A DNA stretch of 64,000 bases from Planctomycetota bacterium (GCA_014584315.1 JACTNA010000028.1:1-64000); one strand, 5' to 3'. Shown: positions 1-64,000, counted from the stretch's first letter. Notes: a model not told the origin generated them from the sequence alone. Translations and numbers: made by a program.

Positions 1-27
1 AAAAAAAAAACGAACATGCCCGTTCGT
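1..27 (-). terminator. Terminator-like hairpin followed by T10 on the minus strand
   Basis: + strand A10 then CGAAC-ATGCCC-GTTCG; on the minus strand this is a stem followed by a T tract. At the window edge, so context is missing. Confidence 0.4.
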
Positions 28-90
28 GCGATGCCGGTGCGCAGCGAAGGTCTACCCCGTGCTGCCGGACGCACGGTACAATCGCGGGTG

Positions 91-900
91 ATGGAGCATC
101 CTTCTCGCAATGCCGATGTCTGGTACGCGATCCGTGGAGAAGGACGCGGTCCGAGGGGAGGATTCACCCTTCTTGAGGCCATGGTGGTGGTCGTTGTCGC
201 CGCCGTAGTAATTGGACTGCTCATTCCCGTGCTCACGTCGGCTCGCAGGGAGACTTGGTCGGTTGTCTGCCTTTCGCGCATCCGTGAGATGGGTAGTTTG
301 ATGGGCATGTACGCTCTATCGCACGATGACCGAGTGCCCTCGGCGCTCGACCCGAATGTTGCTGCCGCCGACCGCGGACTATGGCTTGATTACGTCAGCC
401 AAGTGTACACGACCTTTCCCCGGCGGCCGTGGCTCGATTTCGCGGGCTTCGACCCCCTCAGCGAGACCCAGTACTGTCCGGGTAATCAGCTTTGGCCTCA
501 CGATCTGCCCACCCCCTCCGACTACAACTCGGACTTCGTGCTCAGCGCGTCCCTGTTCATGGAGGCCGCCTACGCAGATCCAAACCTGCCGGAAGAGGTG
601 TGGCGGTCTCGCCTCGGAGCCAAGGTGCAGCGGATTGGCGCTGCCCACTATCCGTCTCAGAAGGCGGGCATCATGGAGTACTATGTGTGGCATGGGTGGA
701 CAGAGTCCCACGGTCCTTGGACAGATACTGTCCGCCTGACCTACTTCCGCGCCGAGCGACCCGGCTCCGTATGGTTCCTCGACGGGCATGCCCGACCGTT
801 CCATGCCACGGAAGCACTGCCGTTCGTTGATCGCTACGACGTCTGGTACAGTTGGCCGCTGTCGACGACGGCGTGGGGAATTGCCGGTCGAGATCGGTGA
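91..900 (+). CDS. Prepilin-type N-terminal cleavage/methylation domain protein (pseudopilin-like)
   Basis: GGFTLLEAMVVVVVAAVVIGLLIPVL type IV pilin signal; C-terminal SVWFLDGHARPF resembles planctomycete H-X9-DG proteins. Internal ATG at 91 preferred over 16. Confidence 0.8.
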   Translation: MEHPSRNADVWYAIRGEGRGPRGGFTLLEAMVVVVVAAVVIGLLIPVLTSARRETWSVVCLSRIREMGSLMGMYALSHDDRVPSALDPNVAAADRGLWLDYVSQVYTTFPRRPWLDFAGFDPLSETQYCPGNQLWPHDLPTPSDYNSDFVLSASLFMEAAYADPNLPEEVWRSRLGAKVQRIGAAHYPSQKAGIMEYYVWHGWTESHGPWTDTVRLTYFRAERPGSVWFLDGHARPFHATEALPFVDRYDVWYSWPLSTTAWGIAGRDR

Positions 901-1006
901 CGAGCTCTCTCGCTCGGGCGCCCAACGACGTGTTCGTGCGCGCGTTCCATCACCGCTCCCGGACCCCTTCTTGTTCCCTCTCGAGCGTTGAACGCCCTGT
1001 CCCTCG

Positions 1007-1034
1007 TTGCCTCCCTCCCCCTATTCGATATACT
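1007..1034 (+). promoter_or_regulatory. Candidate promoter for feoA
   Basis: TTGCCT - 16 nt - TATACT about 90 nt upstream of feoA. Confidence 0.35.
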
Positions 1035-1123
1035 CCCCTCCGGAATCCCCCTGCGACCGAGTCTCAGTCGCCGGGGTATCATCCGTCGGCCGCCCCGCGC
1101 GGCCGCACCGGGAGGGTCTCGCA

Positions 1124-1390
1124 ATGCAGCCTGAAGCCCCAGCCAGCGTGACGCTCGCCAGCCTCCTGCCGGGCCAGAGCGGGCTTGTCCGCGATACCGA
1201 CGCCCTCTCCCCGGGCGACGCCGCCTATCTGCGTGCCCTTGGCATCCGCCCCCGCAGTCGCGTCCGGCTCTGCCGCCAGGGCGGGCCGTGCATCGTCGAG
1301 GTCGGGTGCGGGTGCGGCGGGCCGTGCTGCCGTGTCGCCCTGTCGCGGCACCTGGCCGTCCACATCATCGTCGAGCCGATGCCCGCCTGA
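1124..1390 (+). CDS. feoA: FeoA domain protein (ferrous iron transport)
   Basis: Small SH3-like protein (LLPGQSGLVRD...LRALGIRPRSRVRL...) directly upstream of feoB. Confidence 0.75.
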   Translation: MQPEAPASVTLASLLPGQSGLVRDTDALSPGDAAYLRALGIRPRSRVRLCRQGGPCIVEVGCGCGGPCCRVALSRHLAVHIIVEPMPA

Positions 1391-1413
1391 GCCGGCGACC
1401 GGGGAGCCTCGCC

Positions 1414-3402
1414 GTGTCCGACGCCCCCGCGCCAACCGCCCTCCCCGCCGAGCCTGCCCGCGAGGTCCGCCCGATCCGTGTCGCCATCCTCGGCAACCCC
1501 AACACGGGCAAGACGACGCTCTTCAACCGCCTGTGCGGCGTGCGCCACAAGACGAGCAACTTCCCCGGCACGACCCAGGAGGCCCGGATCGGCTTCCCGC
1601 GGGGTCTGCCCGAGGGGAGCGAACTCATCGACCTGCCGGGCATCTACTCGCTCGAGCTCGACCAGTCCGAGGCCGCCATCTGCCGCGACGTGCTGGCGGG
1701 GCAACTCGCGCCGCGCGGCGAGTCGGTCGAGGCGCCGGACGCCGTGCTGGTCGTGACCGACGCGACGAACATGCCGCGCAACCTGATGCTGGTGGGGGAG
1801 GCGATCCGGCGTTGCCTGCCGACCGTGATCGCGATCAACATGGTGGACGCCTCGCGGCGCAAGGGCATCCACGCCGACGAGGGCGTGCTGACGGCGCGCC
1901 TCGGCGTCGAGGCCGTCCCGTGCAGCGCGCGAACGGGCGAGGGGCTCGACGCGCTGCTCGCCGCCCTGACTCGCGCCCGCATCCCCACCGAGTCCCCCCC
2001 CCCGAGCGAGGACGGCCTCGCCCTCTGGGCCGACGACCTCTACGCCCGGATGGCCGCCGGCTACGACCAGCCCCGCCCCGACACCTTCACCGACCGCCTC
2101 GACCGCGCCTTCACGCACCCGCTGCTCGGTCTCGGGGCGTTCGTGGGCGTCATGGCGGGGCTGTTCTTCGTGATCTTCTCGCTGGCCGCCTACCCGATGG
2201 GCTGGATCGAGAGCATCTTCTCGCGTCTGGGCGGGCTGGTCGGCGCGGTCCTGCCGCCGGGCGCGATCCACGACCTCGTGGCCGACGGCGTGGTCGCGGG
2301 CATCGGCGCGACCGTGGTCTTCCTGCCGCAGATCTGCCTGCTCTTCTTCCTCATCTCGCTGCTCGAGGACACGGGCTACCTCGCCCGCGCCGCGTTCGTG
2401 ATGGACCGCGTGCTGCGCCCGTTCGGTTTGAACGGGCACGCTTTCGTGCCGCTGCTCTCGAGCCACGCCTGCGCCCTGCCGGGCATCATCGCCGCGAGGG
2501 CGGTGCCCGACCGGCGCGACCGCCTGGCCACCATGCTCACCGCGCCCTTCATGAGTTGCACGGCCCGCATCCCCGTGTACGTGCTGCTCACGGTCCTGCT
2601 CTTCCGCGACAGCCCGCTGCTGCAGGCCCTCGCGTTCACCGCGTGCTACGCCCTTGGCATCGCGGCGGGGCTGCTCAGCGCGCTCGTCGCGCGGCGCACC
2701 ATCCTGCGCGGCCCGAGCCGACCGATGGCGCTCGAACTGCCGTCGTACCGCCTGCCCAGCCTGCGCACGGCGCTGCTTGCCGCGTGGGACCGCGGGCTTG
2801 TGTTCCTGAAGAAGGCCGGCACGATCATCCTGGCCATCTCGATCGTGCTCTGGTGGCTCGGCGCGTACCCGGGCACGGAGCCGCCGCCCGAGGCCGTCGA
2901 GATCCGCGAGCGGGCCGAGGCCGCCGGCGCGGACGCCGACGCGCTGCTCGCCGAGGCGGACGCGATCGAATCGCGGCACGCGACGCGACGCTCGTTCCTC
3001 GGGCGCATGGGCGAGGCCGCCGAGCCGGTCTTCCGCCCGCTGGGCTACGACCGCCAACTGACGGTGGGGGTGCTGGCGAGTTTCGCGGCCCGCGAGGTCT
3101 TCGTCGCCACGATGGCGATCCAGATCGCGGGCCGCGACGACGTCGAGGAGTCCGGCGTCTTCGAGGCGGTCGCCACCGCGACGCGCGACGACGGGCGCAC
3201 GCCCATCTTCACGCGCGCCACCTGCTGGTCGCTGCTCGTCTACTACGTGCTGGCGATGCAGTGCCTGCCGACGCTCGCCGTCACCGCGAAGGAATCCGGG
3301 CACTGGAAGTGGGCGCTGCTGCAACTCGGCTGGATGTGGGGCCTGGCCTACGCGAGCGCGCTCGTGGTCTTCCAGTCCCTGCGTGCGGCGGGCGTCGCCT
3401 AG
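1414..3402 (+). CDS. feoB: Ferrous iron transport protein B
   Basis: G1 GNPNTGKTTLFN, KTSNFPGTTQE, DLPGIYSL, NMVD, SARTGEG, then gating membrane domains (SSHACALPGI, FMSCTARIPVY). GTG start at 1414. Confidence 0.92.
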   Translation: MSDAPAPTALPAEPAREVRPIRVAILGNPNTGKTTLFNRLCGVRHKTSNFPGTTQEARIGFPRGLPEGSELIDLPGIYSLELDQSEAAICRDVLAGQLAPRGESVEAPDAVLVVTDATNMPRNLMLVGEAIRRCLPTVIAINMVDASRRKGIHADEGVLTARLGVEAVPCSARTGEGLDALLAALTRARIPTESPPPSEDGLALWADDLYARMAAGYDQPRPDTFTDRLDRAFTHPLLGLGAFVGVMAGLFFVIFSLAAYPMGWIESIFSRLGGLVGAVLPPGAIHDLVADGVVAGIGATVVFLPQICLLFFLISLLEDTGYLARAAFVMDRVLRPFGLNGHAFVPLLSSHACALPGIIAARAVPDRRDRLATMLTAPFMSCTARIPVYVLLTVLLFRDSPLLQALAFTACYALGIAAGLLSALVARRTILRGPSRPMALELPSYRLPSLRTALLAAWDRGLVFLKKAGTIILAISIVLWWLGAYPGTEPPPEAVEIRERAEAAGADADALLAEADAIESRHATRRSFLGRMGEAAEPVFRPLGYDRQLTVGVLASFAAREVFVATMAIQIAGRDDVEESGVFEAVATATRDDGRTPIFTRATCWSLLVYYVLAMQCLPTLAVTAKESGHWKWALLQLGWMWGLAYASALVVFQSLRAAGVA

Positions 3403-3404
3403 CG

Positions 3405-3593
3405 TTGCCCGTGCCCCTCGGCGACTGGCAGTTCTGGGCCGTCACGATCGTCGCGCTGGGCGCGCTGGCGTTCCTGCTGCGCCGCGCGCTGCCGCGCCTC
3501 GCGTGGTGGCGCGGGCGCCGCCCGCCGGGACGCCGCGCGACGCTCACGGTCGGCGGGCGGGCCGTCGATCGGTCGCGGGGCAAGGGCGCATGA
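3405..3593 (+). CDS. Small single-TM protein downstream of feoB
   Basis: LPVPLGDWQFWAVTIVALGALAFLLRRALPRLAWWRGRRP...; starts 2 nt after the feoB stop (TTG 3405 or GTG 3411). Confidence 0.45.
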   Translation: MPVPLGDWQFWAVTIVALGALAFLLRRALPRLAWWRGRRPPGRRATLTVGGRAVDRSRGKGA

Positions 3594-3686
3594 GCATCCG
3601 CCGTGCGCGCGCCCGCCGGGCAAGCGGGGGCGTCGGGCGCAGGACACACGACAACCCCGACCCGGCCCCCGCTTGCGCGACGGGCG

Positions 3687-4127
3687 TCACGCCGCAGGAC
3701 GCGAGAACAGCCGCGGCAACCGGCGCGAGCGCTGCCCGCCTCCCTCGTCGTGCAACAGCCGCACCGCCTGCGCGCCCGTCTCGGCGAGCACGAACCGGCG
3801 TGCAAGCCCCGTCGAGCGGATCAGCCGGCAGGCGTCCATCGGAAGCCCCGCCACCACCAGCCGTCCGCCCGACGCCTCGCACGCCTCGCCCAGCCGCGCC
3901 AGCACGGTGAGGCAACTCACCGACAGGCGCACCCCCGGGCGGAAACTCACCACCACGCGCCACGAGCACCGCTCCGCGAGGCTCCCCAGCTGACGCTCCA
4001 TCCGCGTCGCGTGCATGTCGTGTACGTTCGCCTCGACCACCTCCGCGATCGCCCACCCCGGGCCTCGCGTCACGTCCAGCAGCCCGCCCGCATCGGCCGT
4101 CGCCCCGTTCAGCGATCGCGTCGTCAT
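3687..4127 (-). CDS. STAS-domain (anti-sigma-factor antagonist-like) protein
   Basis: About 146 aa; SCLTVLARLGEACEASGGRLVVAGLPMDACRLIRSTGLARRFVLAET fits STAS helices and strands. Confidence 0.55.
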   Translation of the reverse strand: MTTRSLNGATADAGGLLDVTRGPGWAIAEVVEANVHDMHATRMERQLGSLAERCSWRVVVSFRPGVRLSVSCLTVLARLGEACEASGGRLVVAGLPMDACRLIRSTGLARRFVLAETGAQAVRLLHDEGGGQRSRRLPRLFSRPAA

Positions 4128-4312
4128 CGTCGTGGCGCTCCGCGTCAACCGCCCCCGCCAGGGCACGGCCGCACGCAAGAGATGCCAAACGCACAACGAC
4201 GACGCCAGCCGCTCCGCACGATCGCCGGTGGCGGGGCGACGCTCTGGCGCGCCTGAACCGCCCGCGCAGCCTGGCACACCCGCCGGTTATCGGAACGCCC
4301 GCGATGCTCCCC

Positions 4313-5848
4313 TCACGGCCCCAGCAGCCGCCCGGCCCAGGCCCGCAGGTCGGGCCTGTCGATGCCGTCCGCGGCGGCCTCGTCGATCCAGGCCAGGTGC
4401 GACTCCCTCGGCGCGCCCGCCGCCAGGGCCGTGATGACGAGCGCGAGACGCGGATCGGGATCGCCCTCGGCGCGGGGGGCGCGCAGGTACACGTCCGCGA
4501 ACCGCGCCGCCCCCGCGTCGTCGCCCCGCAGCAGCGCTGCCGCGTAGTGCCGGCACGACTCGTCCGCGATCAGCCGACGACGAAGGACCCGGAGTTCCTC
4601 CCATTGATCGGCCGGCGCGGTGTGCGGCCGCTTCGCCCCGAGCAGCCCGACCTGCCGCGTCAGCCACGCGTGCGCGTCCGGGCGCAGCTCCTCCAGCCCG
4701 CTCCAGCGACCGCGCGACGTGACGAGGTCGATCTCCGCCCGCTCGACGACCGAGTAGACGGATGCCTCCAGGTCCGCGCCCGTGTCGTCCTGCAACTGCA
4801 GGATCGCAAAGTACTCGAACAGGTCAGGCTCCCTGTGCCCCGCTTCGGCCAGCAGGAACAGGTCGTGCATGTCCGATCCGTCAAACCACGGCGCGAGCCG
4901 GTCCTGCGCACGGTACATCGCCGCGAACCGCTCCATCGCCGGCCCGCCTCGGACGGCGAGCGAGCGCATCTCGTCGATCGCCACGATCCGGATCGCGCTG
5001 GCCGCCTGAGGATCGAACGACCGCCCACGCTCCCAGAGCCACGTGTACAGCCCGATCGCCTCCGCCGTCCCGCCCAGCGCGACGCGCTCCCGCGCCTCGA
5101 TCCATCGCCCGACCACGAGCGCCGGCGCCGCGCCCTGCTCATCCGCCACCGCGAGCACGCGCTCACTTCCCTCGTCGTGGAACGTTCGGATGGCCGGACG
5201 AGCCGGCGGCGGATTCTTCGTCGTATGCAGGAGATGCCACGCCGGGTCCGTCGATTCCAGCGACGAGAGGCCCAGGTCGGCGGTCAGCAGGATCCGCAGG
5301 GGCTTGATGTAGAACATCCCTGGGTCGTAGTCCCCGATGATCGGAATCGGGCCTTTCTGGAACCGATGGTCCGGCACGGTCCGGAACAGCGTGCCGTCCT
5401 TGAAGATCAGCACCACCGGATCCTCGCTGATCGGCCTGCCTGACGTCGGGTTGCGCGCGATGACCCGTGTGATCTGCGCCCACTCCGCCGGATGCTCCAC
5501 CTGATCGACCTTGATGGTGATCGCGTGCCACTCCAGCCACGCCCGCAGCGTCGGGCTGCGCCATGTGAACCTCTCCATCTTGTCGAACGGGTTCTCGCCG
5601 GAGTTCGTGTTAATCGTCGTCCCCGGGGCGAGCGTTACTCCGCCCGGCTGTGGGGAGTCGTGCCCGCGCGGATACACCACGAGAAACTTGTACTGCGCCT
5701 TGCTCTGTTCCAGTGCCTCCGCCAGCGACAGGTCAGAAAAAGGCCCGTCCCTTCCTTGCCCGGTCGCCGGCGCGGCCGCGGCCCCCAGCGCGACTACAGC
5801 AGCGACAACGCTCCGCCCCCAAACCCCGAGGCCCCGTGCTCGCTTCAT
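4313..5848 (-). CDS. Exported protein with thioredoxin-like fold region, otherwise hypothetical
   Basis: Signal peptide MKRARGLGVWGRSVVAAVVALGAAAAPATGQ; YKFLVVYPRG...DPVVLIFKDGTLFRTV. Confidence 0.55.
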   Translation of the reverse strand: MKRARGLGVWGRSVVAAVVALGAAAAPATGQGRDGPFSDLSLAEALEQSKAQYKFLVVYPRGHDSPQPGGVTLAPGTTINTNSGENPFDKMERFTWRSPTLRAWLEWHAITIKVDQVEHPAEWAQITRVIARNPTSGRPISEDPVVLIFKDGTLFRTVPDHRFQKGPIPIIGDYDPGMFYIKPLRILLTADLGLSSLESTDPAWHLLHTTKNPPPARPAIRTFHDEGSERVLAVADEQGAAPALVVGRWIEARERVALGGTAEAIGLYTWLWERGRSFDPQAASAIRIVAIDEMRSLAVRGGPAMERFAAMYRAQDRLAPWFDGSDMHDLFLLAEAGHREPDLFEYFAILQLQDDTGADLEASVYSVVERAEIDLVTSRGRWSGLEELRPDAHAWLTRQVGLLGAKRPHTAPADQWEELRVLRRRLIADESCRHYAAALLRGDDAGAARFADVYLRAPRAEGDPDPRLALVITALAAGAPRESHLAWIDEAAADGIDRPDLRAWAGRLLGP

Positions 5849-5901
5849 GGCCGCCTCCCGTCTGCGGTTCGCGGCCGGTCGGTGGTCGGTTCCGGTGTGC
5901 T

Positions 5902-6342
5902 TCACCCGTTCCCGCGCAGGCGGGCCGTGTGCCGTTGCATGGCTCGGATCGTCGCGTCGGAGACGTGGTGCTCGATGCCTTCGGCGTCGATCTCGGCCTG
6001 GTCGGGCTTCACGCCCAGCGCGACCAGGAACTCCAGCACCACCTCGTGCCGCCGGCGCGCCGCCGCGGCCATGCGCCGCCCGTCGGGCGTCAGCGTCACC
6101 GGCTTGTACGGCTCGGTCTCGACCAGCCCGCACTCCTGCAGGCGCCCCAGGATGCGCGAGACCGTCACGTGGCTCACGCCCATCATGAGGGCGAGGTCGC
6201 GCACCCGCGCCTCGCCGTGCTGCTCGACGAGTTGCATGATCGCCTCGGTGTAGTCCTCGGCCGTCTCGTCGCGGTGCGCGGACCGCGTCGAGCGGAACCG
6301 CTCCGCGTCGCCGCGCTCCGGCCTGCTTCCCTTCGCCGCCAT
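5902..6342 (-). CDS. mntR: DtxR/MntR family metal-dependent transcriptional regulator
   Basis: TAEDYTEAIMQLVEQHGEARVRDLALMMGVSHVTVSRILGRLQECGLVE, then EFLVALGVKPDQAEIDAEGIEHHVSD. Confidence 0.85.
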   Translation of the reverse strand: MAAKGSRPERGDAERFRSTRSAHRDETAEDYTEAIMQLVEQHGEARVRDLALMMGVSHVTVSRILGRLQECGLVETEPYKPVTLTPDGRRMAAAARRRHEVVLEFLVALGVKPDQAEIDAEGIEHHVSDATIRAMQRHTARLRGNG

Positions 6343-6368
6343 CGCGCCCAGAATAGCAGCACGCCAAC

Positions 6369-6394
6369 CGGGGCGGGGCCTTTCAGGCCCCGTC
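6369..6394. repeat. GC-rich hairpin repeat copy 1 (CGGGGCGGGGCCTTTCAGGCCCCGTC)
   Basis: Near-identical (1-nt indel) to 52048-52074. Confidence 0.7.
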
Positions 6395-6682
6395 GGCGCA
6401 CCACTTCGCCCGGATGTCCTCGGCGCGCACGCCGCGCACCAGCACGGTCTTCTCCGCGCTCGCGTGCCCCGAAACGACCTCGACCGCCGACGCCCGCACG
6501 CCCAGTTCGCGCGCGATCAGGTCGCACACCGCCCGGTTCGCCCGCCCCCCCTCGGGCGGGGCGGCCACCCGCACTTTCAGGCGATCCCCGAGCCGCCCGG
6601 CGACGGCGTCCCGCTTCGCGCCCGGCACGACCTTCACGGCCAGAAGCACGCCGGCGTCACCTTCGTCCACAATGCGGATCAT
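6383..6682 (-). CDS. DUF167 (YggU-like) family protein
   Basis: VKVVPGAKRDAVAGRLGDRLKVRVAAPPEGGRANRAVCDLIARELGV. Confidence 0.85.
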   Translation of the reverse strand: MIRIVDEGDAGVLLAVKVVPGAKRDAVAGRLGDRLKVRVAAPPEGGRANRAVCDLIARELGVRASAVEVVSGHASAEKTVLVRGVRAEDIRAKWCADGA

Positions 6683-6820
6683 CCCGGTTCGCTCCGAACG
6701 GGCGATAACGTCATCCCGAGGGCTTGATCGACCACGCTGCGGCGCCGATAATGCCATCAGCCTCGTCACGGGCGAACGTCGGCTTCAAGCCGTGTACTCG
6801 GGCGGCAAGTCCGCCTGAGT

Positions 6821-7663
6821 CTAGCCCGTGAGAGGCTTTCTCTTTTCCAGCGTCAACGGGTTCGCCACGCTGTACCACTCGCCGTACGCGCGTCGCCTCG
6901 TATCGTCGATGTCCATGACCAGCCGATACCCGTCACGGAGGAGGTTGAAGTACCGGTCTTCGTTCCGCTCGTAGAGCCGCTGAAGCGCCCACAGGTAGTA
7001 GTCCACGACCTGAAGCCCCGCCTCCTCGTGCGGGAACGCGGAACGAATCAGCGTGGGTCGATCGCTCGGGATACCCCACCTGCGGCTGAAGTTGCGCTTC
7101 GCGCGCACGATCGTGCGCTCCAGCGCATCGGCGCGATCGGACTTTCCCCGACGGGCGAAGACGATCCGATTCTCGTCCGCCTTGTGGAGCAGGTTCTTGA
7201 GCAGTCTAGACGAGAGCGAGTCGTAGACCTCGTCCGCGCTTAGCTTGCGCCCCAGCCTGTCGTGCATCATCCTCGCCTGAGCGACGAGCGCGTCCTTCCT
7301 CCGGACGACGACCTGCACCTTCGCGCCCAGTGAGGGGAGCAGGCGAAAGACCTCGCGTCGCACTTCAGCAACATCATCCTTGGCGTGGAACGCCCGGGCC
7401 GTCTTGCCCGCTCCCGGCCGCATGGACGGAACCCCGCGAAAGTAGGGATCGTCGAGAAGCGACCGGCGCAGAGCGTCGAGCGCCGCGCTCGCGTGGGCCG
7501 GGTCCGGCACATGTGCGACACCGACCATGAACGCCCTCGAGACACCCTCGTTCCCGACGATCACGCGTCCTTTCGCGTCGAACAGCGTCAGGTCGCCGGC
7601 TTCGTCGACGTAGTAATGGCGGACGACACCAGGCGATCCTGCGCTCACTTCGCCTCGCTTCAT
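6821..7663 (-). CDS. DUF3800 domain protein
   Basis: HYYVDEAGDLTLFDAKGR N-terminus, C-terminal LQVVDYYLWALQRLYERNEDRYF; ATGA overlap with the upstream methyltransferase. Confidence 0.75.
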   Translation of the reverse strand: MKRGEVSAGSPGVVRHYYVDEAGDLTLFDAKGRVIVGNEGVSRAFMVGVAHVPDPAHASAALDALRRSLLDDPYFRGVPSMRPGAGKTARAFHAKDDVAEVRREVFRLLPSLGAKVQVVVRRKDALVAQARMMHDRLGRKLSADEVYDSLSSRLLKNLLHKADENRIVFARRGKSDRADALERTIVRAKRNFSRRWGIPSDRPTLIRSAFPHEEAGLQVVDYYLWALQRLYERNEDRYFNLLRDGYRLVMDIDDTRRRAYGEWYSVANPLTLEKRKPLTG

Positions 7664-8595
7664 CGTTCGTCGGCCGACCGCCGCTTCCCCTTCAGCCCTT
7701 GCCTCGGCGGGTGGAACGCCGTGCTGGTGGGGGCCGACGCCGTGCCCTTGCGCACCATCCCCGCGCGGATGCGCTCGACCGCCCGCTCCGCGTTCGCCCG
7801 GCTGTACTCGACGCCGATGAACCGCCGACCGTGCGCGCACGCCACCACGCCCGTCGTCCCGCTGCCGGTGAACGGGTCGAGCACGAGGTCGCCCTTCTCG
7901 GAGCACGCGAGGATGACGCGCTCGAGGTACACCTCCGGCAACTGGTTGTCGTGCCCCGCGCGCCGCTCCTTGTTGTTGCCCTGCACACGCCCCCAGTACC
8001 GCCCGTACCACACGTCCATCGGCACGCGCAGCCCCGCCGGCATCCCGTCGCGCTTGCTCTCCGTGCGCGGGTCGCCGTAGATCGCGCGCCGGTCCGACAC
8101 CTCTAGCACGCGCTCGGGCCTCCACACCCGCGTAAACGGGTCGCGGCTGAAGTACAGGGCGTGGACCTTCGAGTTGATGAACCGCTGCGAGGTGTTCTGC
8201 CCGAAGCGGTAGTGCCAGATGCACCAGTTCACCATGTGCATCCCGCGCTGCTTCAGGTGCACGACGATCTCGGCCGCCCAGTCGTCCGGGATGTTCACCC
8301 ACAGCGAGCCGTTCGTCGCCAGCGCGCCCACGCACAGGTCGAGCCACTGGTACGTGAAGTCGAGGTACTCCTTGTCCGGCATCGCGTCGTGCCACTGGTC
8401 GTAGGCCCGGTTCCAGTTGAAGGGCGGGTCCGCGAAGACCAGCCGGACCTCGCGGTTCCTCACCTCCGGGAGCGTCGGCAGCACGTCGCGGCAGTCGCCC
8501 ACCCACACCCGAGCGTCGCCGCGCCCGCCCTTCGCGGCAACGGCGAGCGGCTTCGTCCGCTTCGGTTCGGCCTGTGTTCGTGGCAGCGTCGTCAT
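7660..8595 (-). CDS. DNA methyltransferase (N4-cytosine/N6-adenine type, beta-like motif order)
   Basis: DPPFNW catalytic motif precedes LDPFTGSGTTGVVA SAM motif. Confidence 0.88.
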   Translation of the reverse strand: MTTLPRTQAEPKRTKPLAVAAKGGRGDARVWVGDCRDVLPTLPEVRNREVRLVFADPPFNWNRAYDQWHDAMPDKEYLDFTYQWLDLCVGALATNGSLWVNIPDDWAAEIVVHLKQRGMHMVNWCIWHYRFGQNTSQRFINSKVHALYFSRDPFTRVWRPERVLEVSDRRAIYGDPRTESKRDGMPAGLRVPMDVWYGRYWGRVQGNNKERRAGHDNQLPEVYLERVILACSEKGDLVLDPFTGSGTTGVVACAHGRRFIGVEYSRANAERAVERIRAGMVRKGTASAPTSTAFHPPRQGLKGKRRSADER

Positions 8596-8648
8596 GGGCG
8601 GCCGTAGCGTAGCGGCCCGCGCGCGCCGGCGCAACCGCGCCGCGCCGC

Positions 8649-9482
8649 TCACCCGATCCGCCGCATCAGCCCCATGCCGTAGTTCAGCGGCGAGAGGTAC
8701 AACTCGACCTGTTCGTACCGGCCCTGCCCGATCGTGTCCGCGTGGTCGAGGATGTGCCGCGGCCCCATGTGCCCGCCGCACTGCTCCGGGAAGGTGTCGT
8801 GCAGCAGCACGTACCCGCCCGTGTTCAGCACGGGCTCGACCGCGTGGAAGTCCGCCGTCGCGCCGGGCACCGAGTGGTCGCCGTCGATGAACGCGAAATC
8901 GACGCCTCCGAGGCGCGCCAGGTCGTCGCGCGCCGTGGGCAGCGTCTCCCAACTCAGCCCCTTGTGGAACCGCACGAAGTCGATCAGCCCGGCCTTCTCA
9001 AGCCGCTCCTTCACGAACTCGAGCCGTCCTTCGAGCATCTCGGCGTCGCGCCACGGCCCCTTGTGGATCGGCCCAAAGTCGTCGAAGCAGTGGATCTCCG
9101 CGCCGTCCGGCGTGCCCGCGCCCGGCGTCCGTCCCGCTTCCCGCAGCGCGGCCGCCATCCAGTGCGTGCTCACCGAGCAGAACGACCCGACCTCGACGAT
9201 CACCCGCGGCTGCAGGTTGCGGATCAGCCCGTGCAGCATCAGCCCCGCCTCCGGGCTGAGCGACGCCGGGAACGCGATCGGCATCGCGTACAACTCCTTC
9301 AGCGCCTGGAGCCAGCGCACGCCCGGGTTGTCCAACCACGCCGGGAACGCCCAGCGCGTCGGGTGCGGCCCGTCGTTGCGCGGAAAGAACCGCAACTGGT
9401 CGCGCGGCAGTGGTCCCCCCCCCGCGGTCGTGTCCGGTGTCGCCGCCGCGTCCGCGGGCCTGCTGCGCTTGAGCGTGAACAT
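8649..9482 (-). CDS. Class I SAM-dependent methyltransferase
   Basis: RVIVEVGSFCSVSTHWMA; VDFAFIDGDHSVPGATADFHAVEPVLNTGGYVLLHDTFP. Confidence 0.7.
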   Translation of the reverse strand: MFTLKRSRPADAAATPDTTAGGGPLPRDQLRFFPRNDGPHPTRWAFPAWLDNPGVRWLQALKELYAMPIAFPASLSPEAGLMLHGLIRNLQPRVIVEVGSFCSVSTHWMAAALREAGRTPGAGTPDGAEIHCFDDFGPIHKGPWRDAEMLEGRLEFVKERLEKAGLIDFVRFHKGLSWETLPTARDDLARLGGVDFAFIDGDHSVPGATADFHAVEPVLNTGGYVLLHDTFPEQCGGHMGPRHILDHADTIGQGRYEQVELYLSPLNYGMGLMRRIG

Positions 9483-9534
9483 CGGGCGAATCCTCCCGGC
9501 CTCCGTGCCCCGGTCCCATCGTAGCGTCCGCCGC

Positions 9535-10329
9535 TCACGCCAGCGGGTCGTGCAGCGGCGTGGGGTCGCCGTGCGCCGCGACCCGCTTGCCGACGAGCCG
9601 CACCACCACCCACGTCAGGCGACGCCGCAGGTCGTCGGACGCCGACGGGAACGCGGACGCGACCGCGGACTCGAATACGCCCTGCACCATCCGCATGGGC
9701 ATGGGCGAACCGACGCCCGCCGGCTCGATCAGCAGCGACGCGATCATCCTCGCCATCGGCCTCAGGCGCCTGCCGGGCGATCGCCGAACCGCGACGCAGT
9801 CCACGACCGCGACCGACACCCGCCCTCCGTCCACGCCCGACACGATCAGGTTCGAGGGCTTGTGGTCGCGGTTGAACAGCCCCGCCCGCACGATCAGGCC
9901 GACCTGCTCGCCCACCGCGCCGGCCAGCGTGTCGCCCTCGCGCTCGCTCATCGTCCCGTCGGCCAGGTGCGCCAGCAGCGTGGCGCCTTCGACCCGCTCC
10001 ATCACGAGCGCGACGACGGGCGCACCGTCCAGCCGCGCCGTCGTCAGCAGCAGCGGCTTGGCCGTCGTCACGCCCACCCGCGCCAGCCGTTCCGCGCCCC
10101 GCCAGTGCCGGTGCCCGCGCGTCGTGCCGGTGAGCGCCTGGACCCGTCGGCGCACGCCCGTCAGGGGCCAGGCCTTGACGATCACGCCAGCGCCGCCGAC
10201 CTCCGCGGCGAGGACGCGCCCGCCCTCGTGCTCCTTGAGCGTGCGCGCCGTGCGCGCCCACGCCCCCCCCGAGAGCCGCTCGGCCCAGCCGCCGGCGTCC
10301 CGCAACGTCCTGCCGGTCACGAAGTCCAT
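9535..10329 (-). CDS. Lipopolysaccharide kinase (WaaP/Kdo kinase-like)
   Basis: VIVKAWPLTGVRRR...ALVMERVEGATLL...VRAGLFNRDHKPSNLIV (kinase HxD-like loop). Confidence 0.65.
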   Translation of the reverse strand: MDFVTGRTLRDAGGWAERLSGGAWARTARTLKEHEGGRVLAAEVGGAGVIVKAWPLTGVRRRVQALTGTTRGHRHWRGAERLARVGVTTAKPLLLTTARLDGAPVVALVMERVEGATLLAHLADGTMSEREGDTLAGAVGEQVGLIVRAGLFNRDHKPSNLIVSGVDGGRVSVAVVDCVAVRRSPGRRLRPMARMIASLLIEPAGVGSPMPMRMVQGVFESAVASAFPSASDDLRRRLTWVVVRLVGKRVAAHGDPTPLHDPLA

Positions 10330-10364
10330 CGGCGAAGACGGTAGGGGGTTCGAGGCCGGGACGG

Positions 10365-10399
10365 GCGATCTCACGATCGCTACAATCTCTCGAGATCGC
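10365..10399 (+). promoter_or_regulatory. Promoter/operator-like inverted repeat
   Basis: GCGATCTC (10365-10372) and GAGATCGC (10392-10399) flank TACAAT; ATG at 10402. Confidence 0.45.
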
Positions 10400-10401
10400 G
10401 C

Positions 10402-10620
10402 ATGACCGACTCGCCTCATCATCCCGATCGCGTCGACCGCACCGCAGTGTCGATCGCGTCGCTCCACGACCCTCCCGATGACGCGGCTTTCTGGCGCACT
10501 CGGACCGTGCAAGACCGCCTGCGAGGCATCGAGACTCTTCGGTGGATGAACCATGGCCACCCCGCCACTTCCGCACGACTTCAGCGAGTTCTTGAAGTTG
10601 CTGAACGAGAGCGGGGTTAG
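10402..10620 (+). CDS. Small protein paired with nucleotidyltransferase (antitoxin-like candidate)
   Basis: 73-codon ORF, overlaps the next gene by 68 nt; ...DDAAFWRTRTVQDRLRGIETLRWMNHG...ARLQRVLEVAE. Confidence 0.6.
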   Translation: MTDSPHHPDRVDRTAVSIASLHDPPDDAAFWRTRTVQDRLRGIETLRWMNHGHPATSARLQRVLEVAERERG

Positions 10621-11005
10621 GTACCTTGTCGTCGGCGGCCACGCCGTCGGCACGCACGGGTACGTCCGCTACACCGGCGATCTCGACGTCTGGGTCGCCA
10701 TCGATTCGTCCAACGCGAAGCGCCTGCTCGAAGCCCTCAGGAAGTTCGGGTTCGACCAGCCGTCGTTGACGACGGAGTTGTTCACGCGGGATCATCAGAT
10801 CGTCCGGATGGGCGTGCCTCCGATGCGCATCGAGGTCCACACCAGCCTTTCGGGCGTCGAGTTCGAGGCCTGCTACGCCAGGCGGCAAACCGTCTGCGTC
10901 GAGGGCGTGGAGATGCCGGTGATCGGACTGGAGGACCTGCGGGCCAACAAGGCCGCCGCCGGCCGGACCAAAGATAAACTGGACCTCGAGAACCTGCCGG
11001 ACTGA
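10553..11005 (+). CDS. Pol-beta-superfamily nucleotidyltransferase
   Basis: VRYLVVGGHAVGTHGYVRYTGDLDVWV (GG...DxD motif). Confidence 0.75.
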   Translation: MATPPLPHDFSEFLKLLNESGVRYLVVGGHAVGTHGYVRYTGDLDVWVAIDSSNAKRLLEALRKFGFDQPSLTTELFTRDHQIVRMGVPPMRIEVHTSLSGVEFEACYARRQTVCVEGVEMPVIGLEDLRANKAAAGRTKDKLDLENLPD

Positions 11006-11080
11006 CGAACGATCGCCGCGCCCACCCTTGTGTCGCCGCCCGATTGACAACCGCCCCCCCGCGCCCGACCATCCGCACGG

Positions 11081-11884
11081 ATGACCCTCTCCGTCGTCAT
11101 TGTCTGCCGCGACAACGAGGCCACCATCGGCCGAACGCTCGCCAGCGTCGCCAGCCTGGCGACCGAGATCGTCGCCCTGGATTCCGGCTCCGCCGACGGC
11201 ACCATCCCGCTCCTCGAACGCGAGGGCGCGCGCGTCGAGCGCGTCCAGTGGCAGGGCCACGTCGCCACCAAGCAACTCGCCCTCCGCGCCGCCTCGTGCG
11301 AGTGGGTTCTCAGCATCGACAGCGACGAGTCCGTCGAGCCGGACCTGGCCGAGTCGTTGCGCGCCTTCCTCGCCTCGCCCGATCCGGGCGCGGTCGCCGC
11401 CCGCGTGAACCGCAAGGTCTGGTTCGCGGGGCGGTTCCTCGAGCACGCCTGGCAGCCCGAGTGGCGGCTCCGGCTCGTCCGCCGCGACGACGCCGAGGCA
11501 GGACGCGCGAAGTGGGGGGGGGTCAACCCGCACGACAAACTGGAGGTCGAGACCGGCCCCGGGCGCGGCGTGGTGGACCTGGCCGGCACGCTCCGCCACG
11601 ACTCCTTCACCGACATGGCCGACCACCTCGCCAACCAGGTCCGGCACGCCCGCGTCGCCGCGGAGAGCCTGCACGCCCTCGGGCGTCGCGGCAGTGTCTG
11701 GCGGCTCGCCACCTCCCCCCCCGCGGCCTTCCTGAAGCAGGTCGTGCTCAAGGCCGCCTGGCGCGACGGCTGGCGGGGCTGGGCCGCCGCGGGCTCCACC
11801 GCCGCCTCCACCCTGATGAAGCACATCCTGCTCCTCGAACGGTCCGGAAGGGCCTCCGAGGGTCCACCCCCGCCCCGTGCCTAG
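11081..11884 (+). CDS. Glycosyltransferase family 2 protein
   Basis: LSVVIVCRDNEATIGRTLASV...EIVALDSGSADGT...WVLSIDSDE. Confidence 0.85.
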   Translation: MTLSVVIVCRDNEATIGRTLASVASLATEIVALDSGSADGTIPLLEREGARVERVQWQGHVATKQLALRAASCEWVLSIDSDESVEPDLAESLRAFLASPDPGAVAARVNRKVWFAGRFLEHAWQPEWRLRLVRRDDAEAGRAKWGGVNPHDKLEVETGPGRGVVDLAGTLRHDSFTDMADHLANQVRHARVAAESLHALGRRGSVWRLATSPPAAFLKQVVLKAAWRDGWRGWAAAGSTAASTLMKHILLLERSGRASEGPPPPRA

Positions 11885-12081
11885 ACTTCCGTGACCCGAC
11901 GAGCGGGCTGGCGATGCCGGAGTGGCGTTGCACCGCGTCTCGGGCCGATGTTCAGAGGCACGCCGCGCTTCTGTCCGAACCGTCTGCGGCGGATGGCGAG
12001 CGTTCTCATCCCCACGCCGGGGCTGCCAACGCCTGTCATCCGCCGTGGGCCGGACGAACCCGTCGCGGCCACGGAGACCCC

Positions 12082-13677
12082 ATGACGCAGATGATGATGC
12101 CGGAAGCCGGCGCAGACCCGGACCACACCCAGACCACACCCAGCGCCCAGCCCGCCGACGGATCGTCGGAGGGCGGCAAGCCCCGTCGGCGACGCCGGCG
12201 CCGCGGCAAGGGCCGCTCCGGCGCGCCGGGCGACAACCGCGAACGCACCGACGGCGTCGCCCCCCCCTCGCGTCCCGCGCCCGCGCGTCAGCGCGGCCTC
12301 GGCGCGGACGTCTCGAACCCCGAGGTCTTCGACCAGGGCACGTCCTTCGACACGCTCGGGCTGAGCGAGCCGGTGCTGCGCGGCCTGCACGAGGCGGGCT
12401 TCCAGCGGCCCACCTACATCCAGGCGAAACTCATCCCGGCCGTGCTCACGGGGCGCGACGTGCTGGGGCAGGCCAAGACCGGCACGGGCAAGACCGCCGC
12501 GTTCGGCCTCCCGCTGCTGCACATGGTCAAGAAGGGCGCGGCCTTCAGCGCGCTCGTCCTCGCCCCCACGCGCGAACTCGCCGTGCAGATCACCGAGGAG
12601 ATCAACCACCTCGGCCGCCACACCGGCCTCACGGCCGTCACCGTCTACGGCGGGCAGCGCATCCAGACCCAGGTGGACAAGCTCAACCGCGGCCCCGAGA
12701 TCATCGTCGGCACGCCGGGGCGCATCTTCGACATGGTCGATCGCGGGCACCTGCACTTCAAGAACGTCCGCTTCGCCGTGCTCGACGAGGTGGACCGCAT
12801 GCTCGACATCGGCTTCCGCGAGGACATCCGGCGCATCCTCTCCCGGTGCCCGGCCGAGCGGCAGACCGTCGTCGTCAGCGCGACCATCAGCCGCGACATC
12901 GAGGACCTCGCCCGCCGCTACATGCGCAACCCCGAGAAGATCGTCACGACCGCCGGCTCGCTCACGGCCAGCATGGTCGAGCAGCACTACCTCGCCGTCG
13001 CCCCGTGGGACAAGAAGAAACTCCTGCTGCACCTGCTCAAGCACGAGGAGCCGGCCCTCACGCTGGTCTTCTGCCGCCTCAAGCGCACCGTGGACGAACT
13101 CGCCCGGTACCTCAACGCCAAGGGCGTCGAGACCCACGCCATGCACGGCGACATGAGCCAGAGCAAGCGCACCGCCACCATGCGCAAGTTCAAGGAGGGC
13201 GAACTCGCCGTCCTCATCGCCAGCGACCTCGCCAGCCGGGGCATCGACGTCGACGGGATCAGCCACGTCGTGAACTACGACCTCCCCGAAGACCCCGACC
13301 TCTACGTCCACCGCATCGGACGCACCGCCCGCGCCGGACGCAAGGGCGTCGCGTGGGCCTTCGTGACGCCCGAGCAGGGGAAACTGCTCACGCAGATCGA
13401 GCGCCTCGTCAACGCCGAAATCCCGCGCATGGACTACCCCGACTTCACGCCCACGCCGAAGCCCGACACCTGGCGTCCCGAACCGACCGGCGGCCGCCCG
13501 CCCGTCGAGATCGTCGGCGTGCCCGACAAGGCGCGCAACCGCCTCGCCGCGCCGGAAGGGCCGCAACTCCCGGAGGACCCGGCGAAACTCGCCGCCAAGT
13601 TCCCCGGGGGCGTCGTGCCGACGAAGCTCCCGCCCAAGACCCTGCGCGGGCGCGTGCCCACGCGGCGGGGCGGGTGA
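12082..13677 (+). CDS. DEAD-box RNA helicase
   Basis: AKTGTGKTAAF, PTRELAVQ, VLDEVDRML, SAT, HRIGRTARAGRKG. Confidence 0.92.
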   Translation: MTQMMMPEAGADPDHTQTTPSAQPADGSSEGGKPRRRRRRRGKGRSGAPGDNRERTDGVAPPSRPAPARQRGLGADVSNPEVFDQGTSFDTLGLSEPVLRGLHEAGFQRPTYIQAKLIPAVLTGRDVLGQAKTGTGKTAAFGLPLLHMVKKGAAFSALVLAPTRELAVQITEEINHLGRHTGLTAVTVYGGQRIQTQVDKLNRGPEIIVGTPGRIFDMVDRGHLHFKNVRFAVLDEVDRMLDIGFREDIRRILSRCPAERQTVVVSATISRDIEDLARRYMRNPEKIVTTAGSLTASMVEQHYLAVAPWDKKKLLLHLLKHEEPALTLVFCRLKRTVDELARYLNAKGVETHAMHGDMSQSKRTATMRKFKEGELAVLIASDLASRGIDVDGISHVVNYDLPEDPDLYVHRIGRTARAGRKGVAWAFVTPEQGKLLTQIERLVNAEIPRMDYPDFTPTPKPDTWRPEPTGGRPPVEIVGVPDKARNRLAAPEGPQLPEDPAKLAAKFPGGVVPTKLPPKTLRGRVPTRRGG

Positions 13678-13686
13678 GCCTCGCCG

Positions 13687-16600
13687 TTATCCGCCCAGCC
13701 GGGACGACCCGCCCTGCGCCGTCCCCAGGCCCGTCACGCCGACGGCCCCGGTCAGCCCGCGCGGGCTCACGATCACGCCGATCCCCGCTTCGTCGGTGAT
13801 CTTGTTGTAACTGAACGCCACGCCGAGGGTGAGGTTCGGGAAGTCCCGCGTCACTGTCGCCGAGAACCGCTCGAAGTCACCGGCGTCGGTGTCGTAGTTG
13901 GCGCTCAGGCCCGCGCGGTACTTGGAGGTGAGCGCGTAGTTGGCGCCGAACGAGACGACGGTCGAGTCCATCGCGTTCACGAAGTTCGTCGAGACGTAGG
14001 TGCGGAAGTCCGGCGTGTGGTCCACCACCAGCCCCGCCGACGAGTACGAGGGCTGGCTCTTCTCGAAGTCGTACACCATCCGCCCCACGATCCCCACCGC
14101 GTCCGTCGCCTGCCAGAGCGCCTCGGCGTTGATGAACTCGCCGGGATTGGAGAGTTCGGGGCGGTCCTCGAACCACCGCCCGATCGGCGACTCGGGGTCC
14201 GTGTCCGCCGACGACCAGACGTACTCCGTCCGCAGCGTCAGCACGTCCACGGTGCGCCAGCGGCCCGGCCCGCCGCGCTTCGTCTGCCAGGCCTGGTCGA
14301 TCCCGGCGCGGATCATCGTGCCCTCGGCGATCGACTCGACCGAGTCGTCGTAGACCGGCAGGTTCACGCGGTCCACGTTCGTGAACCCGTGCCACACCGT
14401 CACGCCAGGCTCGATCACGTGGCGCACGCGGTGCAGGTCGAAGAGGCGGCTGTCCACCGAGTCGTCCACGCGGTGGATGGTCGTCGAGAACCGCACGCCC
14501 GCGCCGCCCCACAGACGCGCGTTGTCCGCCTCCTCCGGCGAGTAGCCCGTGAAGTCCGTGTCCCGCGCCGTCCCCCGCGCCACGACGAACGGGCTGACGC
14601 TGATCGGCCCGGCCGCCAGTTGCATCGAGAACTCGTTGCGGGTGTCCGCGCGGACGATCGGCGCTTCGTGCAGTCCCTCCCCGCGCAGGCGGTCCGCGAT
14701 CGAGTCCACGGGGTCGATCCCGAACGCCGCCTCGGACGTGCGGCGCACGCGGTACCCCGTCTCGCGCGCCTCGGGGTCGTGGAAGTTCAGCGCGAGTTGC
14801 CCGACGCGGTGCTCGCCGTGGTACGTGAACAGCCCCGGGTACTCGTCCGGCGAGAGGTCCAGGCCGACGACCGAGTACACCGCCTCGGGCAGTTTGTCGA
14901 CGCTGTACCCCTGGCTCGAGAGCAGGTAGTCGTTGGTGATGAAGTCGTTGAGGTCCGCCTTCGCCTCGAGTTGCAGCAGCGTGTGGTCGTCGCGGCGGGC
15001 GAGGTGCCCGCGCGTCGTCACCTCGCGCCGCCGCTCCGTGATCCCCTGGAACAGCGCGGGCGCCAGCCTCGGGTCCGAGATGTACGACCCCTCCAGCGTC
15101 AGCGTCCACAGGTCGTTCACGCGCCAGCGGTGGTCGGCCAGCACGATCCCCCGCGTCCCGCCCTCGCGCGACAGCCGCGGCCCCGGCTTCATCACGTCCG
15201 TCCCCGAGTCGTCGAAGAGCATGTACGCGAACAGGTTCCCCTCGTGGTCGCGCCGGCGGATCGCGGCCTCCGCGCCCACCGCGAACCCCCGCTCGTTGTA
15301 GTAGTCCGCGAGCAGTTCCGTGCTCACCCCGTCCGGGGCGCGCAGCCCGAAGAGGCTCCACGCGTCCCACGCCGTCTTCCACGCCGGGCCCGTCCGCGAC
15401 GACGACTCGAACGCCGCGTTCCGCAGCGGGATCGCGTTCGGATCGCCCACGAACCGCGGCCAGTACAGGAACGGCACGCCCGCCCCGCGCAGCGTCAGGT
15501 CGCGCGCGTCCACCAGGTGCCCGCTCGTCCCGTCGCCGCGCCCGTACTGCGTGACCGACACCGATCCCGCGCCGATCGAGAAGTGCGGGCGCGAAAAGCG
15601 CGTGTTCGCCAGCGTCGCGCGCTCGGCCACGAACTGCCGCTCACCCTCCTGCCGGATCGACGACGCCCGCACGTACAGCGGGATGCGCCGCCGCGCGTCG
15701 TACGACCACAGCACCGCGTCCGCCACCAGCCCCCGGTCCTCGCGCACGTCGTAGTAGATCCGCGGCCCGCGCAGCGTGTACGTCCCGTCCGACGCGATCG
15801 CGTCCCCCTCGAGGTACACGCCCAGCACGTCCTCCGCCGACAGACGAGACAGGTCCGCCGCCCCCCCCGGCGACAGGAAGACCACCGCCCGCTCGCCGGT
15901 CAACTGCATCGTCCGCTGCGAGCGCGGCTGCCAGTACTGCACGCGCACGCCCCCGGTCAGCAGCACCGCCCGTTCGTCATCCCCCGGCACCAGCACGATC
16001 TGCCCCGCCGAGAACGTGAAGACGCCGTCGGACGGGAAGATCCGCGTCGGCGGCGGCTCCGGCTCGACCACGCGGCCGCCGGGCGAGGGGAGCGTCCCGT
16101 CCGCGACGCCCTCGGTCGGCTCGTCCTCGGGCGGGGGCGTGTCGCGATCATCGGGGGCGCGCACGACCTCGACGGGCGGCGGTGGGGGGGGGGTGGGATC
16201 GCGCGCGGGCGGCGCTTCGACACGATCCGGCTCCGCGCGCGCCGGGGGCCGCTCCACGAACGGTCGATCGGGCCGCCAGCGGCGCTCGACCCGCACGGGA
16301 GGCTCGGGCGGCGAGACGATCGCGCGCAGGTACTCGGCGAGTTCGGCCTCGGCCTCGTCGATGAAGGCGTCGCGCGGGCGACCCTCCTCGGCCAGGTCCG
16401 CGTGCAGACGCACCGGCTCCTCGGTCGCCACCACGCCCTGCACCGACAGCCGCTCCGCGCTGACGGTGACGGCCGCGTCCGCCGCCCCGCCCCCGACCCG
16501 GTCGAAATACACGAACACCTGATGCACCGTCGCCCCCGGCGGGGCGTCGTCGGCCTCGTGCGCTTCGAGCCTTCGCATCCACACCACCGCCCGCTTCGCG

Positions 16601-16920
16601 TTGAACCGGTGCAGCCCGAGCGTGACGACGACATCGCCGTCGAGCAGCATCCGACGCACGGGCGGCGCGACGCTCCCGTCCGGCCGCCGTGCGCCCGGCT
16701 CGGCCCAGACGCGCGCCGTTCGTGCGGCGAACTCGACCCGGCCGCGAACCGCCCCCGCGGGCAGACGCATGGAGCCGAAGTCCCGCGCCGCGATCGCCTC
16801 CGGCTGGCGCACGGGGGTGCCGCCCGGAGCGGGCGCGGCGGGCAGGCCGAGCGCGACGACGCCACCGACGATCGGCGGAGCCAGCCAGCGGCGCGCGGGA
16901 TGTCGAAACCGCCGGGGCAT
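13687..16920 (-). CDS. LptD/OstA-like outer-membrane LPS-assembly protein
   Basis: OstA-like N-terminal half (FSAGQIVLVPGDDERAVLLTGGVRV...VADAVLWSYDARRRIPLYVRASSIRQ), then a large beta-barrel-like C-terminus. Confidence 0.65.
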   Translation of the reverse strand: MPRRFRHPARRWLAPPIVGGVVALGLPAAPAPGGTPVRQPEAIAARDFGSMRLPAGAVRGRVEFAARTARVWAEPGARRPDGSVAPPVRRMLLDGDVVVTLGLHRFNAKRAVVWMRRLEAHEADDAPPGATVHQVFVYFDRVGGGAADAAVTVSAERLSVQGVVATEEPVRLHADLAEEGRPRDAFIDEAEAELAEYLRAIVSPPEPPVRVERRWRPDRPFVERPPARAEPDRVEAPPARDPTPPPPPPVEVVRAPDDRDTPPPEDEPTEGVADGTLPSPGGRVVEPEPPPTRIFPSDGVFTFSAGQIVLVPGDDERAVLLTGGVRVQYWQPRSQRTMQLTGERAVVFLSPGGAADLSRLSAEDVLGVYLEGDAIASDGTYTLRGPRIYYDVREDRGLVADAVLWSYDARRRIPLYVRASSIRQEGERQFVAERATLANTRFSRPHFSIGAGSVSVTQYGRGDGTSGHLVDARDLTLRGAGVPFLYWPRFVGDPNAIPLRNAAFESSSRTGPAWKTAWDAWSLFGLRAPDGVSTELLADYYNERGFAVGAEAAIRRRDHEGNLFAYMLFDDSGTDVMKPGPRLSREGGTRGIVLADHRWRVNDLWTLTLEGSYISDPRLAPALFQGITERRREVTTRGHLARRDDHTLLQLEAKADLNDFITNDYLLSSQGYSVDKLPEAVYSVVGLDLSPDEYPGLFTYHGEHRVGQLALNFHDPEARETGYRVRRTSEAAFGIDPVDSIADRLRGEGLHEAPIVRADTRNEFSMQLAAGPISVSPFVVARGTARDTDFTGYSPEEADNARLWGGAGVRFSTTIHRVDDSVDSRLFDLHRVRHVIEPGVTVWHGFTNVDRVNLPVYDDSVESIAEGTMIRAGIDQAWQTKRGGPGRWRTVDVLTLRTEYVWSSADTDPESPIGRWFEDRPELSNPGEFINAEALWQATDAVGIVGRMVYDFEKSQPSYSSAGLVVDHTPDFRTYVSTNFVNAMDSTVVSFGANYALTSKYRAGLSANYDTDAGDFERFSATVTRDFPNLTLGVAFSYNKITDEAGIGVIVSPRGLTGAVGVTGLGTAQGGSSRLGG

Positions 16921-17030
16921 ACGGCCGCTCGTGGGTTGCACGCGGGCCCGGCCACCACGGCCCGGACCCGGAGCGAGCGGATGCTAACCGGGGATCGGCG
17001 TGGCCACAAGTCGGCCGACGCCGGCGCTCG

Positions 17031-18872
17031 TCAGACCGCCGACTCGGTCACCCGCAGGACCTCCTGCACGGTGGTCAGGCCCTTGGCGACCTTGGCCATG
17101 CCGTCGTCCCGCAGCGAGACCATGCCCCGTTCGAGGCACATGCGTCGGAACTCGGAGACGTTCGGGTTCCGTGCGATCACGTCCCGCAACTGGTCGTCCA
17201 CGACGAGCAACTCGTACACGCCCACGCGCCCCGCGTAGCCCGTGTTCCGGCAGCGGTCGCACCCGTGGGCCGCCCAGACGGAGTCGGCGTTCAGCCCCAT
17301 CATGGTCAGGTACTCGGCCATCTCCCCGTCCGGCGGTTCCTGCGCCTTGCACTGCGTGCAGAGCCGGCGCACCAGGCGCTGGGCGAGCACCGCGTTCACC
17401 GCCGCCCCGACCAGGAACGGCTCGATGCCGATGTTCACGAGGCGCGTGATCGAACTCGGCGCGTCGTTGGTGTGCAGCGTCGAGAGCACCAGGTGCCCGG
17501 TCAGGGCGGCCTGCACGGCGACGTGGGCCGTCTCCTGGTCGCGGATCTCGCCCACCATGATGACGTCCGGGTCCTGGCGCAGCAGGGCGCGGAGCGCGCG
17601 CGCGAACGACATCCCGATCCGGTCGTGCGTCTGCGTCTGCGTGATGCCCTCGAGGTGGTACTCGATGGGGTCCTCGACCGTGGAGATGTTCAGTTTGTTC
17701 TTGTCCAGTTGCCGGAGCGAGGAGTAGAGCGTCGTCGTCTTGCCCGAGCCGGTCGGGCCGGTCACCAGGACGATCCCGTGGGGCGCGTTCACCTGCCGCC
17801 GCCACAGTTCCAGCGTGTTCTCGGCGAAGCCGAGGTCCTCCATCTGCACGTTGATCGACCGCGTGTCCAGCAGGCGCATCACCGTCTTCTCGCCCGCGGG
17901 CGTCGGGATGGTGGACATGCGCAGGTCGAGTTTCCGCCCCTGCACGGTGCACCGGATGCGCCCGTCCTGCGGCAGGCGGCGCTCGGAGATGTCCAGGTTC
18001 GCCATGATCTTCAGGCGGCTCGTGATCGCGGCCGACATGGAGACGGGGGGGTTCATCATCTCGAAGAGCACGCCGTCGATGCGGAACCGGACCTTGAGTT
18101 TCTTCTCCGACGGCTCGACGTGGATGTCGCTCGCCCCCTCCTTCACCGCCGTCTGGATGATGTAGTTCACGTAGCGGATGACCGGGCTTTCGCCCGCCTG
18201 CTGCTCGAGATCGACCTCGTTGGCCTGCTTGGCGGCGTCGACCTCCACGTCCGACTCGTCCACGTCCTCGAGGATGGCGGACAGGTCCGGCTCGGGCTGG
18301 TCGGACTGGCCGATGATCTCGAGCGCGGCCCGCACCTCGAACGCCGTCACGATGACCAGTTTCACCGAGTGCACGCCCAGCCGCGAGCGGATCTCGTCGA
18401 GCAGGAACACGTCGTCCGGTCGCGTGGCGCCGATGACGACGCGCGTCCCCTCGGTGCGCAGCGGCACGACGAGGTGCTGCTTGCAGAACTCCCCCCCGAG
18501 CCGCTGGAGGAGCCGCCCGTCGAACCCGCCGTCCAGCCCACGGTCCAGGTCGATCCGCTCGAACGGGACGCCCGCGAGTTCCGCGATGGCCCGCTGCACC
18601 TCCGCCTCGTCCACGCCCTGCTCGATGAGCACGTCGGCGAGCCGACGCCCCGGCGACTGGCGGATCACCTGCTCGGCGGAGGTGAGACGCTCCCGCTTCA
18701 CCACGCCCCGAGCGATCAGCAGGTCGCCCAGGCCGCGCGACTCGTCGAGCGACGGCTCGTCGTCGGGCGAGTAGAGGTCGGTCATCGCCGCGTCGTCGCG
18801 CGCGGGCGGCTCCGACCGCGCCGGCTCGGCTGCGAGTTCGTTCAGCAGGTCGTCGGCGCGGCGCTTCGCCAT
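17031..18872 (-). CDS. GspE/PilB family secretion or pilus assembly ATPase
   Basis: VTGPTGSGKTTTLYSSL, STVEDPIEYHLEGITQ, ALLRQDPDVIMVGEIRDQETA, CxxC-type CTQC and CDRC. Confidence 0.93.
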   Translation of the reverse strand: MAKRRADDLLNELAAEPARSEPPARDDAAMTDLYSPDDEPSLDESRGLGDLLIARGVVKRERLTSAEQVIRQSPGRRLADVLIEQGVDEAEVQRAIAELAGVPFERIDLDRGLDGGFDGRLLQRLGGEFCKQHLVVPLRTEGTRVVIGATRPDDVFLLDEIRSRLGVHSVKLVIVTAFEVRAALEIIGQSDQPEPDLSAILEDVDESDVEVDAAKQANEVDLEQQAGESPVIRYVNYIIQTAVKEGASDIHVEPSEKKLKVRFRIDGVLFEMMNPPVSMSAAITSRLKIMANLDISERRLPQDGRIRCTVQGRKLDLRMSTIPTPAGEKTVMRLLDTRSINVQMEDLGFAENTLELWRRQVNAPHGIVLVTGPTGSGKTTTLYSSLRQLDKNKLNISTVEDPIEYHLEGITQTQTHDRIGMSFARALRALLRQDPDVIMVGEIRDQETAHVAVQAALTGHLVLSTLHTNDAPSSITRLVNIGIEPFLVGAAVNAVLAQRLVRRLCTQCKAQEPPDGEMAEYLTMMGLNADSVWAAHGCDRCRNTGYAGRVGVYELLVVDDQLRDVIARNPNVSEFRRMCLERGMVSLRDDGMAKVAKGLTTVQEVLRVTESAV

Positions 18873-18894
18873 CGGGCCTCCTCGCGTCCGGCGT

Positions 18895-19629
18895 TCAGTT
18901 GCGGCGCGGCGCGGCGCGCGGCGGCGTGCGCGGCTGCGACGAGGGCGTGCCGAACTCGAGGACGAACTCGGTGCCCTCCGCGACGAGCACGACCTTCCGG
19001 CCCTCGATCAGCGTGACCTTGAACCCCCCTTCGAGCGTGTCGCCCACGCGCACCAGCTTGCCGCTGATGCGGGCGATCGGCATCGTGCCGCCCATGATGC
19101 CCTGCAGCTCGAACCGCCCGAACGCGGCCTGCAACTCGCGCGCGCGACGCTCGCGCTCGAGGCGCTGCTCTTCCTCCAGTTTCGCCTGGCGTGCGGCCTC
19201 GGCCCGGGCCTGCGCCTCGGGGTCGTCGGCCACGACCGGCGTGCCCGCCTCGGTGCGCAGGCGGAACGGGTCCTTGTCGATCACCTCCGCGGGCACCTGC
19301 ACCGCCCGCTTGCTCCGCTCCAGGTCCGCGAGCAGGCGCGGCGAGACCTCCGTGCCGCCCGACGCGCCGGGCTTGAAGTCCAGCACCAGCCCCGCGAGCG
19401 CTGCGCCCGGCCCCATCCCGATCGCGCGCATCGCGAAGATGCCCGCCGCCGCGCCGAGCAGCACCAGCGCGGCGACCACCACGCGGCGCGGCCCGCGCTT
19501 GGCGGTCGCGTCGAAGGGGTCTTCCTCGCCGGGCGAACCCTCGGAGAGCATCGACACGCCGAGCGGCATGAGGGGGGCGTCTTCCGGGGTCGCCTCGGGG
19601 GCGTCGTGCTCGGCTTCGCGTTGGCTCAC
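18895..19629 (-). CDS. PilP/GspC-like pilus or secretion accessory protein
   Basis: TM near the N-terminus; C-terminal GIMGGTMPIARISGKLVRVGDTLEGGFKVTLIEGRKVVLVAEGTEFVL; GTG start overlapping the pilO stop. Confidence 0.5.
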   Translation of the reverse strand: MSQREAEHDAPEATPEDAPLMPLGVSMLSEGSPGEEDPFDATAKRGPRRVVVAALVLLGAAAGIFAMRAIGMGPGAALAGLVLDFKPGASGGTEVSPRLLADLERSKRAVQVPAEVIDKDPFRLRTEAGTPVVADDPEAQARAEAARQAKLEEEQRLERERRARELQAAFGRFELQGIMGGTMPIARISGKLVRVGDTLEGGFKVTLIEGRKVVLVAEGTEFVLEFGTPSSQPRTPPRAAPRRN

Positions 19630-20162
19630 TTGCGCTCCTCCTGGAAGAAGATGCTCAGCGTGAACGAGATCGTCACTTTCCCGTCGTCGCGGGCGGACCG
19701 CCGGAGGTGGAAGTCGGAGATGCGCGTGATGCGGGGCAGCCGCTCGAGCCGCTGCAGGAACTCGTAGTACCCGCGGAAGTCCCCGCCCGACTGCACCTCG
19801 ATCGGCTGCTCCCAGTACGTGGCGGCCTCGATGGGCTTGCCCGACTTGAGCGCGGGCACGTCCAGCCCGGACTCCACCGCCAGGTCCGAGATCTGCCGGA
19901 CGATGTGGTCCAGTTCCTTGTTGGTCGGCAGCCGCGCCTCGATCTCCTCGATCGACGACGCGATCTGCGCGTTCGCCCGCTCGAGGTCCGCGTTGCGCGA
20001 CGTCTCCTGCTCCAGTTTGCGGAGCGTCTCCCGCTTCAGCCCGATCTCCTGCACCGCCGACGCGATCTCCGCGTTCTGCGGGCGGAAGACGAAGAACCAC
20101 GCCGCCAGCGGGATCGCCAGCACGAGCGCGAGCAGGGCGAACTCACGGATGCCTAACCGCAT
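19626..20162 (-). CDS. pilO: PilO-like type IV pilus assembly protein
   Basis: N-terminal TM, coiled coil, RLPTNKELDHIVRQISDLAVESGLDV, GDFRGYYEFLQRLERLPRI. Confidence 0.78.
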   Translation of the reverse strand: MRLGIREFALLALVLAIPLAAWFFVFRPQNAEIASAVQEIGLKRETLRKLEQETSRNADLERANAQIASSIEEIEARLPTNKELDHIVRQISDLAVESGLDVPALKSGKPIEAATYWEQPIEVQSGGDFRGYYEFLQRLERLPRITRISDFHLRRSARDDGKVTISFTLSIFFQEERK

Positions 20163-20165
20163 GGG

Positions 20166-20963
20166 TCACTCTCCCTCCGGCGACGCCGCCGACGCCTGCG
20201 GCACACGCGCCGGCGCGACCATCGCCTCCAACTCGACCTCCCGCGCGTTCCCCACCTGACGCGGGTCCGCGTCGTCGCGCAGCCGCGCCACGATCTCGAA
20301 CCGGCGGAGGTCCAGCGTGTCCAGCGTCGTCTGCGCGATGTAGAGCAGTTCCACGTTGCTCAGCAGCGGAGACTGCTGCAGCAGGCGCAGGTAGTCCGCC
20401 ACCTGGTTGTTGTCCGACGCCACGCCCACGATCGTCAGCGAGTACTCGAACCGCGGCGGCTCCACCTTCGGCGGCTCGGTCGGCTTCGTCGGGGCGGCCA
20501 CGCCCGGCTTGCTCAGCGAACGCGACGCCGCGGGCTTCGCCTTCGGGTCCGGCGGGGGCGCGGCCATCTTGATCCGCTTCGACTGCAACTTCACCTCCAG
20601 CAGCGTCACGCCGCGGGGCAGCGCGGTCACCATCTCCGCCAGCAGCACCGACCGCGGCACCGGCTCGAGCAGCGCGGTCGTGATCCGCGCCTTGTCCAGC
20701 ATCTGCGTCCGCTGCGCCTCCAGGCTCTTGAGTTGCTCCAGTTTCACCGCCGCCTGCTCGTACTGCGCGTTGATCGCCCGCTGGTCCGAGCGCACGGACG
20801 ACCAGCGCTGGTTCGTCACGAGGAACGCGCCCACCACGCCCAGCATCACCGTGAAGAACAGCGCCAGCGTCAGCGCATAGAACCGTCCCTCGGTCTTGCG
20901 CTCGACGTACTCGGCGGGCAGGAAGCCCCGTGATCCGGCGTCCGGTCGCTTGAAGTCGTCCAT
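20166..20963 (-). CDS. pilN: PilN-like type IV pilus assembly protein
   Basis: Short cytoplasmic N-terminus, TM, coiled coil, adjacent to pilM and pilO. Confidence 0.65.
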   Translation of the reverse strand: MDDFKRPDAGSRGFLPAEYVERKTEGRFYALTLALFFTVMLGVVGAFLVTNQRWSSVRSDQRAINAQYEQAAVKLEQLKSLEAQRTQMLDKARITTALLEPVPRSVLLAEMVTALPRGVTLLEVKLQSKRIKMAAPPPDPKAKPAASRSLSKPGVAAPTKPTEPPKVEPPRFEYSLTIVGVASDNNQVADYLRLLQQSPLLSNVELLYIAQTTLDTLDLRRFEIVARLRDDADPRQVGNAREVELEAMVAPARVPQASAASPEGE

Positions 20964-20973
20964 CGGGGCCTCC

Positions 20974-22209
20974 TCACAGGTCCGTCGGGCTGAGGCACAG
21001 CCCCAGCGCGACGGCCCAGCCCGGCTGCGGCTGCGAAAGGTCAACGCCCACCGCGCGCTCCTCGCCCGTGCGCGCCAGGCGCGCCAGCGGGTCGGCGACC
21101 TGCGCCGGCACGCGCAGCGCGCGCGCCACGTGCTGGCACAGCCCGCGGTGACGCGCCTCGCCCCCCACGAACACCGCGTTGTCGATCCGCCGTCCGAAGA
21201 GCGACTCGTGGTACCGCAGGCACAGGCCCACCTCGTCCGTCAGGATCTCCACCTGCTCCGAGAGCGACACGCCCCGCGGCGAGGTCGGCGCCTCGGGCTG
21301 CTCGTCCAGGCTCGGCGTCAGGCCGGGCGCGATCGCCCGCTCGCGCCGGTCCTCCTCGACCGCGACGCCCCCGGCGTGCGACGGCGCGCCCACCGCCGCC
21401 GGCTCGGGCCGCGGTCGTGCCGCCGGCGACACCAGATCGTTCATCGACAGCCGCGCCGTCCGCGCCCGCTCCAATCGGCAGCCCAACTGCTCCGCGACCG
21501 CACGGTCCAGCAGCAGCCCGCCCGCGTTGATGACGCGCGTGAAGACCAGTTCGCGCCCGTGCGCGATCACCGCCCGCGTCCCGCCGCACCCGACGTCGAG
21601 ATAGAGCGTCGCCCGGGCCTTGTCCTCGGCGCGGCGCGTCACGTAGTCGAACGCCCGCAGCAGCGCGGTGAACTCCGCGTGCATCCCCACCGGTTCGAGT
21701 TTCGCGCTCTTGAGCGCGTGCATCAGCCGGTTCACCACCTCGCGCCCGGTGGCCAGGCAGATGACCTCGCTCTTGCCGCCGCCCACCCGCTCCGCGCCCG
21801 GCACCTCGTAGCACCGGTACACCAGGCGTGACGGGTCGCGCCCCAACTGCTCCGCCAGCATCAACTCGACCATCGACGACATCGGCGCATCGTCCGCACG
21901 CGCGAACTGCGCGTGCTTGCAGAACGTGTGCGACGACGGGATGGCGCACACCGCCCGCTTCGCGCGGATCCCCGCCGACCGCACCAGCCCCGGCAACTGC
22001 TCCGCCTGGAACTCCAGCCGCTTGCGCGGGTCGTCGAGCAGCGCCTCGGGCGTCGCCAGGCACGCCGCCGCGACGAGGTGCGGCGTCTCGCCCGGCGCGA
22101 TCTGCAAGACCTTCAGCGACGCCGTCCCGAAGTCCACCGCGACCGGCGGCCCGGGCTGCTTCACCAGCCCCAGCGCCCCGACCTTGCTGCCCAGACCGCG
22201 AAACGCCAT
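20974..22209 (-). CDS. pilM: PilM-like pilus assembly ATPase (actin-like fold)
   Basis: VAVDFGTASLKVLQI; LYLDVGCGGTRAVIAHGRELVFTRVINAGG. Confidence 0.78.
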   Translation of the reverse strand: MAFRGLGSKVGALGLVKQPGPPVAVDFGTASLKVLQIAPGETPHLVAAACLATPEALLDDPRKRLEFQAEQLPGLVRSAGIRAKRAVCAIPSSHTFCKHAQFARADDAPMSSMVELMLAEQLGRDPSRLVYRCYEVPGAERVGGGKSEVICLATGREVVNRLMHALKSAKLEPVGMHAEFTALLRAFDYVTRRAEDKARATLYLDVGCGGTRAVIAHGRELVFTRVINAGGLLLDRAVAEQLGCRLERARTARLSMNDLVSPAARPRPEPAAVGAPSHAGGVAVEEDRRERAIAPGLTPSLDEQPEAPTSPRGVSLSEQVEILTDEVGLCLRYHESLFGRRIDNAVFVGGEARHRGLCQHVARALRVPAQVADPLARLARTGEERAVGVDLSQPQPGWAVALGLCLSPTDL

Positions 22210-22403
22210 CGCCCGCTCACCTCCCGGCGTGCCCGAACCGCAAGCCCTCGGCGCGCGCGGCACGCCCGCCGAAGCCAGCATCGGATCGTCCGGCCGCTCC
22301 CTTCACCCCGCCTCAGAGACCCCCCGGAGTTCCGAGCCGAACCCTTCGGCGCAGCCCGATCCGCCCGCGCACCCCGCACAACCCCACCCCGATGCCCGCC
22401 CCC

Positions 22404-23078
22404 TCACATCGGCCCACGCGTCGGGTTCAGCACGATGTTGTCCCGCCCCGGCACCAGCACGTCCGCGATCTCCACCGCCTCCTGGAAACTCTCCAGCGCC
22501 TTCTCGGGATCAGCGCACCGCGTCGGCACCCGGCCCTGCTCCAGGTGCTCCACCGTCGGGATCGCGTCGCCGCAGATCAACGTCGTCCGCGCCCCCGATA
22601 CCAGCAGCCCGCACGTCCCCGGCGTCACGCCCGGCAACGGGAAGAGGTCCACGCCGCGCTCGAGCCGATCGGGCGCGGGCCGGCACCGTCGCAGCAGCGC
22701 GACGCGGTACTCCAGTTCCGCCCGCGCATCCTCCTCGGCGTCCGCCGCGTCGGCCAGCAGGCGCGCCAGCGGCACGCCGACGCCCTCGCGCTCCGCCTCG
22801 GCGATCAGCCACTCCGCGCCTTCGAACGCCTCGATGCCGCGGCAGGTGTCCGCCTGGAAACTCGTGAGGAAGACGTGCGTCACGTCGCCCGGCGTCAACC
22901 CCGCCCGCTCGTCCAGCCGCGCCTCCACCGCCGACCCCGGCAGGCCCGGATCGACGAGGATGACCGCGTCGCCCGCGCGCACGAGCGTCGTCGTCGCGTG
23001 CCCGGTGCGCACGCGCCGACGCTTGTCCCGCAGCGGGTGCTCCGCCAGCGTGCCGATGCTGATGACACGAACCTCCAC
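22404..23078 (-). CDS. Metallo-beta-lactamase-fold hydrolase
   Basis: AVILVDPGLPGS..., PGVTPGTCGLLVSGARTTLICGDAIPTVEH. Confidence 0.65.
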   Translation of the reverse strand: MEVRVISIGTLAEHPLRDKRRRVRTGHATTTLVRAGDAVILVDPGLPGSAVEARLDERAGLTPGDVTHVFLTSFQADTCRGIEAFEGAEWLIAEAEREGVGVPLARLLADAADAEEDARAELEYRVALLRRCRPAPDRLERGVDLFPLPGVTPGTCGLLVSGARTTLICGDAIPTVEHLEQGRVPTRCADPEKALESFQEAVEIADVLVPGRDNIVLNPTRGPM

Positions 23079-23100
23079 CCGGGGGCCTCCGTTGCGGGTC

Positions 23101-23661
23101 TCAGCGGTCGGCGTGGTCGTTGCGCAGCCGTTCCAGCGCGGGGTGCTTCTCGCGCTTCTTGCGGGCGAGCGCGTCGATCACGGGCGCGGGCACCATCGTC
23201 CGCAGGCGGGCCATGTCGTCGCCCAGCGCGGCGATCTGCCGGATCAGGCTTGAACTCGTGTAGGCGAAACTCTCGCCCGCGACCACGAAGGCCGTCTCAA
23301 GCCCCGCCACCTCGCGGTTGGTCACGGCCTGCTGCACTTCGTACTGGAGGTCGGACAGGTTTCGGATGCCGCGCAGCAGCGCGGTCGCCCCGACCGACCG
23401 GGCGTAGTCCACCGTCAGCCCGCCGTAGGAGTCGACGCGCACCGGCGCCTCGTCCGGTTCCTCCGCCTCCAGGTCCGCCACCAGACGCCTCGCCATGTCC
23501 ACCCGCTCCTCGACCGTGAACAACTGGTCCTTGCCCGGGTGTCGCCCGACCGCCACGATCAACTCGTCGAACAGGCGCCGGCCGCGACGGACCACGTCGA
23601 GGTGCCCGAAACTCATGGGGTCGAACGAACCCGGGAAGACGGCCCTGTGGGTGCGCGGCAT
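23101..23661 (-). CDS. coaD: Phosphopantetheine adenylyltransferase
   Basis: AVFPGSFDPMSFGHLDVVRRG, ALLRGIRNLSDLQYE, TSSSLIRQIA. Confidence 0.92.
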   Translation of the reverse strand: MPRTHRAVFPGSFDPMSFGHLDVVRRGRRLFDELIVAVGRHPGKDQLFTVEERVDMARRLVADLEAEEPDEAPVRVDSYGGLTVDYARSVGATALLRGIRNLSDLQYEVQQAVTNREVAGLETAFVVAGESFAYTSSSLIRQIAALGDDMARLRTMVPAPVIDALARKKREKHPALERLRNDHADR

Positions 23662-23866
23662 GGGCGAAGTCTACCGCCCAGCCCGCACAGACCGAACGCC
23701 CTCCCCGCCCGGGCGCCGCGCGCCGCTGGCCCGCGGCCGCGCCGTTTGGCAGAGTGGTCTCGGTTCGATGTACGGGCCGTCCTCCGTGCCCGCCGAAGGT
23801 CAGGGGCCTTTCGACCTGCCGCGCCCGATCCGAGCGGAGCCTCACGGGCGACCGATCCCCTGCCAC

Positions 23867-23905
23867 GCCCCGCGCCGGTCGCCTCATCGGTGCGGGGCCT
23901 TTTTC
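23867..23905 (+). terminator. Rho-independent terminator on the plus strand
   Basis: GCCCCGCGCCG-10 nt-CGGTGCGGGGC followed by CTTTTT. Confidence 0.65.
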
Positions 23906-23924
23906 TGCGCGCGCCGGGGGCAGG

Positions 23925-24491
23925 CTACTGCTCGATGACGAACTCGTCGAAGAGCGTCGATTCGCGTCCCTGCGGGTCGGCGGCGCGGAAGACCGCCTTC
24001 AGCAGCAGCCGACGCCGCTCGCCCCGGGGGGTCTCGCCGCGGGCGACGGCCTCGCGCCGCGCGATCATGTCGCGCACCCAGCCCGGCACGCGCCCGAGCC
24101 GCAGGCGGTAGGTCCGGGTCGCGGGGTCGAAGAGCGCGGAGTTCACGTCGGGCTGGGCCATCTCGGGGACGGGCCACGTCGCCTCCTGGCGCAGCGCGCT
24201 GCCGTCGGTCGGGTACGAGAACAGCTGGATTTCCAGCTCGCCGACCGCCTTCACCGCGTCGCCCCAGCGGTCCTTCAACTCGACGTGGCACATGATGACC
24301 TCGCCGTGCTCCGGGTCGCGCGTCAGGTGCGTCAGCGGGTAGATCCGGACGGCTGTTGGCGCGAACGGGTTGCGCGTCGCCGCCATCTCGGAGGGGCCTG
24401 CGTCCGCGCCCGCCGGGGTGATCGCGCACCCGGGCGCGAACGCCAGCATCGCGGCCGACACCATGATCGAGACGGCGACCCTGCGGCTCAT
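23925..24491 (-). CDS. Hypothetical lipoprotein
   Basis: Signal peptide with lipobox-like LAFAPGC. Confidence 0.6.
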   Translation of the reverse strand: MSRRVAVSIMVSAAMLAFAPGCAITPAGADAGPSEMAATRNPFAPTAVRIYPLTHLTRDPEHGEVIMCHVELKDRWGDAVKAVGELEIQLFSYPTDGSALRQEATWPVPEMAQPDVNSALFDPATRTYRLRLGRVPGWVRDMIARREAVARGETPRGERRRLLLKAVFRAADPQGRESTLFDEFVIEQ

Positions 24492-24805
24492 CGCGGGCCA
24501 GTGTACCGCGCCGGCGCCGGCCCCGTCGCCCTCCCCGACGCCCGACCGCCCGACGCCGACCGCAGCCGCTCGATCGCGCCGCTCAGGTCGCGCACCGCGC
24601 CCTCGACGCCGACCATGGCGCGCGTGTTCGCGTTCACGGTCGAGAGCAGCGCGTCGAGCGACGCCCGCTCGCGCGTCAGGGCCTCGTGGGCCTCGGCCAG
24701 TTGCCGCTCGCGCGCCGCCGCCGACCGACGCTCGGCGAGCCACATCCACCCGATCAGCCCCGCGACGCCGAACTGCGCCACCGCGCCCGCGACCTCCGCC
24801 TCCAT
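24488..24805 (-). CDS. Small TM plus coiled-coil protein (phage-associated-like)
   Basis: One TM (AQFGVAGLIGWMWLA) then a long helix; overlaps the next gene by 4 nt. Confidence 0.5.
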   Translation of the reverse strand: MEAEVAGAVAQFGVAGLIGWMWLAERRSAAARERQLAEAHEALTRERASLDALLSTVNANTRAMVGVEGAVRDLSGAIERLRSASGGRASGRATGPAPARYTGPR

Positions 24806-24826
24806 CCGCGCACCTCCACCGCGCAC

Positions 24827-24858
24827 CCCAAGCCCCAAGCCTCAAGCCCCAAGCCTCG
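24827..24858. repeat. CCCCAAGCCTCAAGCCCCAAGCC-type short repeat
   Basis: Direct 7-mer iterations; related in inverse to 56721-56769. Confidence 0.6.
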
Positions 24859-24862
24859 CACG

Positions 24863-25243
24863 TCACGCCGCCCTGATCTTCCTGAACACCGCGACGTACG
24901 CCACCGACCGAACGCGCCCGCGGTCCGTGCGGTCGCCCTCGCGCCAGTCGATGAACGTCATGTCGGCCCAGGTGCGCCCGTGCGGGTCGATCAGCGTGCC
25001 GGGCGTCGGCGTCTCCTGGAGTTGGGCGACGATCGCATCGCGGAGCGTCCACAGCGCGCTCTCGCTCGACGCGACCAGCCGACCCGCCACGACCACGTCC
25101 AACTCGCGCAGGCCGATCGGGATCGTCCCCGGCGAGATGTCGCCGAAGTACAGCCGCGTGAGCATCATCTGCCCCTGCCGCCCGAGCGCGAACCGGTGCG
25201 GCCCGCTCCCGAACAGATCAACGCCCTTGAACGAACTGGCCAT
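24863..25243 (-). CDS. Phage-like structural (tail/neck) protein, hypothetical
   Basis: GTLIDPHGRTWADMTFIDWREGDRTDRGRVRSVAYVAVFRKI, tail-component-like; in a module with portal and capsid. Confidence 0.45.
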   Translation of the reverse strand: MASSFKGVDLFGSGPHRFALGRQGQMMLTRLYFGDISPGTIPIGLRELDVVVAGRLVASSESALWTLRDAIVAQLQETPTPGTLIDPHGRTWADMTFIDWREGDRTDRGRVRSVAYVAVFRKIRAA

Positions 25244-25261
25244 GCGTCCTCCTCAGCGTGA

Positions 25262-25390
25262 GGGAAGTGGCGAAGTGGCAGAGTGCGAAGTGACGAAGTG
25301 ACGGAGTGACAGAGTGACGGAGTGGACGCTCACGGCTCTCGCCTCTTTCTTCGATGCCTTCGCTCTCTTCGCGCCCTTCGCGTTCATTTC
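25262..25390. repeat. Left composite repeat: GTGACGAA-type iterations plus CTTCGCG-type block
   Basis: GAAGTGACGAAGTGACGGAGTGACAGAGTGAC then CTTCGCTCTCTTCGCGCCCTTCGCGTTCATTTC (25358-25390). Confidence 0.7.
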
Positions 25391-25415
25391 GTGCCTCGTT
25401 CTGAGTCCGTCCGTC

Positions 25416-25838
25416 TCAGTCGGCCGCCTCGACGATCACCGGGTCCGCCGCGCCGTCCGGGGAGACGGCGACCAGCGTCACCGTCCGCGTCGCGCCGCCC
25501 TTGACCGAGAGTTCGTGCCGGACGCCCAGCACGACCGCCTGCGCGCTCACCCGCCGCCGTCCTGTGTCCGTTCCCGCGGGCGACGTGTCGAACGAGAGTT
25601 GGCCGGCGTCGCCGGGCCTGGGGGCGTCCGGCGCATCGCGCGTCAGCGACTGCACGACGCGCACGGTGACCTCCTGCTCCGGCACGTCCGCCAGCACGGC
25701 GTGCGGCCCCAGGTCCGACCACTCGACGACGCGCCGCCGCGCCGCGCGGTCCACCACCACCGCCGACACGTCCTCCCAGGTCGCCTCGCCGAACCGAACC
25801 GCCCGCGGCGTCAACAGCAGCATGTTGATCTCCTGCAC
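25416..25838 (-). CDS. Hypothetical phage-module protein
   Basis: 141 aa ORF within the structural cluster, flanked by inverted composite repeats; start may be 25823. Confidence 0.5.
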   Translation of the reverse strand: MQEINMLLLTPRAVRFGEATWEDVSAVVVDRAARRRVVEWSDLGPHAVLADVPEQEVTVRVVQSLTRDAPDAPRPGDAGQLSFDTSPAGTDTGRRRVSAQAVVLGVRHELSVKGGATRTVTLVAVSPDGAADPVIVEAAD

Positions 25839-25842
25839 TCGG

Positions 25843-25965
25843 GACTTGAACGCGAAGACCGCGAAGTGCGCGAAGGGGAAGGAGGAGGAACTTCATGGAA
25901 CGGCTTCGCCACTTTGCCACTCCGCCACTCTGCCACTTCGTCACTACGTCACTGCGTCACCTTCT
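25843..25965. repeat. Right composite repeat, inverted relative to the left
   Basis: Reverse complement of 25843-25875 = CTTCGCGCACTTCGCGGTCTTCGCGTTCAAGTC (27/33 identical to the left arm), then GTGACG/GTGGCG-type iterations. Confidence 0.7.
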
Positions 25966-26592
25966 CTCAAGCAACAGCACGTTCAGCCTCCGCACGGCGT
26001 CCGGCTCGCCGTCGCCGTCGGTGTCGATGCGGGCCGCGACGCGCTGGCGTTCGGCGGCGAAGCGTTCGCGGTACATCTCGGCCCGTTCGCGCAGGGGCGA
26101 GCCGACGGGCGCGAGCGCGGACGCCGCCGCGTACACCAGGTGCAGCGCGCCCAGTGAGACGAGCAGCCGCAAGGCCCACGGGCTTTTCACGCTTGCCTCG
26201 CCCGGCTCGTCCGCGCTCTCCGGGTCGATCCCGAGCATCCGCAGGGTCTGCGCGTGCACGAGCGCGATCTGGGGGCGGAAGGTCGTGACCTCGACCGGCA
26301 CGCCCGAGGCGGGGCTGGCCGGCAGCAGGGGGTCGCTCTCCGCGGCGCGCAGCCGGGAGATGACCAGCGACGCCGACGTGGTGCGTTCGATCACCTCGTA
26401 GGCCGTGCCGTCCACGAGCACGACGTTGCCGGCCCCGACGCCCGCGGCGTCGAAGGCGACGTCCTGCTCGGTCATGGCGAGCGTGGTGCCCGCCGCGCCG
26501 CCCGTGCCGCGCACGAGCCGTTGTCCCGCCCACCCGACGTCGCGGAGCAGGTTCGGTTCGAGCGTGAGCAGGTCTCGATCCCTGGCGAACAT
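25957..26592 (-). CDS. Phage head-tail connector-like protein, hypothetical
   Basis: 211 aa directly downstream of the capsid gene; DAAGVGAGNVVLVDGTAYEVIERTTSASLVISRLR. Confidence 0.45.
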   Translation of the reverse strand: MFARDRDLLTLEPNLLRDVGWAGQRLVRGTGGAAGTTLAMTEQDVAFDAAGVGAGNVVLVDGTAYEVIERTTSASLVISRLRAAESDPLLPASPASGVPVEVTTFRPQIALVHAQTLRMLGIDPESADEPGEASVKSPWALRLLVSLGALHLVYAAASALAPVGSPLRERAEMYRERFAAERQRVAARIDTDGDGEPDAVRRLNVLLLERR

Positions 26593-26693
26593 GGCCCCCC
26601 CCTTTCGCGTCGTGGCGCGATCGTCGTCCTTCAAACCCGCGGCACGCCTCTCGACGGGCCGCGGGCACGCACGCGGAGTCCCCCTCCCCGCGA

Positions 26694-27872
26694 TCAGTCG
26701 CCCGTGACGCTGAGGCCGGCGATCAGGCCGTGGGCGTTCTCGTTCTTGAACTCGAGGGTGTACTCGCCGACGAGTTGGCCGCGGACCGAGTCTCCGGTGG
26801 CGGCGAGCGGCTTGTAGTGGAACGAGCGTCCGCTGAGCGGCATGACCTGGACGCGGCTGCTGTCGAGCAGGATGACGGTGTCGGCGGGCGCCCAGCGGCT
26901 GAGGACGACGCGGCAGACGCCGAAGTCGCTCTCGTAGACGTTGACGAGGTTGCGGAACGAATCGTCGTCCGGCCCGAAAGACCGCTGCGAGCCGAGGAAC
27001 TCGTTGAGCATCCGCTTCTGCGCGCCGTTCATCACGATGGTGTCGATCGGGCCGTTGGACTGTTCCCAGACGCGCTGGAGCGCGGCGTTGAGGAGTTCCT
27101 CGGTGAGGACCGCGCCGCTCGTGCCCCCGCCGTCGGGCAGCCCGCCCTGGCCCGGCGCGAAGCGGTTGGTGGCGATGGAGGGCACGATGCCGTTCATGGT
27201 GCGCCGCACGGTGGACGAGCCTTGCTGGTCGCTGGCGGGGGCGACGCCGTTGATGACGGTGTTCTCGAGGTCTCGGATGAGTTCGCGCAGGCGTTCCTGC
27301 TTCTGGTAGTCCGCCTCGTCCTCGACGCCGTGCGCCCGCGCCGCCTGCATGGACCCGCTCACCCACACGCTCGCGGTGAAGATCTGGGTGTAGTTCTGCT
27401 TTCGGGCGCGGTTGGTGAACCGGGCGGTGGGGGCCTCCGCCCCCTCGAGCGCGGCGTTGCCGATGATGATGAGGCGCAGGTTGTCTTCGAGCGTCGCGTT
27501 GGGCGTCCCGCCGTAGCCGCGCACCACCGTCAGCATGCTCCCGACGACGTTCGTCACCAGCATCACCTCGCTCCATCCGTCGGGGCGCACGAGGTCGCCG
27601 ATGCGGAAGCGCGACCCGTTGTCGACCGTGAGCGACGTCGCCGTCTCGGGATCGGGCACGAAGACGGTCTGGTTGAGGTGGTCGAAGTTGGGCAGCAGAG
27701 CGTCCTCGATCCACTCGTGGACGGTGCCCATCGCCTCGCGTCGCGGATCGCCCAGGTAGTCCAGCAGCGGCGTCTCGAACGGGCTGACGATGCCGATCAC
27801 GTCGGACACGTCCTCCGCCAGTTCAGGAAGCCCGGCCCCCGCCGAATACGTCGCTTTCCCCGTGAAACTCAT
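26694..27872 (-). CDS. SU10-type (DUF5309-like) phage major capsid protein
   Basis: DVIGIVSPFETPLLDYLGD...RKQNYTQIFTASVWVSGSMQAARAHGVEDEADYQKQERLRELIRDLENTVINGV...IDTIVMNGAQKRMLNEF. Confidence 0.78.
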   Translation of the reverse strand: MSFTGKATYSAGAGLPELAEDVSDVIGIVSPFETPLLDYLGDPRREAMGTVHEWIEDALLPNFDHLNQTVFVPDPETATSLTVDNGSRFRIGDLVRPDGWSEVMLVTNVVGSMLTVVRGYGGTPNATLEDNLRLIIIGNAALEGAEAPTARFTNRARKQNYTQIFTASVWVSGSMQAARAHGVEDEADYQKQERLRELIRDLENTVINGVAPASDQQGSSTVRRTMNGIVPSIATNRFAPGQGGLPDGGGTSGAVLTEELLNAALQRVWEQSNGPIDTIVMNGAQKRMLNEFLGSQRSFGPDDDSFRNLVNVYESDFGVCRVVLSRWAPADTVILLDSSRVQVMPLSGRSFHYKPLAATGDSVRGQLVGEYTLEFKNENAHGLIAGLSVTGD

Positions 27873-27989
27873 CGCTCCTCCTCCTTCAAGTCCTCCGGAC
27901 ACGGTTCACCCCCGCTCGCACCGCGCCGGACGGTCGCGGACACGCTCCGCGCCGCGGCCGGCGAGCCTCGTTCGTTCGTCGTTCAGCCG

Positions 27990-28493
27990 TCACCGCGCCG
28001 TGCGCCGCCGGCGCAGGTAGCGCAGCAGCAGTCGCCGGTCGCCGCTGGACCGCGCCGCCGCGGCCAGGTCTTCGATCGACTCCGCCCCGCGGCCTGTCAC
28101 GCTCGCGGCGGAGGCACGCACGCCCTCGCGCCGCGCGAAGAGCGCGGGCCTGGCGCGGCGCACCTCCGCCACCGCCGCCGCCACGCCGTCGGGCGCGACC
28201 TCGCCCATCGCGCTCCGCGCCGCCTCGGCGTCCACCGCGCCGGCCCGCAGCAACTCGCGGTCGATCTCGCGCTCGAGCCGGACGCGCTCGAGTTCGGCCA
28301 TCGCGTCGGCCGCGCGCCGCTCGGCCTCCGCCAGCCGCGCCGCCAGGGCGTCGAGCGACTCGCTCGCTCCGTCCACGCCCTCGGGGCGGGGGCTTTCGGT
28401 CTCGAGGCCGGGCCTTTCGGGCGCGGTCTCGCGCGCTTCCACGCTCACCATCGGCGCATCCTCCATCGTCACGGCACCTTCGTTCGCGTCCAT
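27990..28493 (-). CDS. Scaffold-like protein between portal and capsid
   Basis: Ala/Glu/Arg-rich coiled coil (LDALAARLAEAERRAADAMAELERVRLERE); typical gene position. Confidence 0.5.
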   Translation of the reverse strand: MDANEGAVTMEDAPMVSVEARETAPERPGLETESPRPEGVDGASESLDALAARLAEAERRAADAMAELERVRLEREIDRELLRAGAVDAEAARSAMGEVAPDGVAAAVAEVRRARPALFARREGVRASAASVTGRGAESIEDLAAAARSSGDRRLLLRYLRRRRTAR

Positions 28494-28513
28494 CGTGTCC
28501 TCCTTCCCTTGGC

Positions 28514-29989
28514 TCACACCACGCCCGCGTCGCTCGGCTGGTAGCCCAGTTCGTCGAGCACGCGCTCGGTCGGCACGCCGAGTTCGACCTTGCGTTTGGC
28601 GGCGAGGGTGTCGTCGAGCACGTCGCTGGGCAGCGGGTCGGGCCATTCGAGCCGGACGCCCCGGTCGCGCTCGTCGAGTTCGAGGGCGCCCGCCGCGTCC
28701 AGCGCGCCCAGCACGATGGCGCACGCCTCCGCGATGCCGCGTCCGTAGGTGACGCGCTTGCGCTCGGTCTTGCCCAGCAGCCCGACGAGGGTGATCTTCA
28801 GGGCGTTCGCGCTGGAGAGGTTGCCGACGCGTCCCTGCACGACGCCGGTCGCCAGGGGCGGCACGCCCGAGGTCTTGTCGAGGGCGTCGCGTACTTCCTT
28901 GACGTGCGCGTCCTCGCTCGGGCTGCTCGCGTCGCCGCCGAACGCCTGCACCGACGCCTCCGGGTTGTCGGTGCTCCACACCCGCCCCGGCCCGACGGGC
29001 ATCCGCTCGAAGCCCTCGATGCCCTTGGCGAGGTACATCTTGAAACTCTGGAGCGTGACGCGGCTGGCCCGGTCGCTCAGGCGCGTGTTCAGTTCGTCCT
29101 GGAGCGGGATCAGCGGCTCGACCTCGCTCAGCCCCGAGTAGCGGAAGGGCTGCGAGACGTTCTGCACGTGGACCACGGGCACGCGCCCGCCGGTGAGCGT
29201 GATCGCCGATTCCTCGACGATCTCGCCGTCCTCGTAGACGCGGCGCACCGAGCCGGTGATGACCTCGGTGACGACCGATCGGCGGCGCCGCGTCGGCGTG
29301 GCGCGACCTCGCCCGAAGGCGCCGACGCCCCGCGTGCGTTCGACCTCGTTGAGTTCCCGCTCGAAGTGGATCGCGTAGGCGTCGAGGCGCCGGTAGTCGT
29401 TCGGGTTCAGCGCCGGCACGCCGCGCGTCGGCTCGACGAGTTCGATCCGCACGTGCTCGGCGATCTCGCCCGCGTCGGGCGGGGCGCCGCGCCGCCCGAG
29501 CAGGCGCAGGCCGGCCTCGTCGAGGCGGAGGACGAGGTCGGCGTGCCCGTAGACGTGCCCGAGCAGGGCGAAGTCCTGGAGCAGCGCGACGCCGCCGGAC
29601 GCCTCCCACACGGCGTCGAGGGTGCGTTCGACGCGCTCGCGGGTCGCGCCGTCGCGGGCGGTGCTGAGGATGCGCACGGGCTTGCCGAACATGAAGTCCA
29701 CCATCGTGTGGATGCGCCACGCGATGTCGTTCTCGATCACGACCTCGCGGTCGCCGGCGCGGTCGTCGTCGCCCGGCGTGCGTCCGACGAGGCGCGGGGG
29801 CAGGCCGGCCCGTTGTGCGAGCCGTCGCCCCGCCCCCGCGCCCGTCGCTCCCCCCGCCGATTCCATCGGGTTGCGGTAGTAGCGCCAGAGCGTTTCGAGT
29901 CGCGGCCTGACGAGCGACTCGTGCTCGTCGATCAGCGCGGCGATCGCGCCCCCCTCGATCCCCGCCGTGTCGTCGATGCGAACGCTCAT
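28514..29989 (-). CDS. Phage portal protein (SPP1 gp6-like)
   Basis: VIENDIAWRIHTMVDFMFGKPVRILS; PFRYSGLSEVEPLIPLQDELNTRLSDRASRVTLQSFKMYLAKG. Confidence 0.8.
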   Translation of the reverse strand: MSVRIDDTAGIEGGAIAALIDEHESLVRPRLETLWRYYRNPMESAGGATGAGAGRRLAQRAGLPPRLVGRTPGDDDRAGDREVVIENDIAWRIHTMVDFMFGKPVRILSTARDGATRERVERTLDAVWEASGGVALLQDFALLGHVYGHADLVLRLDEAGLRLLGRRGAPPDAGEIAEHVRIELVEPTRGVPALNPNDYRRLDAYAIHFERELNEVERTRGVGAFGRGRATPTRRRRSVVTEVITGSVRRVYEDGEIVEESAITLTGGRVPVVHVQNVSQPFRYSGLSEVEPLIPLQDELNTRLSDRASRVTLQSFKMYLAKGIEGFERMPVGPGRVWSTDNPEASVQAFGGDASSPSEDAHVKEVRDALDKTSGVPPLATGVVQGRVGNLSSANALKITLVGLLGKTERKRVTYGRGIAEACAIVLGALDAAGALELDERDRGVRLEWPDPLPSDVLDDTLAAKRKVELGVPTERVLDELGYQPSDAGVV

Positions 29990-30181
29990 GCGCGCCTCCT
30001 GTCCGCCGGGCGGGACACCGCGTCCCCTCACCCTTCCCCCGCGCGGACAGGACCGCGCGCACGAACACCGCCGGTGCGCACACGGCGGCCGGCGCGCAAG
30101 ATCGGCGCGGACAACCGTTTGCAAAAAAGTTGCGCGTTCCCGAATATTCCCGCGGGCGGGGCGCGGGGCGTGCGCGCGCGT

Positions 30182-31264
30182 TCAGGCCATCGCGTGGACG
30201 CCCGCCAGCCCGGCGATCTGGAGCGCGTTCAACGCCGCGCCCTTGCGCAGCTGGTCCCCGCTCACCAGCAGGCACCAGCGCCGGTGGGTTCCGCCGGGGC
30301 CGGGCGGCTCGCCGGGGTCCGGGCGCACGCGTCCGACCAGGACCTCATCGCGCCGCGAGGCCTTACGCGGCGTGGGGAACGCGTTCGCGCCGCGATCGTC
30401 CACGATCTCCAGCCCGCGCCCGCCCGCCAGCGCGTCGAGCACGCCGCCCTCGCTCGCCGGTGCGCCCAGCGTCGCCGTGACGGCCTGCGTGTGCGCGCGC
30501 AGGGCGGGGATTCGAACGCAGGTCGGCGTGACGCGGATGGCGGGGTCGTTCCAGATGCGCCGCGTCTCGTCGATCATCTTCCGCTCCTCGCCGTTCACGC
30601 CCGTCGCGCCGTCCACCGCGGAATCGTGGCTGAAGACGTTGAAGGCGCACGGCTCGGCGAAGACGCCCCCCGCGCCGCCCGCGCCGGGGAGCGTCCATCC
30701 GATCTCCGACCCTTCGCGCTCCAGCACGGCGAGGGCGTCGCGCGTCTCGCGGATGAGCGCATCGATCCCCGCCAGCCCCGCGCCGGAAACGGCCTGGTAG
30801 GTCGCCACGTCGATCGCCTCGATGCCGAACGCGCGGCGCAGCGGTTCGAGCGCGAGGAGCAGGATGGTCGTCGAGCAGTTCGGGTTGGCGACGAGGCGTA
30901 CGTCGGGCGTGACGAGAGGGCCGTTGATCTCGGGGACGACGAGCGGCACGCCGGGGTCGGCGCGGAACGCGGACGAGTTGTCCACGACGAACGCGCCGGC
31001 GCGGAGCGCGGCGGGCACGAATCGGCGCGCCGTCTCCGCGTCCGCGGCGAAGATGGCCGTGCCGACGCCCTCGAACGATCGTTCGCCCAGCGTGGCGACG
31101 CCGACTTGGGTCTCGCCGTAGCGGACGCGCAGGCCGTGCGATCGCTCGCTCGCCAGCGCGCGCACGCGCGACGCCGGCACGCCGCGTTCGGCCAGGATGG
31201 CGAGCGCCTCGCGCCCGACGGCGCCTGTCGCCCCGACGACCGCGATCAGACCTTCGCGCAGCAT
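30182..31264 (-). CDS. asd: Aspartate-semialdehyde dehydrogenase
   Basis: VVGATGAVGREAL, VANPNCSTTILLLAL, YQAVSGAGLAGID, RIPALRAHTQAVT. Confidence 0.9.
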   Translation of the reverse strand: MLREGLIAVVGATGAVGREALAILAERGVPASRVRALASERSHGLRVRYGETQVGVATLGERSFEGVGTAIFAADAETARRFVPAALRAGAFVVDNSSAFRADPGVPLVVPEINGPLVTPDVRLVANPNCSTTILLLALEPLRRAFGIEAIDVATYQAVSGAGLAGIDALIRETRDALAVLEREGSEIGWTLPGAGGAGGVFAEPCAFNVFSHDSAVDGATGVNGEERKMIDETRRIWNDPAIRVTPTCVRIPALRAHTQAVTATLGAPASEGGVLDALAGGRGLEIVDDRGANAFPTPRKASRRDEVLVGRVRPDPGEPPGPGGTHRRWCLLVSGDQLRKGAALNALQIAGLAGVHAMA

Positions 31265-32070
31265 GCGCTCTCCTCCCTCTCCGTCCTTGTCTCTCTCTCG
31301 GGGCGGGGCGCTCCAGACCCGGGCGCTTCCCCGTCGAACTCGACATCCCACGGCCCGACTCTCGACGCGCTCCGCCCGCCGATGCACGATACTTCGAAGG
31401 ACAGCCCGTGCTGCTGCGCCCAGCGCACGGCCTTGTGCTGGACGATCGTGCCGTCGAGGCGCAGGGCCTGCTCCCAAGGAAGCGTCGAGTAGCGTCGCGG
31501 GCGCGGGCCTGGCGCGGCGGGGTCCCACTCGTACAGCCCGTCGACGTCCTTGACCAGCCGGCACGCCGCGCCGAGCCGATCGGCGACGAAGAGTGCGGTC
31601 AGGTCCGACCCGCCGCGGCCGAGGAGCGTGGTGCGTCCCGTCGCATCGCGCCCGACGAAGCCCGGGACGACGATCACCGACGCGCGGGCGAGCGCGCCGA
31701 GCGTCGTCGGCTCGTCCAGCGAGAGGGGCGAGGCGTCGAGCGGATCGTCCGTGGTGCGCAGCCCGATCGACGCGGCGTCGAGAGTCTCGACCGTCAGACG
31801 GCGCTGCGCCAGCGCGAGACCCAGCAGGGCCGCGCTGGTCAACTCGCCCGTCGCCAGCAGCAGGGCGACCGAGGGGGCGTGCGGGCGATCGCCGTAGCCC
31901 CGCGACTGCGCGAGCAGCCGATCGGTTGTTCCTTCGAGGGCGGAGACGACCGCGACGACGCGCCACCCGTCGTTGACGAACCGTGCCGCCTCGTCCGCTG
32001 CGGTGCGGACGGCCGACTCGTCGCGCAGCACCGAACCGCCGAACTTCAGGACGATCACCGGATCACGCAC
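31246..32070 (-). CDS. Aspartate kinase-like amino acid kinase lacking ACT domains
   Basis: VLKFGGSVL, GRGGSDLTALFVADRLGA, VKDVDGLYEWDP; ORF ends after the catalytic domain. Confidence 0.8.
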   Translation of the reverse strand: MRDPVIVLKFGGSVLRDESAVRTAADEAARFVNDGWRVVAVVSALEGTTDRLLAQSRGYGDRPHAPSVALLLATGELTSAALLGLALAQRRLTVETLDAASIGLRTTDDPLDASPLSLDEPTTLGALARASVIVVPGFVGRDATGRTTLLGRGGSDLTALFVADRLGAACRLVKDVDGLYEWDPAAPGPRPRRYSTLPWEQALRLDGTIVQHKAVRWAQQHGLSFEVSCIGGRSASRVGPWDVEFDGEAPGSGAPRPERETRTEREESACCAKV

Positions 32071-33332
32071 GGCGTCACCTCGCTCTCATCCTCAACCTCT
32101 GCAAACCCGGTGGCGCGGGCGTCCCGCCCCGCGCTCTCGCCCTGATGCGCCTCCACGATCGCCCGCTCCAGGTCCGCGATCACGTCGTCCGGCTCTTCAA
32201 GCCCGACGCTCAGGCGGATCAGCCCGTCGGTGATGCCGACCGCGAGGCGCTGCTCGCGCGGCACGTCGGCGTGCGTCATGGTCACGGGGTGGGTGATGAG
32301 CGTCTCGACACTGCCGAGGTGCTCGACGAGCGAGCAGAGGCGCACGCCGTTGAGCACGCGCACCGCCGCCTCCGTCCCGCCCGCGACCTCGAAACTGAGC
32401 AGCCCGCCGTGCAGCCCGGCGCGGTGCTGGCGTTCGGCGAGTTCGCGCTGGGGGAAGTCGTCCAGGCCCGGGTAGTTCACGGCCGTCACGTGCGGGTTGG
32501 CGCGCAGGGCGCGGGCGACCTTCAGCGCGTTCTCGGAGTGCTGGCGCAGTCGCAGCGGCAGCGTCTTGACGCCGCGCACCGTGAGCCACGCCTGGAAGGC
32601 GGCCTGGATGCCGCCGGTGCACTTGCGGATGAACCGCACGCGCTCCAGCAGCGCTTCGTCGCGCGAGACGACCGACCCTCCGATCGCCGTCGAGTGCCCC
32701 TCGATGTGCTTCGTCGTCGAGTAGACGCACACGTCCGCGCCGAGGTCGAGCGGCCGCTGGATGACCGGCGTGAGGAAGGTGTTGTCCACGGCGAGGGGCA
32801 CGCCCGCGCCGCGCGCGACCCGCGCCACCGCCGCGATGTCGGTCAGTTTCATCGTGGGGTTGGCGGGGCTTTCGATGAAGACGAGGCGTGTGTTGGGTCG
32901 CAGGGCGCGCCGCACGTTCTCCGGGTCCGACGAATCGACGAACGTGGACCCGATGCCCAGCCCGCTGAGCACCTGGCGGAAGAGCCGCACCGTCCCGCCG
33001 TAGATCGCGTCGCCCAGCACGGCGTGGTCGCCCTGGCGCAGCAGCGCGAGGAAGAGGGCGGTCTCGGCGGCCATGCCTGTCACGAAACAGACGGCCGGCG
33101 GCGCGTCCTCGATCGCCCCGAGTTGCGCTTCGAGCGCGCTCACGGTCGGGTTCGACACGCGCGAGTACGCGTGCCCCTTGCTCACGCCCACCGCCTCGTT
33201 GACGTAGGTCGTGCTCTGCACGAGCGGCGTGACGATCGCCCCGGTGAGCGGGTCGGGGGCGAGGCCGCCGTGGATCGCCGTCGTGCAGGGGCCGGGGGAC
33301 GGGTCGGGGTGGTCGAAGGTGGACTGACACAT
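32055..33332 (-). CDS. Cys/Met metabolism PLP enzyme (cystathionine gamma-synthase / O-acylhomoserine sulfhydrylase family)
   Basis: QSTTYVN, SRVSNPTVSALE, YSTTKHIEGHSTAIGG (PLP Lys), IRLSVGLEEPDDVIADL. Confidence 0.9.
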   Translation of the reverse strand: MCQSTFDHPDPSPGPCTTAIHGGLAPDPLTGAIVTPLVQSTTYVNEAVGVSKGHAYSRVSNPTVSALEAQLGAIEDAPPAVCFVTGMAAETALFLALLRQGDHAVLGDAIYGGTVRLFRQVLSGLGIGSTFVDSSDPENVRRALRPNTRLVFIESPANPTMKLTDIAAVARVARGAGVPLAVDNTFLTPVIQRPLDLGADVCVYSTTKHIEGHSTAIGGSVVSRDEALLERVRFIRKCTGGIQAAFQAWLTVRGVKTLPLRLRQHSENALKVARALRANPHVTAVNYPGLDDFPQRELAERQHRAGLHGGLLSFEVAGGTEAAVRVLNGVRLCSLVEHLGSVETLITHPVTMTHADVPREQRLAVGITDGLIRLSVGLEEPDDVIADLERAIVEAHQGESAGRDARATGFAEVEDESEVTPCVIR

Positions 33333-33433
33333 GCCGCGAACTCCTCACGGCATCAATCGGGCCTGCCTTGTGCGTGGGTGGACAGCGGACGGCGCTGCCC
33401 TTTTTGCCGACCCGCCCGAGGACGGTTCCGGCC

Positions 33434-33532
33434 GCATCGTTCCCCACGCGGGGGCTGGCCTCGGCACCGCGGCCGGCGTTTCGCCGACTCGGTTGCCGCC
33501 CGGGCAGTTGGCTGACCCGGGACTCTTGATGC
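33434..33532 (-). ncRNA. SAM-I-like (S-box clan) riboswitch aptamer
   Basis: Minus strand: GCATCAAGAGTCCCGGG...CCCGGGCGGCAACCGAGTCGGCGAAACGCCGGCCGCGGTGCCGAGGCCAGCCCCCGCGTGGGGAACGATGC; P1 GCATC/GATGC, P2, P3 GTCGGCG/CGCCGGC, P4 CCCC/GGGG, upstream of metB-like gene. Confidence 0.72.
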
Positions 33533-33747
33533 TGAGGCGAGGATACCGGCAACGCTCGGCGAGTCAATATCTCTGACCCGGTTTTCGCGCCCGATCACGA
33601 TCTTCCAAGGCGCTCCGTCAAAGCCCGAAAACTCCCCCTCAACCCCCGAGAAGGTTGGTCCATACCCGACCCCGTGGTATCTTCCCTCCGGGGCAGGGTT
33701 TGCGGCCGGTTCCGGTCTGCCCTCGCCCCGTGCGCAGGAAGCCGCCC

Positions 33748-35322
33748 ATGCTCTCCCAGAACAGCCCGATCCGTTCCGTCCTGGCCGCCGCCGCTCTGGC
33801 CCTCACCGTGAGCGCGGCGTCGGCCCAGGTCTACTCCGCCCCGACGCCGGCCGCGGGGAAGAACCCCGTCCCGGCCCGCCTCGACAACCTCTACCAACTC
33901 GGCGTCTTCACCGACGGCACGGTGTTCTGGAACACCCTGCCGCCCCCGAACGGCGACGACGGCGACGACGGCGGCTCGACACGCGACTGCACCTTCGTGA
34001 GCACGCACACCGACGCGGACTTCAGCGGCGGCACGTTCACGGTGCAGGCGGGCTTCGCGGAGAAGGAGATCCTCGCCGCGTCGTACGTCATCTCGGCATC
34101 GCAGTTCCCCATCCGCATCGACCTGATGGAGTGCATCTTCGCGACGGTGAACGCCGTCGTCCCGACCACGACGCACTGGTCGGTGCTGGTCTGGGACGGC
34201 CCGCCGAACACCGGCATCCTCGTCGCCGAGTACTCGTCGGACGGGCTGATCCTGCCGCACATCGAGCTGCCGCCGGGGACGAACGGCGTGAACGTCGCGG
34301 TCTTCGTGGACCCGAACGACCCCGAGCAGATCATCATCAACAACGACAGCGGGACGAACCGCTTTTCCATCGGCTTCCGCATCGACAAGCACAACGACCA
34401 GACGCAGAACCCCTGCTTCACGCCCCCCCCCTCGAACCGCAACGCTTTCCCGACCACGGACGTCTCGGGCCTGGCGCAGCCCTCGCACAACTGGCTGTGG
34501 GGCGTGAACTGCGGTCCGCTCGGGTGCCCCGCCAACGGCGGGTGGTCCACCTTCGCCGCGCTCCCCACCTACTGCCGCCCCAGCGGCGACTGGGTGCTGC
34601 GCGCGACGTGGACCAGCCTCTCGTGCCAGCCGGGCGTCGGAGCGTGCTGCAAGACCGACGGCTCGTGCGTGCTCGCGACGGCCGCCGACTGCCAGAGCCT
34701 CGGCGGCACGTACAAGGGCGACGGCTCGAACTGCCAGACCGCCGACTGCCCGCAGCCCAACATCCCCTGCTGCTTCGAGTCCACCGGCGGGTGCGTCATG
34801 CTCAAGGAGTCCGACTGCATCGCCGCGGGCGGCATCCCGGGGCCGGCGGGCCAGACCTGCCAGACCTACGTCTGCTTCCCGATCGGCGCGGCGTGCCTGC
34901 CCGACGGCACCTGCATCGACGGCGTCTCGCCCGACGAGGCCGACGCGCTCGGCGCGGTCTTCCAGGGCGACGGCACCACCTGCGCCACCGTCGATTGCCC
35001 CGAGCCGGTCGGGGCGGCGTGCTTCCCGAACGGGTTCTGCCTCGTCCTCACCGAGTCCGACGCCATCAACGCGGGCGCGACGTGGATGGGGCCGGGCACG
35101 ACGTGCGACGACAACAACGGCGACGGCAAGGCGGACGCCTGCGAGCCGCCCGCCTGTGCCGCGGACTTCAACGGGGACACCGTCGTGAACTCGCTGGACT
35201 TCATCGCCTTCCTGAACGCCTACTCGGCGCAGGACTCGAGCGCGGACTTCAACGGGGACACCGTGATCAACTCGCTGGACTTCATCGCCTTCCTGAACGC
35301 CTACGTCGACGGCTGCCCGTGA
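33748..35322 (+). CDS. Secreted dockerin-tailed protein with Cys-rich repeats
   Basis: Signal peptide; tail ADFNGDTVVNSLDFIAFLNAYSAQDSSADFNGDTVINSLDFIAFLNAYVDGCP. Confidence 0.82.
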   Translation: MLSQNSPIRSVLAAAALALTVSAASAQVYSAPTPAAGKNPVPARLDNLYQLGVFTDGTVFWNTLPPPNGDDGDDGGSTRDCTFVSTHTDADFSGGTFTVQAGFAEKEILAASYVISASQFPIRIDLMECIFATVNAVVPTTTHWSVLVWDGPPNTGILVAEYSSDGLILPHIELPPGTNGVNVAVFVDPNDPEQIIINNDSGTNRFSIGFRIDKHNDQTQNPCFTPPPSNRNAFPTTDVSGLAQPSHNWLWGVNCGPLGCPANGGWSTFAALPTYCRPSGDWVLRATWTSLSCQPGVGACCKTDGSCVLATAADCQSLGGTYKGDGSNCQTADCPQPNIPCCFESTGGCVMLKESDCIAAGGIPGPAGQTCQTYVCFPIGAACLPDGTCIDGVSPDEADALGAVFQGDGTTCATVDCPEPVGAACFPNGFCLVLTESDAINAGATWMGPGTTCDDNNGDGKADACEPPACAADFNGDTVVNSLDFIAFLNAYSAQDSSADFNGDTVINSLDFIAFLNAYVDGCP

Positions 35323-35375
35323 TCGCGCGGCGACCGCGCCGCCTGCCGCCCGCGCGGCGTGCCGCGGTTCGCGGG

Positions 35376-36200
35376 TCAATCGCACCCGGCGACGAAGGCG
35401 TTGAGGTACGCCAGCACGTCCAGGGAGTTCACGAGGGTGTCGCCGTTGAAGTCGGCCGACGGGTCGCCGGCGGTGTACGCGTTCAGGAACGCCAGGAAGT
35501 CTAGCGTGTTCACGATCGTGTCGCCGTTGAAGTCGGCCTTGCACTCCGGCGGCGGGACGGGGCCGGAGGCGACGATGGTCGCGGTCCCGTCGAGCGTGGT
35601 CTGCACGCCCTCGACCTCGCCCTCGACGGCGAAGGTCATCGTGCTGGTCAGCACGACCTGATCGCCGATGACCCAGACCGTGCCGGAGAAGGCCGTCTCC
35701 ATCGCGCCGAAGTCCGCGAGGTCGAACTCGCCGGAGCCGATCAGCGGGCCGATGATCGGCCCGCTCCCGACGTAGGCCCCGTCCCCGGTCAGGAGCGCCT
35801 CGACGGCCGGGAAGGTGAACTCGCCCGCGCCGTCGACGCCCACCGGCCCGGTCGGCGTGCCGGGGTTGGCGTAAGACGCCGCCACGTTCGTCAGCGTGAT
35901 CTTCAGCGTGCCGATGAAGGGCCCCCAACTGAAGTCGTACACCATCGCGTTCGTGAGCGCGAAGTGGAAATCGTGCATCACGATCGCGGTCGGCGTGCCG
36001 TAGTCGTCCAGTTCGACGCCGACGCTCCCCGCGATCGGCGAGGACTCCGTGTCGCAGCGCTCGCCGAGGCCGGGGTCGAGACAGATGCGCGCCGTGATCG
36101 ACGACTGCGAGGGGTCCACCTCGAGGTCCGCGATCTGCCCCGACGCCGCCGACGCCGCGCCCAGCACGCCGACCAGCGCGATCGCACGTCCCGTTCTCAT
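35376..36200 (-). CDS. Secreted dockerin-tailed protein
   Basis: Signal peptide MRTGRAIALVGVLGAASAASGQ; tail CKADFNGDTIVNTLDFLAFLNAYTAGDPSADFNGDTLVNSLDVLAYLNAFVAGCD. Confidence 0.82.
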   Translation of the reverse strand: MRTGRAIALVGVLGAASAASGQIADLEVDPSQSSITARICLDPGLGERCDTESSPIAGSVGVELDDYGTPTAIVMHDFHFALTNAMVYDFSWGPFIGTLKITLTNVAASYANPGTPTGPVGVDGAGEFTFPAVEALLTGDGAYVGSGPIIGPLIGSGEFDLADFGAMETAFSGTVWVIGDQVVLTSTMTFAVEGEVEGVQTTLDGTATIVASGPVPPPECKADFNGDTIVNTLDFLAFLNAYTAGDPSADFNGDTLVNSLDVLAYLNAFVAGCD

Positions 36201-36230
36201 GGTTTCGCTCCGTTGGTTCGGCGTCGCGGG

Positions 36231-39032
36231 TCAGCCGCGACACGCCGTCCACAGGTTGAGGAACAGCAGAAAGTCCATCGTATCGACCTTCGTATCGCCG
36301 TTCAGGTCCGCGGACGGGTCCCCCGCGGCGTACCGGTTCAGGTACACGAGGAAGTCCAGCGTGTCCGTCGTGCCGTCCTGGTTCAGGTCCGCTTCGCAGA
36401 AGCACCGCTCGGGACCGACCGACGCGACCCACGTCCGCCACGAGCCGTTGACGTTGTACTCATGGTGCGCCCAGAACGTCCGCCCGTCCACGGGGTCCAC
36501 CTCGACGGCCGAATAGTCGCCCCACCGGCTGGTCTGGTAGGGCGCGTTGGACTCGACCAGCGTGATCGGCGATCCCATCGTTCCCGGCGGGTCGCACGGC
36601 AGGCGGTAGACCAGCCCCATCGAGATGTACTCGGTCGGCGACGACCGCGCGTAGCACACCGCCGCCGAGCCGTCGTCCGCCACCGTGATCGACGAGAAGT
36701 ACGTCCGCACCGTCGGCCCGAGGTCGACGTTGCCGGACTGCACGAGCGTGGGGTTGTTGCCCGAGGTCGGCCACCCGTTCATCGCCACCTCGTACCACCG
36801 CGCCAGCACCCGGTCGCTGTTGATGTGGTGCGTCGCCCAGAGCGACCCGTTCCGGTACGCCACCGACCAGAACCGGGCGTCGAACGCGGTCGGTCGCACG
36901 CTCGTCCCCAGTTGCGGCGGGTTCTCCGGGCGGCCGTAGGTCGGCACGCCGAGCGAGTAGTCCGTCACGACCGGCGTCGTGAGCAGGTTGCGGATGGCGA
37001 TCAGACGTACCGAGGTGTTGCTGGTCTGCTCGCGGTGCTCGATCAGGTACAGCGCGGGCGGGTTGTCATAACTCACCGGTGGGATGCCGGCGGACTGCGT
37101 GCTCGTCGTCAGCGTGAACGACTTGGTGATCGCCGGCGGGCTGCCCGCGAGCATCGATGCCTTGTCGAAGATGTAGACCGGGTAGTTCGAGCCAAGCCCG
37201 AACCCGTCGCCCGTAACGACGACCGCGTCGTCCGTCACGCCGATGTTGGGCGAGTCGAAGAGGTTCCCCGCCAGCCCGGTCGTTTCGAGTCGGTACTTGT
37301 ACCACGTGCCGTTCGGGTTGCTGTCGTCCGAGACCGCGATCAGCACGTAGGAGCGGTTGCCGGGCGCGTACGCCTCGGCCGCCATGGCGAAGAAGCGCCC
37401 CGTCAACTCGTCGTAGAGCACCTCGGGGTCGAAGACGAATCCCGTCGCCCCGACCGAGCCCCAGAACCCGAACGAGTCCTCGATCTCGTCCTGGAAGGTC
37501 TTGGTGCCGTCCTTCTGGAAGAACGCGATCGCGCCGTTGGTCATCACGACGACGTGGCCCGGACCGACGGCCATGTGGGGGTCTGGCGGCGTCCAGCCCG
37601 TGCTCGTGATCGCCGTGAATCCCACGCCGCGCGGCGTGAACTCGAACTCGCGCTCGGCGTGCTCGATGTCGCGCGGGTCGAAGGTCGGGGGCTCGTGCGG
37701 CCCCGGCCCCTGCGCGAGCACGATCCGCCCGTCCTCGTCGCGGTCCGGCAGCGCGGGCTTCATCGCCTCGGTCACGCCGCGCTCGCCCGCAGGCTCGGGC
37801 AGCGACTCCGCCAGCATCGTGACGTGCGCCGCGGACGAGTCGCCCAGCCCGCCGTCGCCCGACCACGCGCAGAGCATCGTGCCATCGGGCGCGAACGCGA
37901 GGCGCGCCGTCGCGGCCGCGGTGCGCATCGTCTGCGGGCCTTCGCTGCGCTCGGTGACGCGGAACTCTCCCGACCGCGCCGCGAGCGACGCCGAGAACAA
38001 CCGTCCGAACACGCCCGGCTCGCCGTCGGTCAGCCCGTTGAAGGCCACCGCGATCGTGCCGTCGGGCGCGACGGCGACCGCCGCGCCGGTCTGCGGCCCG
38101 GGCGTCGCGCCGCTCACGACGACCGGCGCGGCGTCGGTCGGGACGGCGCGCGCATCCAGCAGTCGCGCCAGCACGCCGTAGTCGTCGCCGTCGCTCTCGG
38201 CGTCGAGCCACGCGACGACGTAGCCGTCGTCCGTTGCGGCCAGCGCGGGTTCGATCTGCGACGCGGCGGGCGCCGCGGTGACGGCGCTCGGCGTGCCCAG
38301 CGCGATGCCCTCGGGGTCGAACGCCCGCACGCGCACGCCCGCGGGCAGCATCGGCGGCCCCTCGAACGCCGTCCACGCGATGGCGAACGAGCCGTCCTCG
38401 CGCACCGCGACGGCGGGCGTCGTCTGCGCGCCGTCGTCGCTCCTGGCCACGATGAACTCCGGCCCGAGCGGCGCGCCATCCGCGCCCAGCAGGCGCGCGG
38501 TCACGCGCCGCGGCGCGCCCGGCTCGACGCTCTCCCACGCGACGATCGCCGAGCCGTCCGGGCGCGCGGCGATGACGGGCGAGGCCTGCTCGCCGCGCCA
38601 CGTCTCGTTGACAAGGATCTCCTCGCCGCCCACGAAACCCGGGCCGAACCGGCGCGCGATGATCGAGCCGGCGTGCCCGTCCTGTCCGTGCGACTGCCAG
38701 ACGACCCATGCGCCACCGTCGCGCGTGGCGGCGGCGTCCGGCGCGAACTGGTGCGAGCGCGTCCAGAGGTTGATCTGCGTCTCCTCGCCGATCGCCACGC
38801 CCGCGCCGTCGAACCGCTGCCCGTACACGCCGTAGGACCCGACCTGCTGTCGGCGGCTCGTCCACACGACCAGCGAGCCGCCGCCTTCCATCACGGCCAG
38901 GGCGGCGTCGGTCTGCGCGCTCGAGGTGTAGGTGCTCGCACGCCACTCGGCCCGCGACAGGGGACGGTCATCGGCGACCGGGTGGGGACAGGCCAGGACG
39001 GCGCAGGTCGAGGCGATCAGGGCGGCGTGCAT
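36231..39032 (-). CDS. Large secreted dockerin-tailed repeat (propeller-like) protein
   Basis: Repeated VAVREDGSFAIAW / AARPDGSAIVAWES motifs; tail CEADLNQDGTTDTLDFLVYLNRYAAGDPSADLNGDTKVDTMDFLLFLNLWTACRG. Confidence 0.8.
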   Translation of the reverse strand: MHAALIASTCAVLACPHPVADDRPLSRAEWRASTYTSSAQTDAALAVMEGGGSLVVWTSRRQQVGSYGVYGQRFDGAGVAIGEETQINLWTRSHQFAPDAAATRDGGAWVVWQSHGQDGHAGSIIARRFGPGFVGGEEILVNETWRGEQASPVIAARPDGSAIVAWESVEPGAPRRVTARLLGADGAPLGPEFIVARSDDGAQTTPAVAVREDGSFAIAWTAFEGPPMLPAGVRVRAFDPEGIALGTPSAVTAAPAASQIEPALAATDDGYVVAWLDAESDGDDYGVLARLLDARAVPTDAAPVVVSGATPGPQTGAAVAVAPDGTIAVAFNGLTDGEPGVFGRLFSASLAARSGEFRVTERSEGPQTMRTAAATARLAFAPDGTMLCAWSGDGGLGDSSAAHVTMLAESLPEPAGERGVTEAMKPALPDRDEDGRIVLAQGPGPHEPPTFDPRDIEHAEREFEFTPRGVGFTAITSTGWTPPDPHMAVGPGHVVVMTNGAIAFFQKDGTKTFQDEIEDSFGFWGSVGATGFVFDPEVLYDELTGRFFAMAAEAYAPGNRSYVLIAVSDDSNPNGTWYKYRLETTGLAGNLFDSPNIGVTDDAVVVTGDGFGLGSNYPVYIFDKASMLAGSPPAITKSFTLTTSTQSAGIPPVSYDNPPALYLIEHREQTSNTSVRLIAIRNLLTTPVVTDYSLGVPTYGRPENPPQLGTSVRPTAFDARFWSVAYRNGSLWATHHINSDRVLARWYEVAMNGWPTSGNNPTLVQSGNVDLGPTVRTYFSSITVADDGSAAVCYARSSPTEYISMGLVYRLPCDPPGTMGSPITLVESNAPYQTSRWGDYSAVEVDPVDGRTFWAHHEYNVNGSWRTWVASVGPERCFCEADLNQDGTTDTLDFLVYLNRYAAGDPSADLNGDTKVDTMDFLLFLNLWTACRG

Positions 39033-39196
39033 CACGGTTCGACTCCTCCCCCGTGTTCGAGACGGCGCGGGGCCGCCGGCGGCAGTCCGGCGGGCCGACA
39101 CCAACCTACGGCCTCACGCCCCTCGATGCAACGGTTTTCGCGCCGACTCGACCCTTCGCGTGCGTCGACAGGCGGGGAGTTCCCCCCCTGCGCGGG

Positions 39197-41377
39197 TCAG
39201 GGGCACCCGGCGGCGTAGGCGTTGAGGTAGGCGAGGAAGTCGATGGTGGAGATCAGGCCGTCGTCGTTGAGGTCGGCCCGCGGGTTCTGGGCCGACCAGT
39301 CCGCGAGGAAGGCGATGAAGTCGATGCTGTTGACCGCGCCGTCACGGGACCAGTCGGCCACGCAGTCCGCGTGGCGCCAGCGCGAGGCGGGGATCGGCTG
39401 TCGCGGCAGGCCCGGCCCCTCCGCGCGCACGATCAGCCCCGCGCTCCCCGAGTTCTCGAAGAACTCGACGCGCAGGCGGTGCAGGCCCGCCTCGAGCGCG
39501 GCGGGCGCGGAGCGTTCCTGCATGCCGTGCTGCCCGTCGTTGTTCACGAGCAGCGAATCGCCCAGGTACAGCATCGACCCGTCGTCGGACTCGACCGACA
39601 GCACGTACAGACCGGTCTCGGGCGCCTTGAAGTACCCGTCGAAAACCGCGCCGACGAAGTTGGACCGCCCGCTGGTGGCGAACTGCCCGCCCGAGGAGGG
39701 GTAGTCCACGTTCGGCACGATGTCGAACTTGTACGGGGTCAACGCCGAGTAGTCGGGCATCGAGCTGCTGGGCGGGATCACGTAGTACGCGACCGAGACG
39801 CCGGGCGCGGTCACGCCGGGCTGGTCCGCGGGCCGAGGCTCGATCACGTCCACGAACACCTCGCCCAGGTCGTACCCAGCGCCCTCGCGGTACAGGTAGT
39901 ACTCGAAGCGGTCCGCCCCGGTGTAGCCCTGCGGCGGGACGTAGAGCGCCTCGTCGCGCCCGCCCTCGCCCGTCCCCTGCGAGATCGACACCGACCCGCC
40001 CTGATCCGAGATGCCCTGCACCGTCGAGAGCACGATCCCGTCGCAGTTCAGCGCGGCATCGTTCTTCAGCACGTCGATCCGCGTCGAAGCGTCGCGCATC
40101 ACGGACGCCGCGTCGTCCACCGCGAACAGGCGGTTCGTCAGGTTGCACGGCGCCTGGAACTGCAGGTAGAACAGGATCCGGTCGATGACGAGCGGCCCGA
40201 AGCGCAGCACGATGTTCGTCATCCCGCCCGGGCAGGTGTGGCAGTACGACATGATCGTCCCGCCCCAGGCATCCGAGCAGTCCCCAAGCCCGCACTTGTC
40301 GATGGGCGGCTCGTACCCGTCGTGGGTGTGGAGGGTGCCGAAGTTGTGCCCGAGTTCGTGCGCGACGACCATCAGGTCCCAGTTCCCGCTGTGATGGTCC
40401 TGGAGCGGGTAGGGGAACCACCCGCCGACGCCGGAGACCGCGTACCCCCAGTCCTTCGAGCACATCACGCTCACGTACGCGACGCCGCCGCCGAAGTTGC
40501 CCGAGAACAGGTGCGCCAGGTCGCGCTGCACGCTCCCCTTCGTCGCGCGCCAGTGGCTGAGCAACTCGCCGAGGCGGTCGCTCCCGCCGTAGGGGTCGTC
40601 GTCCTGCGCGAAGACTCGCAGGTACGGCACGACGAGGCGGACGTTGAGTTCGTAGGTGTAGATCTCGCTGACCGCGGCCATCAGCGTGAGGGCGTAGGCC
40701 GCCGAGGCGTCCGCGTTGCCGCCGAACAACCACGCCGTGTACTCGTAGTCGGAGTCGATCGCCACCCGCGCCACGCGGCACGGACCGTTGCGCGCGCCCT
40801 CGCCGCCCTCGCCGGCCTCCGCCATCGCCAGACCGAGCGGGTCGTGCGTCGCGGCGTCCACGTGGCACATCCAGTCCGGCTGCATGTGGTCCGGCAGGTC
40901 GGCGACGTCGTAGACGACGTGCGGGCCTTCGACGCCCGTCGGCGGCGGGACCAGCGCGAAGCGCTTCCCCTCGGTCTCGATCAGGGCGTGGCTACCCCAC
41001 GGAGAGAGGCTCAAGAACACCCGCGAATCGGCGTCGCCCTCGACCGTCCCGCGCAGCGTGACGACCTCGGGGCGGGGCATGGGCACCTCGCCCTGGGCCG
41101 TCACGACCAGCACCTCCGCGTCCGGCGCGAGCACGTCGAACGCCTCGAGCCGGAGGTCCACCGACCCGCCGGGGATGGGGAAGCCGGTCAGCGTCACGTC
41201 GCTCGCGCGGAAGCGGTCGAGGTCGCCTGAGTCGATCGTCACCGCCACGAACGGCTCGAACCCCGCGCCGGCCTCTCCACGCACGGGCGCGACGGGCGAG
41301 ACGCGGACATCCTGCGCGACCAGCGCGGACGCGAACGAGGCGAGCACGGCGACGACGGTCAGGCAGGTGCAGCGCAC
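39197..41377 (-). CDS. Secreted reprolysin-like zinc metallopeptidase with PA14-like domain and dockerin tail
   Basis: HELGHNFGTLHTH active site; PA14-like TSGRSNFVGAVFDGYFKAPETGLYVLSVESDDGSMLYLGDSLLVNNDG; tail ending AGCP. Confidence 0.85.
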   Translation of the reverse strand: MRCTCLTVVAVLASFASALVAQDVRVSPVAPVRGEAGAGFEPFVAVTIDSGDLDRFRASDVTLTGFPIPGGSVDLRLEAFDVLAPDAEVLVVTAQGEVPMPRPEVVTLRGTVEGDADSRVFLSLSPWGSHALIETEGKRFALVPPPTGVEGPHVVYDVADLPDHMQPDWMCHVDAATHDPLGLAMAEAGEGGEGARNGPCRVARVAIDSDYEYTAWLFGGNADASAAYALTLMAAVSEIYTYELNVRLVVPYLRVFAQDDDPYGGSDRLGELLSHWRATKGSVQRDLAHLFSGNFGGGVAYVSVMCSKDWGYAVSGVGGWFPYPLQDHHSGNWDLMVVAHELGHNFGTLHTHDGYEPPIDKCGLGDCSDAWGGTIMSYCHTCPGGMTNIVLRFGPLVIDRILFYLQFQAPCNLTNRLFAVDDAASVMRDASTRIDVLKNDAALNCDGIVLSTVQGISDQGGSVSISQGTGEGGRDEALYVPPQGYTGADRFEYYLYREGAGYDLGEVFVDVIEPRPADQPGVTAPGVSVAYYVIPPSSSMPDYSALTPYKFDIVPNVDYPSSGGQFATSGRSNFVGAVFDGYFKAPETGLYVLSVESDDGSMLYLGDSLLVNNDGQHGMQERSAPAALEAGLHRLRVEFFENSGSAGLIVRAEGPGLPRQPIPASRWRHADCVADWSRDGAVNSIDFIAFLADWSAQNPRADLNDDGLISTIDFLAYLNAYAAGCP

Positions 41378-41416
41378 GGCGCTTCTCCGGGTAGAGGGGG
41401 GACTGGGTTCCGAATC

Positions 41417-41444
41417 AGCGGCCCACGGTCTCCCGTGGGCCGCT
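41417..41444 (-). terminator. 12-bp perfect hairpin with GAGA tetraloop (minus strand)
   Basis: AGCGGCCCACGG-GAGA-CCGTGGGCCGCT downstream of the S8 protease gene; no T tract. Confidence 0.45.
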
Positions 41445-41495
41445 CGTGGTCGCGTGTCGAGGGCGTGGCGCGGCCTCGCGCCCGCCCGCGCGGGC

Positions 41496-44400
41496 TTAGT
41501 CGCACCCGGCCGTGTAGGCGTTCAGGAACGCGAGCACGTCGAGGGTGTTGAGCACGGTGTCGCCGTTGAAGTCCGCGCTCGGGTCGCCCGAGTTGTAGGC
41601 GTTGAGGAAGGCGAGGACGTCGAGGGTGTTGACGACCGTGTCGCCGTTGAAGTCCGCGGGGCAGGACTCGTCCTCGCATTCGAACCCGAACAACTCGAAG
41701 TCGTCGACGAGCGCCTCGACCAGCGAGTCAGGCGCGAGGTCCTCGGCGATGAATCGCAGGCTGATCGTCCCGTTGGGCGTGGCCAGCCCGCGCGAGGAGA
41801 CCATCTGCTGGTACCACCCGCCGTCCGCGATCGGGCCGCCCGGTCCGACGACCTCGGCGGTGTTCCACGCCGCGCCGTCGCTGGACATCTGCACCGTGAA
41901 GGCGTCCTGGTTGGGGCTGTTCCCGCGTGAGTTCGTGTACCACCGCCAGTACTTCACCAGCGCGTAGGGGTACCCCGCGATGTTGAAACTCGGGCTTTGC
42001 AGCGTCGTGCGCCCGCCGTCGACGTCGCGCGAGTTCGCGTTCGCGCCCGCCTGCCCGTCGGTGACCCAGCAGGCCACGCCGCCGTCGGTGTGGTCCTCGC
42101 CGGGCTGGACGACGAACCCGTTGTTGACGGTCTGCTGCGGCGTCATGCGGTTCCAGAGGCCGGCGGTCGCGGTGTCGCCCGGCGCGCCGCTCGTCCAGCC
42201 GGAGTTGAACTCGAAGAAGTCCGTGAGCAGGGCGACGACGGACCCGACGATGGACTGCTGGGGCGCGTACCCGCCCAGGTCAGGCTCCGACACGAGTCCG
42301 GACTCGACGCTCTCGGCCGTCGCGTAGTACTCGGCGACCATCCCGCAGGGGAATCCGGGCAGCGTGGCCCGGTAGACGTCGCCGCCCTGATGCACGAGCG
42401 GCACGCTGGTGAACGAGCCGACCGCCCCCGCGCGGTAGTAGAGCGTGGGGCTGTCGACGATCAGGGTGTCGGTCCCCGGTGCGACCATCACGTCGAGGTC
42501 GAAGGGGGTGAGCGGCGTGAGCGACGCCGGTGCGTTGAGGAAGGCGACCTGCAGCGGCAGTTCCTGGGCCACCTGGCCGGTCACGACCAGCGCGTAGCCC
42601 TGCTTGCCCTGCTGCACGCCCGCGCCGATGACGCGCGCCGTCCAGACGCCGGACTGCGGCGAGTTCAGGTGGACCTGCTCGACGTTGTTGCGGTCGTCCT
42701 TGCTGCCTCCGGGCACGCTGACGCCGCCGCTGAACACGTTGCCCTTGTAGACCGTCCCGCCCGGCGAGAGGACTTCGAGGTCGAGGTCGTTGATCGCCGC
42801 GAACGAGGCGCCGGCGCTCGCCGCCACGTCCGTCCAGACGAGCGTGACGCGGAGTTGCTCGGCCGCGCCGGTGATGTTGAACTGCACCTGCTCGCTCTGC
42901 CCGGTGTTGAGGCCGACGGCGTTGCGCACGTCGCGGACGAGCATGGTGCGCACGTCGCCGGGGAAGTAGAGCGCGACGTCCGCGAGCAGACGCCCCCAGC
43001 CCTCCTGATTGCTCGGGTAGCCGGAGACGCCCGTCATGTCCACCGCGCCGTTGATCAGCGTCGCCTTCACGAGCGCGCCGCTGGGTGTGATCTGGTCCGA
43101 GGGCTTGGGCGAACCGGAGGGGTAGTACCCGTCGGCGTAGTACTGGCGCACCAGCGCGCCCATGCCCGCGATCGCGGGGCTGGCCATCGAGGTCCCGGTC
43201 GCCGTCGTCGTGCTGCACGACGAGGAGTTGAGGCTCGAGTTCGTGCTGCACCCCGGCGCGTAGATCTCGGGCTTGCGCCGCCCGTCGCTGGTGGGGCCGG
43301 TCCCGCCGGTGCAGTGCTGGCCCTGGTTGGGCGTGTCGCGCGACGCGCCGACCGCCAGCAGGTTCTTGGCGTTCTCGGGGTTCTTGAGCGTGTTCGTGTT
43401 CGTCACCGCCAGGTAGACCTGGCTGTCCTCGTAGGTGTGCTGGAAGCGGTCGAACCCGCGGCAGAGGCCGTCGTACTGCGTGGTCCCGTCGTTGCCCCAA
43501 CTGTTGGTGTGGTCGCGCCCGGTCTGGTTGTGGTGCGTTTCCAGGCGCAAGAAGATCGCCGTCTCGCTGAACGACGGGATGGTGTTGTAGACGATCTTCG
43601 CCAGGTACGCCATGCCGCGCGTGTCGTTGTTGGTCCCGTTGTCGCCCGCGGCGGTCCCGGCCACGTGGGTCCCGTGGAACTGCGACCCGAGCGACGTGTT
43701 GTAGGCGAGGATCTTCCGGTGGTTCGGGCCGATCGGGTTCACGGAGTCCAGGAAGGAGCAGTGGTTCACGTTGATCTTGTCGTCGATGACCCCGACCACC
43801 TGCCCCGCGCCCGTCAGCCCGTTGGTGTACAACTTGAGGTCGTTGGTGATGTTGGTCTGGAGGATCCAGCGCGTCGTGTTGTTGCGCAGCGTGATCTCGG
43901 GGAAGTCCTCGACGAACTGGACGCCGGCGACCTTCGCGATCGCACCGGCCGCCATCGTCGGCGCCTCGACGTGCAGCGAGGCGTGCGTGCCGATCCAGTC
44001 CACCGACGCGACCCTCACGCCGGGGATCGCCGCCACGGCCTGCACCGTCGCGTGCAACTCGGCGTCGAGGAACAACTCCACCAGGAACTGCGACATCCCC
44101 TGCCCCGCCAGCGCTTGGCGCTCCAGCGTCGTGAACCGCCGCTGCCCGATCTCGGGCGCGAGTTTCCACGCGTCGTCGAACGCCGACCACCAGCGCACGA
44201 ACCCGAGCGCTCCCAGCGCGCCCGCGTCCGCGCCCTCCAGCCGCACGATCCACGAGTTCATCGGCAGGTAGTCGCCCAGCCACACGCCCGCGGCGTGCAG
44301 CGCGTCTCGGCGCGCCGGCGTCATCGGGCCGTCCAACTGGATCACCCACCGCCCCGGCTGCCCGGCCAGCGCGGCGACGCCCGGGCGGCCGGCCGTCGTG

Positions 44401-44576
44401 TCGATCGTCCCCGTCCGGAGGTACAGCGCGGTCGGGCTGACGGGGGCCAGCCCCGCCAACGCCGGATCGACGACCACGTCGTCCGACGACGACCACGCCT
44501 GCCCCGCACTCGCCGCCAGCGCCACGCACAGCCACGCCGCCGACAGGCGACCCGAACCTGACTTCCTGCTGCCCAT
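41496..44576 (-). CDS. Secreted subtilisin-like (S8) serine protease, dockerin tail
   Basis: GVIDDKINVNHCSF (Asp), HGTHVAGTAAGDNG (His), GTSMASPAIAG (Ser); tail ending TAGCD. Confidence 0.9.
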   Translation of the reverse strand: MGSRKSGSGRLSAAWLCVALAASAGQAWSSSDDVVVDPALAGLAPVSPTALYLRTGTIDTTAGRPGVAALAGQPGRWVIQLDGPMTPARRDALHAAGVWLGDYLPMNSWIVRLEGADAGALGALGFVRWWSAFDDAWKLAPEIGQRRFTTLERQALAGQGMSQFLVELFLDAELHATVQAVAAIPGVRVASVDWIGTHASLHVEAPTMAAGAIAKVAGVQFVEDFPEITLRNNTTRWILQTNITNDLKLYTNGLTGAGQVVGVIDDKINVNHCSFLDSVNPIGPNHRKILAYNTSLGSQFHGTHVAGTAAGDNGTNNDTRGMAYLAKIVYNTIPSFSETAIFLRLETHHNQTGRDHTNSWGNDGTTQYDGLCRGFDRFQHTYEDSQVYLAVTNTNTLKNPENAKNLLAVGASRDTPNQGQHCTGGTGPTSDGRRKPEIYAPGCSTNSSLNSSSCSTTTATGTSMASPAIAGMGALVRQYYADGYYPSGSPKPSDQITPSGALVKATLINGAVDMTGVSGYPSNQEGWGRLLADVALYFPGDVRTMLVRDVRNAVGLNTGQSEQVQFNITGAAEQLRVTLVWTDVAASAGASFAAINDLDLEVLSPGGTVYKGNVFSGGVSVPGGSKDDRNNVEQVHLNSPQSGVWTARVIGAGVQQGKQGYALVVTGQVAQELPLQVAFLNAPASLTPLTPFDLDVMVAPGTDTLIVDSPTLYYRAGAVGSFTSVPLVHQGGDVYRATLPGFPCGMVAEYYATAESVESGLVSEPDLGGYAPQQSIVGSVVALLTDFFEFNSGWTSGAPGDTATAGLWNRMTPQQTVNNGFVVQPGEDHTDGGVACWVTDGQAGANANSRDVDGGRTTLQSPSFNIAGYPYALVKYWRWYTNSRGNSPNQDAFTVQMSSDGAAWNTAEVVGPGGPIADGGWYQQMVSSRGLATPNGTISLRFIAEDLAPDSLVEALVDDFELFGFECEDESCPADFNGDTVVNTLDVLAFLNAYNSGDPSADFNGDTVLNTLDVLAFLNAYTAGCD

Positions 44577-44919
44577 GTCTTTCGATCCTCCAGAACGCCC
44601 CTCACGCCGAGGCGGGGGCTGGTGTGTGCCTGTCAATCGGCCCGACGATCCTCGGGCTGGATGCCCCGCCCGGGCCTGTCCCGGCGGCGTTGCGTCCCGC
44701 GGCGTCCCACGCCGCACCGTCCGTCATGTCCCCGGTTCTCGGCCCCTCCTCGGCCTGATCGCACGCCGACAATGAACGCCCGCGCGACGCGCGGCCGCGA
44801 TCTCCCATACGAGCCTCGGGCGCGACCGGACGAACCATTCTCTCGCGCCCGTTCCGCCTTTGGTAGCAGAAACCTGCGGTACAGATCAATCCGAATCCGC
44901 CAACCGGAGCCAGATAAAG

Positions 44920-44948
44920 AACAACCCCGCGGTCTCCCGCGGGGTGTT
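44920..44948 (-). terminator. Terminator-like hairpin with GAGA tetraloop (minus strand)
   Basis: AACACCCCGCGG-GAGA-CCGCGGGGTTGTT then CTTTATCT, downstream of the metallopeptidase gene. Confidence 0.55.
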
Positions 44949-44977
44949 CGAGTGTTGTCAGGGTCGGGCGTTGCGAA

Positions 44978-47734
44978 TCAATCGCAGCCCGCGTTGTAGG
45001 CGTTGAGGAAGGCGAGCACGTCGAGCGAGTTGATGACGGTGTCGCCGTTGAAGTCGGCCTTCGGGTCGTTGGCGTTGTAGGCGTTGAGGAAGGCGAGCAC
45101 GTCGAGCGAGTTCAGCACCGTGTCGCCGTTGAAGTCGGCGGGGCAGTCGTCGCACACGCCCATGCTGACCGTGAACTCGTCGATGGCGGCCTCGACGATC
45201 GAGCCGGGCTCGAGGTCCTCGGCGATGAACCGCACGCGCACGTTGGCCGTCGGGGCGACGAAGTCCTCCACGTTGAACTCGTGGTAGAACCACCCGCCCG
45301 AGGTGCCCGGCCCGGACGGCCCGACCGTCTCGACGTTCACCCAGCCCGAGCCGTTGTTGATGTCGACGCGGAAGGTGTCCGTGTTCGGGGCCGCGCCCTG
45401 GTCGTTGGAGTACCAGCGCCAGTAGGAGATCGTGATCCCGCTCTGGCCCACGAGGTTGAGAGTGGGCGTGATGACGGTCGTCTTCCCGCCGTCCACGTCG
45501 TACTGCCCGATGCTGGTTCCGGCGCGCCCGTCGGTGACGTAGCAGATGGTGCCGGGGTCGGAGACGTCGTCCTCCGGTTGCGCCGGCGTGCCCTGCGGGT
45601 CCATGCGACCCCAGATGCCGGTGGTGGCGTTGTCGCCGGCGTCGCCGACCGTCCAGCCCTTGTTCGTCTCCATGTCGTCGTGGAAGGCGACCACGACGTC
45701 GTCGTACGCGGACGCGCTGTAGGCGTCGGCCGGGGCGTTGGTCGGGTTGGTGTGGAACCCGCCCTGCGTGTCCTGCACCTGGATGAACCAGTCGATGCGG
45801 GACTCGCAGGAGATGCCCGGGAGGGTGGCGATGTACTGCCCGCCGCCCAGGTCCGTCAGGCCCGAGTCCTGGTACGACCCGCCGTCGACGGAGTAGTAGA
45901 GCCGCTCGGTGCCGGGCTGCGGGGTCTTCAGCCCGGCCTCGATATCCACGCGGACGCCGTAGGACTGCCCGGGGGGCAGGATGGAGGGACGCCCATCCGG
46001 GTACTTGAAGACGATGGGGGGAAGGTCGGGGCAGGAGATGCTGTGGGCCGCGAACGCCGCGCAGATGAGCGTCCAGTTCGGGGTCCCGTTGGTGATGTCC
46101 CCGTCGTCGTCGTCAACGGTCAGCCACTGGATGGCCGTCGCCGGGTGGGCGGAGTTGTCCCCGCTGCCGCCGGTGGTGATGAGCGACCAGTCGACGTGCA
46201 ACTGCTGGACCATGGCCAGGCCGGCGGCGGAGCCGTAGGTGTTGCCGAAGTTCTCACGGATGCGCCAGACGACGCCACCGATCAACTGCCCGCAATGGTG
46301 GACGCCGCCCGAGCAGGGGTACTGGACGTTTGCCAGGACCGGGTAGCGCACGTATCCGCCGTTGGTGAAGAAGTTCCGCCCGATGATCGGATCGTCGTAC
46401 TGGATCATGGAGCAGGTGTCCGCGTAGCCCTCGCCGAACGCGCCCTGCGACAGCCCGAGCCGGGCGACGATGTAGTGCCCGTACTCGTGCGCCACCACCG
46501 AGGAGTACGCCGTGTTGTTGCACCCGCCCGCGGCCCGGTAGAAGTTGATCGACGAGCCGTCGAAGTAGGCGTTGCAGCTCGAGTTGATGTTCACGTTCGC
46601 CGGGCACTTGAAGTCCATGCCCGTCCACGTCGTGCGGTAGCGGATGTAGTCGTGCGTCCTGGCGGTGTGGATCGCCGCGTTGACCTGCGCCGTCGTGAAC
46701 TGCGACGGGCTGGAGTTGTACTCGAGCGTCCCCGGGACGCCGGGGGTGAACGTGCCGCTGATGGAGAGCACGCCCGTGCCCGACTGGTCGTTCACGTCGA
46801 CCCACAGCCCGTTGTCCAGGTTGCTCGTGACCGTGACGGGGTTCACCCCGCCGTGCGTGATCACGAAGTCGCCGTTGTCCTGCGAGTACGAGTTGTTCCC
46901 GCCCTGCACGACCACCCGCATGTCCGGCATCGCCATCACCACGGGCGGGTTGGACCCCATGTCAGGGTCCGTGCCGGGGGTGGCCCTCGCGTTGAGCGTC
47001 CCGATCACGTCGATGTTCAGCACCTCGTTGCGCACGTACAACAGCGCTCCCGTGTTCGCATCGACGAAGAAGGTGTACCGCTCGCGGGCCTCGAGACTCG
47101 GCTCCTCGCCCACGAACTTCCACGCCAGCACCGGGTCGCGGCGCGTGTCATCGCCCTGGAAGATCACCATCTCCGCGTCCGACCAGACGGGCAGGTGCTC
47201 GAAGTTGATCATGTCGCGCACCGAGCCGACCGCCTGGTTCCCTTGCACGAACGGCAGCCCGAACCCGCCCTCGGGACGCTGGGCGAACTTGCCGGCCGCG
47301 TACACCACGCGGTCCTGCTCGCCCGCGAACCCGTTGAGCACCATCAGGCGACCGATCCCGTGCTCCACCGGCAGGCCGTCGATGTACTGCTGGTACCCGA
47401 AGACCGTGAACTTGCCCATCCCGGTCTCGCCCACCCAGACCTGCTCCAGGTCCAGGTCGCCCGCGCCGAACGCGGTCCCGTGGTCCGCCCACCACTTGGC
47501 GGCGGCCTCGTCGGGCGTTTCGGCCGCCGTCATCGGCTTGCCGTAGATCAGGTTGACCCGGCCCTCATCCACCCAGGCCTGCACGCCGGGGAACTGGCGG
47601 CTGAGGTCCAGGAATCCGGGAGGCGTGATCGGGAGGGTCTCGATCCCCCCCATCTTCCCGCTGGACATGGCCGAGGCCGAGCCGGCAAGGCCGACCAGCG
47701 CGGCGATCGCGATCCGACGAATCGATGTGGACAT
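44978..47734 (-). CDS. Secreted zinc metallopeptidase (M36/M4-like) with propeptide and dockerin tail
   Basis: FTP-like VFGYQQYIDGLPVEHGIGRLMV; VAHEYGHYIVARLG...FGEGYAD; tail ending NAGCD. Confidence 0.82.
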   Translation of the reverse strand: MSTSIRRIAIAALVGLAGSASAMSSGKMGGIETLPITPPGFLDLSRQFPGVQAWVDEGRVNLIYGKPMTAAETPDEAAAKWWADHGTAFGAGDLDLEQVWVGETGMGKFTVFGYQQYIDGLPVEHGIGRLMVLNGFAGEQDRVVYAAGKFAQRPEGGFGLPFVQGNQAVGSVRDMINFEHLPVWSDAEMVIFQGDDTRRDPVLAWKFVGEEPSLEARERYTFFVDANTGALLYVRNEVLNIDVIGTLNARATPGTDPDMGSNPPVVMAMPDMRVVVQGGNNSYSQDNGDFVITHGGVNPVTVTSNLDNGLWVDVNDQSGTGVLSISGTFTPGVPGTLEYNSSPSQFTTAQVNAAIHTARTHDYIRYRTTWTGMDFKCPANVNINSSCNAYFDGSSINFYRAAGGCNNTAYSSVVAHEYGHYIVARLGLSQGAFGEGYADTCSMIQYDDPIIGRNFFTNGGYVRYPVLANVQYPCSGGVHHCGQLIGGVVWRIRENFGNTYGSAAGLAMVQQLHVDWSLITTGGSGDNSAHPATAIQWLTVDDDDGDITNGTPNWTLICAAFAAHSISCPDLPPIVFKYPDGRPSILPPGQSYGVRVDIEAGLKTPQPGTERLYYSVDGGSYQDSGLTDLGGGQYIATLPGISCESRIDWFIQVQDTQGGFHTNPTNAPADAYSASAYDDVVVAFHDDMETNKGWTVGDAGDNATTGIWGRMDPQGTPAQPEDDVSDPGTICYVTDGRAGTSIGQYDVDGGKTTVITPTLNLVGQSGITISYWRWYSNDQGAAPNTDTFRVDINNGSGWVNVETVGPSGPGTSGGWFYHEFNVEDFVAPTANVRVRFIAEDLEPGSIVEAAIDEFTVSMGVCDDCPADFNGDTVLNSLDVLAFLNAYNANDPKADFNGDTVINSLDVLAFLNAYNAGCD

Positions 47735-48000
47735 GTGGGTTCCTCCGCCCGCTCGAGGCTGAAAACGCGAAAAGCCCCGCCCGACGCTCGGGACAAGGCA
47801 ACCGACGGGGAGGCCCGCTCCAACAGCCCGACAGCGGACACGGAATCCCCCTCAGACCACGGGGCCATTCGGCGACCCGAGGCCGTCGGTTCCTGCCCAG
47901 CCTACATCGTCCGCCTCTGTGGCGGAATACCCATCCTCAATTCGAGCAGAAACCCTGCCCGTGCGGGATGGAAGGCCTGGGGGCCGGAAACCTCGATCCT

Positions 48001-49275
48001 CTACGGGCACCCGGCGGTGTACGCGTTCAGGAAGCAGAGCACGTCCAGCGTGTTGATCGCCGTGTCCCCGTTGCAGTCCGCCCCAGGATCGCCCGCCGTG
48101 TACAGGTTCAGGAAGCAGAGCACGTCCAGCGTGTTCACCACCGTGTCCCCGTTGCAGTCGGCGTAGCACGACGGCAGGCCGCGCCAGACCGCCATCCCTC
48201 CCTCGGCCCGCACGGCCCCCGTGTCATAGATCGGCGCGGTCGGCGTGAACGACCCGTTCGCATGGACTTTGAAGACGTACAGCCCGGCGATCCCGTCCGT
48301 CGCGGACGAGTCGTCCGTCACGAAGAGCAGGTCGTCCATGGACGCCATGTTCCCGATCGTCCCCTGCAGCCCGACGTCGAACATGAACCCCGTCGAGGTG
48401 AGCGAGCCGTCCGGGTTGATCGCGAACGAGCGAACCGTCGCGTCCGTCCCGTGGCCCATGAACAGGAAGGCGCCGTCGTCCGTGATCGCGGGGTAGGCGG
48501 GCGATGCGCCCGGCGAGGTGTAGGGCGACCCCGGCAGCGGCATGAGCACGCCCTCCGCCACGTCGTACCCCAGGATCTTCTTCCCGTCCCCGCTGATGCC
48601 ACCGCCCGCGTACAACTTCGTCCCGTCCCGGCTGATCCGGATGTTGAGCGGGTAGTTCGGCGTGCCGACCGTGAGGTCGTTCGTGAGCGTCCAGTCCGGG
48701 TTGATCGCCCAGCGTCGGATGTTCAGGCTCGTCGAGTCCTGCGAGTACAACTTCCCGTCCACCGGGTGCAGCGCCAGCGCGGTGTTGAACGATCCCGACG
48801 CCTGCGACGAGAGTTTCGTGAGCGTGAGCGCGTCGCGGTCGAAACGCCAGACGTGGATCTGCGACGCCCCGAACTCCGAGCGCGTGATGGCGATCACGTC
48901 GTTGCTCAGCCATTCCGCCGCCAGCGGAGAGTTGTCGATCCAGAACGACGCCAGCATCGTCAGCGAGGCGTCCGGCGCGACCGCAAAGACGTGGAACCGG
49001 TCCATGGTCGAGCTGCCGTCCTGCGAGCCTGCGGCCTCCGCCGCCGCCAGCAGCGATCCGTCCGGGTTGATCGCCACCGTGGACGTCCACATCTCGGTCG
49101 GGTAGTTCCCGACCATGGTCAGCGAGTCGTCCGCGTTGACCCGGAACGAGGTCACGCTCGCCGTCGTCGTGTGGTAGTGCCCCACGAAGACGGCCCGCGA
49201 CTCCGACTGCCCCATCGCCCCGAACGCCATCGACACCGCCGCCGCCGCGGCCGCCACACGCACACGCACACGCAT
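48001..49275 (-). CDS. Secreted lactonase-type beta-propeller protein with Cys-variant dockerin tail
   Basis: Propeller repeats (SFAINPDGSLTS, ALHPVDGKLYSQDS); tail CYADCNGDTVVNTLDVLCFLNLYTAGDPGADCNGDTAINTLDVLCFLNAYTAGCP. Confidence 0.8.
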   Translation of the reverse strand: MRVRVRVAAAAAAVSMAFGAMGQSESRAVFVGHYHTTTASVTSFRVNADDSLTMVGNYPTEMWTSTVAINPDGSLLAAAEAAGSQDGSSTMDRFHVFAVAPDASLTMLASFWIDNSPLAAEWLSNDVIAITRSEFGASQIHVWRFDRDALTLTKLSSQASGSFNTALALHPVDGKLYSQDSTSLNIRRWAINPDWTLTNDLTVGTPNYPLNIRISRDGTKLYAGGGISGDGKKILGYDVAEGVLMPLPGSPYTSPGASPAYPAITDDGAFLFMGHGTDATVRSFAINPDGSLTSTGFMFDVGLQGTIGNMASMDDLLFVTDDSSATDGIAGLYVFKVHANGSFTPTAPIYDTGAVRAEGGMAVWRGLPSCYADCNGDTVVNTLDVLCFLNLYTAGDPGADCNGDTAINTLDVLCFLNAYTAGCP

Positions 49276-49380
49276 ACCCGGCCTCCTGTTCGCTCCGTGC
49301 GGACTCAATCTACCCCGCACGCGCCGGCCGACCAAGGGGAATCGCTCCCCTCGCTCCCGAACCGGCGTTCACCCGGGGCC

Positions 49381-51618
49381 TCAGCCGCACCCCACCGCCC
49401 ACCAGTTCAGGAACGCCAGGAAATCCAGCGACGTAACCGCCCCGTCCCCATCCAGGTCCGCGCTGGGCTCGCCGGACACGAAGGCGTTGAGGTAGGCGAG
49501 TACGTCCACCGTGTCCGTGCCGCCGTCCGTGTTGAAATCGCCCGGCTCGAAGATCGGCACGCTCCACGCCCCCCGGCCCTGCGTTCCTGCCACCAGCCGC
49601 CCGCGCGGACGGTCGAGCACCAGGTCGATCACCGCCACGTTCGGCATCCCGAGCGCGTACCGCTGCCACGACACGCCGCCGTTCATCGATCGGTACACGC
49701 CCGCGTCGGTCCCGGCGTAGAGCGGGCGCAGCAGGCACGAGGAGTCCACGACGACCACGTTCACCGGCAGGTCTGGCAGGTCGCCGTCGAGCGCCTCCCA
49801 CGTCGCCCCCGCGTCGCGTGAACGGCGCACCTTCGGCCCGCCGAAGTGCGCCGTCGCCAGATAGACCTCGCGCGGGTCGTCCGCCGCGACGGTCAGTTCC
49901 CGCGTCACGCGCGGCCAGCCGGGGTGGCCGGTCAGCACCGCCTCGAAGTTCGCGCCGCCGTCCTGCGACGCGAGCACGCGCCCGTCGTTCGTCGAGGCGT
50001 AGACGAAGGACGAGTCCGACGGCGCGATGGCCAGCGCACGGATCGCCCCCTGCCCGTCGGTGAGGTCGCCGCTGAGCACGCTCCAACCCGACCCGCCGTT
50101 CGTGCTCAGGTGGATGCGGTGGGTTGCGTAGAGCATCCGGTCGGCGTCGGCGGGGTCGATGATGTAGGGCGGCAGGAAGCAGTTGCGCCCGCTGATCCCG
50201 CCGCCGACGTGCGAGAACGAGTTTCCCCCGTTCGTCGAGCGGAAGAGGTTCCCCGTGCCCTGGTACTCGGCGAAGACGCGGTGCGGGCGCGTCGCGTCGA
50301 GTTGCGTCCATCCGCCGTCGCCGCCGAGAACGGTCGCCCAGGCGACCCCGTCGTCGCTTCGCCGATTCGTGCCGTTGTCCTGCGTCCCGCCCATGACCCA
50401 CCGTTCGTCGGTCGGGTGGAGCGAGAGGCCCGCGTAGAACTGCACGGTGGAGAGGCCGTCGTTGAGGTTGACGTAGGAGTCGCCGAGATCGTCGCTCCGA
50501 TGCACGCCGCCGTCGTCGCCGACCACCAGCCGGCCCGCCGCGTCGAACTCGATGGCGTGGATGTCGACGTGGGGCGGGGTCACGTTCGCGCCGACGCCGT
50601 TGACGTATCGGCGCATGTTCAGCCCGCCGTAGAAGACGACGTTCGCGTCGTCGGGCTTCACCCCGACGACCGACAGGTACCAGCCGTAGGTCGCCTGGTT
50701 GACCGACCCGTGCGCCGTCCAGGTCGCGCCGCCGTTGTCGGACCGGAAGCCGCCGATGTTCTCCGCGCCGCCTCCCGCGGCGTCCGCCGGCTTGGTGAGG
50801 AGCGCGAAGACCCGCGAGGGCTGGCTCGGCGCGACCGCAAGACTGACCCGCCCGATCGGTCCCGGCAGACCCCCCCCTCCGCCCAGTTTCGCCCAACTGG
50901 CCCCGGCGTCGGTCGTTTTGTAGACACCGTTGCCCGCGTCGCCGAAGATGTGCCCGATCGCGGCGTAGAGCGTGGCCGGGTTCGCCGGGTCCAGCGCCAG
51001 GTCGGTCGCGTCCACCGCGGGCAGCCCGTTGGTCAGGTGCGTCCACGTCGCCCCGCCGTCCGCCGACTTGAACACGCCCACCGGCCCCGTCGCGCCCGGG
51101 TGCCCCTTCGCGGCGACCAGCGTCGGGAACCCGCCCGCCCGGGCGACCGAGGCGTACAGCGTCTGCGTGTTCGTCGGGTCGATTCGGATGCGCGAGAAGC
51201 ACCGCCCGGCGAAGGTCTCCGCCGCGAGCACCGTCCACGTCTCGCCGCCGTCCGTGGACTTGTAGAGGCCCAGCCCGTAGCGCGAGTGGTTGGCGAAGTT
51301 CGCCTCGCCGCTCCCGGCGTAGACCACCTGCTCGTCGTGCGGGTCGAGCGCGATTGCGCCGATCGACGTGGTCGGGAGATGGTCTGTCAACGGCGTCCAG
51401 GTCAGCCCGCCGTCGCGGGTTCGCCACACGCCCCCGTCCGCCGCGCCGACGTAGTAGAGGTCCGGGTCCACGCGGCTGCACGCCACTGCGCTGATGCGCC
51501 CCGCCGAGCCTCCCGAGACGCTCGCCGGCGCGGGGCCGAGGGACTCCCACGACTGCCCCCACGCCGGGCCCGTGACCGCCGCCAGCGCCACCATCGCACG
51601 CACGATCATGGTCCTCAT
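49381..51618 (-). CDS. Secreted BNR/sialidase-like propeller protein, dockerin tail
   Basis: Repeats GGVWRTRDGGLTWTPL, LGLYKSTDGGETWTVL, GVFKSADGGATWTHL; tail GDFNTDGGTDTVDVLAYLNAFVSGEPSADLDGDGAVTSLDFLAFLNWWAVGCG. Confidence 0.85.
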   Translation of the reverse strand: MRTMIVRAMVALAAVTGPAWGQSWESLGPAPASVSGGSAGRISAVACSRVDPDLYYVGAADGGVWRTRDGGLTWTPLTDHLPTTSIGAIALDPHDEQVVYAGSGEANFANHSRYGLGLYKSTDGGETWTVLAAETFAGRCFSRIRIDPTNTQTLYASVARAGGFPTLVAAKGHPGATGPVGVFKSADGGATWTHLTNGLPAVDATDLALDPANPATLYAAIGHIFGDAGNGVYKTTDAGASWAKLGGGGGLPGPIGRVSLAVAPSQPSRVFALLTKPADAAGGGAENIGGFRSDNGGATWTAHGSVNQATYGWYLSVVGVKPDDANVVFYGGLNMRRYVNGVGANVTPPHVDIHAIEFDAAGRLVVGDDGGVHRSDDLGDSYVNLNDGLSTVQFYAGLSLHPTDERWVMGGTQDNGTNRRSDDGVAWATVLGGDGGWTQLDATRPHRVFAEYQGTGNLFRSTNGGNSFSHVGGGISGRNCFLPPYIIDPADADRMLYATHRIHLSTNGGSGWSVLSGDLTDGQGAIRALAIAPSDSSFVYASTNDGRVLASQDGGANFEAVLTGHPGWPRVTRELTVAADDPREVYLATAHFGGPKVRRSRDAGATWEALDGDLPDLPVNVVVVDSSCLLRPLYAGTDAGVYRSMNGGVSWQRYALGMPNVAVIDLVLDRPRGRLVAGTQGRGAWSVPIFEPGDFNTDGGTDTVDVLAYLNAFVSGEPSADLDGDGAVTSLDFLAFLNWWAVGCG

Positions 51619-52475
51619 CGTGCCCCCTCCTCTGCGCGAGTGGCTTCGAACGTGAGCACGCAGGTGTAGACGACCCAGTCCGCCCCGCCGTCGCGCGACG
51701 GCGCGGCGTGGTGGAACTCGACGCGCCACACGCCCGTCCGGTCGAGCCGCACGGGCGCGATGCCCTTGTCGTCCGCCGTCGTGCGCCGCTCCTCCCCGCT
51801 CGCCGCGTGCGTGGCGATCACCGTCGCGCCGGCGACGGCGCTGCCGTCGGCGTAGACGCGCACGGCCATGTCGCTCGGCAAGAGCAACGCCGTCGGGTCC
51901 ATCAGCGCGCGAATCTCGGTCGCCAGCCCCGACTTGCTGACCGCCACGTCCGTCGCCGCGCTCCCCGCCCGCACCAGCGCACACGCCGATTGCACGCGCA
52001 ACACCCGCACCGGGGCCTCCGCGTCTCGATGCGGGGCCTCTTGATCTCGGGGCGGGGCCTTTCCAGGCCCCGTCTCCATTTCGTTCAACCCCTTCCCAAC
52101 CCGCTCCATCAACCTCCCGAACGCCTCGCTCCCCATCACCTCCACTCGCCGCGCCAGATCAACGCCCACCATCGTCACGCCCGCGCGCGCCGGCGACACG
52201 CGCAGGGTCTTGCTGTCCGCCTCGACGGGCGCGCTCGCGTGGTTCCGCTGCGAGTGGCTGTCGCGCACGAACACCCACTCGGCCCCGGCCTCTTCCCACG
52301 CGATCCCGCGCACGCCCTCCGGGCCGTGCGACTCGAGGCGCAGCGCCACCGACTCCCCGGGCGCGAGCGTCAGCCGTTCCGCGCCGAGCGACGCGACGCG
52401 CTGCCCGAACGCCGACGCGCCGCACCAGGCCAGCACGCCGATCGCCAATACGACGGCCGTTGTCCTTCGTCCCAT
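51615..52475 (-). CDS. Exported protein, hypothetical (Ig-like/DUF4198-like C-terminus)
   Basis: Signal peptide; AVRVYADGSAVAGATVIATHAASGEERRTTADDKGIAPVRLDRTGVWRVEFHH; ATGA overlap with the next gene. Confidence 0.55.
   Translation of the reverse strand: MGRRTTAVVLAIGVLAWCGASAFGQRVASLGAERLTLAPGESVALRLESHGPEGVRGIAWEEAGAEWVFVRDSHSQRNHASAPVEADSKTLRVSPARAGVTMVGVDLARRVEVMGSEAFGRLMERVGKGLNEMETGPGKAPPRDQEAPHRDAEAPVRVLRVQSACALVRAGSAATDVAVSKSGLATEIRALMDPTALLLPSDMAVRVYADGSAVAGATVIATHAASGEERRTTADDKGIAPVRLDRTGVWRVEFHHAAPSRDGGADWVVYTCVLTFEATRAEEGAR
52048..52074. repeat. GC-rich hairpin repeat copy 2, inside CDS 51615-52475
   Basis: CGGGGCGGGGCCTTTCCAGGCCCCGTC, 27 nt; 26-nt copy at 6369-6394. Confidence 0.7.
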
Positions 52476-52653
52476 CGTGTCCGCCCCCTGTGCGCAGGCC
52501 GCGCGTTCGCCCCGCCGACGGCGCGAGTGTACAGGACGGCCCGGCCACGACCAAGCCCATTCGGCCCGCTGCGAGGGGCCGCACGCCCCTTCCTATACTG
52601 CCAACCCACCGCGGCTCGACCGCGGGAAACACCCCGAAAGAGAGGCTCTTCGC

Positions 52654-54198
52654 GTGGCTGAGAGACACTTCGACCTCATCGTCATCGGCGGCGGCCCGGG
52701 CGGGTATGTCGGCGCGATCCGCGCCGCGCAACTCGGCATGAAGGTCGCCTGCATCGAACGCGCCAAACTCGGCGGCGTCTGCCTCAACTGGGGCTGCATC
52801 CCCTCCAAGGCCCTCCTCTCCAACGCCGAACTCATGGAGAAACTCCACGAACGCGACGCCTGGGGCCTCACGCTCAAGGGCGACGTGGGCGTCGACTGGT
52901 CGAAGGTCATCGGGCGCTCGCGCGACGTCGCGGCCAAACTCAACAAGGGCATCGAGTTCCTCTTCCGCAAGAACAAGGTCGAGCACGTCGTCGGCAGCGC
53001 GAAGATCGTCAGCGGCTCCAAGGGCGGCCGGCCCTGCCGCGTCGAGGTTTACGACTGCGAGGTCCAGGAGGAGCGCACCGACGCCCCCGCCAAGCCCGCC
53101 GCCAAGCCCCGCGAGACCATCACCGCCACCCACGTCCTCGTCGCCACCGGCTCCGTCGCCCGTGACCTGCCCTTCGCGAAGTTCGACAACGACCGCATCT
53201 GGGGCGCGCGCGAGGCCATGTTCAACAAGGAGATGCCGAAGTCCCTCGTCGTCGTCGGCGCGGGCGCGATCGGCATGGAGTTCGGCTACTTCTACCACTC
53301 CTTCGGCACGAAGGTCACGATCGTCGAGATGCTCGACCGCCTCCTCCCCGTCGAGGACGAGGACGTCTCCAGGGCCATCGAACGCCTCTACAAAAAGAAG
53401 GGCTTCGACATCCGCACCGGCCACCTCACCACGGGCGTCGAGAAGACCAAGTCCGGCGTCAAAGTCACCATCGCCCCCGTGAAGGACGGCAAGCCCGACG
53501 AGTCGAAGAAGGAGACCATCGAGGCCGACCGCGTCCTGCTCGCCATCGGCGTCAAGGGCCGCTACGACGGGCTCTTCGACGATTCGCTGGGCCTCAAGAC
53601 CGAACGCGACCACATCGTCACCGACTTCAAGCCCGGCAAGACCGTCAACGAACCCATCGACTACACGACCAGCGTCCCCGGCGTCTACGCCATCGGCGAC
53701 GTCATCGGCCCGCCCTGGCTCGCCCACGTCGCCAGCGACGAGGCCATCATCTGCGTCGAACGCATCGCCTGGCGCACCGACCCCAAGAAGCACCACGAAC
53801 CGATCCCCATCGACTACTCCGTCATCCCCGGCTGCACCTACTGCCAGCCGCAGGTCGCCTCCGTCGGCTTCACCGAACGCCAGCTGAAGGAGAAGGGCCT
53901 CAGGAAGGGCGAGGACTACGAGGTCGGCTCCTACCCCCTCCAGTCCCACGGCAAGGCCATCGCCGCGCTCCACACCGACGGCTTCGTCAAGATCATCCGC
54001 GGCCTGCCCCGGGGCGAGATCCTCGGCGCGCACATCCTGGGCGACCAGGCCACCGAACTCATCGCCGAACTCACCCTCGCCCGACGCCTCGAAGCCACCA
54101 CCGAGGAGATCATCGTCACCGTCCACGCCCACCCGACGATGCACGAGGCCGTCCGCGAAGCGGCCCTGGCGAGCGAGGGGAAGGCGATTCATATGTGA
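52654..54198 (+). CDS. lpdA: Dihydrolipoyl dehydrogenase
   Basis: DLIVIGGGPGGYVGAIRAAQLG, GGVCLNWGCIPSKALL, C-terminal VTVHAHPTMHEA; GTG start. Confidence 0.92.
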   Translation: MAERHFDLIVIGGGPGGYVGAIRAAQLGMKVACIERAKLGGVCLNWGCIPSKALLSNAELMEKLHERDAWGLTLKGDVGVDWSKVIGRSRDVAAKLNKGIEFLFRKNKVEHVVGSAKIVSGSKGGRPCRVEVYDCEVQEERTDAPAKPAAKPRETITATHVLVATGSVARDLPFAKFDNDRIWGAREAMFNKEMPKSLVVVGAGAIGMEFGYFYHSFGTKVTIVEMLDRLLPVEDEDVSRAIERLYKKKGFDIRTGHLTTGVEKTKSGVKVTIAPVKDGKPDESKKETIEADRVLLAIGVKGRYDGLFDDSLGLKTERDHIVTDFKPGKTVNEPIDYTTSVPGVYAIGDVIGPPWLAHVASDEAIICVERIAWRTDPKKHHEPIPIDYSVIPGCTYCQPQVASVGFTERQLKEKGLRKGEDYEVGSYPLQSHGKAIAALHTDGFVKIIRGLPRGEILGAHILGDQATELIAELTLARRLEATTEEIIVTVHAHPTMHEAVREAALASEGKAIHM

Positions 54199-54335
54199 AC
54201 AGGCTCGCCCGGACTGAGCCTCATTTCCCCCTTGGCCGTCACACGGCAGTATTTGGGCGATCCAGCCGTCCACACCCACCCTTTGACCGGCAAACCCGCC
54301 GGGCAGATTGACACTGGATTAGCCAATGGGCTATA

Positions 54336-54353
54336 TTTAGTCTCTAGACTAAA
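54336..54353. promoter_or_regulatory. Palindrome upstream of ATPase gene
   Basis: TTTAGTCT-CT-AGACTAAA, 11 nt before ATG 54365. Confidence 0.5.
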
Positions 54354-54364
54354 AGAGTCTCAGG

Positions 54365-55582
54365 ATGGCGAAGGCCCTTGAAAACCCCTTCCGTCCCGGT
54401 GCGGGCCACATGCCCCCCTACTTGGCCGGGCGGACTCGCGAGCAGGAGGAGTTTCGCAAGCTCCTGGCGCAGGACGTCGTCCTCCAGAACGTGGTCCTCA
54501 CCGGCCTCCGCGGCGTGGGGAAGACCGTTCTCCTCGACACCTTCAAGCCCGAGGCCACGCGCCGGGGATGGGTGTGGGTCGGCACAGACCTGTCCGAGTC
54601 GGCCAGCGTCGATGAGGAGAGCCTCGCACGCCGAATCATCACCGACCTTGCGGTCATTACCGCGGGCATCACGGTCGAACACGTTGAGGTTCGTTCGATC
54701 GGCTTCAGGCCCGAGCGCTCACGCCTGCCCGTCAGACTCGATTTCAACACGCTCTGGTCCGTGTACAGCAACACCCCGGGACTCGTATCCGACAAACTGA
54801 AGGCCGTACTCGACCTCGTCTGGGCTGCTGTGCCTTCGACCGGGAAGCAGGGCATAGTCTTCGCCTACGACGAAGCGCAGAACATGGCCGACCACGCCGA
54901 GCGTGAGCAGTACCCTCTCTCGCTCCTGCTCGACGTTTTCCAGTCTGTCCAGAAGAAGAACATCCGCTTCATGCTCGTCCTGACCGGCCTCCCGACGCTC
55001 TTTCCCAAACTCGTTGCGGCACGGACCTATTCAGAGCGGATGTTCCGTGTGATCTCGCTCGAAAGACTGGCCAAAAAGGACAGCCGCGACGCCGTCACGA
55101 AGCCTGTCGCTGATGGTCCGCTCGTCTTCACACCGCGTTCCGTCGACGTCATCGTCGAGATGTCAGGCGGATATCCCTATTTCATCCAGTTCATTTGCCG
55201 GGAAGTGTATGACGCTTGGATCCAGCAGGTCGGGAAGTCCAAGGAAGCATCTGTGCCCGTGGATGAGATTCAGCAGAAACTCGACTCCGATTTCTTCGCA
55301 GGGCGATGGGCGAGGGTGACTGATAGGCAACGCGAACTGCTCACCGTCATCGCGAAACTTGACTCTGCGGAATCCGAGTTTGCTGTGCTGGAGATCGTCG
55401 AGAAGTCCAAGGAACTCCTCGCAAAGCCTTTCGGCGCAAGCCACGTCAACCAGATGCTCAACACGCTCAGCGAGTCCGGGCTGATCTACAAGAACAGGCA
55501 TGGCAGGTACTCCTTGGCCGTCCCGTTGCTCAACAGGTTCATTCTTCGGCAGCTTGAGACTGACAAGACCCTCTGGGGCTAG
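54365..55582 (+). CDS. AAA/STAND-like ATPase (accessory)
   Basis: LTGLRGVGKTVLLD Walker A; GIVFAYDEAQNM Walker B; C-terminal winged-helix-like region. Confidence 0.75.
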   Translation: MAKALENPFRPGAGHMPPYLAGRTREQEEFRKLLAQDVVLQNVVLTGLRGVGKTVLLDTFKPEATRRGWVWVGTDLSESASVDEESLARRIITDLAVITAGITVEHVEVRSIGFRPERSRLPVRLDFNTLWSVYSNTPGLVSDKLKAVLDLVWAAVPSTGKQGIVFAYDEAQNMADHAEREQYPLSLLLDVFQSVQKKNIRFMLVLTGLPTLFPKLVAARTYSERMFRVISLERLAKKDSRDAVTKPVADGPLVFTPRSVDVIVEMSGGYPYFIQFICREVYDAWIQQVGKSKEASVPVDEIQQKLDSDFFAGRWARVTDRQRELLTVIAKLDSAESEFAVLEIVEKSKELLAKPFGASHVNQMLNTLSESGLIYKNRHGRYSLAVPLLNRFILRQLETDKTLWG

Positions 55583-55612
55583 GGGCAGCCGACTCGTTGC
55601 ACGGAGGCGTGA

Positions 55613-56521
55613 TTACCCCGCCGTCTTCGCCGTCGCTGTGTGCTGCGCGATCCGGCGCGCCCGCTCCAGCAGCGCGCCCTCGTCGCGGCGCACCAGCAGC
55701 CGGTTGTACGACAGCCAGCAGACGTGCTCGTACCCGCGCGCCGCCAGGTACTCGCCGAGCGTCGGGTCTTCGCCCAGCCCGTGGTCCTCGACCAGGATCA
55801 CCCGCGGCCGGAACCGGGCCAGGTCGAACCCGTCCAGCAGCGCCAACTCGTGCCCCTCGACGTCGATCACCACCAGGTCGATCGCCCCCGCGTGCTCCGC
55901 CAGCAGGTCGTCCATCGTCGTCAGCGGGGCCTCGACCCGCTCCTCGGCCGTGCGCGGCGGGCGCTTCGTGAACCGCCGCCCGCCCGGGTCGTCCAGGAAC
56001 GACGACGCGTCGTACCCCCCCCCTCCGCCGCCGGGCGCGCGCGAGTCGATCAGGTGGGTGAACGACGCCGTTCCAGTCGAGCCGCGCCGTGAGAGGGCCG
56101 CGTTCACGACCCGCGACCCCGGCCGCCGCGCCGCGGCCAGCGCGTGCAGCGAGGGCACGGCCTCGACCAGCAGCCCCGTCCACCCCATCGCCTCGAAGGC
56201 GTAGGTCACCGCGTAGGTGTAGCCGTCGTAGGCCCCGACCTCGACGAAGAACCCCTCCGCCTGCCCGGCGAACACCTCGTCGAGGAACAGGTCCTCGCCG
56301 AACTGCGACCGGAACTCGACCGGCATCCGCGCCGCCCGCCCCGCGGCCCGCAGCCGCTCCTCGGCCCGGAACGCGTACAGCGGCTTGACCGCGTGCAGCA
56401 TCTCCATCTCGCGCCGGTCCAGCCGGGCGATGCGTCGGCGCAGCCGGCGGTGCCGACGCTCCGCCCCCAGCGCGACCGCGCCGAGCGCCACCCCGAGAGC
56501 CACGATCAGCGCGAGTTCCAT
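55613..56521 (-). CDS. FkbM family methyltransferase
   Basis: FFVEVGAYDGYTYAVTYAFEAMGWTGLLVEAVPSLHALAAARRPGSRVVNAALS; IDLVVIDVEGHELALLDGFDLARFRPRVILVE. Confidence 0.85.
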   Translation of the reverse strand: MELALIVALGVALGAVALGAERRHRRLRRRIARLDRREMEMLHAVKPLYAFRAEERLRAAGRAARMPVEFRSQFGEDLFLDEVFAGQAEGFFVEVGAYDGYTYAVTYAFEAMGWTGLLVEAVPSLHALAAARRPGSRVVNAALSRRGSTGTASFTHLIDSRAPGGGGGGYDASSFLDDPGGRRFTKRPPRTAEERVEAPLTTMDDLLAEHAGAIDLVVIDVEGHELALLDGFDLARFRPRVILVEDHGLGEDPTLGEYLAARGYEHVCWLSYNRLLVRRDEGALLERARRIAQHTATAKTAG

Positions 56522-58047
56522 GCCCGCTCCGCGATCTTCCGCCCGATTTCGTCGATCGGCACGCGATCCGGCCACTGCTCGCCCGTGCGCAGGTCCTTCA
56601 CCGTCGCCTCCGACGCGCTCTCGACGATGACGGCGAACCGCGCCCCGACCTGCGCCGCCTCCTTCAACAGCTTGCCGACGTTCTTCGTCGCCTTGTACGA
56701 GTGGCGGACGTGGAGGGGGGCCTGAGGCTTGGGGCCTGGGGCCTGAGTCTTGAGTCCTGAGTCCTGAGGCGCGCGGGAGCCGCGCCGCAGCGAGGCGACC
56801 AGCGGCCGCACCTGCCGCTCCGCTTCCTCCGTGCCGTTGCTCAGCACGAACACGTCCGGCGACTGCCCGACCAGCCCCATCAACTCCGCATCGCTCGGCA
56901 TCAGCCCCTTGTCCTGCAACAGGTTCGCCAGCACCACGTCCCCCATCGCGAACCCGACCGCGGGAGTGGGAGGGCCGCCGAACAACTCGACCAGATTGTC
57001 GTACCGCCCGCCGCCGGCGACCGCACGCTCGCCCTCGGCGATGACTTCGAAGACGGTGCCGGTGTAGTACGCGAGGCCGCGCACCACTCGCATGTCGGCC
57101 GTGAACCAATCGGTTGAATAGCCCAACTGAAGAAGTGCCAGATTTACGGGCATGGTCTTGGAGAATGCGCGAGCCGAAGCCTCGTGAACTGCATCAAGAG
57201 GCCCTAGTTGAGCATGGGCAGTCTGGAACACTTCCGTAAGTGACGAGGCAGTGCCACTTATCGTTGCGCCGGGCACGAGAGATAGAATACACGCCTTGCT
57301 TGCGCCAAGCGCACGGAGCTCGTCAAAGCTCTTGTCTGGCGGTTGCTTATCGATCCGGTCTATGACGGCGAATGCAGCTGAAAGAGCCGCGCTAGACACT
57401 CCCTCTTTCAGAAGCAGATCGCTGACGACCTTTCTGTCGCTGATGCGGATTCGAACATCCCCGGGTGTGAGTCCGACGCTGGAAAGGAAGTCGACACAGC
57501 ACGCGATGCACTCCGCATCCATCCGCGCCTTCGCCTCCGCGACCTCCGCGCGGCTTTCCGCGTCCTCCGCGTTCCATTTTTCAGGAGCCACATCCAGCCC
57601 CAGCACGTCGCAGTTCCACTGCAGGAACTCCCGCAGCCTGCCCCGTTGCGGCCTCTCCGCCCTGAAAAACGGCCCGATCTGGAACCACTTGCACGGTTTG
57701 GGCAGCCCCGCCGCCCGGGCCGCGTACATCCGCGCCAGCGTCGGCGTGAACTCCGGCCGCATCGCGTAGGGCGCGCGCCCGGTCGCCCGCACCCGCTCGA
57801 CCTCGTCCGGGCTTTTGCCCGAGTACGCCTGGAACAACTCGCCGAGGATGCCCTCGCCGCTCTTGACGGCGTAGAGGTCCGACTCCTCGAACGTCGGCCC
57901 GTCCACCTCCTCGAAGCCGTGTCGCACGGCCACCTCGCGCCACCGCTCGGTGATCCACCGCCGCCGCGCCGCCTCGACCGGGTAGAGGTCCCGCGTCCCG
58001 CGCGGCCCCTGCATCGGCGTGCCCTGCTTCGTCCCGGGTTCCGACAT
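56506..58047 (-). CDS. hisS: Histidyl-tRNA synthetase with atypical insertions
   Basis: GTRDLYP, AMRPEFTPTLARM, FLQWNCDVLG, VRGLAYYTGTVFEV, AGGGRYDNLVELFGG; C-terminal anticodon-binding domain. Confidence 0.88.
   Translation of the reverse strand: MSEPGTKQGTPMQGPRGTRDLYPVEAARRRWITERWREVAVRHGFEEVDGPTFEESDLYAVKSGEGILGELFQAYSGKSPDEVERVRATGRAPYAMRPEFTPTLARMYAARAAGLPKPCKWFQIGPFFRAERPQRGRLREFLQWNCDVLGLDVAPEKWNAEDAESRAEVAEAKARMDAECIACCVDFLSSVGLTPGDVRIRISDRKVVSDLLLKEGVSSAALSAAFAVIDRIDKQPPDKSFDELRALGASKACILSLVPGATISGTASSLTEVFQTAHAQLGPLDAVHEASARAFSKTMPVNLALLQLGYSTDWFTADMRVVRGLAYYTGTVFEVIAEGERAVAGGGRYDNLVELFGGPPTPAVGFAMGDVVLANLLQDKGLMPSDAELMGLVGQSPDVFVLSNGTEEAERQVRPLVASLRRGSRAPQDSGLKTQAPGPKPQAPLHVRHSYKATKNVGKLLKEAAQVGARFAVIVESASEATVKDLRTGEQWPDRVPIDEIGRKIAERAWNSR
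56721..56769. repeat. CCTGAGGCTTGGGGCCTGGGGCCTGAGTC-type repeat inside hisS
   Basis: Encodes APQDSGLKTQAPGPKPQAP on the hisS strand; related to 24827-24858 in inverse. Confidence 0.7.
57527..57580. repeat. CCTCCGCG-type repeat inside hisS
   Basis: Encodes KWNAEDAESRAEVAEAKA on the hisS strand; resembles the 25358 and 25843 blocks. Confidence 0.65.
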
Positions 58048-58114
58048 GCCGCAAGGCTATCCGACGCGCCGCCCCCCGTGGCACGCCACCGCCCCTCCCC
58101 TACACTCCCGTCCC

Positions 58115-59887
58115 ATGCCCACCGTCACCATCAACGGCGTTCAGTGCCCCTTCACACCCGGCCAGACCATCCTCCAGGCCGCCAACGCCGCCGGCGTCGA
58201 TATCCCCTTCTACTGCTACCACGACGGCCTCTCGATCGTCGCCTCCTGCCGCATCTGTCTCGGCGAGGTCTGGGCGCCCAACCCCCGCAACGAGAACCGC
58301 CTCGAACCCTTCATGGGCGGCAAACTCCTGCCCACCTGTCAGACCCCCGCCTCCGACGGCATGGTCGTCCACACCGACTCCCCCAAGGCCGTCCAGAACC
58401 AGAAGGCGGTCATGGAGTACCTCCTCATCAACCACCCGCTGGACTGCCCCGTCTGCGACCAGGCCGGCGAGTGCCTCCTCCAGGACTACTCCTTCAAGTA
58501 CGGCCGCGGCGTCTCACGCTTCCAGGAGCAGAAGGTCAAGAACCCCAAGAAGGACCTCGGCCCGCACGTCTACCTCTACGCCGACCGCTGCATCATGTGC
58601 ACCCGCTGCGTGCGCTTCACCCGCGAGGTCTCGGGCACCGCCGAGTTGTACGTCGACGGCCGCGGCAACAAGGAGGAGATCGACGTCTTCCCCGGCGAGG
58701 GCATCACGAATCCGCTGAGCGCGAACGTGATCGATCTCTGCCCCGTCGGCGCGCTCCTCGACAAGGACTTCCTCTTCGCCCAGCGCGTCTGGTTCCTCCG
58801 CTCGACGCCCTCCATCGACGGCATCACCGCGAGCGGGGACAACCTCTGGATCGAGCACAACGAGGGGCGCGTCTACCGGATCAAGCCGCGCGAGAACATG
58901 GGCGTCAACAAGTGGTGGATCACCGACGAGGTCCGCTACGGCTGGAAGCACGTCCACAGCGACAGCCGCCTCCGCTCGACCATGCGACGCCAGTACGGCG
59001 CGCTGGTCGAGGACGATTCGGAGCGCTGCTACGCCGACGCCATCGACGGCCTGCGCCGCGCCGCCGAGGGCGGACGCCGACTCGCCCTCCTCGTCAGCCC
59101 CATGCTCACCTGCGAGGACGCCTGGGCCTTGGCCACCCTCGCCCGCGAGATCGACCCCAACGCCGTCCTCGGCGTCGGCCCCGTCCTCCGACGTGGCGAG
59201 GACCAGACCTTCCCGCCCGGCGCGGGCGACGACGACCCCCGCGCGTTCCGGGTCTACGCCGAGAAGGCGCCCAACGCGCGCGGCGTGCGGCACGTCCTCG
59301 CGGCGGTGGGGGGGGAGACGCTCGACTACGACGACTTCGTCCGACGCATCGCGGGCGACGAGGTCGGTGCGGTCATCCTCACCGGCAACTACACCTCGGG
59401 CGACTGGGCGCCGCAGCCGCTCGCCGACGCCGCCGACCGCCGCCACGGCCGCTTCGTCGTCCTCATCGACACGCTCGGCGGCCCGCTGATCGACGGCGCG
59501 GACGTCGTCCTCCCCGGGTGCACGTGGGCCGAGAAGGCCGGCACGTTCGAGAACGCCCGCGGCCTGCTCCAGGCCTTCGAGGCCGCCATCCCGCCGGTCG
59601 AGTTCGCCCGCTCCGAAGGGCAGACCGCCTTCGACCTGCTCGCGGTGCTGCACGGCGAGGCCCTCGCCTCGCCCCGGCGCGTGAAGGTGGTCGTCGTGGA
59701 CGAACAGCCGGGCATGGTGCCCCAGGCCACCGAAGTCGTGCTGCCCCGCTCCCGCCTCTTCAATGCCGCCGAAGTCCGAGCCGAAATGGCCCGGGCCACC
59801 CCTGCCCTCGCCGCCTTCGCCGGCGAAGTGACGCTCCCAGCCCCCGCCCCACGCCATGAGGCGGCGGTGGAGATGGTGGAACTGTAA
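58115..59887 (+). CDS. nuoG: NADH-quinone oxidoreductase subunit G
   Basis: 2Fe-2S CYCYH/CRICLGEV, HPLDCPVCDQAGECLLQD, CIMCTRCVRFTREV, CPVGAL. Confidence 0.9.
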   Translation: MPTVTINGVQCPFTPGQTILQAANAAGVDIPFYCYHDGLSIVASCRICLGEVWAPNPRNENRLEPFMGGKLLPTCQTPASDGMVVHTDSPKAVQNQKAVMEYLLINHPLDCPVCDQAGECLLQDYSFKYGRGVSRFQEQKVKNPKKDLGPHVYLYADRCIMCTRCVRFTREVSGTAELYVDGRGNKEEIDVFPGEGITNPLSANVIDLCPVGALLDKDFLFAQRVWFLRSTPSIDGITASGDNLWIEHNEGRVYRIKPRENMGVNKWWITDEVRYGWKHVHSDSRLRSTMRRQYGALVEDDSERCYADAIDGLRRAAEGGRRLALLVSPMLTCEDAWALATLAREIDPNAVLGVGPVLRRGEDQTFPPGAGDDDPRAFRVYAEKAPNARGVRHVLAAVGGETLDYDDFVRRIAGDEVGAVILTGNYTSGDWAPQPLADAADRRHGRFVVLIDTLGGPLIDGADVVLPGCTWAEKAGTFENARGLLQAFEAAIPPVEFARSEGQTAFDLLAVLHGEALASPRRVKVVVVDEQPGMVPQATEVVLPRSRLFNAAEVRAEMARATPALAAFAGEVTLPAPAPRHEAAVEMVEL

Positions 59888-59938
59888 GGAAAACGATCGG
59901 TATGTTGCGGCATAGTGCGCTTGATCGTGCCAATTATG

Positions 59939-59952
59939 TGTAATATACTACA
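59939..59952. promoter_or_regulatory. Imperfect palindrome upstream of DUF4143 ATPase
   Basis: TGTAATATACTACA in a local AT-rich patch, 29 nt before ATG 59982. Confidence 0.35.
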
Positions 59953-59981
59953 TCTGAATCGACGATGAAAGAGCAGTACGC

Positions 59982-61424
59982 ATGCAGAACGTGCCTAGAC
60001 ACGAACTCTTCGCGATACTGAGCCAGATGAATCCCTGGTGGCAAGGGCAGCTCCTTCGCGGCCTGCCCACGTGGACTCGTGCCGCCTTCCCAGAACTCCT
60101 CAGGTGGCTCGTCGATCCGCCTGCGCCCCGCGCCGTCCTCGTTACTGGAGCACGTCAGGTCGGCAAGACGACGCTCCTGCGGCAGGCCGCTCGTTCTCTG
60201 CTCGCTCGCGGCATCGAACCACGACAGATTCTGTACGTCACCTTCGATCATCCCCTCATGAAGATCAGCGGCGTTGAGGGGGTGATGCGAGTATGGAACG
60301 AGCTCAACGCCCCGGACCCGGAGCGAGAGCAGCACCTTCTGCTCGACGAGATCCAGTACGTCAGCGACTGGGGCACGTGGCTCAAGCATCAAGTGGACTT
60401 CGAGAAGCACAGGCGCATCGCGGCCACCGGCTCTGCAATCCCGATCCGGCGCGAAGGGCAGGAATCGGGCGTGGGCCGCTGGCACACGATCAAACTCCCG
60501 ACGCTGTCGTTCTATGAGTACCTTCAGATCAGAAACACCGCGATGCCGGAAGTCCCGCGCGTCGCTTCATTGACGCAGCCCTTCGCGTGGCCGGACGCCG
60601 AGCGGCGGAGGGTCGCCCTGAGTGCGGAGGCGCTCGTCCCGCATTTCCACGAGTACCTGCTCCGCGGCGGCTTTCCCCAGACCGCGAGCGTCGACGACGT
60701 CGATACGGCCCAGCGGCTGCTCCGCGAGGACATCGTCGACAAGGTGCTCAAACGCGACATGACCGCCCTTTTCGGCGTGCGACGCATCACGGAACTGGAG
60801 CGACTCTTCATCTATCTCTGCCTGCACGATGGGGGGATGCTCGACGTTCAGGCGCTGGCGAGCAACGTCGGCGTCAACTCACGCACGATCGCCAACTACC
60901 TCGACCTCTTCGAGGACTCGAACCTCATCTACCGCCTCCGTCCGTTCGGGTACGGGAAGCAGATTCTCAAGGGGCGGCAGAAGGTCTATCTCGCCGATGC
61001 CGCCATCGCCGGGAGCGTGCTCATGCGCGGCCGTGCGCTGCTCGAAGACGCCACGCGCCTGGGACACGCCGTCGAAACCGCCTTCTTCAAGCACGTCTTC
61101 GCGCACTACTACAGCGTCAGCATCGGCTTCTCCTACTGGATCGGCGACCGCGGCACGGAGATCGATGTCATCGCCGAGATCGCCGGCCGCGTCGTCCCCT
61201 TCGAGGTCAAGTACCGCGGCACGATCGACTCGCGCGACCTCCGAGCGCTCGCCGAGTTCTGCGCCGCCCGCGACGTGAACCGTGCCTACATCATCGGCGC
61301 AGACCCGCGCGACCTCAGCGTCCGCCCCCTCGGCCCCGCCCCCGAAGCCCCCCAGGCCCTCGTCATCCCGGCCCCCCTCGCGTGCTACTGGCTGTCGAGG
61401 ATGGAGTTGGAGCGCACCGAATGA
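59982..61424 (+). CDS. AAA ATPase with DUF4143 C-terminal domain
   Basis: VLVTGARQVGKTTLLRQ; LLLDEIQYVSDW; C-terminal SYWIGDRGTEIDVIAEIAGRVVPFEVKY (nuclease-fold-like E-x-K). Confidence 0.88.
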   Translation: MQNVPRHELFAILSQMNPWWQGQLLRGLPTWTRAAFPELLRWLVDPPAPRAVLVTGARQVGKTTLLRQAARSLLARGIEPRQILYVTFDHPLMKISGVEGVMRVWNELNAPDPEREQHLLLDEIQYVSDWGTWLKHQVDFEKHRRIAATGSAIPIRREGQESGVGRWHTIKLPTLSFYEYLQIRNTAMPEVPRVASLTQPFAWPDAERRRVALSAEALVPHFHEYLLRGGFPQTASVDDVDTAQRLLREDIVDKVLKRDMTALFGVRRITELERLFIYLCLHDGGMLDVQALASNVGVNSRTIANYLDLFEDSNLIYRLRPFGYGKQILKGRQKVYLADAAIAGSVLMRGRALLEDATRLGHAVETAFFKHVFAHYYSVSIGFSYWIGDRGTEIDVIAEIAGRVVPFEVKYRGTIDSRDLRALAEFCAARDVNRAYIIGADPRDLSVRPLGPAPEAPQALVIPAPLACYWLSRMELERTE

Positions 61425-61606
61425 TGGCGTCGAGCTCGCGTCGCCTGCGTCCACTCGATCCTCGATCCTTGAGCCATCGACCGCTCCTTCATTCCAAACA
61501 CTAACCGAACGGTCGCCGCCCGTCAACGGCACCCCCAACCCCAGCGGCTAGCATCCCCGAGCCGCAACCGCGATGCCACCGGCGCGCCGCTCCGCGCCCT
61601 TCGCCC

Positions 61607-61849
61607 ATGACCGAGATCATCGTCACCACGGTCGTCGTCGCCGTCCTCGGCGTGCCCTTCATCCTCCTCTGGTGGAAGATCGCGGATCAGTGGGCGGACG
61701 AGGAGCACAAGCGGTTCGGCCGCACCAAGGCGCCCGAAGGACCGGCCCCGCGCGTCGTCCGCGGCTTCGACTCGCCCGCGAGCGCGGACCCTGCCGCTCC
61801 CGCCTCTTCCCCCGTCGCCGAGCCGATGGAGGATCGGCGCGCGCCCTGA
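61607..61849 (+). CDS. Small membrane protein, hypothetical
   Basis: N-terminal TM MTEIIVTTVVVAVLGVPFILLWW; 80 aa ORF. Confidence 0.45.
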   Translation: MTEIIVTTVVVAVLGVPFILLWWKIADQWADEEHKRFGRTKAPEGPAPRVVRGFDSPASADPAAPASSPVAEPMEDRRAP

Positions 61850-61939
61850 GCGCCACCGCTCCATCGCGCCGCCGCGGCTCCCGCCACGTTGAGACTTCGA
61901 CGCGCCTCGCCCCTCCCGCCCGATACAGTCGGGGCGAGC

Positions 61940-63769
61940 ATGGCCGCGCTCACCGCCTCCATCCGCCGCGCCCTCAAGCGACTCGGCTTCCGCGAGGAGT
62001 GGTATCTCATCATCATCGGCGCGCTCGTCGGCACGCTCACGGGCCTGGCGGCCATCGCCTTCGACTGGCTGCTCCACCGCGCCTTCGACTCCGCCCACAC
62101 CCTCGAGGCCCGCCTCGGTCCCGTCGGCCTCGTCGTGATTCCCACCGTCGGCCTCGCGGCGACCGGCGTCCTTGTCCACTACTTCGCCGCCGAGGCCAAG
62201 GGGCACGGCGTCCCGCAGGTCATGCGCGCCCTTATCACCCGCGGCGGGTTCATCCCCTGGCGCACGGGCATCGTCAAGGTCGCCACCTCCATCCTCACCG
62301 TCGGCTCGGGCGGGTCCGCCGGCACCGAAGGCCCCATCGTTCAGATCGGCGCCACCGCAGGCTCAGTCGTCGGCCAGCGCCTGGGCGTCTCGCGAGAGCA
62401 GATGTCCGTCCTGGTCGGGTGCGGTGCCGCCGCGGGCATCTCGTCGATCTTCAACGCCCCGATCGCCGGCGTCATCTTCGTCCTCGAGGTCCTGCTGCGC
62501 GACTTCTCGCTCCGGGCCTTCACGCCCATCGTGGTCGCTTCGGTCTTTTCGGCCGTCACCACCCAGGCCGTCCTCGGCGAGAACGAGGCCATCTTCACCG
62601 TCGAGGAAACCCTCCACGCCCTCGAGTTCACGCCGCAGGAACTCCCGTCCTACGTCCTGCTCGGCGGCATCTGCGGGCTGGTGGCGGTCGCCTTCCAGCG
62701 CCTGCTCCACAAGGGCGAGGACCTCTACGACGCGTGGCGCATCCACCCGCTCCTCAAGCCGATCACCGGCGGCCTCGCCCTCGGCGCGCTCGCGCTGGCC
62801 TACATCGCGCTCGAGCACGCGCTCGGCACAGGCTCGCTCACCCGCGGCCCAGCGCCCGCCTTCTTCGCCAACGGCTACGAGCCGATCCACCGCATGCTCG
62901 CTCCGGACACCTACCTCGGCGCGGAGGGCGCGGACGCGCGGCTCGCCGTCCTCGCCCTGCTCCTCCTGCTCATGCTCTTCAAGGCCGTCGCCACCACTTT
63001 CACGCTCGCCTCCGGCGGCTCGGGCGGCGTCTTCGCCCCGAGCCTTTTCCTCGGCGCGACCGCCGGCGGCGCGCTCGGCCTCTCCCTCGAACTCCTCCAC
63101 CTCATTCCCGACGGCTCGACGCCCGCCTCCTACGCGCTCGTCGGCATGGCGGCCGTCCTCGCCGCGTCGTCGCACGCCCCGCTCACCGCCATCCTGCTCC
63201 TCTTCGAACTCACTCGCAACATCTACGTCATGCTCCCCGTCATGCTCGCCGCGGTGCTCGCCACGGTCGTCGCACAACTGCTCGACCGCGACTCGATCTA
63301 CACCTTCCGCCTGCGCCGCTCGGGCCTGCGCGTGGGCCGATCGCGCGACCTGACCGTCCTGCGCCGCGTGCACGTCCGCGGCGTGAGGCAGACCACGCTC
63401 CCGCCCGAGCCGGTCTATCCCTCCGACCCGGTCGCCAAACTCGTCGCCATGCACGCGGTCTACGACACGCCGGACTTCCCGGTGGTGGACGAGCGCGGGC
63501 GATACGTCGGCATGGTGACGGGCCTCGACGTGCGCACCGCGCTGATCGACCGCGAGGCGATCCCGCTCCTCCTCGTGGCCGAGCTCATGCGCGACGATGT
63601 CCCCCCGCTGCTGCCCGATGAGACGCTCGAGGTCGCGCTCGACCGTTTCGCCGCCTGCGACGCGGCCAGCCTGGTCGTCGTCAACGACAACGAGGAACGG
63701 CGCCCCCTCGCCCTCGTCACCCGCGCCGATGTCATGCAGCGCTACCGCGACGCCCTCGAAGAGGCGTAG
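61940..63769 (+). CDS. ClC-type chloride channel/antiporter with C-terminal CBS domains
   Basis: GSGGSAGTEGPIVQIG; GCGAAAGISSIFNAPIAGVIFVLE; GGSGGVFAPSLFLGA; C-terminal FPVVDERGRYVGMVTGLDVRTAL. Confidence 0.92.
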   Translation: MAALTASIRRALKRLGFREEWYLIIIGALVGTLTGLAAIAFDWLLHRAFDSAHTLEARLGPVGLVVIPTVGLAATGVLVHYFAAEAKGHGVPQVMRALITRGGFIPWRTGIVKVATSILTVGSGGSAGTEGPIVQIGATAGSVVGQRLGVSREQMSVLVGCGAAAGISSIFNAPIAGVIFVLEVLLRDFSLRAFTPIVVASVFSAVTTQAVLGENEAIFTVEETLHALEFTPQELPSYVLLGGICGLVAVAFQRLLHKGEDLYDAWRIHPLLKPITGGLALGALALAYIALEHALGTGSLTRGPAPAFFANGYEPIHRMLAPDTYLGAEGADARLAVLALLLLLMLFKAVATTFTLASGGSGGVFAPSLFLGATAGGALGLSLELLHLIPDGSTPASYALVGMAAVLAASSHAPLTAILLLFELTRNIYVMLPVMLAAVLATVVAQLLDRDSIYTFRLRRSGLRVGRSRDLTVLRRVHVRGVRQTTLPPEPVYPSDPVAKLVAMHAVYDTPDFPVVDERGRYVGMVTGLDVRTALIDREAIPLLLVAELMRDDVPPLLPDETLEVALDRFAACDAASLVVVNDNEERRPLALVTRADVMQRYRDALEEA

Positions 63770-63791
63770 GCCGCCCCCTTGGGCCTCGAAG

Positions 63792-63820
63792 AAAAAACGC
63801 CGGGCGTTGCCGCCCGGCGC
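63792..63820 (-). terminator. Rho-independent terminator (minus strand)
   Basis: CGCCGGGCGGCAACGCCCGGCG followed by TTTTTTC on the minus strand. Confidence 0.7.
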
Positions 63821-63847
63821 GCGTGACTCAGGGATGAGCCGCGACGA

Positions 63848-64000
63848 TCAGCCGCCGCTCTTCATCTTCTTCATCCGCTCGAGCGCCTCGCTCAGCTGCT
63901 CCTTCATGTTGGCCGGGGCGAGGGCGACGGCCTTCTCCTGCACTTCGAGCGCCTTGTCCTGCTGGCCCGCGAACCAGAGCGCCCACGCGTAGGTGTCCAG
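63848..64000 (-). CDS. C-terminus of a TPR-like protein (truncated by window)
   Basis: LDTYAWALWFAGQQDKALEVQEKAVALAPANMKEQLSEALERMKKMKSGG*. Confidence 0.6.
   Translation of the reverse strand: MDTYAWALWFAGQQDKALEVQEKAVALAPANMKEQLSEALERMKKMKSGG

Follow-up and report, generated by a model that had tools for sequence, protein, structure and literature searches.

A Dockerin-Type Tail on Exported Proteins of a Phycisphaerales-Like Planctomycete and Its Lineage-Specific Dialects

About 100 proteins of a Phycisphaerales-like planctomycete, most of them with signal-peptide-like starts, carry a GC-type dockerin tail that is uniform within the genome and written in different residue dialects in other lineages. 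The balance of evidence tips, slightly, toward the explanation that this tail is a recognition tag of the dockerin type, each genome or lineage having a single partner that reads all of its tails, with tail and partner having coevolved. Genomes that encode dockerins but no cohesins are a puzzle met repeatedly, and the domain family considered here is itself already known. A literature search found no description of a partner, a clasp, or dialects for the GC-type dockerin. What we add is the co-occurrence of cysteines in the tail, the existence of lineage-private dialects, and the near-saturation of synonymous sites among similar tails; the cysteine pairing, the dialects, and the tail count of about 100 formed no part of the original prediction made for this DNA.

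A common tail in eight neighboring genes

The window, meaning the whole stretch of DNA that was analyzed (64,000 nucleotides), comprises bases 1 to 64000 of contig 12 of a 36-contig, 3.33-Mb assembly, here labelled G000. A six-frame motif scan placed paired EF-hand units immediately 5' of the stop codon in all eight genes of a cluster at 33748-51618 (Table 1). All eight tails scored above the curated cutoff (41.3 to 54.5 bits versus 29) of NF041540, the 67-position NCBIfam model of the GC-type dockerin, with the matches sitting at the C terminus. PF00404 found seven of the eight more weakly (E ≤ 0.01), one of them over the cutoff of that model. Seven tails end in GC(x), the exception being that of the 36231 protein (...ACRG), and at the level of the family there is no difference between these tails, with their paired EF units, and NF041540. 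Each N terminus resembles a signal peptide, that of the 41496 protein only once its start is moved to 44576. Eight exported proteins with a twin EF-hand tail had been predicted, and both this claim and the assignment to the NCBIfam GC-type dockerin, which is indeed NF041540, are borne out.

Table 1. Genes of the cluster and their C-terminal tails
Product	Coordinates (strand)	Tail	N terminus	Pfam matches of the body	NF041540 (bits)
Exported protein 1	33748..35322 (+)	35155-35316 (+), C..DGCP-stop	SP MLSQNSPIRSVLAAAALALTVSAASAQ		47.9
Exported protein 2, 274 aa	35376..36200 (-)	35382-35543 (-)	SP MRTGRAIALVGVLGAASAASGQ		53.7
Exported protein 3, 933 aa	36231..39032 (-)	36243-36398 (-), degenerate, end CRG-stop			49.9
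M12B reprolysin-like metalloprotease + PA14	39197..41377 (-)	39203-39364 (-)		PF13688, E 2e-22; PF07691, E 4e-17	54.5
Subtilase (S8)	41496..44576 (-)	41502-41663 (-)	ATG start reassigned to 44576, MGSRKSGSGRLSAAWLCVALAASAGQAWS	PF00082, E 3e-30	54.1
Putative metalloprotease	44978..47734 (-)	44984-45145 (-)	SP MSTSIRRIAIAALVGLAGSASA		53.2
Lactonase-type propeller	48001..49275 (-)	48007-48168 (-)		PF10282, E 6e-10	41.3
Sortilin/BNR propeller protein	49381..51609 (-)	49387-49539 (-)		PF15902, E 7e-21	48.2

The motif that had been proposed for the tail, a pair of DFNGDT-VN-LDxLAFLNAY units, suits most of the cluster; the copies in the 36231, 39197, and 49381 proteins are more degenerate. The 48001 tail is a Cys-rich variant (ADCNGDT..LCFLN in each of its two repeats), and the 49381 tail lacks the first clasp Cys and keeps the terminal one (GCG-stop). 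Among the predicted bodies, the reprolysin, subtilisin, lactonase-like, and BNR assignments were recovered by Pfam; the M36-like label found no support over threshold, the HExxH-type metallopeptidase matches of the 44978 protein all being sub-threshold (E 0.09 to 0.11). No Pfam family over the cutoff was found in the bodies of the 33748, 35376, and 36231 proteins, of which the first owes the name "propeller-like" to the original prediction. An exported DUF4198 protein (51618-52475) adjoins the cluster; it was set aside as a candidate receptor, there being no reason to assign it such a role.

Genome-wide carriers

A genome-wide count, which had been suggested as a check, gave 105 matches of NF041540 at E ≤ 0.1 in the 3.33 Mb of G000, 100 of them above the cutoff. 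Across 14 control genomes there were none over the cutoff and one sub-cutoff match; because of this difference, the tail cluster is not a chance pattern. Signal-peptide-like starts were found in 78 of 91 complete proteins with a C-terminal tail, compared with 6 of 56 interior controls, and several of the remaining tail proteins have such a start by eye. Cytosolic carriers had been named as counter-evidence, and none was clearly seen among the tail proteins of G000.

A Pfam scan of 27 of the roughly 100 bodies identified four reprolysins, two subtilases, FG-GAP and BNR propellers, and many proteins without a family; M14 carboxypeptidases were also recognized among the carriers from their sequence. 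The metagenome-assembled genomes (MAGs) with the closest tails, among those that are named, are Phycisphaeraceae TGS_PLA3, Phycisphaerales SJ83, and Planctomycetota PNC22.

Predicted fold and calcium loops

The tail consists of a Cys, about 52 residues that hold two 27-residue units, a second Cys, and then 0 to 1 residue. It contains two calcium loops with Asp or Asn at positions 1, 3, 5, 9, and 12, and D8, D19, D35, and D46 are invariant (alignment A2), ligand residues from which we infer that the tail binds calcium. An AlphaFold2 model from a 52-row alignment has two helices and a pLDDT of 94. A Foldseek search of the PDB with this model returned dockerins as its top four matches (2y3n, 2vn5, 4dh2, and 2ozn; TM 0.56 to 0.60; probability 0.54 to 0.89), with E values of about 1 to 3 that for so short a domain are not significant alone. 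A sequence-profile search with the tail reached dockerin chains at a significant 4e-7, and the tail is predicted to adopt the dockerin fold.

With type I cellulosomal dockerins (PF00404; 2y3n, 2vn5, and 1ohz), the tail shares the calcium ligands at 1, 3, 5, 9, and 12, the predicted fold, the near two-fold symmetry, and clade-specific residues at positions 10, 11, 17, and 18. It differs from them in its shorter linker and in the lack of a cohesin. Moreover, type I cellulosomal dockerins are carried by cellulases, whereas the scanned bodies here are proteases and propellers. The scaffoldin and dockerin-bearing cellulases of a cellulosome were not found: there is no detected cohesin, and the 27 bodies scanned of about 100 are proteases, propellers, FG-GAP proteins, and proteins without a family.

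Private dialects of the tail

Tails sampled by Pfam rank were compared between G000 and four genomes of related genera, and each of the five genomes has its own dialect: DFNGDTVVN[TS]LD[VF]LAFLNAY in G000, DFNxDGFVNALDYDxFAExFE in G296, DFNxDGNVDQDDIACLAQVVA in G311, DFDGDGFVDFFDFDAFVAxFE in G322, and DxNGDGVVDFADLSxVLxNFG in G113. Within each genome, the dialect is common to both repeats and to unrelated proteins. The nearest neighbor of a repeat unit belongs to the same genome for 228 of 230 units, and in the two genomes where lower-ranked tails were checked, 39 of 40 units were nearest to the consensus of their own genome.

Calcium ligands 1, 5, and 12 are invariant between dialects. At positions 10, 11, 17, and 18, which are known to contact cohesin, identity is 0.68 within and 0.10 between genomes, compared with 0.98 and 0.80 at the calcium positions and 0.64 and 0.29 at other positions. 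In clostridial dockerins, for which the calcium positions have also been defined, positions 10, 11, 17, and 18 are the specificity determinants (PMC5748583). The change of dialect is not confined to these determinants, since divergence between genomes is equally strong at positions 7 and 13.

Orthologous M14 carboxypeptidases, all from one family of genomes, provide a comparison within one protein. Their tail helices differ sharply between genomes, and each of the 10 units scored, from five genomes, follows the dialect of the genome that encodes it, one of the scored tails (L302) itself belonging to the G322 set; the M14 tails of G251, G289, and G302 follow their own genome's dialect by eye. 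Also, the G000 dialect is common to several species of the G000 clade, and so this dialect is a property of the clade rather than of the strain. Judged by its fold and its pattern of residues, the tail looks suited to recognition between proteins and not to cleavage.

Cohesins and the search for a partner

As had been claimed for the window, no cohesin was found: in G000, PF00963 had no match at E ≤ 1, and profile A1, made from 19 related cohesins, found nothing. PF00963 matched in 39 of 248 genomes of the class. For the window's own family it gave 1 weak match in 15 genomes, 14 of which have the GC dockerin. Profile A1 matched in 5 of 31 genomes of the family, mostly in matrixin fusions or a likely contaminant, and over 14 dockerin-rich genomes it produced only two matches, both sub-significant (E 0.09 and 0.2). 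The family's genomes rich in the GC dockerin are nearly all without a detectable cohesin. A three-cohesin protein (L122 of G255) was dismissed as a likely contaminant, having TPTPTP linkers and coming from a MAG with 4% contamination.

The flanks of dockerin clusters, 20 stretches of about 300 kb in all, contained no protein resembling a receptor; the exported neighbors there included DUF2961, subtilase, M14, M60, collagen-like/S74 chaperone, and beta-lactamase-fold proteins and others without an assignment. The partner, then, is no cohesin that Pfam or a profile of related cohesins recognizes, and within the reach of these two tools the tails appear to lack the same-genome cohesin of a cohesin-dockerin system. 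We count the failure of PF00963, profile A1, and the flanks to yield a partner against the shared-partner explanation.

The strongest rival explanation starts from this point. The planctosome is a proposed model for the freshwater Phycisphaerae lineage Nemodlikiaceae, in which cohesin/dockerin proteins occur with M12B reprolysin and M14 carboxypeptidase (PMC6461901). A system of this type could operate here if its cohesin scaffold were too diverged for Pfam and for the profile of related cohesins. Both hosts are planctomycetes, and the same M12B and M14 peptidase classes carry the tail in G000. Moreover, a few members of the window's family (G096, G262, and G248) encode matrixin-cohesin-dockerin proteins, and proteins with cohesin, HYR-like, and dockerin-like parts occur in another family of the same order (G243 and G209). 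However, cohesins are as rare in the window's family as the counts above indicate, and, unlike the planctosome, G000 has about 100 carriers and no detected cohesin adaptor or anchor. We consider a hidden planctosome rather unlikely.

What keeps the tails uniform

Recent copying of tails would leave synonymous sites alike. Among units at least 80% identical in amino acids, the synonymous difference relative to random-codon expectation was 0.88 in G000 (where whole tails were also compared), 1.01 in G296, 0.82 in G311, 0.95 in G322, and 0.72 in G113 (15 pairs). This near-saturation indicates that selection on the protein mostly maintains uniformity. As the cause of uniform tails, recent copying is unsupported in G296 and G322 and only partly rejected in G000, G311, and G113; the latter three lie below full synonymous saturation, and older gene conversion could be an alternative source. 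Some copying does contribute, most clearly within single proteins, whose two repeats are in all five genomes closer at synonymous sites (0.71 to 0.91) than units of different proteins (0.87 to 1.03), a sign of some intragenic homogenization.

These data bear on a second rival, in which the tail is a calcium- and disulfide-stabilized C-terminal cap for folding or stability after export, made uniform by the spread of a 3' cassette and by conversion, with no partner at all. The strict C-terminal position, the homogenization of repeats within genes, and the failure to find a receptor would all suit a cap. Yet the near-identical tails of different proteins are close to synonymous saturation in four genomes (0.82 to 1.01; 0.72 in G113), and a mere cap needs no uniform surface residues, whereas the contact positions are uniform within genomes. 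A cap therefore seems improbable to us. Uniform contact residues over unlinked genes are what a shared partner would be expected to impose.

Cysteines and the C terminus

In G000, a Cys ahead of the first EF-hand and a C-terminal Cys tend to occur together (both in 80 tails, neither in 11, the C-terminal one only in 5, and the N-terminal one only in none), and the last Cys lies 0 to 1 residue from the C terminus in 81 of 85 tails. A further Cys pair lies within 13 of 144 repeats, with one Cys directly following the opening Asp of the calcium loop and the other at the Ala position in the helix that comes next; one of the two alone was never seen. Related sequences being non-independent, the p-values for the two co-occurrences (Fisher, 5e-11, for the first and terminal Cys; 1e-18 for the intra-repeat pair) describe association, not independent events. 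One protein of G000 has the intra-repeat pair in repeat 1 only, which indicates that the pair acts per repeat, and in other genomes the pairing held in 6 of 6 cases among 252 repeats. Tails from related genomes had both clasp cysteines in 120 of 126 cases, a figure biased upward by a fetching profile that contained both.

The simplest reading of these patterns is probably a disulfide clasp from the first Cys to the C-terminal Cys, and two kinds of disulfide, clasp and intra-repeat, would be the natural reading of the two pairs. By comparison, ScaA has an aromatic/proline clasp (PMC5934362). A plain clasp does not predict one asymmetry: several tails, including those of five M14 carboxypeptidase orthologs, have the terminal Cys without the first, and the reverse is absent from the counts. 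Also fitting a plain disulfide clasp poorly is that neither VKOR nor DsbA (PF01323) was found in G000.

A terminal Cys kept when the first is absent, with at most one residue after it, is what covalent processing would lead one to expect, with the terminal Gly-Cys as a sorting signal (for lipidation or a mixed disulfide to a carrier) that the EF-hands present. However, the terminal Cys is coordinated with the first one, Cys-less tails form the same domain and end at the same place, and L137 has an internal C..C tail; moreover, there is no transmembrane or basic segment, and no dedicated enzyme was found in G000. We regard such processing as very improbable. PEP-CTERM/exosortase systems likewise place a C-terminal tag on many exported proteins, but the tail here is a folded EF-hand domain without their transmembrane helix or basic end. 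An exosortase is present in G000 and in almost the whole class; being nearly universal, it neither follows the distribution of the tail nor substitutes for it, and as a complementary system it is uninformative. A few separate PEP-CTERM-like proteins coexist with the dockerin tails. From the original prediction of a shared sorting or anchoring tag, the shared tag is supported by the genome-wide counts, the uniform contact residues, and the near-saturated synonymous divergence; sorting or anchoring stays conjectural, given an uninformative exosortase, no sorting-signal anatomy, and no processing enzyme found in G000.

Least credible of all is homotypic assembly, in which tails bind each other and no receptor gene is needed: it would explain the missing cohesin and the genome-wide dialects, and the helix faces may be hydrophobic, judging by LDVLAFLNAY, but to our knowledge no dockerin of solved structure acts solely through pairing of one tail with another.

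Concluding remarks

The shared-partner explanation can be put as follows. A C-terminal, calcium-binding domain of dockerin fold, probably closed by a disulfide between its first and last Cys, would mark some 100 exported proteins of G000, many of them proteases. One extracellular or cell-surface partner would read the tag through its two near-identical helices and might retain the carriers at the cell or gather them into one complex. Coevolution of tail and partner would then have given each genus-level lineage its own dialect of contact residues.

More tentatively, and with confidence well short of even, we propose that in a family of Phycisphaerales each genome tags between tens and hundreds of its exported proteins for a non-cohesin receptor with a code private to each lineage, unlinked tails having switched their contact residues together and kept the fold, the calcium ligands, and, in many cases, the clasp of cysteines. 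The dialects suggest which residues of the tail are read, and they make the partner testable, since binding should be confined to tails from the partner's own lineage. If true, the explanation would show how a planctomycete organizes its exported proteases, and it may offer orthogonal calcium-dependent protein tags.

Variation in cysteine arrangement and domain context

Orthologs of an M14 carboxypeptidase retain the C-terminal cysteine of the tail and lack the first cysteine of the putative clasp; in the L188 ortholog, the entire open frame holds just one other cysteine. Tails of the dialect of G311, a related genome, carry an extra cysteine in the first helix and another in the linker, possibly a third disulfide arrangement alongside the clasp and the intra-repeat pair. 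Dockerin-like and cohesin-like modules are also combined within single proteins, namely, matrixin-like metalloproteases. Finally, a large RHS-repeat protein, its identity confirmed by a PF05593 match, contains an internal dockerin-like EF-hand pair without clasp cysteines, and similar inserts occur elsewhere in the genome, in proteins identified as RHS-repeat proteins by flank sequence similarity only.

Features and locations (L, inspected loci; G000, source genome; C, its contigs; other G, related genomes)
Feature	Location
M14 carboxypeptidase orthologs	C15:4253 (L094), L145, L147, L188, L190
G311 dialect tails	L277-L286, L339-L348
Metalloproteases with both modules	L116 (G096), L123 (G262), L124 (G248)
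RHS-repeat protein	L060:1140-7904 (G000 C5)
Similar inserts (G000)	C5:14920, C4:41774, C14:17913, C2:34173, C30:4521, C30:161
Phage-type gene group	window 25957-29989
SU10 major capsid protein	window 26694-27872
SPP1-like portal	window 28514-29989
AAA_16 ATPase	window 54410-55582
DUF4198 protein	window 51615-52475
GH56 hyaluronidase-family protein	L310:8375-9670 (G000 C26)
PEP-CTERM-like ends (G000)	L316:16912-17538, L319:3995-4654, L323:1146-1823

Neighboring genes and a second C-terminal tag

The phage-type genes, with a weak scaffold match between those for capsid and portal, may represent a prophage remnant or a gene-transfer-agent-like cluster. The AAA_16 ATPase gene, whose codons fit the genome poorly, was possibly acquired. 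The DUF4198 gene, immediately upstream of the one for the Sortilin/BNR dockerin protein, encodes an exported protein without the tail. The genome also encodes a member of the GH56 hyaluronidase family that is exported and matches PF01630 at E 2e-34; to our knowledge, such a protein is unusual in bacteria. Small exported proteins bear PEP-CTERM-like ends, and therefore, a second C-terminal tag coexists in this genome.
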